Positions 1-64,000 of a stretch of 64,000 nt of DNA are shown in pieces. A program made the translations under genes and the position numbers. Numbering within the stretch: the first letter of the stretch is position 1; each line of letters starts with the position of its first letter. The stretch is from Archangium violaceum (lineage in GTDB: Bacteria; Myxococcota; Myxococcia; Myxococcales; Myxococcaceae). The stretch lies in assembly GCF_016859125.1 (NCBI RefSeq), contig NZ_CP069338.1, positions 9,055,501 through 9,119,500 on the forward strand, read 5' to 3'. The notes under the pieces are model-generated. The model did no database searches, was not told the DNA's origin, and was given only the letters and a program-made list of their open reading frames with translations.

Positions 1-3000
1 CACAGCACCTGCTCACCCTGTCCGCGCGAGACGAGGGTGCGCTGCGGCGGATGGCGGAGCGGTATGCGCGCGATGTGGCCGCCCACCCGGAGCGGTCGAT
101 CGCGGACGTGTGCTTCACCGCGAACACCGGGCGCGCGCGCTTCGTGCACCGGGCGGCGATCGTCGTGGCGTCCCATGAGGAGCTGCGCGAGAAGCTGGAG
201 GCGGTGGCGGGAGGGGAAGAGCGCGCCGGAGTGGTGCGAGGGCAGGTCGCGCGAGGGAAGAAGCCACGCGTGGGGTTCCTGTTCACAGGGCAGGGAAGCC
301 AGTACGTGGGCATGGGCCGAGAGCTGTACGAGACGGCGCCCGTGTTCCGGGAGGCACTGGACAGGTGTGAGGAGATTCTGCGCCCGCTGCTGCCAAGGCC
401 GCTGCTGTCGGTGATGTTCGGGCGGGAACCCGGAGACGGGGAGCTGCTGTCGAGGACGCAGTACACGCAGCCGGCGCTGTTCGCGCTGGAGTACGCGCTG
501 GCGGAGCTGTGGCGCTCGTGGGGAGTGGAGCCGCAGGTGGTGCTGGGCCACAGCGTGGGAGAGGTGGCGGCGGCGTGTGTGGCGGGAGTGTTCAGCCTGG
601 AAGACGGGCTGAAGCTGATAGCGGAGCGCGGAAGGTTGATGCAGTCGCTGCCAGCCGGTGGAGCCATGGCGGCGGTGTTCGCGCCCGAGGAGAAGGTGAG
701 GGAGGCGCTGGCGGGCCAGGAGGCGAAGGTGTCGGTGGCGGCCTTCAACGGGCCGGGCGAGACGGTGATTTCGGGAAGCGGCGAGGGCGTGGAGGCAGTG
801 CTGGCGAAGCTGTCAGCGGAGGGAGTGAGGGCGAAGAGGCTGGTGGTGTCGCACGCGTTCCACTCGCCGCTGATGGAGCCGGTGCTGGAGGCATTCGGGA
901 GGGTGGCGGAGGGAGTGGGGTACGCGGAGCCGAAGCTGAAGCTGGTGGCGAATGTGACGGGGAAGGTGGCGGAGGCCGGGGAGGTGACGAGAGGGGAGTA
1001 CTGGCGGAGGCACGTAAGGGAGCCGGTGCGATTCGCCCAGGGCGTGAAGGCGCTGGTGGAGGCGGGGGTGGACGTGGTGGTGGAGGTGGGCCCGAAGGCG
1101 ACGCTGCTGGGGATGAGCAAGCAGTGCGTGGCGGAGGGAGGCCCGGAGTGGATGGCCTCGCTGAGGGAGGGGCAGGGCGAGTGGAAGCAGATGCTCTCGG
1201 CGCTCGGAGCCCTGTGGGTACGGGGCGCGGAAGTGGACTGGGCCGCGCTGGAGTCCGGAGCGGCACGGCGCCGCGTCCAGTTGCCCACCTACCCGTGGCA
1301 ACGCCAGACGCACTGGGTGAAGCCGCCTCGTGTGAGCCGCTCGTCCTCGCGGGTCTCCGGAGCGCATCCGCTGCTGGGTCGCCGGGTGCGCTCGCCCGCG
1401 CTCAAGGAGCAGCTCTTCGAGAGCGAGATCTCCGTCGACTCGCTGCCCTTCCTGGATGATCACCGGATCTACGGCACCGTCGTCGTCCCCGGTGCGAGCC
1501 ACGTCGCGATGATGCTCTGCGCGGCGGCCCAGGTGTTGGGGCCGGGGCCGTGCTCGATCGAGGATGTGACGTTTCCGAGGGCCTTGCGGCTGGAGGAGGG
1601 CGAGACGCGAGCCCTGCAGCTCGTGTGGAGCCCCGAGGGTTCGGGCGCGGGCTGCCGCGTCTACAGTCGTGAGGCCGGGAACGCCGAGGAGCCCACGTGG
1701 TTGCTCCACGCCACGGGCACCGCACGCCGCGTCACTCGCGTGGCCGAGGCACCTCCCGTCGGCACCCCGGAGCTGAAGGACATCTCTCCCGAGGGCTTCT
1801 ACCAGAACGTCCTGGAGCGCGGCATCGCGCTCGGGCCGGGCTTCCAGTGGTTGAAGCGCATCCAGTGCCGCGAGGGCGAGGCCTGGGGCGAGCTGCACTG
1901 TCCGTCTTCCATCACGGATGCTCGGCACTACCCGCTACACCCCACGCTCATCGACGCGTGCATCCAACTCTTTGGTGCCACCTGGCTCGTGGATGGCTTC
2001 GACTCCACGGCCTATGTGCCGCTCGGCCTCGAGGCCTTCCACTTCCACGCTCCTCCGAGTCCGGTCCTGAAGGCCCGGGCCGTGCTGCGTCCGGGAAGCT
2101 CGCCCTCGAAGGAGCGCTTCACGGGTGACGTGGTGGTCCTCGACGAGGGCGGACGCGTGGTGGCCGAGCTCGTGGGGCTCAGCGCGAAGCGGGCGCCTCG
2201 CGACGCGCTCATGCCGTCGAGCCGCGAGCAGTGGCTGTACGCGCTGGAGTGGCAACGCGCCACGCTTCCGGCTCCCGCTCCCGAGGCGGAGCTCGGGGGA
2301 TGGCTCATCGTCGGTGAGCCACGGGGGCTCGGCACCTGGCTGGCCGAGGCACTCCAGGCGCGAGGCCAACGGGTGGTGCTCGCTCCTCCAGACGGAGAGG
2401 TACTGGAGCCGCTGCGCTCCGGCACGGCGTCGTGGGGAGTGGTCTCCCTGGAGGCGCTGGAGATGCCCCCGCCCGAGTCGCTCTCGGCCGAGGCCCTGGA
2501 TGTGGCCGAGGCGCGGCTCTGTGGCGGCACGCTGCGTCTGGTACAGGCGTTGGCTCGCAGCGCGGTGCGTTCTCGCGTGTGGTGGGTGACGCGCGGAGCA
2601 CAGCCCGTGGAGGGCTCGGGCGTTGCGGTGGCACAGGCGCCTCTGTGGGGCATGGGGATGGCGCTCGCGGCCGAGCACCCCGAATGGCGGGCCTCGCTGG
2701 TGGACCTGGATCCCGCGGGCTCCGAGGAGGAGTCCGCGCGGGCCCTCGCCGACGTGCTGCTCGCGGGAGGGAGCGAGGATCGCGTGGCCCTGCGCGGTCC
2801 GGAGCGTTTCGTGGCGCGGCTGGTGGCCCGTCCCGAGAGCGCCCGCCCCGTCGCCGAGCCCGCGCCGGTCCGGCTCCAGGTGGCGTCTCGCGGCACACTC
2901 GAGGGCCTCCGTCTGGAGCCCATGACCCGCCGCCCACCAGGCCCCGGTGAGGTGGAAGTGCGCGTGCGCGCCACCGGCCTCAACTTCCGTGACGTGCTCA

Positions 3001-5012
3001 ACGCCCTCGGCATGTACCCCGGGGATGCCGGGCCGCTCGGACTGGAGTGCTCCGGAGAGGTGGTGGCGGTGGGCGAGGGCGTCCAGGGGCTCGCGCCCGG
3101 GGACGCCGTCATCGCCATGCCTCCGGGTTGCTTCGCCACCCATGCCACCTCGCGCGCGGACTTCGTCGCCCGGCGGCCCTCGTGGATGAGTGACGCGGAG
3201 GCGGCGACGCTGCCCATCGCGTTCCTCACCGCCGACTTCGCGCTCGCTCGCATCGCCCGGATGAAGGCGGGAGATCGGGTGCTCATCCATGCCGCGGCCG
3301 GTGGTGTGGGCCTGGCCGCCGTGCAGCTCGCGCAGAAGGCCGGTGCGGAGATCTTCGCCACCGCCGGCAACCCGGAGAAGCGCCGCTTCCTGGAGTCGCT
3401 CGGCGTCCGGCACGTGATGGATTCGCGCTCGCTCGGCTTCGCCGATGAAGTCCGGGCTCGCACGGGTGGGCGTGGGGTGGACATCGTCCTCAACTCGCTG
3501 GCCGGAGACTTCATCCCGCGCAGCATCGAGGTGCTGGCTCCGGGCGGGCGCTTCGTGGAGATCGGCAAGACGGGCATCTGGAGCCCCGAGCAGGTGGCGC
3601 GGCTGCGCGGCGATGTGTCCTATGCCGTCTTCGCGCTCGATGCGCTCGCCGCCAGCGAGCCGGCCCGGGTGGCCGAGGCCTTCCGCGAGCTGATGCCGCG
3701 CGTGGAGTCCGGAGAGCTGAAGCCGCTGCCCCATCGCGTCTTCCCGCTCGAGCAGGCCCCGGACGCCTTCCGCTACATGGCGCAGGCCCGGCACATCGGG
3801 AAGGTGGTGCTGACGCAGGCGGCGGAGGCGGTGGTTCGCGCGGAGGCCTCGTACCTCGTGACGGGTGGCCTGGGCGGACTGGGCCTCGCGGTGGCCCGGT
3901 GGTTGGTCGAGGAGGGGGCACGGCATCTGGTGCTCATGGGGCGCAGCGCTCCCTCGGAAGAGGCCCGTGCCGTGCTCGGTGAGCTGGAAGCCGCGGGAGC
4001 CCGGGTGCGTGTGGTCTCGGGGGATGTGGCGGATGCCGGCAGCCTCGCCCGCGTCCTGGCGGACATCGATCGCTCCCTGCCTCCGCTTCGAGGCGTGTTC
4101 CACCTGGCCGGTGTGCTCGATGACGGCATGCTGGTGCAACAGGGCTGGGAGCGCTTCCAGCGGGTCCTCGCTCCCAAGGTGCGGGGCTCGTGGAACCTTC
4201 ACCTCGCCACGTGCGAGCGGCCCCTGGACTTCTTCGTGTTGTTCTCCTCGGGCGCCTCGATGCTGGGCTCGGCGGGGCAGGGCAACTACGCCGCGGGCAA
4301 CGCCTTCCTCGACGCCCTGGCTCATTTCCGCCGCGCGCGGGGACTGCCGGCGCTCAGCATCAACTGGGGCCCGTGGGCCGAGGGAGGCATGGCCTCGCGT
4401 GTGACGCTCGATCGCTGGGTGGCCCGAGGCATGGGGCTCATCCCTCCGAGCGAGGGCATGCGGTTGCTCGGCGCGTTGATGCGCCAGACGTCTCCGCAGC
4501 TGGGCGTGCTCCCCGTGCACTGGGACACCTTCGTCCAGGGCGCCGTCCCGCCCGTGCTGTCCGGGCTCGTCTCTCGCTCCTCCCGCACGGTGGAGGTGCC
4601 GGCGGCGGTTTCCTCGGGGCCCTCGCTGCTGGAGACGCTCGCGGAGGCGGTGCCCTCGCGGCGGCGTGGCGTGGCCGTTGCCCAGCTGCAGGAGCAGGTG
4701 CGGCGGGTGTTGCAGCTCGGAGGCCCGGTGGATCCGAAGCAGCCACTGCGCGAGCTGGGGCTGGACTCGCTCATGGCCGTGGAGCTGCGCAACGCGTTGG
4801 GCAAGGCCGTGGGCCGCACGCTGCCCGTCACGCTGTTGTTCGATCACCCCACGCTGGACGCGCTCGCGGAGCTGCTTCTGGGCATGGTCCCCGCGGAAGC
4901 GCCCGAGGCGCCAGCGGCTCCGGCGGAAGCGACGCCGTCCTCGCTGGACGGACTCACGGAAGCACAGGTGGAGGCCCTGCTCCTCGAGGAGCTGGAGCGT
5001 CTCAAGTACTAG
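1..5012 (+). CDS. Type I PKS module A (partial): AT-DH-ER-KR-ACP, malonyl, fully reducing
   Basis: The reading frame is open from base 3 and starts inside a KS-AT linker, so the KS domain and true start lie left of the window. Numbering visible residues from base 3: AT has FTGQGSQ near 94, nucleophile Ser184 in GHSVGE and HAFH at 284-287, the malonyl-CoA signature. DH starts near 455 (HPLLG) with catalytic His487 in HxxxGxxxxP and Asp651 in HPTLIDA, so it looks active. ER has LNFRDVL near 993 and a GGVGLAAV NADPH motif near 1098. KR has TGGLGGLG near 1287, LDD (B-type) and a YAAGN active site. The ACP phosphopantetheine serine is Ser1589. The tail, ending EALLLEELERLKY, resembles a C-terminal docking helix. 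The predicted step adds C2 and reduces the beta-carbon to CH2. The next gene follows after 31 nt in the same operon. Confidence 0.96.
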   Translation, partial: QHLLTLSARDEGALRRMAERYARDVAAHPERSIADVCFTANTGRARFVHRAAIVVASHEELREKLEAVAGGEERAGVVRGQVARGKKPRVGFLFTGQGSQYVGMGRELYETAPVFREALDRCEEILRPLLPRPLLSVMFGREPGDGELLSRTQYTQPALFALEYALAELWRSWGVEPQVVLGHSVGEVAAACVAGVFSLEDGLKLIAERGRLMQSLPAGGAMAAVFAPEEKVREALAGQEAKVSVAAFNGPGETVISGSGEGVEAVLAKLSAEGVRAKRLVVSHAFHSPLMEPVLEAFGRVAEGVGYAEPKLKLVANVTGKVAEAGEVTRGEYWRRHVREPVRFAQGVKALVEAGVDVVVEVGPKATLLGMSKQCVAEGGPEWMASLREGQGEWKQMLSALGALWVRGAEVDWAALESGAARRRVQLPTYPWQRQTHWVKPPRVSRSSSRVSGAHPLLGRRVRSPALKEQLFESEISVDSLPFLDDHRIYGTVVVPGASHVAMMLCAAAQVLGPGPCSIEDVTFPRALRLEEGETRALQLVWSPEGSGAGCRVYSREAGNAEEPTWLLHATGTARRVTRVAEAPPVGTPELKDISPEGFYQNVLERGIALGPGFQWLKRIQCREGEAWGELHCPSSITDARHYPLHPTLIDACIQLFGATWLVDGFDSTAYVPLGLEAFHFHAPPSPVLKARAVLRPGSSPSKERFTGDVVVLDEGGRVVAELVGLSAKRAPRDALMPSSREQWLYALEWQRATLPAPAPEAELGGWLIVGEPRGLGTWLAEALQARGQRVVLAPPDGEVLEPLRSGTASWGVVSLEALEMPPPESLSAEALDVAEARLCGGTLRLVQALARSAVRSRVWWVTRGAQPVEGSGVAVAQAPLWGMGMALAAEHPEWRASLVDLDPAGSEEESARALADVLLAGGSEDRVALRGPERFVARLVARPESARPVAEPAPVRLQVASRGTLEGLRLEPMTRRPPGPGEVEVRVRATGLNFRDVLNALGMYPGDAGPLGLECSGEVVAVGEGVQGLAPGDAVIAMPPGCFATHATSRADFVARRPSWMSDAEAATLPIAFLTADFALARIARMKAGDRVLIHAAAGGVGLAAVQLAQKAGAEIFATAGNPEKRRFLESLGVRHVMDSRSLGFADEVRARTGGRGVDIVLNSLAGDFIPRSIEVLAPGGRFVEIGKTGIWSPEQVARLRGDVSYAVFALDALAASEPARVAEAFRELMPRVESGELKPLPHRVFPLEQAPDAFRYMAQARHIGKVVLTQAAEAVVRAEASYLVTGGLGGLGLAVARWLVEEGARHLVLMGRSAPSEEARAVLGELEAAGARVRVVSGDVADAGSLARVLADIDRSLPPLRGVFHLAGVLDDGMLVQQGWERFQRVLAPKVRGSWNLHLATCERPLDFFVLFSSGASMLGSAGQGNYAAGNAFLDALAHFRRARGLPALSINWGPWAEGGMASRVTLDRWVARGMGLIPPSEGMRLLGALMRQTSPQLGVLPVHWDTFVQGAVPPVLSGLVSRSSRTVEVPAAVSSGPSLLETLAEAVPSRRRGVAVAQLQEQVRRVLQLGGPVDPKQPLRELGLDSLMAVELRNALGKAVGRTLPVTLLFDHPTLDALAELLLGMVPAEAPEAPAAPAEATPSSLDGLTEAQVEALLLEELERLKY
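180..1316 (+). repeat. AT cassette copy 1 (near-identical to 38800-39936)
   Basis: This segment covers the end of the KS-AT linker, the whole malonyl AT and the post-AT linker. It matches 38800-39936 almost base for base at a constant offset of 38620, while the flanks diverge sharply. A short patch near 500-525 differs: LAELWRSWG here, LTRQWKAWG in the other copy. The other malonyl ATs in the window also read LAELWRSWG, so the second copy carries the odd patch. A recent gene conversion or AT-swap event is the simplest explanation. Confidence 0.9.
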
Positions 5013-5043
5013 CGAGCCCAGGCCCGGAAGAGAGAACGAGCAC

Positions 5044-15192
<10,149 letters not shown>

Positions 15193-15207
15193 ACGGAACC
15201 CACCGCC

Positions 15208-21773
<6,566 letters not shown>

Positions 21774-21777
<4 letters not shown>

Positions 21778-24700
21778 GTATCCAGGTGTTGCTGTCCGAG
21801 CTGGCCCGCCGTGGCATCCAGCTCTCCCTTGTCGAGGGGCAGATCGACGTACGCGCGCCCAAGGGCTCCCTCACGCCCGAGCTACGCAACGAGCTGGCCC
21901 GCAGCAAGGAGGAGCTCCTGGCCGTCATGCGCGCTCGCGCCGGGGGGGGCGAGCGCCAGCTCCCGCAGCTCGTTCCGGATCCGGCCCACCGTCATGAGCC
22001 CTTTCCGCTCACGGACATCCAGCAGGCCTATTGGATCGGCCGCAGCGCCGCGTACGACCTGGGCGACGTCTCCATCCACCTCTATACCGAGCTGGATGCC
22101 GTGGGGCTGGACCTGGAGCGGCTGGAGCACGCGTGGAACGCGGCCATCGCCCGACATGACATGCTGCGCGCCGTCATCCTGCCGGACGGACGCCAGCAGA
22201 TCCTCCCGGAGGTGCCCCGGTACTCCTTCCCCGTGAGGGATCTGCGTGGGCGGTCCGCGGCCGAGGTCGAGGCGGAGCTGGCGGAGGCCCGCGAGCGGTT
22301 GTCGCACCAGGTCTTCCAGGCGGACCAGTGGCCCACCTTCGAGGTGAGCGCCACGCGGATGGATGGCGATCGCACCCGCGTCCACGTGAGCGTGGATCTG
22401 CTCCACATCGACGGCGGAAGCCTGCTGCTGCTCAACCAGGATTGGATCCAGCTCTACCTGAATCCGGACAAGGCGCTGCCACCGCTGGAGCTGTCCTACC
22501 GCGACTACGTGCTGGCGGAGCAGGCGCTGCACGAGACGGAGCTGTACCGGCGCTCGATGGACTACTGGCGCGAGCGCGTGAAGGCGTTGCCGCCCGCCCC
22601 GGAACTGCCGCTGGCGAAGAAGCCGGGCTCGCACGGGAGCACCCGCTTCACCCGCCGCGATGGCCGCCTGTCCCCGGAGCTGTGGAGCCGGGTGATGGCC
22701 CGCTGCACCGCGCTCGGCCTCACTCCGTCCGCGGTGCTGATGGCCGCCTACGCGGAGGTGCTCGCCGCCTGGAGCCGCAACCCCCGGCTGACGCTCAACG
22801 TCACCCTCTTCAACCGTCTGCCGCTGCACCCGCAGGTGAACTCCCTGCTGGGTGACTTCACCTCGATGATCCTCCTCGGGGTGGATGGCTCGGTGTCGGA
22901 GCCGCTCGTCTCGCGCGTGCAGCGCCTGCAGGAGCAGCTCTGGACCGACCTGGAGCACCGCTACGTGAGCGGCGTGCAGGTGCTGCGCGAGCTGGCCCGC
23001 TACAACGGGACGGAGGCGGGTGGCATGCCCGTCGTCTTCACCAGCCTGCTCAGCCTGGGCGCGCAGGGGTACCGCCCGCCCGTCACCTCGTGGAAGGCTC
23101 TGGGCGAGGTGGCCTTCAGCCTGACGCAGACGCCGCAGGTGTGGCTGGACAACCAGGTCTTCGAGGAGGAGGGCGCGCTCGTCTACCACTGGGACGCGGT
23201 GGAGGCGCTCTTCCCGCCGGGGATGCTGGACGCCATGTTCGCCGCGTGGAACGAGCTGCTGCTGCGGCTGGCCACTCGCGAGGAGACCTGGAGCGAGCTC
23301 CGGGCCCAGCGCGTGCTGCCTCCGTCCGAGCAGCTCTCCGCCCGCGAGGCCCTCAACGCCACCTCCGCGCCCATTCCGGACAAGTCGCTGCCCCAGCTCC
23401 TCGCCGAGCAGGCCGCGCTGCGGCCCCAGCACCGCGCCGTGGTGTCCTCCTCGAAGGTGCTCACCTATGAGGAGCTCACCCGCCGGGCCTTCCACCTGGG
23501 CCAGCGTCTGGCCTCGCTGGGGGCTCGCACGGACGCGCCCGTGGCGGTGGTGATGGAGAAGGGCTGGGAGCAGGTGGTGGCCGTGTACGCCATCCACTCG
23601 GCGGGCGCGCCCTACCTGCCGGTGGATCCGGAGGTGCCTCCCGAGCGCCTGCGCTATCTGCTCCAGCAGGGCGAGGTGCGTCTGGTGCTCACGCAGCCCC
23701 AGCTGGACGCGCGGCTCTCGTGGCCCGAGGGCGTGCAGCGCCTGCTCGTGGAGGACGGCCCCGTTCCCGAGCCCGTGGCTCCGGCCGCGCTCCCGCGCTC
23801 CAACGACCTGGCCTATGTGCTCTACACCTCGGGCTCCACCGGTCTGCCCAAGGGCGTGATGATCGAGCACCGGAGCGTGATCAACCGCATCCTCGACATC
23901 AACGCGCGCTTCGCGGTGGGTCCGGAGGACAAGGCGCTCGCGCTCACGGCGCTGCACCACGACCTGTCCGTCTATGATCTCTTCGGTGCGCTGGCCGCGG
24001 GCGCCACGCTCGTCATCCCGGACGCCGACAAGGTGAAGGATCCGTCGCACCAGGCCGAGTGGATGGCTCGCGAGGGCATCACCTTCTGGAACTCGGTGCC
24101 GGCGTTCCTGGAGATGCTGGTGGAGCATCTGGAGCAGGCACCCGAGGCTCCGGCTCCGAGCGCGCTGCGCAAGGTGATCCTCGCGGGCGACTGGATTCCG
24201 GTGACGTTGCCGGAGCGGCTGCGCGCGAAGGTGCCCGAGGTGCGCATCATCGCCTCCGGTGGCCCCACGGAGACCACCGTCTGGGACATCTGGTACGAGG
24301 TGGGGACGGTGGATCCGTCGTGGCCGAGCATCCCCTACGGCAAGCCGCTGGCGAACGCGCGCTACCACGTCCTCAACGAGATGCTGGAGCCGTGCCCGGT
24401 GTGGGTGCCCGGACAGCTCTACATCGGCGGCGCGGGCCTGGCGCGTGGTTATTGGCGGGATGCGGAGAAGACGCGCGCCAGCTTCATCACCCACCCGCGC
24501 ACCGGTGAGCGTCTCTACAAGAGCGGAGACCTGGGCCGCTGGCTGCCGGACGGGAACATCGAGTTCCTCGGCCGCGTGGACTTCCAGGTGAAGATCAACG
24601 GCCAGCGCATCGAGCTGGGGGAGATCGAGACCACGCTCACCCAGCACCCGCGTGTGCGCAACGCCGTCGCGCTGGTGGCGGGCGGGGAGCAGGGCAAGAA

Positions 24701-25985
24701 GCACCTGGTGGCGTACGTCGTCGCCGACGAGCAGTCGAAGGAGCCGGAGAAGGCGGAGACGCCCGCCGCGCTCGAGCCGGCTCAGGGTGGAGGCATGGGC
24801 CCGAGCATGCTGACGGATCCCGTGCAGCGGCTCGAGTTCAAGCTGGCGAAGCGTGGTGTGCGGAAGGTGGAGCCGGGCGAGGAGGTTGTGGAACTGCCCG
24901 CGCCGGCCATCGATGAGTCGCTCTACGCGCTGCGCCGTAGCCACCGCGAGTTCCCGAAGCCGGTGACGATGGAGCAGCTCGGGCGGTTGTTGCAGAGCCT
25001 GGTGTCCATCGAGGCCGGAGGGCTGCCGAAGTACCGTTACCCGTCGGCGGGCGGCCTGTACCCGGTGCGGCTCTATGTGTCCGTGGAGCCGGGCCGCGTC
25101 GAGGGACTGCCGGGCGGCGTCTACTACCACCACCCGGCGCAGCATCGGCTGGTCCGCGTGTCCGGCGAGGCTCTGGGGCAGGAGATCCACGCGCCCGCGA
25201 ACAAGACGATGGCGGCCCAGGCCGCGTTCACCATCTTCCTGGTGGGCCACCTGGCGGCCATCGCCCCCATGTACGGCCCGATGGCGCGGGATTTCTGCCT
25301 GCTCGAGGCTGGCTACATGGGTCAGCTCCTCATGACCGAGTCGGCTTCGTGCGGCATCGGCCTGTGTGGCCTGGGATTGGTGGACGCCGAGGCCGTCCGG
25401 AACCGGCTCGGCCTGGGGGCGGACGACGTGCTGGTGCACTCGCTCGTCGGTGGTGGTGTGGAGGTGTCCAGCGTGCTGAAGCCTCCGGCGGAGGAAGGGG
25501 GCGGTGCGCCTCGCTCGCTCGCGGAGGAGTTGCGGGACTTCCTGCGCGCCCGGCTGCCCGGGCACATGGTGCCGCGGCTCGTGCTCAAGGACGCACTACC
25601 CCTCACGCCCAACGGGAAGGTGGATCGCAAGGCCCTGCTGGCCGAGGCGGTGGTCTCGACCGTCGAGGAGGTCTACGAGGCCCCCACGGGCAACCTCGAG
25701 GGCGTGCTGGCGGAGATCGTCCAGCAGGTGCTCGGGCTGGAGCAGGTGAGCGTCACACGGAACTTCTTCGACCTGGGCGCCAACTCGCGGCACGTGGTGC
25801 AGATCCACGGCAAGCTGAGGCAGGCACTCGGGATGGACATCAAGGTGACGGATGCCTTCCGCTATCCCTCCATCCGCGCGCTGGCGGCCCACCTGGGCCA
25901 GGCGCCCCAGGGGGAGTCGGTGACGCAGAAGGGGCGGAATCGCGCCGAGGCACGGCTCGCATCGCGCAGCCGCAGGCAGGGCTGA
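21774..25985 (+). CDS. NRPS module: Cy-A(Ox)-PCP, predicted cysteine-derived thiazole
   Basis: The start at 21774 gives an ATGA overlap with the upstream stop and 1403 residues. Residues 1-55 look like a TubC-type N-terminal docking domain. The Cy domain has FPLTDIQQAYWIGR from about 77 and the DxxxxD motif as D208-LLHI-D213, so it is a heterocyclization domain and not an ordinary condensation domain. The A domain has YTSGSTGLPKG at 684. Specificity positions readable by eye, D730, L731, Y734 and N773, agree with the start of the DLYN code of cysteine activators. A nitroreductase-like FMN oxidase (about 1045-1235, including YPSAGGLYPVRLY) is nested before motif A10 (NGKVDR, near 1280). PCP has Ser1338 in DLGANS. 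The module should add Cys, cyclize it to thiazoline and oxidize it to a 2,4-disubstituted thiazole. The cysteine call rests on a partial code plus Cy and Ox; Ser (oxazole) is less likely. Confidence 0.95.
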
Positions 25986-26022
25986 ACTCCCGCAGCACGG
26001 AACGGCAAGGACGGACGAAGAG

Positions 26023-29000
26023 ATGAGCAGCAACATGGACATCGCCATCATCGGCATGGCGGGCCGCTTCCCCGGCGCGAAGGACCTGGACCAGTTCTGG
26101 CGCAACCTGCGCGACGGGGTGGAGTCCATCCGAAACTTCACCGACGAGGAGCTGGCCGCCTCGGGGGTGAACCCGTCGCTGCGCTCGAACCCCCGCTATG
26201 TGCGTGCCGCGCCGGTGCTCGAGGACGTGGACCGCTTCGACGCGGGCTTCTTCGGCTTCAACCCTCGCGAGGCCGAGCAGTTGGATCCGCAGCAGCGGCT
26301 GTTCCTGGAGTGCACCTGGGAGGCACTGGAGCGCGCGGGGTACGACCCGAGGCGCTTCCCGGGCTCCATCGGCCTCTATGCCGGCGCGAGCATCAGCACG
26401 TACCTGCTCGGCAACCTCGCCGGTGAGCGGGACCTGACGATGTCCGTGGAGAACCTCCAGACACTCCTCGGCAACGACAAGGACTACCTGGCCACCCAGG
26501 TGGCCTACAAGCTGGACCTCCGCGGCCCCGTGCTCACCGTGCAGACGGCGTGCTCCACGTCGCTCGTGGCCGTGCACCTGGCCTGTCAGGCACTGCTCGA
26601 TGGTGAGTGCGAGCTCGCGCTGGCCGGTGGCGTCACCGTCCGTCTGCCACACCACGCGGGGTACTTGTACCAGGAGGGTGGCCTCTTCTCCCCCGACGGG
26701 CACTGCCGGCCCTTCGATGCCGATGCGAAGGGCACGGTGTTCGGCAGTGGCGCGGGCGTGGTGGTGCTCAAGAAGTTGGAGGACGCTCTCGCCGATGGCG
26801 ATCGGATCCACGCCGTCATCAAGGGCTCGGCCATCAACAACGATGGCTCGCGCAAGGCGGGGTTCACCGCGCCGGGCATCGAGGGCCAGGTGGAGGTCAT
26901 CTCCGCGGCGCTCGGTGTGGCGCAGGTGGCGCCAGAGACGATCGGCTACATCGAGGCGCACGGTACGGGCACACCGCTGGGCGACCCGATCGAAGTGGAT
27001 GCGCTGTCCGAGGTCTTCGGGAACGCGACGAAGGCGAAGCGTTTCTGCGCGCTCGGGGCGGTGAAGGCCAGCATCGGTCACCTGGAGGCGGCGGCGGGCA
27101 TCGCGGGGCTCATCAAGACGGTGCTCGCGCTGGAGCACCGGCAGCTTCCCCCGAGCCTGAACTTCGCGAAGCCCAATCCGCAGATCGACTTCGACAACAG
27201 CCCCTTCTTCGTGAACACGCGGCTCGCGGAGTGGAAGCGGGGAGCCACGCCACGCCGGGCCGGAGTGAGCTCGTTCGGCATCGGCGGCACGAACGCGCAC
27301 GTGGTGCTGGAGGAGGCACCGGAGCGCAAGGAGGCCGTGCGGGCCCCTGCACAGGTGGCGCGAGAGGTGGTGCTGCCGCTGTCGGCGAGGAGTGAGGAAG
27401 CACTGAAGGCGCTGGCGGGAGAGTACGTGAAGGCGCTGGAGGAGCAGGGCGCGCCGGGAGTGGAGGAGGCGGGGTACACGGCGGCGGTGCGCAGGGCGCA
27501 CCACGAGCAGCGGCTGGCGGTGGTGGGGGCGAGCCGGGAGGAGTGGACGGAGAAGCTGCGAGCGTGGATGAGGGGAGAGGAGCGCCCCGGGCTGGCGGCG
27601 GGGAAGGTGGAGGAGGGGCGGAGGGGCAAGGTTGTGTTCGTGTTCCCGGGCCAGGGCTCGCAGTGGGAGGGAATGGGCCGGGAGTTGATGGGGAAGGAGC
27701 CGGTATTCCGGCAGGCGATAGAGGCGTGCGACGCGGCGTTGAAGCGGCACGTGAAGTGGAGCCTGAAGGAGGTGCTGGAGAAGGGGCAGGGGTTGGAGAA
27801 GGTGGAGGTCATCCAGCCGGCGCTGTTCGCGGTGGAGGTGGCGCTGGCGGCGATGTGGCGGAGCTGGGGAGTGGAGCCGGACGCGGTGGTGGGCCACAGC
27901 ATGGGAGAGGTGGCGGCGGCGCACGTGGCGGGGGCGTTGAGCCTGGAGGACGCGGCGCGGGTCATCTGCGAGCGAAGCCGACTGGTGGCGAGCACGAGAG
28001 GTAAGGGCGGGATGGCGGTGGTGGAGCTGGGAGCGGAGGAGGCGGAGAAGCGGATAGCGAGCAAGGGCGGGAGAGTCTCCGTCGCGGCGAGCAATGGGCC
28101 GCGGAGCACGGTGCTGGCGGGAGAGAAGGAAGCGTTGGGGGAGGTGCTGAAGGAGCTGGAGGGAGAGGGAAAGTTCTGCCGGTGGGTGAAGGTGGACTAC
28201 GCCTCGCACTCGGCGCAGATGGAGCCGCTGAAGCCGGAGTTGATGCGAGTGCTGGGCAGCGTGAGGCCCAAGGCTGGCAATGTGCCCATCTACTCGACGG
28301 TGAGCATGAAGGCGGGCAGTGGGGCCGACTTCGACGCGGGCTACTGGGTGAGGAACCTCCGGGAGCGGGTGCGCTTCGCGGAGACGGTGAAGAAGCTGAA
28401 GGAGGAAGGACACGGACTCTTCGTGGAGATGAGCCCGCACCCCATCCTCAAGAACGAGGTGGAGGGCAGCGCCGAGGGCGGTGTGATCGCACTGCCGTCG
28501 TTGCGTCGCGGAGAGCCGGAGCGAGCGACACTGCTGGATTCGCTGGGCGCGCTGTACGCGGCGGGCCACGAGGTGGACTGGACGAAGCAGCATCCCCAAG
28601 GCGGCCGGTTCGTGGCCCTGCCCACCTATCCCTGGCAGCGCCAGCGCTACTGGATCGAGCCGAGCGCCGAGCAGCCCCGGCGGATGGCCCGGCTCGCGAG
28701 TGGCGCGCATCCTCTCTTGCAGCATCGGCTGGAGCTCGCGGCGGATGCCCGCTCGTCGATCTGGGAGGGAGAGCTCGACGTCCGCGCGTTGCCGTACCTC
28801 GATGACCACAAGGTGGAGGGGACGGTGGTGGTTCCGGGCACCGCGTACCTGGAGATGGGGCTCGCGGCCGCCGCGGAGGTGCTCGGTGCCGAGGGACTCG
28901 TCCTGGAGAAGGTCGAGTTCAAGAAGGCGCTCGCGCTGCCCGAGGGGGCGGTACGCCTCCAGGTCTCCGTCTCCCGAGACGCGGATGACGTGGCCTCCTT

Positions 29001-32000
29001 CTCCGTGCACAGCCGGGGACAGGCCGACGGCAGCCCGTGGATCCTCCATGCCGAGGGCTCGCTGCGGCGTGGCCGGAGCGCCGAGGTGGTGGAGTTGATC
29101 GACTCCATCGTCACCCGCTGCGCCGAGGTCCCGGTGGGCGCGCACTACGAGGCCCTGCGCGCGCGTGGGCTCGAGTACGGCCCCTCCTTCCAGGGCATCA
29201 CGCGGCTGTGGCGGCGAGAGGGCGAGGCGCTGGCCCGCGTTCAGCTCTCCGCGACCCTCGCTCCGGAGGCGTCCTCCTACCGGGCCCACCCCGCGCTGCT
29301 GGACGCGGGTCTCCAGGTCCTCGCGGCAGCCGCGCCTCGGGGTGATTCGGGTCAGTCCTCGGACACGTTCCTCCCCGTCGGCATCGAGCGCCTGCGCCTC
29401 CATGCCTCGCCCTCGGGGCCGCTCTACAGCCACGCCACGCTGCGGGCCTCGCACTCCGCTGACGAGCTCGAGGGAGACATCCTCCTCCTCGACGAGCAGG
29501 GGCGCGCCGTCATCGAGATCCTCGGCCTCCGGGCCCGGCGGCTCGAGACCGGGAGCCAGGGCGATGACGTGGACTCCTGGTTCTACTCGCTCGCCTGGCG
29601 GCCCGTGTCGCGTTCGGCCGCCGCTGTGGCGGAAGCTCGCGGTGCGTGGTTGCTCCTGGCGGATCCCCACGGGCTCGCCGAGCGGCTGGCCCCGATGCTC
29701 GGGACCCGCGTGGTGCTGGTGCAGGCGGCGCCGGGGCTCGCTTCCGGGCATGAGCGGATCGGGCCGGAGCGCTACCGGTTGGATCCGGCGCGCAAGGAGT
29801 CGTTCCGTCAGCTCCTCGCCGAGGCCTTCGGGAACGAGGCACCGTCTGGCGTGGTGGACCTGTGGGCCCTCGGCACCGAGCTGCCCGAGGACGCGGGGCC
29901 CGAGGTGTTCCCGGCCGCCGAGGCGGTGGGGACGGTCGGTGCGCTGCACCTCGTCCAGACCGTGCTCCAGGCGGGCTGGCGTGATGCGCCGCGTGTGTGG
30001 CTGGTGACGCGCGGAGCCCAGGCGGTGCTGGAGTCCGAGCAGGCACCGCTGTCTCCCGTGCAGGCTCCGTTGTGGGGTCTGGCTCGCTCCGTGGTTCATG
30101 AGCACCCGGAGCTACGCTGCACCGCCGTGGATCTGGCACCGGTGCCCGACGCGCGTGACGCCGCCGTCCTGGCCGAGGAGCTCCGCTCCGCCGACAAGGA
30201 GGAGCAGGTCGCGCTCCGGGGCGAGGCGCGTTACGCCGCTCGGCTCGTGCGTGGCTCGGCGCAGGTCTCTTCCTCCTCCGAGGCCCTGCGTCCGGCGGAG
30301 GAGCGTCCGTACCGGTTGGAGGTGGCGAGCGCCGGCGTGCTGGACAGCCTCGTGCTGCGCGAGGTGCCGCGCCGCGAGCCCGGGCCCGGCGAGGTGGAGA
30401 TCCGGGTCCGAGCGGCCAGCCTCAACTTCCTGGACGTGCTGTCGGCGCTCGGGGCGCTCCCGGGTGCCGCGCCGGGTGAGTCTCCGCGGCTCGGTGGCGA
30501 GTGCGCGGGCGTGGTGGTGGCGGTGGGCGAGGGCGTCTCGGCTCTGAAGCCGGGGGACGAGGTCGTCGCCATCGCGAGTCACTGTTTCGGCACGCACGTG
30601 ACGACGCTCGCGGCCTTCGCGGTGCGCAAGCCGGCACACCTGTCCTTCGAGGAAGCCGCGGGGCTGCCCGTGGCCTTCATGACGGCGCACTACGCGCTCC
30701 ACCGTCTGGGTCACGTCGAGACTGGGGAGCGGGTACTCATCCACGCGGCCTCGGGTGGTACGGGTCTCGCCGCGGTGCGGATCGCCCAGCGGGCCGGCGC
30801 CGAGGTCTTCGCCACCGCGGGCAGCGAGGAGAAGCGCGCGTACCTGCGCTCGCTGGGCATCCGGCACGTGATGGACTCGCGCTCGCTGGCCTTCGCCGAG
30901 GAGATTCAAGGCCTCACGGGCGGCGCGGGCGTGGACGTGGTGCTCAACTCGCTCGCGGGCGCGGCCATCCAGAAGGGCCTGGAGTCACTCGCTCCCTACG
31001 GCCGCTTCCTGGAGATCGGCAAGCGCCCCATCTACGAGAACTCGCGGGTGGGGTTGCTGCCCTTCCGGCGCAACCTGGCCTACCACGCGATCGATCTGTC
31101 GCGGATGGCGATGGACCGCCCCGAGCGCTTCGCCGGGCTGCTGCGCGAGGTGATGGAGCGCTTCGAGCGGCGAGAGCTGGAGCCGCTGCCGGTGACGTGT
31201 CTGCCCATCACCGAGGCGGCGGAGGCCTTCCGGCGCATGGCGCAGGCGAAGCACATCGGCAAGCTGGTGCTGTCGCTGGACGTGCCGGACGTGCGGATCG
31301 CCCCGCCGGCCGAGGCCGTGCGGATCCGGCCGGATGCCACCTACCTCATCACCGGAGGCCTGGGTGGAGTGGGTTCGGTGCTGGCCCGGGCGCTGGTGGC
31401 CCGAGGCGCGAAGCACCTGGCCCTGCTGGGGCGCGGTGGCGCCACCACTCCGGCGGCGCGTGAGGCGGTGGCCTCGATGGAAGCGGCGGGAGCTCGGGTG
31501 CTCGTGCTGCGCGCGGACGTGGCGGATGCCGCGCAGCTCGGCGAGGCCCTGGCGCGTATCCGGGCGGAGCTGCCTCCCCTGCGGGGCATCCTCCATGGCG
31601 CGGTGGTGCTGGATGACGGCGTCGTGCTCCAGCAGACGCCGGAGCGCTTCCGCACGGCCCTGGCACCCAAGGTGGACGGCGCGTGGAACCTGCACCGGCT
31701 CACCCGGAACGAGCCGCTGGATTTCTTCGTGATGCTCTCCTCGGTGGTGTCGGTGCTGGGCTCGCCGGGCCAGGCCAACTACGCGGCGGCCAACTCCTTC
31801 CTGGACACGCTGATCTCCGAGCGGCGTGCGCGTGGGCTGCCGGGACAGAGCATCAACTGGGGCCCGTGGGCCGAGGTGGGCCTCGCCGCCGCGCAGGAGA
31901 ACCGCGGTGCCCGAGCGGCCTCGCACGGTATGTCCAGCATCCCACCCGAGGCCGGTGCCGAGGCCTTCATGCGTACCCTGCTCGGTGGGGCTCCGAGGCC

Positions 32001-32526
32001 GGTGGTGACGCCCTTCCACCTGCGGCGGTGGATCCAATCCTTCCCTCGCGCCGCCGCCTCGCCGCTGCTCGCCGAATTGGTGGCGGAGCAGGGTGCCTCC
32101 GCTGGAGCCCAGGCCGGCGCCTTCCGTGCGGCGCTGCTGGCCGCCGAGCCTCCCGCACGCCTGCCCCTGCTCGAGTCCCACCTGCGCGAGCAGCTCGCTC
32201 GCGTGCTCCGGTTGGATCCCTCGCGGATCGATCGGCAGACGCCGTTCAACACATTGGGTCTGGACTCCCTCATGGCGCTCGCGCTGCGCAACCGCCTGGA
32301 GGAGAGCCTGGGCCTCACCCTGTCCGTGACGGTCGTCTGGGGCTACCCGACGATCGCCGCGCTCGCGCCACATCTGGCGGCCCGCATGCAGGTGCCGCTC
32401 GCCCCGGCCGCCGAGGCCGCGCCCCAGGAGCAGAAGGACCGGGGCGCCCTCGACGAGGCGATGCGCGAGGTCTCCACACTCTCCGAGGACGATGCCCTCC
32501 AGGCGCTGCTCGCCGGTCAGGGCTGA
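26023..32526 (+). CDS. Type I PKS module E: KS-AT(mmal)-DH-ER-KR-ACP, accepts the thiazolyl chain
   Basis: The protein has 2167 residues and starts 37 nt after the NRPS. It has almost no N-terminal linker before the KS. The KS active site is TACSTS (Cys177), and its sequence departs from the other KS domains in the window, as expected of a KS following an NRPS module. AT has Ser626 and YASH at 726 (methylmalonyl), nearly identical to the module D AT. DH starts near 896 with His929 in a full HxxxGxxxxP motif and Asp1094. ER has LNFLDVL near 1467 and GGTGLAAV near 1577. KR has TGGLGGVG near 1777, LDD and Tyr1920. ACP has Ser2082. The predicted step turns the thiazole-4-carbonyl into CH2 and adds a CH(CH3) unit. 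The tail (LSEDDALQALLAGQG) resembles a docking helix. Confidence 0.96.
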   Translation: MSSNMDIAIIGMAGRFPGAKDLDQFWRNLRDGVESIRNFTDEELAASGVNPSLRSNPRYVRAAPVLEDVDRFDAGFFGFNPREAEQLDPQQRLFLECTWEALERAGYDPRRFPGSIGLYAGASISTYLLGNLAGERDLTMSVENLQTLLGNDKDYLATQVAYKLDLRGPVLTVQTACSTSLVAVHLACQALLDGECELALAGGVTVRLPHHAGYLYQEGGLFSPDGHCRPFDADAKGTVFGSGAGVVVLKKLEDALADGDRIHAVIKGSAINNDGSRKAGFTAPGIEGQVEVISAALGVAQVAPETIGYIEAHGTGTPLGDPIEVDALSEVFGNATKAKRFCALGAVKASIGHLEAAAGIAGLIKTVLALEHRQLPPSLNFAKPNPQIDFDNSPFFVNTRLAEWKRGATPRRAGVSSFGIGGTNAHVVLEEAPERKEAVRAPAQVAREVVLPLSARSEEALKALAGEYVKALEEQGAPGVEEAGYTAAVRRAHHEQRLAVVGASREEWTEKLRAWMRGEERPGLAAGKVEEGRRGKVVFVFPGQGSQWEGMGRELMGKEPVFRQAIEACDAALKRHVKWSLKEVLEKGQGLEKVEVIQPALFAVEVALAAMWRSWGVEPDAVVGHSMGEVAAAHVAGALSLEDAARVICERSRLVASTRGKGGMAVVELGAEEAEKRIASKGGRVSVAASNGPRSTVLAGEKEALGEVLKELEGEGKFCRWVKVDYASHSAQMEPLKPELMRVLGSVRPKAGNVPIYSTVSMKAGSGADFDAGYWVRNLRERVRFAETVKKLKEEGHGLFVEMSPHPILKNEVEGSAEGGVIALPSLRRGEPERATLLDSLGALYAAGHEVDWTKQHPQGGRFVALPTYPWQRQRYWIEPSAEQPRRMARLASGAHPLLQHRLELAADARSSIWEGELDVRALPYLDDHKVEGTVVVPGTAYLEMGLAAAAEVLGAEGLVLEKVEFKKALALPEGAVRLQVSVSRDADDVASFSVHSRGQADGSPWILHAEGSLRRGRSAEVVELIDSIVTRCAEVPVGAHYEALRARGLEYGPSFQGITRLWRREGEALARVQLSATLAPEASSYRAHPALLDAGLQVLAAAAPRGDSGQSSDTFLPVGIERLRLHASPSGPLYSHATLRASHSADELEGDILLLDEQGRAVIEILGLRARRLETGSQGDDVDSWFYSLAWRPVSRSAAAVAEARGAWLLLADPHGLAERLAPMLGTRVVLVQAAPGLASGHERIGPERYRLDPARKESFRQLLAEAFGNEAPSGVVDLWALGTELPEDAGPEVFPAAEAVGTVGALHLVQTVLQAGWRDAPRVWLVTRGAQAVLESEQAPLSPVQAPLWGLARSVVHEHPELRCTAVDLAPVPDARDAAVLAEELRSADKEEQVALRGEARYAARLVRGSAQVSSSSEALRPAEERPYRLEVASAGVLDSLVLREVPRREPGPGEVEIRVRAASLNFLDVLSALGALPGAAPGESPRLGGECAGVVVAVGEGVSALKPGDEVVAIASHCFGTHVTTLAAFAVRKPAHLSFEEAAGLPVAFMTAHYALHRLGHVETGERVLIHAASGGTGLAAVRIAQRAGAEVFATAGSEEKRAYLRSLGIRHVMDSRSLAFAEEIQGLTGGAGVDVVLNSLAGAAIQKGLESLAPYGRFLEIGKRPIYENSRVGLLPFRRNLAYHAIDLSRMAMDRPERFAGLLREVMERFERRELEPLPVTCLPITEAAEAFRRMAQAKHIGKLVLSLDVPDVRIAPPAEAVRIRPDATYLITGGLGGVGSVLARALVARGAKHLALLGRGGATTPAAREAVASMEAAGARVLVLRADVADAAQLGEALARIRAELPPLRGILHGAVVLDDGVVLQQTPERFRTALAPKVDGAWNLHRLTRNEPLDFFVMLSSVVSVLGSPGQANYAAANSFLDTLISERRARGLPGQSINWGPWAEVGLAAAQENRGARAASHGMSSIPPEAGAEAFMRTLLGGAPRPVVTPFHLRRWIQSFPRAAASPLLAELVAEQGASAGAQAGAFRAALLAAEPPARLPLLESHLREQLARVLRLDPSRIDRQTPFNTLGLDSLMALALRNRLEESLGLTLSVTVVWGYPTIAALAPHLAARMQVPLAPAAEAAPQEQKDRGALDEAMREVSTLSEDDALQALLAGQG
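27292..28654 (+). repeat. Methylmalonyl AT cassette copy 2 (near-identical to 16573-17929)
   Basis: This is the second copy of the module D/E methylmalonyl AT cassette. It has 6 extra nucleotides near 27345 and a divergent patch near 28303-28365 relative to copy 1. Downstream of the LPTYPWQRQR linker motif the two proteins diverge at once, which marks the right boundary of the shared segment. Confidence 0.9.
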
Positions 32527-32535
32527 AGCCGACCC

Positions 32536-37188
<4,653 letters not shown>

Positions 37189-37194
37189 TCCGCG

Positions 37195-45866
<8,672 letters not shown>

Positions 45867-45870
<4 letters not shown>

Positions 45871-48800
45871 GTGGGGCTCCGGAAGGGACGGATCGCCAGG
45901 CGGTCCTCAAGCAGGCGCTGCATGAGATCAAGCAGATGCGCGCCAGGGTGGAGGCGTCCGAGCGGGCGAAGCGCGAGCCCATCGCCATCCTGGGCATGGC
46001 GTGCCGTTTCCCGGGAGCGGACAGCCCGGAGGCCTTCTGGCGGCTGCTGCGGGACGGGGTGGACGCGACGAGCGAGGTGCCGCCGGAGCGTTGGGACGTG
46101 GACGCCTGGTACGATCCGGATCCGAACGCACCGGGCAAGGCATACACGCGGCGGGGCGGCTTCCTGCGGGACGTGGATCGCTTCGACGCTCGCTTCTTCA
46201 ACATCAACCCGCGCGAGGCGGTGAGCATCGATCCGCAGCATCGCCTCTTCTGGGAGCAGAGCTGGGAGGCGCTGGAGCGTGCGGGGCGGGCACCGGGCTC
46301 GTTATCGGGGAGCCGCGCCGGGGTGTTCCTGGGCATCACCAACAACGACTACGGCCAGCTGCTGGCCACGTTGCGCGATCCGGCGGAGCAGGACGGGTAC
46401 GTGATGACGGGCAACGCTCTCAACTTCGCGCCCGGCCGGCTCTCGTACATGCTGGGCCTGCAGGGGCCGAGCGTGGCGGTGGACACGGCGTGCTCGTCAT
46501 CGCTGGTGGCGCTGCACCTGGCCTGTCAGAGCCTGCGGTCGGGCGAGGTGGACCTGGCCATCGTCGGCGGGGTGAACCTCATCCTCTCGCCGGGCGGCAC
46601 GGTGCTGATGTCCAAGGCGCGGGCGCTGGCGCCGGACGGGCGGTGCAAGACCTTCGATGCGTCGGCGGACGGCTATGCCCGGGGCGAGGGCTGCGGCGTG
46701 GTGGTGCTCGCGCGGCTGTCGGACGCGGTGGCCGCGAAGGATCCGATCCTCGCCGTCATCCGGGGCTCGGCGGTGAACCAGGACGGGCCGAGCAGCGGGC
46801 CCACGGTGCCCAACGGTCAGGCGCAGCAGGCCGTCATCCGCGAGGCACTCGCCCGGGCCGGGGTGAAGCCCACGGAGGTGGACTACGTGGAGGCGCACGG
46901 CACGGGCACGTCACTGGGCGACCCGATCGAGCTGCGCGCGCTGGGCGAGGTGCTGGGCGAGGGCCGGGCCGCGGGTGACAGGTTCGTGCTCGGCTCGGTG
47001 AAGACGAACGTGGGGCACGCCGAGGCGGCGGCGGGCATGGCGGGGCTCCTCAAGGTGGTGCTCTCGCTGCGGCACGGCCAGATTCCCCCGCACCTGCACT
47101 TCCGAGTGCCGAACCCGCACGTGCCCTGGGAGTCGATTCCGGCGGAGGTGCGCACCTCGCTGTCTGCGTGGACGCGCCGGGGCGAGCGGCGCGTCGCGGG
47201 GGTGAGCTCGTTCGGTGCGAGCGGGACGAATGCCCACGTGGTGCTGTCGGAGCCGCCGCCCACGGAGGCCACCGCGACGGAGCCCGAGCCACGGTGGGCG
47301 GTGCTGCCGTTGTCTGCGCGCCGCTGGGAGGCCCTGCTGGAGCTGGCGGGGCGCTTCGAGGAGCACCTGGCCAACAACCCCTCGACCTCACTGGGAGAGG
47401 TGTGCGCCACGGCGGCCACGGGGCGGACGCACTTCTCGCACCGGCTGGCGGTGGTGGCCGACTCGGTGTCCGAGGTTCGCTCGCATCTGGCGGCGTTCGT
47501 GGCGGGCGAGCCGGCCGCGGGCCTGGTGGCCGGGCGCACGCGGGGCGAGACGCCTCCGAAGGTGGCTTTCCTCTTCACGGGGCAGGGCAGCCAGTACGTG
47601 GGCATGGGGCGCGGCCTGTACGAGTCCCAGCCCGTGTTCCGCCAGACGCTGGACCGGTGCGACGCACTGCTGCGTCCGTTGATGGAGCGGCCGCTGCTCG
47701 AGGTGCTCTTCGCGAAGGAGGGGGTTGCCGAGGCCGAGCTGTTGACCGAGACGCGGTACACGCAGCCGGCGCTGTTCGCGCTGGAGTACGCGCTGGCGGA
47801 GCTGTGGCGCTCGTGGGGCGTGGTGCCGCAGGCGGTGTTGGGACACAGCGTGGGCGAGCTGGTGGCCGCGTGCGTGGCGGGGGTGTTCAGCCTGGAGGAC
47901 GGGCTGAAGCTGATCGCCGAGCGCGCGAGGTTGATGCACTCGCTGCCGAGGGACGGGGAGATGGCGGCCGTCTTCGCCGGGGAGGCCGAGGTGGCCGAGT
48001 CGCTGCGGCTCCACGAGGGACGGGTGTCGCTCGCGGCCATCAACGGACCGACGGAGACGGTCATCTCCGGTGAGCGGCAGGCAGTGCTGGCGGTGGTGGA
48101 GTCCTTCCAGGGGAAGGGCATCAAGACGCGGGCGTTGCAGGTGTCGCACGCATTCCACTCGCCGTTGATGGAGTCGATCCTCGAGCCCTTCGAGCGGGTG
48201 GCCGAGAAGGTGACGTACGCGGCGCCGAAGCTCACCGTCATCTCCAACGTGACGGGCCGGCCGGCGACGGCGGCGGAGCTGACGGGAGCGGCGTACTGGA
48301 AGCGCCACGTGCGGGAGCCGGTGCGCTTCCTGGCGGGAGTCCAGAGCCTGCACGAGGCGGGCATCGGCCTGATGGTGGAGCTCGGCCCCAAGCCGACGCT
48401 GTTGGGGATGGCGAAGCGCTGCGTCCCCGAGGACGCGGGAGCGGGGTGGATTCCCTCACTGCGCGAGGGCCAGAACGAGACGCGCACGGTGCTCGAGGCG
48501 GTGTCGGAGCTGTACACGCGAGGGGTGGAGGTGGATTGGAAGGGGCTGGTGGGGACGAGCCGCCGCCGGGTGACGCTGCCCACGTATCCCTTCCAACGCG
48601 AGCGTTACTGGGTCGAGCCCTCGGCGCGAGCCGCTGGTGCCACGCCGATGCCAGCCATGAGCGCGAGGGGAGGCCATCCGCTGATTGGCCATCGGGTGCG
48701 CTCGCCGGTGACGGTGGCCTTCGAGACGCAGCTCGACGCGGGGCGGCTCGCGGTGCTGAGAGATCACCGGGTGCACGGACACATCGTGGTGTCGGGAGTG

Positions 48801-50744
48801 GTGCACCTGTCCATGGCGATGGCGGCGATGGCGGAGGTGTCGGGGGCCTCGCCGGGAGTGCACGCGGAGGGCATCACGTTCTCCGACGCGCTGCTGCTCT
48901 CGGAGGGCGAGCCGCGCACGGTGCAGCTCGTGTTGCAGGACAAGGGGCAAGGGGGCACGGCCTTCCAGCTCTTCAGCCTCGAAGCGGGGCAGGGTGGGGG
49001 CGAGCCCTCGTGGAAGCTGCACACCTCGGGCACCTTCCAGGGGGAGGCTCGCGAGGGGGCGTTCGAGCGAGCGCGGGTGGAGGGCCCGCTGGACGCGGTG
49101 CGCGCGAGGTGCGGCGAGGAGATGACGGGCGAGGCCTTCTACGCCACGCATTGGAAGGTGGGCGAGCATGAGATCGGCCCGAGCTTCCGGCTCATCCGGA
49201 GGCTGTGGCGCCGGGACGGCGAGGCACTGGCGGAGATCTCGGTGCCGGAGATGCCCGAGCTGAGCGGAGAGCGGACCGCGCTCCCGGTGGGCCCGCTGTT
49301 GGCGGAGGCGTGCGTGGTGGAGGCCTGTGGGCAGCTCGTGAAGGTGGCGCTGCCCGCGGGAGTAGGGGAGCGGGGCGTGTTCATCGGCGTGGGCGTGGAT
49401 CGGCACGATCAGCGGCACGGAGGAGCAGGGCGGACGCGCTGGTGCCACGTGCGCTTGCACCCGTCGGAGGATCCGGACTCCTTGCGAGCGGACCTGCGCC
49501 TGTTGGACGAGGTGGGAGCGGTGGTGGCCGTTTCGGAGGGCATGCATCTGCGGCGTGTGAGCGCCCAGGTGTTGCGCCGGGCGGTGGAGGGTCCGAGCAG
49601 GGCAACCACGGTGTCCCGGCGCCAGGAACCGGTCGAGCTGCTGGAGCGGATCCGCTCGGCGAGCGCGGCCGAGAAGCGTGGGCACCTCGAATCCTATCTG
49701 TTGCACCAGGCCGCCTCGGTGTCTGGACTGGCGGCGTCAGACATTGATCCCGAGGCGTCGCTGAGAGAGCTGGGATTGGACTCGCTGGGAGCGGTGGATC
49801 TCAAGGGGTGGATCCAGAAGGATCTGGGGGTGGACGTGCCGGTGGCGGACCTGCTGCAGGGCCCGAGCCCGCGCCATCTGGCGGAACAGCTCGCGCAATC
49901 CCTGACACCGATTGCCGCCCCGGTGACGGAGAGTCCGAGGCGCACGCCGCCCCCCGGGGATCCGATTCCGCCGGAGGAGCTCTCCCGGTGGTTCCGCCGG
50001 AAGCCCGGAGCGACGGGGGCGCGAGTGCGCCTGTTCTGCTTCCCATTCGGGGGAGCGGGGGCGCTGGTGTACCGCGGCTGGGCGGAGAAGCTCCCCCACT
50101 GGCTCGAGGTCATCCCGGTCCAACTTCCGGGCCGGGAGGAGCGGCTGAAGGAGCGAGCCTTCGAGCGCTTCCCGGCGTTGCTGCCGGAGCTGGCGCGGGT
50201 GATGCGGCCGTTGCTGGACGAGCCCTTCGCGCTCTTCGGCGCGAGCATGGGAGGAATCATCGCCTTCGAGCTGGCGAGGTGGCTGCGGGCGGAGTGGGGG
50301 CTAGAGCCGGCGCACCTGTTCATCGCGGCCTCGTCCGAGCCACAGGTGCCGAACGCGCGGCTCGACGAGATGCTGGGGGCGGTGGTGGCGGGAGGCTCGA
50401 AGGTGGACGTGGGCCTGCTGCGCCGCTTCAACCTGGTGCCCGAGGCGCTGTTGGCCTACCCGGAGATGGTGCAGATGCTGCTGCCCACGATGCAGGCGGA
50501 CTTCCGGCTGCTGCGAAGCCACGTCTACCGGAACGAAGCGCCGTTCGACTGCCCCATCTCGATCTTCGGAGGCACGAGGGACACGCTGGTGGGCCGCGAG
50601 CACCTCGAAGCATGGGGCCAGCACACGCGGGGAGTGTTCAAGCTCCGGCTCTTCGAGGGGGAGCACCTGTTCGTGAAGAACGACCCCGGACCGGTGCAGG
50701 CCGCCATCGCCGAGGATCTGTCGGAGCGCTTCCGGGAGGGCTGA
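45867..50744 (+). CDS. Type I PKS terminal module I: KS-AT(mal)-degenerate DH-ACP-TE
   Basis: The protein has 1625 residues and its ATGA start overlaps the upstream stop. KS has Cys209. AT has Ser661 and HAFH at 761 (malonyl). A DH-like domain runs from about 937: His967 is kept, but the motif proline is Ser ([10 protein letters not shown]) and the second motif reads GPLLAEAC, with Glu1147 in place of Asp and no preceding His. No KR follows, so this DH would have no beta-hydroxyl substrate made in its own module. ACP has Ser1306. The C-terminal TE has [10 protein letters not shown] near 1391, Ser1460 in GASMGG, Asp1572 and His1600. Its look is closer to stand-alone type II thioesterases (PGREER, SMGG) than to classical macrolide TEs. 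It should release the chain as an acid, lactone or pyrone. This is the last gene of the assembly line. Confidence 0.95.
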
Positions 50745-50851
50745 CGCGGATCTTTTGGAGTACCCCTTGGTCGCCTTGCCGCTTCATTTCTCTATAGTCC
50801 ACACCTGCCAGCAGACGTTTCTGCGGCATCAACTCTCCTCCGGAGGCCTGA

Positions 50852-52054
50852 ATGAAGCTTCTCTCCCGGGCGGTCCTGAACATCAGTGCGGCCGTCATGA
50901 CCGTGGGGCTGGTTGCCCCAGCCCTCGCTGCACCACCGGCGCCAACCGATCTGACCTCGTGCCGTACGTCCGACAACCGCGTGACGCTGGACTGGTCCGA
51001 CGTCGTCGACGCCACCTCCTACGAAGTCTGGGAACCCTCGAATACCCCGGACCGGCCGGTGGCCACCGTCACCGCGTCCACCCGCACCTCCGGGGTGCTG
51101 CCCAACGACGACTACACCTACTACGTCAAGGCCGTGGACGCCTCGGGAGCCTCGGGCTTCTCGAACGCGGCCCCCATCAACATCCCCAATGGCCAGCTGT
51201 GCGGCAGCAATCCCCCGCCGTCCACGAACATCGACACCGCCTTCGACGATGCGTGGGCGACGCGTAACCACGAGACGCTGCGCTCGTTCTTCGAGGCCCA
51301 CGTCGGCACGTTCACGCCGGGGCCGACCGTCTCCTCGCCGGGGACGGTGACCACGCAGGCCCAGGCGGACGCGCTCTCGGGCCGCACGGTCATCGGCAAC
51401 GTCACCTTCGCCTGCTCCAGCGGGTGCACCGTGTCCAACGCCGTCTTCCGTGACGTCATCGTCGCGCAGAGCGGAACAGTGACCTTCAACAACGTCATCA
51501 ATGACCCGCAGCGCGCCACCGACGCCGTCGGATTCTTCGAGGTCCGGGCAGCAGCGACGGTCAACCTGAACCGCTTCGAAATCCGCAACAGTCAGGACGG
51601 CATCCGCTCCAGCGGAACCGTCAACGCCCGCTACCTGTACATCCACAGCGTGAGCCCCTACGTGGAGACGGTTGGAAACGGGCATCAGGATGGTTTCCAG
51701 CAGTACGGCGGCTCGGTCGATTGCCAGAGGTGCTTCATCGACTACCGGAACGCCGTGACGTCCGCCATTCTCGTGAAGCCGGACGCCACCACCATCACGA
51801 AGACGCGATGGAACTACACCTTCTTCCAGGGGGGCGGCTACACCATCCACCTGCACGACAGTGGCACCAAGACCGTCCAGGCCGCCGGCCTCGATTTCAG
51901 CAACGTGCTGGTGGCGCGCGGCTACCGGACGGGCCTCGCCTCCATCTGGGATATCAACGACGCCGCGCGTGCCAAGGCCGACGACTACGTCATGAACGTC
52001 AGCACCGTGGACGGCGGCGGCACCCGGCGCCTCGTGGACGGCGTCAAGATTTAG
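50852..52054 (+). CDS. Secreted FN3 + right-handed beta-helix protein
   Basis: The start is supported by GGAGG five bases upstream. A signal peptide covers about residues 1-27 (hydrophobic core VMTVGLVAPALA). Residues 28-115 resemble a fibronectin type III domain (TDLTSCRTSDNRVTLDW to YTYYVKAVDASG). Residues from about 150 to 400 show the repeating turns of a parallel beta-helix, of the kind found in polysaccharide lyases and adhesins (ATVNLNRFEIRNSQDGIRSS, GGGYTIHLHDSG). It probably acts outside the cell on polysaccharide, but no catalytic residues can be assigned. A TATAGT -10-like box at 50793-50798 suggests its own promoter. It lies 107 nt after the PKS stop and is probably not part of the pathway. 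A hairpin terminator follows. Confidence 0.85.
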   Translation: MKLLSRAVLNISAAVMTVGLVAPALAAPPAPTDLTSCRTSDNRVTLDWSDVVDATSYEVWEPSNTPDRPVATVTASTRTSGVLPNDDYTYYVKAVDASGASGFSNAAPINIPNGQLCGSNPPPSTNIDTAFDDAWATRNHETLRSFFEAHVGTFTPGPTVSSPGTVTTQAQADALSGRTVIGNVTFACSSGCTVSNAVFRDVIVAQSGTVTFNNVINDPQRATDAVGFFEVRAAATVNLNRFEIRNSQDGIRSSGTVNARYLYIHSVSPYVETVGNGHQDGFQQYGGSVDCQRCFIDYRNAVTSAILVKPDATTITKTRWNYTFFQGGGYTIHLHDSGTKTVQAAGLDFSNVLVARGYRTGLASIWDINDAARAKADDYVMNVSTVDGGGTRRLVDGVKI

Positions 52055-52097
52055 TGCAGTCCAGGAGCGTTCCTCCCGCCCCATCTTCTCTGTGATG

Positions 52098-52135
52098 ACA
52101 CCGGCCAGCTCCAAGGTTTGGGAGCTGGCCTGTGT
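52098..52135 (+). terminator. Hairpin terminator after the beta-helix gene
   Basis: A perfect 10-bp stem (GGCCAGCTCC at 52103-52112, GGAGCTGGCC at 52121-52130) with an 8-nt loop is extended by ACAC/GTGT across one mismatch. It lies about 44 nt after the stop. No T-run follows on either strand, so termination may depend on the stem alone. Confidence 0.55.
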
Positions 52136-52138
52136 CGA

Positions 52139-52390
52139 TCAGCCATCAGGTAGGACCCCGGCTCGTATCGTCCCTGGCAGCGCGTGCCCGCTGTCGAAGG
52201 CCTCGCGGGCCTTGTGCTTGCTGGGTGCGGCGTCGAACAGCGCCTGGTTGTTCTCCGCCGTGGAGAACGTGTCCTGCGCCGCCGTCAACAGCAGCCAGGA
52301 TTGCTGGATGCCGCCCATCCGATTCACGGGCGCGGCATCTCCCAACACGGGATCCACGTGCGGTGGCACCATGGTCACCAGGAGCGTGAC
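52139..52390 (-). pseudogene. Remnant of an alpha/beta-hydrolase C-terminus
   Basis: On the minus strand a stretch reads like the end of an alpha/beta-hydrolase: WLLLTAAQDTFSTAENN, then LFDAAPSKHKAR, then FDSGHALP, matching the usual late Asp, substrate-loop and catalytic His region. No upstream nucleophile elbow or plausible start is visible before the neighbouring protease gene, so only about 80 residues survive. The exact family is not clear. The same bases can be read as a 138-residue ORF on the plus strand, which shows no recognizable protein pattern. Confidence 0.4.
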
Positions 52391-52577
52391 GCGCGCGCTC
52401 CTCGAGCTGGCGCTGGTGGAGCGGCTGGCCCGGCGGTTCTCCTGGGGTATCTCCATCGCCCCCCTGGAGCCCCGTGGCATGCGGGTGCGGCTGACCTGGA
52501 GACGCTGAGGCCCATCGCCGAAGTGGGCACGGTGCCGGGTGCCCACGGTCCGTGGGCACCCGAGCGGGCCCGGGTGG

Positions 52578-53708
52578 CTATCCGCCGACGACAAGGGTGA
52601 GGCCGTAGGCGTTCAGGATCTCCTTGACCGGCTGGAAGTAGGTGGTGCCGCCCGAGGTGCAGTTGCCCGAGCCGCCGGACGTCACCCCTTGCGCCTGGGT
52701 GCCGGAGAGCCACGGGCCGCCCGAGTCGCCAATCCCCGCGCAGACATTGGTCCGGGTGAGACCGGTGACGACTCCCTCGGCGTAGTGGATGGTGGCGTTC
52801 AGGCTCTGAATGGTTCCACACCTCCAGCCCGTCGAGGGGCTGGGGCGGCAGACCGAGGCGCCGACCGGGGCGACCGTGGAGCCGGTGACCGCGACGGTGC
52901 CGCCACCGGAGTTGTTGATCACCCCTCGGGGAGTCCAGTTGGAGTTGACCTTGACCCAGGCATGGTCATTGCCTGGGAAGGACGAGCCCTGGAAGACGCC
53001 CTGGTCGACCAGGTTGTACCCCTTGGTGGGGGTGCCAACGGTGCCGCAGTGGCCCGCCGTGATGAATCCACCGACGACGGAGAAGCCGATCAAGCAGCGT
53101 CCGCCATTCGGCGTAAAGAAGGGATCCGCCCCCCGCACGTCGTAAAAGGGGCGAGGCGCGTCCTCTGAAGGCACGACCTTGATCGCGCCGTCCTTGTCCC
53201 CAGCCAGAGCGATGAAAGGGTCTATCCGCTGTTTCGCCATGCCAGAGCTCTCGGCAAGCACCACGACGCTGTTGGTGGTGACGTCGATATACCAGGCATG
53301 GATGGACTTGCTGGCGCTCCGCGCATTGCGGTCCAGCGCCGCCTTCACCTGCTCCAGTTGTTCCAGGCTCCGGGAGACCCGCTGGGGTTCGGCCCCGGCG
53401 CTGCGCACGAGGTCGGCGTCGGCTTCATGGGTGACGCCGACGATGAGCTGGGTGCCGTCCTCGTTCAGCCAGGCGCCGCCAAAGCGGTTGCCCAGCTCGG
53501 CCTTCAGCGTGCTCTCGATGTGTGGGGCCGCCGCCTCGAATGCCAGCCGGCGCTGGACCTGCGCTTCCGTGAGGCCGAAGTCGTGCTGCATCTGTGAAAT
53601 GAGCTCCGGCGAGGCGGAAGCCGCCTTGGGAGCCGCCAATCCCTGGGTCGTAGCCAGTCCGGCAAGCACTGCGGTCACGGTGGAGAGCGTGTGAAGCTTT
53701 CGAGGCAT
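52578..53708 (-). CDS. Secreted S1-family serine protease with propeptide (alpha-lytic/streptogrisin type)
   Basis: The protein has 376 residues. A signal peptide covers about 1-26, followed by a propeptide of about 165 residues (LSQMQHDFGLTEAQ-like start, then GGAWLNEDGTQLIVGVT), typical of alpha-lytic-type zymogens. The catalytic triad is His220 (FITAGHCG), Asp248 (GNDHAW) and Ser329 (GDSGGPW). Paired cysteines fit the family (205/221, 287/297, 323/350). The start has a GGAAGGA ribosome site upstream. It is probably an exported, self-processing degradative protease of the kind myxobacteria use in predation. It is transcribed toward the PKS operon and ends near the hydrolase remnant. Confidence 0.93.
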   Translation of the reverse strand: MPRKLHTLSTVTAVLAGLATTQGLAAPKAASASPELISQMQHDFGLTEAQVQRRLAFEAAAPHIESTLKAELGNRFGGAWLNEDGTQLIVGVTHEADADLVRSAGAEPQRVSRSLEQLEQVKAALDRNARSASKSIHAWYIDVTTNSVVVLAESSGMAKQRIDPFIALAGDKDGAIKVVPSEDAPRPFYDVRGADPFFTPNGGRCLIGFSVVGGFITAGHCGTVGTPTKGYNLVDQGVFQGSSFPGNDHAWVKVNSNWTPRGVINNSGGGTVAVTGSTVAPVGASVCRPSPSTGWRCGTIQSLNATIHYAEGVVTGLTRTNVCAGIGDSGGPWLSGTQAQGVTSGGSGNCTSGGTTYFQPVKEILNAYGLTLVVGG

Positions 53709-54119
53709 GGATGGTTTCCTTCCTTTAGAGGGGGGGCACCGAACTCCGCCATGACGATACGATAGCTTCCCGGAAGCATGTGTAACTCAGGAGATCCGAT
53801 ATGGACTGTGTGGCCCACGAGCGGACGGTCCGCTATCTGAGGCACTCGCAGCCTCATCGCGCACATCTTGATGTGAAGTGAGCTGAGCCTGCCCCGATGA
53901 GTTCGTGGACACACCTGATAGGTCGGCTACACCAGAGGTAGGGACGTATCATGCCGCCGATGGTCAGTGTGCTGGGAGCCCCCGCCGCTGGCAAGTGGTG
54001 GACACCCCGCTCCCGGGTGGACAACACCGCTCAAAACCGGAACGACTGACCGCACGTCGAGCCGGCGGCGGCCTTCGCGGCGGCGGTCCTGTCGCGAAGG
54101 TCGTCGTCGGCGTCTGGGA
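53709..54119. other. Intergenic region, no credible gene
   Basis: This 411-nt gap holds the upstream region of the protease at its left end and a possible insertion-sequence end at 53884-53953. The ORFs here, including a 175-codon one on the plus strand running into the DUF2306 gene, show no protein-like pattern. Confidence 0.6.
53884..53953 (+). mobile_element. Possible insertion-sequence end remnant
   Basis: The stretch beginning TGAGCCTGCCCCGATGAG, followed by TTCGTGGACACACC, resembles terminal sequence of IS3-like elements (TGA..TGCCCC..GTGGACA). It ends at an ATGCCG where an orfA would begin. No transposase reading frame follows and no matching right end was found. The call rests on remembered pattern only. 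Confidence 0.25.
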
Positions 54120-54902
54120 TTACGCAGGTCCCGTCGCGCTCCGGACAACGGAGGCTGGAAGCCAGGCGCCGTGCCTGCCTGATTCGCCGCGGTCCAGCCA
54201 CCACTCGGCGATGAGCAGCGGAATCACCCATCCCAGCCAGGTGGACAGGCCCGCGATGGTCCAGGTGAGCATTTTCTCGCTGCCCTCGAAGGTCGTGTCC
54301 AACTGCGGCGAAAGGATGAGGAAGCCGATCACCCCCCAGAGCCGGTTGGTGATGATCGATGCGGTGAGCGCGAAGCTGCGGATCATCCACCGGCGGTGCT
54401 CGACATACTGGCGCCGCCGCGCCATGCGGTAACCGGTGACAGTGAAGAGCAGCCAGAGCGAAGCCATCAGAACGCTACTCACCCGGGCCAGTGGGCCGAA
54501 GGGACTGAACGCGCCGATGAGCAGGCCGGTGATTCCGGCGGGGAGCACCCCTCCCAGGACGTACACCCGACCAATGAGCCGGTGGGCAACCGGGTAACGC
54601 TGGCGGAACCAGGGCCACACCTGAGGACTGGTGGTCAGCAACGCCACCGAGGCGAAGACCACGTGCGCGACCAAGAGCGGGTAGTGCGCCGCGAAGTTGT
54701 CCGGCTGCGGTACCCGGGACCGTTCTGGATTCAGTGACAGGTAGGGCGGCAGCGAGAACGCGACGAACAGGAGGGAGATGCTCGCCAGCGGGGCGATCCA
54801 GGGTCGTTGCCACCACCGTGGCCGTCCAGGCGGCCAGTCGGCCGGAGCGGTGCGCTGGGCTGGAGGCTTCCGTGCGTCCGTCGTTTCTGTCTTCGTGGTC
54901 AT
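54120..54902 (-). CDS. DUF2306 family membrane protein
   Basis: The start at 54902 (MTTKTET) is preferred over the in-frame ATG 21 nt upstream because AGGAG sits 8 nt before it; this gives 260 residues. After a charged, Pro-rich N-terminus it has about six or seven hydrophobic segments, with conserved-looking histidines in HYPLLVAHVV, AHRLIGRVYV and EHRRWMIRSFALT. This pattern is typical of DUF2306 integral membrane proteins, whose function is unknown. It is divergent from a TetR-family regulator, with two perfect palindromes between them, so it is the likely regulated target. Confidence 0.85.
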   Translation of the reverse strand: MTTKTETTDARKPPAQRTAPADWPPGRPRWWQRPWIAPLASISLLFVAFSLPPYLSLNPERSRVPQPDNFAAHYPLLVAHVVFASVALLTTSPQVWPWFRQRYPVAHRLIGRVYVLGGVLPAGITGLLIGAFSPFGPLARVSSVLMASLWLLFTVTGYRMARRRQYVEHRRWMIRSFALTASIITNRLWGVIGFLILSPQLDTTFEGSEKMLTWTIAGLSTWLGWVIPLLIAEWWLDRGESGRHGAWLPASVVRSATGPA

Positions 54903-54979
54903 GAGTGGCTCCTGTCTGGCCATGGCACCGGAAAAGCGCGTGGCTCTCGCTTGACTGCAGCGTGGAGCGGCGCCCGTCT

Positions 54980-55012
54980 GCGTATAGCATACGCTTTGCG
55001 TATCTCATACGC
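54980..55012. promoter_or_regulatory. Twin palindromic operator between DUF2306 and tetR genes
   Basis: Two perfect inverted repeats of form GCGTAT-N3-ATACGC occur at 54980-54994 (GCGTATAGCATACGC) and 54998-55012 (GCGTATCTCATACGC). Their centres are 18 bp apart. They lie 78 nt from the DUF2306 start and 61 nt from the regulator start, an ideal place for autoregulation and control of the divergent gene by the TetR protein. Confidence 0.8.
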
Positions 55013-55072
55013 AACATATGGGGTGTACGCTGGCGTGCGATGCTGTCGCCGTACGCGGGAACAGGAGTGATG

Positions 55073-55828
55073 ATGGGCAACAAGACCGACGACGAACTTC
55101 CGCGCAGTCTGGAGGTGCTCTGGGGGCGGACCGACCGGCGCCAGCGCGGACCCCCACAGGCGCTCAGCTTGGAGCGCATCGTCGCCGCGGCCATCGAGAT
55201 CGCCGACGCTGAAGGCCTTCACGCGCTGTCCATGGCCCACCTCGCCGAGCGGCTTGGTTGCGCCACCATGTCCCTCTACCGGCATGTCGCGAGCAAGGAC
55301 GATCTCCTGGTCTTCATGATGGATGCCGCGCCAGGGAAGCCGCCCGTCATCGATGTCGCGGTTGACGGTTGGCGCGGCGGGCTGGAGCGCTGGGCCCGGG
55401 AACTGCGGTCGGTCTACTACCGGCACCCCTGGATATTGCAGGTCACCATCGGCCGGCCACCGTTGGAACCGGGCCAGCTCGCCTGGCTCGATCGTGGCCT
55501 ACGCACCCTGGCCGGTACCGGCCTGAGCCCGAACGAGAAGCTGGGGGTGATACTCCTGGTCCTCAACTACGTTCGCGGTGAGGCGCAGATCCAGGCGGGG
55601 CTGCTGCGGACGAACGAGCATTCCTCCCAGAGCAGCCGGGAGGCGCAGGCCTGGTATGGCCGGACGCTGGCCAGGTTGATCGACGCCGAGCGCTTTCCCG
55701 CGCTGGCTGAGCTTTCCGCTGCTGGCTCCTTCGATCCGGGTGACGACAGTGACGACGGAGCCGCCGACTTCGACTTCGGGTTGGCGCGTATCCTCGACGG
55801 TGTCGGGATGCGCGTTCGCGTCCGCTAG
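55073..55828 (+). CDS. TetR-family transcriptional regulator
   Basis: The start is ATG 55073, or 55070 one codon earlier, just after AGGAG at 55063-55067; longer in-frame versions run through the operator and are unlikely. The protein has 251 residues. The N-terminal helix-turn-helix is visible as LSLERIVAAAIEIADAEGL, then MAHLAERLGCATMSLYRHV and SKDDLL, the classic TetR pattern. The C-terminal part is a ligand-binding domain of the TetR_C type used by regulators of drug or membrane-stress genes. It probably represses itself and the divergent DUF2306 gene through the twin palindromes. It converges on the flavoprotein gene with a 2-nt gap. Confidence 0.92.
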   Translation: MGNKTDDELPRSLEVLWGRTDRRQRGPPQALSLERIVAAAIEIADAEGLHALSMAHLAERLGCATMSLYRHVASKDDLLVFMMDAAPGKPPVIDVAVDGWRGGLERWARELRSVYYRHPWILQVTIGRPPLEPGQLAWLDRGLRTLAGTGLSPNEKLGVILLVLNYVRGEAQIQAGLLRTNEHSSQSSREAQAWYGRTLARLIDAERFPALAELSAAGSFDPGDDSDDGAADFDFGLARILDGVGMRVRVR

Positions 55829-55830
55829 CC

Positions 55831-56436
55831 CTATCCGCGGGCGAGGACAGCCCGGCCAACCTTCAGCTCCTTCGCGACGTTCGCCACGCGTTTCCCGAGG
55901 AACTCGGCGGTTCTCAAATCCGCTGGCGGCGGCGTGACATCCGCGGGTTGGTCGATGTTGGATTGGGCCGCTACGCCGAGTGTATAGGCATCCCGGTTGA
56001 GCATGTCCTCGTTGGTGAAGGAACGGTTGTTGCCGTACGGCAGGCCCAGGTTCACCCAGTGCATGTGGTGCTGCGCCGCGAACGTCATGAGTTGAATCAA
56101 GGACGTCTGCTTGTCGCCGCCACGGGAGCCGCCATTGGTGAATCCCGCGGCCACCTTGTTGGCCCAGCGCTTCTGCGCGTACTGCAGGGACGAGGTCGCA
56201 TCCATGAAGGCCTTGAACTGGGCCGACAAGCTGCCCATGTACGTGGGCGCGCCCATGATGATGGCATCGGCGGAGTCCAGGACGTCCCAGCGTCCCGGCG
56301 CATCCTCAGCCCTGATGAGCTGGACCTCCGTGTCGGCCACCTGGGCCGCACCAGCCGCGACCGCCTCGGCCACCTTCGCCGTGTGGCCACCATGACCGCT
56401 GTGATAGACGACGACCACGCGAACAGTCTCCACCAT
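55831..56436 (-). CDS. WrbA-like flavodoxin-fold NAD(P)H:quinone oxidoreductase
   Basis: The protein has 201 residues, and the start is supported by AGGAG seven nt upstream. The N-terminal strand and phosphate loop (VVVVYHSGHGGHTAKVAEAV) and the GAPTYMGSLSAQFKAFMD segment are those of FMN-binding flavodoxin-like reductases. Length matches WrbA-type quinone reductases, as do GFTNGGSRGGDKQTSL and the later LGLPYG. It probably reduces quinones by two electrons as a cytosolic FMN enzyme. A long inverted repeat about 110-150 nt upstream may be its operator. Nothing links it to the PKS. Confidence 0.88.
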   Translation of the reverse strand: MVETVRVVVVYHSGHGGHTAKVAEAVAAGAAQVADTEVQLIRAEDAPGRWDVLDSADAIIMGAPTYMGSLSAQFKAFMDATSSLQYAQKRWANKVAAGFTNGGSRGGDKQTSLIQLMTFAAQHHMHWVNLGLPYGNNRSFTNEDMLNRDAYTLGVAAQSNIDQPADVTPPPADLRTAEFLGKRVANVAKELKVGRAVLARG

Positions 56437-56547
56437 ATACAGCTCCTCTTCTTTCTCATGCGCCGCAACGCACTCCCTGAGTGCGCACGACGAGGGCTCG
56501 TCACTCGAACCGGTTGCTTGATGATGAGAAGAGTAGCGTGGTGCCGC

Positions 56548-56584
56548 ATGTCCCGAAGGTCATAGATGCAACCTTTCGGGACAT
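56548..56584. promoter_or_regulatory. 37-bp inverted repeat upstream of the flavoprotein gene
   Basis: ATGTCCCGAAGGT at 56548-56560 is mirrored by ACCTTTCGGGACAT at 56571-56584, giving 10 perfect outer base pairs plus 3 more across a single extra T. No T-run follows on either strand, so an operator is favoured over a terminator for the ion-channel gene, which ends 17 nt away. Confidence 0.5.
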
Positions 56585-56600
56585 TCGAAGCGAGCCAGCC

Positions 56601-57599
56601 TCAAGTCCTCGGAAAGAGGGGGGAACCGGTGGGGTCTCCCGTCCATACCGGGTCTCGTTGCGTGACGTGTGTCCCGCGTTTCGAATCTTCTGACACCATC
56701 TCCGGGGGATCAGCGGTCAGCCGCTGTGCGGCGGCCGCGGTCTTCCGCACGCGGGCGAGGTGCTGCTGCATCTTCGCCATCGCGCGCTCCAGCTCTTCCA
56801 GCTCGTGTTCCAGGCTCTGGCCCCGCGAGGGGACAACGAGCCTGCGACGCTCCTCCTCTTCCTCGGCGGCCTCCTCCATGCCGCTCATGATGACGCCGAT
56901 GAACAGGTTGAGGATGATCATCGTGCCCAGCAGGACGAAGGAGACGAAGAAGACGACCGCCGCCACTGGTTGGGGCTGAGGCTGGGTGCACAGCGCGGCG
57001 AAGTCTCCGTAGCCGAACCGGTCGCAGCCCCGCATCTGGATGTAGAGCAACTCGGTCCACCCTTCGAGGGTGACGACGCGGAACAGGGAGAGCAGGGCCG
57101 TGGGCAGGTCGCCGAAGTGGACCGGGTCGTTGGCGCCGAAGAGAAAGGTTCCCGCCACCCCGTAGATGTAGAAGACCAGCCCCAACAGGAGCGCCACGTA
57201 CCCCATGGACGGGATGCTCTTGATGAGGGCGGTGACGAGAATCTGGAGTCTGGGCAGGGCGCGCACCAGCCGGAGCACCCGGAACAGCCGCACCAGCCGG
57301 AGCACCATCAGGTGCTGCGCGGAGATGGGCAGGAGCGCGGTGGCCACGATGAGGAAGTCGAAGACGTTCCACGGATCCTGGAAGAACCGCCAGGGCCTGC
57401 GGCCCTCGGCTCCCAGCTTGATGAGGAGCTCCACCACGAAGATGGCGAGCACCAGCCGGTCGAGCACGTGGAGCAGCGCCCCGTATCGTGAGACCAGCTC
57501 GGGGGAGGTCTCCACACCGACGAGGGCACCGGCGAACAGGATGGACAGGGTGATGAGGGTCTGGAAGGGACGAGAGCCCGCGATCCGCTGGAGCTGCAT
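56601..57599 (-). CDS. Bacterial voltage-gated cation channel (BacNav-like, one-domain)
   Basis: The protein has 332 residues. The six-segment pattern is clear: S1-S3 in residues 13-92, an S4 voltage sensor with arginines at every third position (R101, 104, 107, 110, 113), S5 around 132-152, a pore loop with filter TLEGWT at 177-182, and S6 around 211-238. The subunit should form a tetramer in the inner membrane and pass Na+ or Ca2+. The filter differs from the TLESW of characterized bacterial sodium channels. A loop between filter and S6 contains Cys192 and Cys204 and a Gln-Pro repeat. The C-terminus has an acidic linker (EEAAEEEEERRR) and a coiled coil (LEHELEELERAMAKMQQHL), as in tetrameric BacNav channels. 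Confidence 0.9.
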   Translation of the reverse strand: MQLQRIAGSRPFQTLITLSILFAGALVGVETSPELVSRYGALLHVLDRLVLAIFVVELLIKLGAEGRRPWRFFQDPWNVFDFLIVATALLPISAQHLMVLRLVRLFRVLRLVRALPRLQILVTALIKSIPSMGYVALLLGLVFYIYGVAGTFLFGANDPVHFGDLPTALLSLFRVVTLEGWTELLYIQMRGCDRFGYGDFAALCTQPQPQPVAAVVFFVSFVLLGTMIILNLFIGVIMSGMEEAAEEEEERRRLVVPSRGQSLEHELEELERAMAKMQQHLARVRKTAAAAQRLTADPPEMVSEDSKRGTHVTQRDPVWTGDPTGSPLFPRT

Positions 57600-57606
57600 G
57601 GCTGTT

Positions 57607-57637
57607 GACTCGGAGTCACACCGCTCCGTGAGCGGTG
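57607..57637. promoter_or_regulatory. Two short inverted repeats upstream of the channel gene
   Basis: GACTCGGAGTC (57607-57617) is an 11-bp palindrome, followed at once by a hairpin CACCGCT-CCGTG-AGCGGTG (57619-57637). They begin 8 nt upstream of the channel start codon, so they would lie in its leader. Function is unknown and chance occurrence is possible at this GC content. Confidence 0.3.
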
Positions 57638-57762
57638 CGGCGCCAAGCTAAAACGGGAAGCCGATGGCGCAAGGTGCGAGGGACGCCCATGGGCCGGCCA
57701 GGTCATGTTCCAGACTCGCCTCGTGCGGCTGACCTGCTCCCACGAGCCGGAGTCGAACATGA

Positions 57763-58010
57763 CATGGCCGCCTGTCCGCCGTACGTCGAGACCTGGAGGA
57801 TTCGCCCACCCCCTTGCGCGCGCAGGTGCGGAGTGGCAGCGCGAATGACCTGGATCGAGCCGAGCAGGTAGGTGTTGACTCGGCGAACGCCCGGTTCACC
57901 ACCTGCTTGATGGCCGGCGTATCGGTGACGTCGAGGTGCGCGAGCCAGAGGCGCTCGCCATGGCGCGCCTCGAGGTCGTTCATCGAGTCCAGCTTGCGAA
58001 CGACACGATC
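57763..58010 (-). pseudogene. Broken short-chain dehydrogenase/reductase
   Basis: Two SDR-like fragments lie in different minus-strand frames. The first, from about 58010 to 57879, has LDSMNDLEARHGERLWLAHL followed by DVTDTPAI and RAFAE, the segment after the cofactor loop. The second, from about 57876 to 57763, has NTYLLGSIQVIRAATPHL and GRILQVSTYGGQAA. The expected NNAG region between them is missing at the frame change, the N-terminal TGxxxGxG loop is gone, and nothing resembling YxxxK follows. The gene is clearly non-functional. Its 5' end meets the truncated LysR fragment. Confidence 0.7.
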
Positions 58011-58361
58011 GCGGTTCCCAAGGGCGATGCCCCGATGGACTGGACCTTCGTCGTCGCGGGAAGGTCAAAGCGAGTCACGTTGCGCCCCCGCCTGGTCGTG
58101 TCCGACCTGGCGCTCGCCGCGCGGGCCGCGGCCGCTGGGCTGGGGATCGTCCGCGCTCCGTCCTCGGTCGTGGAGCCGTATCTCGCGAAGAGGCAACTCG
58201 TGGCCATCCTGCGAGAGTCGACACCGCCCGGGCTCGAGGTGCATGCCGTCTTTCCCGTCGGAGGTGCACTCGTGCCGAAGACGCGCGTGTTCGTGGATCT
58301 GCTTCAGGCGTGGTTCGAGCGCGAGCGGCACGGAGTCAAGCGCGGCGCCCGACAGCGCTGA
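57985..58361 (+). pseudogene. Truncated LysR-family regulator (C-terminal half only)
   Basis: About 125 residues match the end of a LysR substrate-binding domain: MDWTFVVAGRSKRVTLRPRL, then AAAAGLGIVRAPSSVVEPYL and ALVPKTRVFVDLLQAWFER. The helix-turn-helix and first half are absent. The upstream DNA instead belongs to the divergent SDR fragment. Any ATG-initiated product would be a DNA-binding-less fragment, so this is read as a pseudogene. Confidence 0.75.
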
Positions 58362-58486
58362 GGGGCGCGCGTGATTCAACGGGTGGCTTCAACGGCAGGT
58401 CTTGATGCCATCGTGTGTGATCATGACCTGGCTCCTTGTGAGCGGTGAGGCTGTTCGTTGGATTCGTCAGGCGCCAGGTGTGAGCG

Positions 58487-60094
58487 TCAGCGTTGCGCTT
58501 TCACCCTCGGCAGGAGTCTGGCCGCACGGCTCTGGACATTGGCGTACGGGTCCGAGCGCGCCGCCTCCTCGAGGAACGGTGCCGCGGGGGCTCCCACCTC
58601 CCGGACGAGGAAGTCGGCGCACTTCGTGTGGAAGCGATCGCTCACCAGGCAGCGGATGACGTTGCGGATGAGCTTCGCGTCCGTGCGATAGGCGGGGTTG
58701 TTGCGCAGGGCCGCGCCGTAGGAGGCGAGCCCATCCACCCAGCGGAGGTTGTCGAAGTTGACGTGTCCCTCCAGGTAGGGGGCGTAGGCGCTCCGGGGGT
58801 ATTGCGCGCGCAGACTGGCGAGCGCCCGGAGCGTCTGATCCCTCCGCCGCTCTCCCTCCTTCACCCAGCGTTCGATCTGCTCGATGTTGGGGAGGTCCTC
58901 CGGCGGAACGTTCTCCTCCTGAGCGGAGGTGGCTGGCTTCCCGCTGGGAGCGGGCTGTTGCTTCGGGGCAGGGGGGCTCTTCGCAACGGGGGAGGGCGTG
59001 TTCGTGGCGGGCCGGGACTCCTGCGCGTCCGGCCAGAGGAGCGCCGCGCCGAGGCCCACCAGGAGCACTCCCGCGGCCCCCACGGCCAGCATCGGGCGCT
59101 TGTCCCGGGGTGGCACCAGTGTCCGCGAGTCGGACACCGTCCTCTGGGGACGGCTGGAGACGGTGGCCTCGAGGGCGGAGGACGAGGCCGCCGCGTGGTC
59201 CCGCACCGTGGGTGACGAGCCGGAGGGGGCGCTCGCGTCCGGGAGTGCTTCCAGCGTGGCGGCGAAGTCCGTGGCCGACTGGAATCGGTCCCCGGGTTGT
59301 TTCGCCATCGCCTTGCGGACCGCCGCCTCCAACTCCTGGGAGAACCCCGCCTCGGGGCGGATGCTGCTCAGGGAGGGCGGTGGGGCCACCTGGTGCTGGC
59401 TCATCACCTCGGCCGCCCGCTCGCCGTTGAAGGGTTTGGCGCCGGTGAGCAGCTCGAAGAGGAGCACGCCGACGGAGTAGAGGTCCGTCCGGGCGTCGAT
59501 TTCCCCGGCACGGATCTGCTCCGGGGCCATGTAGCTGGGCGTGCCCACGGCCAGGCCCGTGGTCAGGCCCGAGACCGTATCGCGCAGCTTCGCCAATCCG
59601 AAGTCCAGGATGCGGACCTGATCGCCCAGCCCGATGGCCTCCGTCAGCAGGATGTTGTCCGGCTTGATGTCCCGGTGGACGATGCCCTGGGCATGTGCGT
59701 GGGCCAATCCCGCCAGCACCTGGCGCACGAGGCCCAGCGCCCGCTTCACGGGAAGGGGTCCGCCCTCGCGCAGCAGCGCGCGCAGGGTCTGTCCCGTGAC
59801 GAACTCCATCACCATGAAGGGGGCGCCCTCATGCACGCCATGGTCGATGACCGGGACGCAGCACGGATGGGACAGCCGGCTCATCGCCTGCGCTTCGATC
59901 TGGAAGCGTCGCTGGAAGCTCTCGTCCGCCGCCATCCACGAGTGGAGGAACTTGATGGCCACGGCCCGGCCCAGCTCCAGTCGTTCGCCGCGGTACACCA
60001 CGCCCATGCCCCCGGCGGCGAGCCGCTGGAGAATCCGGTATCGCTCCTGCAAGACAATGCCGATTCGGGGATCGGTGACGGCGGTCGGTTCCAT
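58487..60094 (-). CDS. Transmembrane Ser/Thr protein kinase (Pkn-type)
   Basis: The start at 60094 (MEPTAV) is preferred; a longer TTG-initiated frame would overlap the upstream lipoprotein gene. The result is 535 residues. The kinase domain covers about 18-285: glycine loop GGMGVVY, Lys48 in AIKFL, HRDIKPDN from 140, DFG at 164-166, GTPSYMAPEQ after it, and DLYSVGVLLFELLTG. All catalytic residues are present. A low-complexity linker rich in Ser and Pro leads to one transmembrane helix (MLAVGAAGVLLVGLGAALLW), a Pro-rich stretch, and a C-terminal helical TPR-like domain in the periplasm. It follows two lipoprotein genes in the same direction after a 65-nt gap. Such kinases are abundant in myxobacteria; the substrate is unknown. 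Confidence 0.93.
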   Translation of the reverse strand: MEPTAVTDPRIGIVLQERYRILQRLAAGGMGVVYRGERLELGRAVAIKFLHSWMAADESFQRRFQIEAQAMSRLSHPCCVPVIDHGVHEGAPFMVMEFVTGQTLRALLREGGPLPVKRALGLVRQVLAGLAHAHAQGIVHRDIKPDNILLTEAIGLGDQVRILDFGLAKLRDTVSGLTTGLAVGTPSYMAPEQIRAGEIDARTDLYSVGVLLFELLTGAKPFNGERAAEVMSQHQVAPPPSLSSIRPEAGFSQELEAAVRKAMAKQPGDRFQSATDFAATLEALPDASAPSGSSPTVRDHAAASSSALEATVSSRPQRTVSDSRTLVPPRDKRPMLAVGAAGVLLVGLGAALLWPDAQESRPATNTPSPVAKSPPAPKQQPAPSGKPATSAQEENVPPEDLPNIEQIERWVKEGERRRDQTLRALASLRAQYPRSAYAPYLEGHVNFDNLRWVDGLASYGAALRNNPAYRTDAKLIRNVIRCLVSDRFHTKCADFLVREVGAPAAPFLEEAARSDPYANVQSRAARLLPRVKAQR

Positions 60095-60159
60095 GGAAGG
60101 AGGGGGAAGGTTACCAGGAGCACTCCCTTCAGGGGGTGGCACTGGGAGTGCGCTGAATT

Positions 60160-60591
60160 CTACCGGCCAATCTTCACTTCCTTGGCGTGGATTTCGTCCG
60201 CTTCGATCCAATCGGCCTTGATCTCCTTGGCGTAGATGATCTCCGCGGAGACCTCTGGGGCATGCACTTCACCACCACCCCATCCGCCCTTGCCGCCCTT
60301 GCCGCCCTTGCCGCCCTTTCCGGTGTAGGTGCGGCCCACCCGGCCACCTCGCGCCTTCACTTCCTTGGCGTAGATGACTCGCGCGTAGACACGCTCGGCC
60401 TTGATCTCCTTGGCGCGTAGCACGTCCTGGGGTGGTGGCGGCTGGGGGGAGGGTTGCGGCTCGCCTGGTGGTGGTGGGTACGGATACGGCTCCCCTCGGG
60501 GCGGTCGTCGCGGCCAGTCATCGTGGAGGTGGATGCGGCAGCCCGAGACCCCGAGCGCCAGTCCCAGCAGTAGCAGTGTCTGCATTCGCAT
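60160..60591 (-). CDS. Lipoprotein with two pentapeptide-repeat blocks around a GKGG linker
   Basis: The protein has 143 residues. A lipoprotein signal ends in LGVSGC with Cys18 as lipidated residue. A Pro-rich spacer (25-55) follows. Residues 60-84 and 111-140 are built of five-residue repeats of form A-[KDE]-x-[IV]-x (for example AKEIK, AERVY and AEIIY, ADWIE, ADEIH), which suggests two short quadrilateral beta-helix stacks. They flank a glycine-lysine linker (GKGG repeated, 91-107). Its ATG shares one base with the stop of the upstream lipoprotein gene (TGATG), so the two are translationally coupled. It is probably anchored to a membrane with the repeats in the periplasm or on the surface. 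No function is known. Confidence 0.8.
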   Translation of the reverse strand: MRMQTLLLLGLALGVSGCRIHLHDDWPRRPPRGEPYPYPPPPGEPQPSPQPPPPQDVLRAKEIKAERVYARVIYAKEVKARGGRVGRTYTGKGGKGGKGGKGGWGGGEVHAPEVSAEIIYAKEIKADWIEADEIHAKEVKIGR

Positions 60592-61373
60592 CAGGGAATC
60601 CCCGTGTTGTCGACCAGTACCGCGTTGGAGCTGGGCACCGTGGCCTGACCGGCCGTGAAGCGGTTGCGCAGCAGCGACACGCCATTGCCAGAGAGGGTGG
60701 CGCTCGCGATGTCCGAGAAGGACACCGACAGGTTGTTGGCATTGCTCGTCAGCCGGCCGTTGATCTTGACGCCCCGCATCCGGTTGCCACCTCCGAGCAC
60801 CGTCACGTTGCCCTCGATGGTGGAGAGCGGCCCTTCCTCCGGAGACCAGGCGCCGAAGATGAGCACATTCGCGGCGCGCAGCTCGAAGTTACCAGGGTAC
60901 GTGCCCGGGGCCAGCACGATGATGGTGTTGTCGCTGGCCGCCGCCTGGGCGATGTCGCCCCCAGGTTCCACCTCGGCCACCGTGCCTCCAATGGGGTAGC
61001 GCACCGGGGGGATGACCTGCTGTACCGTGCCGTCCCGGTACGCCACCACCACGTCATAGAGCTCCTTCTCCTGGAACACCTGGAAGGAGTACGTGCTGGG
61101 CTCGAAGTCCAGCTTCACCGTCCCCGTTGGCAGCTCCTCCACCAGCGCCAGGCCCGTTGAATCCGTCTGCACCGGCTCGAGGTCCGCTGCCTTGAGGCGC
61201 ACGCCCGAGCGATCGTTGCCCACCACCACGGTCGTGGTGGATCCCTGGTTGATGACCGGGTTGACCACCACCACCGCGCTCGTCACCTCTCCGAAGCGAC
61301 CCGTCACGGGGGGCGGGTTGCTCCCACATCCCGCCAACAGCAGTACCGTCAGTACGTCCAGGACCCGTTTCAT
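60591..61373 (-). CDS. Beta-helix lipoprotein, hypothetical
   Basis: The protein has 260 residues, and GGGAGG supports the start. The signal ends in LLAGC (Cys16 lipidated). Residues 20-130 form a beta-rich domain (VNPVINQGSTTTVVVGNDRS, then a GTVKLDFEPSTYSF strand). The C-terminal half has the turns of a parallel beta-helix of the pectate-lyase-like or DUF1565 type (DNTIIVLAPGTYPGNFEL, STIEGNVTVLGGGNRMRGVK). No catalytic residue can be assigned. It is the first gene of the leftward set with the pentapeptide lipoprotein and the kinase, which hints at an envelope role. Confidence 0.8.
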   Translation of the reverse strand: MKRVLDVLTVLLLAGCGSNPPPVTGRFGEVTSAVVVVNPVINQGSTTTVVVGNDRSGVRLKAADLEPVQTDSTGLALVEELPTGTVKLDFEPSTYSFQVFQEKELYDVVVAYRDGTVQQVIPPVRYPIGGTVAEVEPGGDIAQAAASDNTIIVLAPGTYPGNFELRAANVLIFGAWSPEEGPLSTIEGNVTVLGGGNRMRGVKINGRLTSNANNLSVSFSDIASATLSGNGVSLLRNRFTAGQATVPSSNAVLVDNTGIP

Positions 61374-61474
61374 GTGAACCTCCCGCCCATTGACTCGCGT
61401 CCCGGGTAGACGGCCACGGCTTCAGGTCGAAGCGCTGAAGGGTGGGGGCTGGCGCGATACCTTGGGTGTGCCGG

Positions 61475-61488
61475 TAGAATTGCAGTCA
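61475..61488 (+). promoter_or_regulatory. Possible -10 box giving a leaderless transcript
   Basis: TAGAAT at 61475-61480 ends 7 nt before the ATG at 61488, the spacing expected if transcription begins at the start codon. No Shine-Dalgarno sequence precedes this ATG. No clear -35 box is seen. Confidence 0.3.
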
Positions 61489-62834
61489 TGTCCTCCTCCT
61501 CGCTGGCCGATGCTCTCCGTGAAGGCGTGCGCGGTCCCGTCCTCACCGATGAGAGCTCGCTCGAACGCTACAGCTTCGACTTCGGGAATCTGCGCCGGCG
61601 CCTGCCCCTGGCCGTGGTCCGGTCCCAGAGCGAGCAGGACGTGGTGCACACGCTGAGGGTGGCCCGGTCCTTCGGCGTCCCCGTCAGCTCCCGTGGCGCC
61701 GGGCACTCCGTCGGCGGGCAGTGTCTGTGCGAGGGCATCGTGCTCGCCCACGACGCGGAAGCGGGCGAGGTGCGCGTGCTGGAGGACGGGCGCGCCGAGG
61801 TCACCTGCCGCAGCCGGTGGAAGCGCGTGGAGCGCACCCTGGCCGGGGCGGGGCGGATGTTTCCCATCCTCACCAACCTGCTCCGCACGTCGGTGGGCGG
61901 GACGTTGTCCGTGGGCGGCTACGGCGTGCGCTCCTTCGTGGACGGGGCGCAGGTGGATCAGGTGGAGCGGGCCCGGCTCATCCTTCCGGAGGGACAGGCG
62001 GTGTGGTGCTCGCGCGAGGAGAACCCGGAGCTGTTCCGTTTCGCCCTCGCGGGCTTCGGCCAGGTGGGCGTCCTGGAGCGGGTGGTGCTGCGGACCCTTC
62101 CGGACCGGCCCATCGCCCGGCTGCAGATGAACCGCCACCGCAACTGGCGGGAGATGGTGGACTCGCTGGCGTGGACGGCGGAGTGGGAGGGGCCGGGACC
62201 GGAGCTCTTCTTCGCCGAGCACCGCGCGGGGAAGCTCTGGTCCATCTTCGGCACGCAGTTCGAGACGGACGCGGCGGCCCAGGCCTCCTCGCTCCCCGAG
62301 CCGCTCGTTCGCATGGCGCGCGAGCGCGTGCACATGGTGGCGAACGTCGACATGCTGCACAAGGGCGAGGACGAGGGGGAGCTCTTCGACCCCGCCATGT
62401 ATCGGGTGATGGGCGACTACTGCCTGGATCTGGAGGGGCTGCGGCGTTTCGTGGCCTTCCTCGAGGAGCAGCCCTCGCGCTTCTGGTTGCCCAATCTGGA
62501 CCTGGTGCGCCTGCTCGGGCTCGCCCAGCCGAAGGACGGCGGGCGCTGGCCCTTCGACATCCGGGCCGCCTACGGTGGGCCCCAGCGCGTGTATGGCATT
62601 GGCCTGTACTACCTGGGCCCGCTCTCGGATCAGGCCGGGCTCGAGGCGGCCCGGCAGGCGCACCGCGCGTGCATGGAGAAGTGCCTGGAGCTGGGCGGCC
62701 GTCCCTACCTCTACGGCTGGATGGAGCTGGACCGCGACGCCCGGCAGGCCCTCTACAAGCAGGACTACACGCGGATGCGGGCCCTGCGCCAGGAGTTGGA
62801 TCCGCGCGGGCTGCTCAATCCCGAGAGTCTTTGA
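61488..62834 (+). CDS. FAD-linked oxidase, VAO/cytokinin-oxidase-like (PCMH) family
   Basis: The protein has 448 residues. The FAD-binding PCMH domain is clear: PLAVVRSQSEQDVV, then SSRGAGHSVGG with His73 at the position that covalently binds FAD in cytokinin-oxidase-type enzymes, then TSVGGTLSVGGYGVRSF. The C-terminal cap ends in the typical LDPRGLLNPESL. It is probably a flavin oxidase or dehydrogenase of an alcohol, sugar or amine; the substrate cannot be read. There is no visible signal peptide, so it is predicted cytosolic. Its end overlaps by 20 nt the end of the convergent lanthipeptide synthetase gene. Confidence 0.9.
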   Translation: MSSSSLADALREGVRGPVLTDESSLERYSFDFGNLRRRLPLAVVRSQSEQDVVHTLRVARSFGVPVSSRGAGHSVGGQCLCEGIVLAHDAEAGEVRVLEDGRAEVTCRSRWKRVERTLAGAGRMFPILTNLLRTSVGGTLSVGGYGVRSFVDGAQVDQVERARLILPEGQAVWCSREENPELFRFALAGFGQVGVLERVVLRTLPDRPIARLQMNRHRNWREMVDSLAWTAEWEGPGPELFFAEHRAGKLWSIFGTQFETDAAAQASSLPEPLVRMARERVHMVANVDMLHKGEDEGELFDPAMYRVMGDYCLDLEGLRRFVAFLEEQPSRFWLPNLDLVRLLGLAQPKDGGRWPFDIRAAYGGPQRVYGIGLYYLGPLSDQAGLEAARQAHRACMEKCLELGGRPYLYGWMELDRDARQALYKQDYTRMRALRQELDPRGLLNPESL

Positions 62835-64000
62835 TCGGCCCCTCCAGGAGCAGCACGGAAGGCACCTGCTCCGGCCGGGCCAGGCGGAGCAGGCCGTGGC
62901 CCGTTCCCGCCAGTCCGTGCATCAGCCCCGGCATCTCCAACCCGAAGGGAACGCCACCGAGGCACCCGCGCCGTTCGAGTGACTCCAAGACGCTGGCCGA
63001 GCGCCGCTCCAGCTCGGGAGCCCAGCGCTCGCCGCCCGGTGCCTCGCGCGCCCGCAGCAGGAGCTCCAGCGCGCCGAGGTCACCGTGGCACAGCGAGTGG
63101 TTCTGGCCGAAGCCGTGCGCCCGCACCGTCTCCAGCGCCGCCTCCAGTGCCTCGCGCACGTTCGACTCCCCGTGATGCAGCGCGTGCAGCCGGACCAGCC
63201 CCGCTCCGGACGAGCCCTGGCACCAGGATGTCTCTCCGGGCCCGAAGCGTCGCTCGTTCCCGGTGGCGAGCGCTTCGCGGGCCGCGACGCGAAAACGCTC
63301 CTCTCCGGTGAGCGAGGAGAGCTCCAGGAGAGCCAGCGCGGTGCCATCCGAGCCTCGGGCGAGGTCTGCTTCCACCGGAGCCTTCGGGTTCAACAGCCGC
63401 TCCCCACAGCGCCGTGCCAGCTCCAGCACGCGCGGTGAGGGCGCGGTGCGCTGCAGTGCCACCAGGACGAGGAGCGCCCCCGCGGTCCCGCTGAGAATCC
63501 CGTGCCCGGTGTCCGCGTCGACGAGCGCGGGCAGGTGCTCCGTGGCGAGGGCCTCGGCCTTGCGCAGCAGATCCTCCCGTCCCCAGCGCGCCCCGAGCTG
63601 CGTCAGCACGTAGACGATGCCACCCCAGCCGTCGAAGCCGCCCGCGGAGGTGAGGGGCTCGTGCTCCTGCTCCAGCCGGTGCAGCACCACGGCCACCAGC
63701 CGCCGGGCGGCCTCGCCATGGCGGCCCGTGCCGGCCATCGACTCCAGCTGACCCAGGAAGAGGGCGATGCCCGGCAGCCCCGCGTAGAGATCCAGGCCCA
63801 GCGGGCCCAGCACCCAGCGCCGCTCCCGGCCGAGCGACAGCCCGTACGCGGCTCGGGCGCCCGGCTCCAGGGGCACGAGCTCCAGCAGCCGATCTCCCAG
63901 GGTCACCGCCGCCGCGATGAGGCGATCGGGCGTGGCGGGCGCGGACCCTTCGGATAGCGGATACGTCACGCCCGGCGAGTCCACGTCCGGGACGAGCGTG
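62815..64000 (-). CDS. LanM-type lanthipeptide synthetase, C-terminal cyclase part (cut by window edge)
   Basis: The frame is open to the right edge, so the N-terminal (dehydratase) part lies outside; 394 residues are visible. The segment WVLGPLGLDLYAGLPGIALF opens a LanC-like double-barrel cyclase domain. The zinc ligands are visible as Cys in SWCQGSSG (63220-63222) and the adjacent Cys-His in LCHGDLG (63085-63090), with LMHGLAGTGHGLLRL near the end. The domain normally adds cysteine thiols to dehydrated Ser/Thr to form lanthionine rings. The approach sequence fits a LanM (class II) fusion better than a free-standing LanC, but class cannot be settled without the missing part. No precursor peptide gene is visible on this side. 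Confidence 0.9.
   Translation of the reverse strand, partial: TLVPDVDSPGVTYPLSEGSAPATPDRLIAAAVTLGDRLLELVPLEPGARAAYGLSLGRERRWVLGPLGLDLYAGLPGIALFLGQLESMAGTGRHGEAARRLVAVVLHRLEQEHEPLTSAGGFDGWGGIVYVLTQLGARWGREDLLRKAEALATEHLPALVDADTGHGILSGTAGALLVLVALQRTAPSPRVLELARRCGERLLNPKAPVEADLARGSDGTALALLELSSLTGEERFRVAAREALATGNERRFGPGETSWCQGSSGAGLVRLHALHHGESNVREALEAALETVRAHGFGQNHSLCHGDLGALELLLRAREAPGGERWAPELERRSASVLESLERRGCLGGVPFGLEMPGLMHGLAGTGHGLLRLARPEQVPSVLLLEGPIKDSRD

Follow-up and report, generated by a model that had tools for sequence, protein, structure and literature searches.

Benzene rings are seldom built by modular PKSs. AjuH is the terminal module of ajudazol biosynthesis (BGC0000954, AM946600.1; excerpt of PMC12211065), and the available text of a 2023 paper describes it as having a DH without a KR (PMC10127220). 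The same text calls the terminal module of the marinomycin line, KS-AT-DH-TE and likewise with a DH but no KR, highly related to AjuH, and guesses for marinomycin that a C2/C7 condensation is followed by DH-catalysed dehydration (PMC10127220). The marinomycin line is otherwise mostly trans-AT, unlike the line described here. An icumazole/noricumazole line is known from Sorangium (Xie 2023, as cited in the accessible part of PMC12800573). Outside modular lines, the PT of AviM is a DH-fold C2-C7 aldol cyclase in which the His is required and the Asp little needed, and H949F abolishes cyclisation, according to the available sections of PMC9135731. The KR-less DH of AjuH and the guess of a C2-C7 closure are already known from PMC10127220, and the question sharpened here is which part closes the ring.

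The assembly line and its terminal module

The window, that is, the whole 64-kb stretch of DNA analysed, holds a PKS-NRPS line whose last PKS gene is one ORF of 1625 aa at 45867-50744 on the + strand. Pfam gives this ORF the order KS-AT-DH-ACP-TE (KS, AT, PKS_DH_N plus PS-DH, PP-binding and Thioesterase) and detects neither KR nor ER in it. Its DH is called DH* below. The main reference is genome G202, presumed to be that of the ajudazol producer Chondromyces crocatus.

12301..13221 (+), internal DH with Ser for Pro, His and Asp intact (alignment)
21756..25985 (+), NRPS module TubC_N-condensation-A-nitroreductase-PCP, azole-type (domain annotation; 63% to its G202 counterpart)
26023..32526 (+), KS-AT-DH-ER-KR-ACP module (domain annotation)
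32536..37188 (+), fourth-last module, KS-AT-KR-ACP, which would leave a C9 hydroxyl (domain annotation)
37195..40347 (+), third-last module, KS-AT-ACP without KR, which would leave a C7 ketone (domain annotation)
40348..45870 (+), penultimate module, KS-AT-DH-KR-ACP (domain annotation)
43018..43887 (+), penultimate DH, with Ser at the place of the catalytic His (KESAVRG) and Glu at the Asp place (alignment)
44608..45174 (+), penultimate KR with intact NADPH and Ser-Tyr motifs and the Trp signature of the A-type (motifs)
45867..50744 (+), terminal PKS gene, KS-AT-DH*-ACP-TE, AjuH-like (ORF, Pfam; best G202 match 56% over 1639 aa)
45975..47102 (+), terminal-module KS, DTACSSS and EAHGTGT (Pfam, motifs)
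47568..48530 (+), terminal-module AT, GHSVGE/HAFH (Pfam, motifs)
48660..49601 (+), DH* domain, double hotdog (Pfam, predicted structure)
49695..49889 (+), ACP, LGLDS (Pfam)
50028..50681 (+), TE domain, type-II-like by sequence (Pfam, tree, match to solved RifR)

The motifs of the terminal AT presumably mark it as malonyl-type. All nine PKS/NRPS ORFs here have G202 counterparts (55-63% in the best-aligned stretch), and the domain order is identical in the two genomes from the second gene through the terminal gene. The ajudazol-type module order with its azole-type NRPS module is present here, the reference being G202 under its presumed identity, which carries one additional PKS ORF (G202_61686) with no counterpart seen in the window. 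Judged by sequence, the line is of the ajudazol type and mostly a known arrangement. Ajudazol-type lines have two tailoring P450 genes; two adjoin the terminal gene in G202, while here a scan of 10 of the 20 non-PKS ORFs lying upstream gave one, which is 60% identical to one of the two G202 P450s.

As in the description of AjuH available in PMC10127220, the window's terminal module combines a DH and a TE with the lack of a KR. The presumed AjuH locus of G202 also reads KS-AT-DH-ACP-TE, with Ser for Pro, Glu for Asp and the His kept, as here.

Residues, fold and conservation of DH* and the TE

48765..48767 (+), catalytic-place His of DH* (alignment; His in 5/11 modules, Phe in 6/11)
48792..48794 (+), Ser at the Pro place of the first motif (alignment; 11/11 modules)
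49305..49307 (+), Glu E235, first candidate for the Asp place (10/11 modules; Thr in G295)
49320..49322 (+), Glu E240, second candidate for the Asp place (11/11 modules)

A canonical modular PKS dehydratase has a His-Asp dyad and HxxxGxxxxP, and DH* is without both: the His is kept, Asp is replaced by Glu and Pro by Ser, and the second motif has Glu but neither Asp nor the 'HP' His. Pfam and the alignments thus bear out the original prediction of a KR-less terminal module with a DH degenerate in exactly these positions. The Asp place falls on E235 with single-sequence phmmer and hmmsearch, and on E240 with MAFFT, hhalign and the family profile; either choice puts a Glu there. Ser for Pro, together with the absence of Asp and of the HP His, recurs in 11/11 terminal modules of the clade, whereas, of the 17 complete DHs at other places in these clusters, 16 have both His and Asp, so that the changes are beyond chance. 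The Pro-to-Ser exchange was rejected as a sign of an inactive DH: Ser occurs together with an intact His and Asp in the internal DH at 12301-13221, in the G202 DH corresponding to it (74% identical) and in one of the G295 DHs.

Structure prediction gave a confident double hotdog (pLDDT 88.9), with the CurJ DH as the nearest solved fold (Z 31.9, rmsd 2.8, 285 aligned). The AviM PT (7vwk) shares the DH fold and the His with the DH* model (Z 24.9, rmsd 3.0, 251 aligned). The two differ in setting, the AviM synthase being an iterative KS-AT-PT-ACP and DH* sitting in one module of a modular line, and C2-C7 closure is an activity of the AviM PT but only a predicted one for DH*. A DH*-profile search placed the CurJ, CurF and CurK DHs first and returned the PksA PT only at 0.04; the AviM PT was absent among its 43 matches up to E 10.

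Between the window and G202, DH* is 59% identical, level with three of the intact DHs (58, 54 and 50%; a fourth is at 74%) and above the AT (53%), the TE (51%) and the penultimate DH (44%), which speaks against the relic that had originally been envisaged. In the modules with Phe for His, DH* is under purifying selection (omega 0.303, 0.218-0.397), although its omega is the highest among the five domains bootstrapped, with overlapping intervals.

The TE carries GASMGG and LPGREER motifs. Its triad, Ser548, Asp660 and His688 (numbering of the 713-aa piece 48603-50741), is identical in 11/11 aligned modules, the window's included, and the residue preceding the nucleophile Ser is T, A, S or V in all 11. 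RifR (3fla) is its best solved sequence relative (2.9e-38). In the TE phylogeny, the check proposed with the original prediction, the domain falls among stand-alone TEs across a 100/99 branch, in keeping with the type-II-like character claimed for it. RifR is a separate enzyme, yet the window's TE is fused at the line end as the C-terminal domain of the 1625-aa synthase.

Relatives of the terminal module

The terminal module is common to 11 genomes, including that of the window, and its DHs form one clade (support 100/99) recovered in 200/200 bootstrap trees. The last four modules follow the order KR, none, DH-KR, none plus TE here and in G202, G277, G079, G035, G036, G038, G278 and G279. G295 is an exception in that its third-last module has a KR, with a broken NADPH motif, and the G195 locus ends at a contig edge before this order becomes readable. 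This type of terminal module is also present in G277 and, in Sorangium, at locus L050 of genome G195, and our guess is that both loci are icumazole clusters.

At the catalytic place of the penultimate DH, the residue is Ser here (G000), Tyr in G202, a difference between these two lines, and Ile in G295, and all three keep the terminal His. The penultimate His is present in all six clusters with a Phe-type DH* (G035, G036, G038, G079, G278 and G279), and G195 and G277 keep the His in both DHs. Penultimate DHs with the His carry Glu or Thr at the Asp place, giving full His-Asp dyads in 0/11, and by these residues even they may be dead. Complementary His loss was rejected as proof of a hand-over between the two DHs: the 11 rows represent only six lineages, with three penultimate losses and one terminal loss, and the chance of such non-overlap is 0.5 by our own calculation, which is not significant.

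A second group of KR-less DH-ACP-TE ends (31% matches) was found in G074, G078 and G034 (L019, L022, L033), ruling out that such an end is unique to this clade; the architecture alone is, thus, no proof of this chemistry. Their DHs have the Asp (LDACAQ) and score 126, 116 and 110 bits with an ordinary-DH profile vs 66, 53 and 59 with the terminal profile, and they were left out of the 11-module set. Among plasmids, 78 records matched at 1e-30, none covering 80% of the query. One of 394 genomes in an actinomycete sample matched at 1e-50, through the TE only, and the single match at 1e-60 among 282 genomes sampled from G195's phylum was G195 itself. A viral-structure search gave no match at E 0.001 or below.

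Proposed ring formation and its alternatives

We infer the product, the order of steps and the domain responsible for C-C closure as follows. The last four modules would deliver C9-OH (KR), C7=O (no KR), C5-OH (KR) and C3=O (no KR) to the terminal ACP, the pattern that an isochromanone needs; C5-OH should be retained and reach the terminal module because the penultimate DH has Ser for its His. The terminal module could well be a chain-ending, ring-forming station, the reading that we prefer and hold with middling confidence, in which DH*, as an aromatase/cyclase-like domain of modular DH lineage, would act on a C2-C7 ring and the TE would lactonise with C9-OH. The DH* His, with Glu replacing Asp, would take a proton in the C2/C4 region, C5, the beta position relative to the C3 ketone, would lose water and/or C2 would attack C7, and the six-ring would then aromatise. 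The fused TE would accept the acyl group and C9-OH would close the lactone, giving 8-hydroxyisochroman-1-one. A role of DH* in ring closure, as first suggested, gains support, but not the oxa-Michael, pyrone or hemiketal routes named for it, as the module order predicts a C-C closed isochromanone. Action on the previous module's hydroxyl is supported as a possibility by the Ser in the penultimate DH, and a KR in trans is not needed, since the phenol wants the C3 ketone. If one terminal DH-fold domain does close and aromatise the ring, it would be a portable engineering part.

The six modules with Phe, set beside AviM H949F with its abolished cyclisation, imply that either a different ring is made in these six or the base for ring closure is something other than the His. 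A possible, if somewhat unlikely, alternative that overlaps with the ring-forming station is that DH* is a delayed dehydratase only, removing the C5-OH of the penultimate KR one extension late, with ring closure proceeding without it. The distribution of His between the two DHs fits, G000, G202 and G295 having lost it only in the penultimate DH and the six Phe-type terminals all being paired with a penultimate His, but only six lineages are independent, G195 and G277 keep both His, the penultimate DHs with His have no full dyad and may be dead too, and dehydratase activity with Glu for Asp is only predicted for DH*.

We regard it as rather unlikely that the TE drives ring closure, with DH* only positioning the chain or aiding module folding, cyclisation and aromatisation occurring on or near the TE or spontaneously, and the TE lactonising. 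According to its title, Buntin 2010 ascribes the promotion of ring formation to an unusual thioesterase, and the TE triad and the restriction to T, A, S or V before the nucleophile hold in 11/11 modules while the DH* His is kept in 5/11; against this stand the higher identity of DH* than of the TE to G202 and the purifying selection on Phe-type DH*. That DH* is a relic retained as a linker is improbable: its motif changes, the Phe in six modules and the highest omega would suit it, but Ser and Glu are fixed across the clade, the predicted fold is confident, and DH* is under purifying selection and better conserved than the AT and the TE. Pyran synthases are degenerate DHs of trans-AT lines that make cyclic ethers, and the one compared, SorPS9, reaches Z 26.4 against DH*, but the modules read here carry their own AT, and the C3 and C7 ketones and C9-OH set by the module order leave oxa-Michael closure a remote option only.

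Returning to the ring-forming station, a bolder and doubtful extension is that the DH* domains constitute a specialised family of aromatases/cyclases in modular PKSs, a modular counterpart of the product template, with the reaction shaped by the conserved Ser and Glu and not by a His-Asp dyad. Members with Phe would either need no His base for ring closure or let the chain go as an oxygen-closed lactone, as AviM H949F does; a single residue would then decide between carbocycle and lactone. The 11 modules, alike in fold and line position and split into five with His and six with Phe, are a ready comparison for identifying the ring closer, be it DH*, the TE or neither. An editing role of the TE, whose motifs had originally been likened to those of editing thioesterases, finds no support: the domain is fused at the line end, and a separate TE gene adjoins the first PKS gene of the line.

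The terminal module and its assembly line

The window covers positions 9055501-9119500 of a 12.68 Mb genome in one contig (G000). Two of the modules, with domains assigned by Pfam, are:

21756-25985: NRPS module whose domains are docking, condensation, adenylation, a nitroreductase-type oxidase and a carrier
45867-50744, + strand: terminal PKS module KS-AT-DH-ACP-TE without KR, an ORF of 1625 aa

The Pfam domains bear out the absence of a KR from this DH-containing module. Motif reading and alignment likewise agree with the original prediction that the terminal DH has its His present, Pro changed to Ser, Asp to Glu and the second-motif 'HP' His absent, and the TE carries the motifs GASMGG and PGREER. 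According to Pfam, the NRPS module is followed by KS-AT-DH-ER-KR-ACP, KS-AT-KR-ACP, the grouped modules KS-AT-ACP and KS-AT-DH-KR-ACP, and the terminal module. The downstream genes (50852-53708) look unrelated to the assembly line; one protein has a weak fn3 match and another an alpha-lytic protease prodomain.

The rest of the line was located by a scan with domains from the window. Its first PKS/NRPS gene, at 9026.0 kb, is separated from the second by 18 kb of unrelated-looking genes, and the putative assignment of this first gene to the line rests on its counterpart in genome G202. The gene (L009:8533-18339; G000:C1:9026033-9035839) has genes for a PPTase and a separate TE beside it, and contains a DH-like stretch in which Arg occupies the His column and Glu replaces Asp. 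An internal DH (window 12301-13221) has Pro changed to Ser and HP to YP, with His and Asp intact, and shows the highest identity (74%) among six DHs compared with G202.

Relatives, the ajudazol line and the predicted ring

Matches at 1e-40 were found in 65 of 96 family genomes, mostly to the TE only. Within this family, the whole DH-ACP-TE was matched in G079, G038, G035 and G036 besides G000 (41-43% identity), and DH-to-TE matches at 31% occurred in G074, G078 and G034; no further genome matched at 1e-70 among 195 genomes of the phylum. A scan of named genomes yielded a single full-length relative in 15 loci, L050 of Sorangium cellulosum So0008-312, in whose family 9 of 108 genomes matched at 1e-50, six of them with the DH included (G195, which is the genome of L050, G202, G277, G278, G279 and G295). 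The comparison set comprised 11 terminal modules, including the window's and leaving out G074, G078 and G034. The ends of these three (L019, L022 and L033) are also KS-AT-DH-ACP-TE without KR, but their Asp is present and their DHs score higher as ordinary DHs than as members of the terminal clade; judged by sequence, they are a separate group of KR-less DH-ACP-TE ends. Their DHs read DNHG.AH.G in the first motif and FHPG[VI]LDACAQ in the second.

Of the nine PKS/NRPS ORFs in the window's line, eight have full-length best matches, at 55-63% and in conserved order, in G202, which we take to be the ajudazol producer Chondromyces crocatus Cm c5. G202 differs in that the counterpart of the first gene (61% across 2379 aa, 53% across 662) stands behind the terminal gene, and in an extra PKS ORF in between (G202_61686), for which no counterpart was seen in the window's line. 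The terminal module belongs to a known kind, of which the window's is an additional member, and it very probably serves as the ring-forming end of a line of the ajudazol type. Both the KR-less, DH-containing terminal architecture and a version of the ring-closure idea are already published: PMC10127220 gives AjuH, the ajudazol terminal module, a DH and no KR, and suggests for marinomycin a C2/C7 condensation with a subsequent dehydration by the DH. Myxococcus clusters are called partly ajudazol-like in passages of PMC12211065.

Read backwards from the carboxyl end, the four final modules would leave C9-OH, C7=O, C5-OH (or an alkene) and C3=O. No KR is present in the third-last module of nine systems (G000, G202, G277, G079, G035, G036, G038, G278 and G279); G195 ends at a contig edge before this module and is not counted, and in G295 the module has a KR with an NADPH motif reading GELRAPT. 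In the penultimate KR the motif string, read for 10 systems (G295 excepted), has the A-type Trp in each. As a general rule, A-type KR hydroxyls lead to cis alkenes, and a cis C4=C5 would place C2 close to C7. From module order, the predicted oxidation states would fit a 6-alkylsalicylate that the C9-OH closes to an isochromanone. That the degenerate terminal DH takes part in forming this ring, a predicted mechanism, is a roughly even prospect.

In six clusters, termed Phe-type for the Phe replacing the catalytic-place His of their terminal DH, the AT of the KR-less third-last module is fragmentary or undetected (L070:12122-14908 in G079; also G035, G036, G038, G278 and G279), so malonate for this module may be loaded from elsewhere; in G278 and G279 the module reads KS-ACP. 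In G295 (L097), a KS follows the terminal TE in the same frame, its active-site Cys replaced by Phe (DTAFSSS).

Residues, phylogeny and constraint of the last two DHs

Outside the last two modules of the same clusters, His and Asp are both present in 16 of 17 complete DHs. The exception is the DH-like stretch in the first gene of the window's line; one G036 DH, truncated where the retrieved sequence stops, was left out. The full pair occurs in none of the 11 penultimate and none of the 11 terminal DHs. Changes in the penultimate DHs are varied (Ser, Tyr or Ile at the His; Glu or Thr at the Asp), and those in the terminal DHs are uniform, with Ser for Pro and Glu in the MAFFT column of Asp in all 11; their catalytic place holds His in five and Phe in six. 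The terminal DHs form a single clade (100/99), recovered in 200/200 bootstrap trees. Ten penultimate DHs form another (99/97), with that of G295 beside it in a fork shared with the first-gene stretch. Because the Ser-type DH of G000 is sister to the His-type DH of G195 (96/90), and the pair joins the Tyr-type DH of G202 (81/68), parsimony implies that the penultimate His disappeared at least twice, or disappeared and was regained. The addition made here is this family view: a coherent terminal clade, two natural states at the catalytic place and a decaying penultimate DH next to it.

Between G000 and G202, identity is 59% for the terminal DH and 44% for the penultimate DH, with 58, 74, 54 and 50% for the other DHs, 53% for the terminal AT and 51% for the TE. 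Seven representatives give 21 pairs, in 17 of which the terminal DH exceeds the penultimate DH in identity; it equals it in one (G277-G278) and falls below it in three (G195-G278, G295-G079 and G295-G278). In the four close Phe-type genomes, the terminal DH has an omega of 0.303 (0.218-0.397) and the penultimate DH one of 0.201 (0.141-0.279); the terminal AT stands at 0.182, the TE at 0.205 and another DH at 0.176. By this measure the Phe-type terminal DH is clearly under selection, if perhaps somewhat relaxed.

Fold, cyclase precedent and thioesterase

The terminal DH model, predicted from a 17-row alignment of sequences from the window and named loci, has a mean pLDDT of 88.9 and a pTM of 0.89. 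Modular DHs rank first among its structural matches (CurJ, Z 31.9, rmsd 2.8, 285 aligned), and the fold is also common to PksA PT (29.4), AmbDH3 (26.6), SorPS9 (26.4) and the PT of AviM (24.9), a bacterial C2-C7 aldol cyclase. The family profile search found CurJ at 1e-45 and PksA PT at 0.04, with AviM absent from the matches up to E 10. Since the closest folds are modular DHs and the profile finds CurJ and not, to E 10, AviM, the terminal DH is of the modular DH lineage, whatever its activity. In the passages of PMC9135731 on AviM mutants, H949A and H949F abolish C2-C7 closure, a lactone arising instead, and D1104A retains most activity. Because the latter mutant stays mostly active, His with an altered Asp in the terminal DH would be compatible with a cyclase role by analogy; by the same precedent, Phe for His would not.

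The closest solved relatives of the TE by sequence are RifR and others, most of them presumably type II, with the tautomycetin PKS TE last of 15. A tree was built from 61 of the 64 TEs found, hydrolase-like L115-L117 having been excluded beforehand. The 11 terminal TEs cluster with a single further fused TE, L082, in the part of the tree containing all 33 'stand-alone' TEs (frames up to 900 aa, six of which measure 520-673 aa). A 100/99 branch, in a tree that carries a long-branch warning from the tree program, divides this part from eight fused TEs taken to be of NRPS type; nine further fused TEs, including L082, share the side of the terminal TEs. An isolated 277-base TE-like piece (L157:7229-7505; G000:C1:903229-903505), in whose surrounding 15 kb no other window match was found at 1e-10, sits 8 Mb from the window and has 93.5% DNA identity to the middle of the TE (window 50157-50433).
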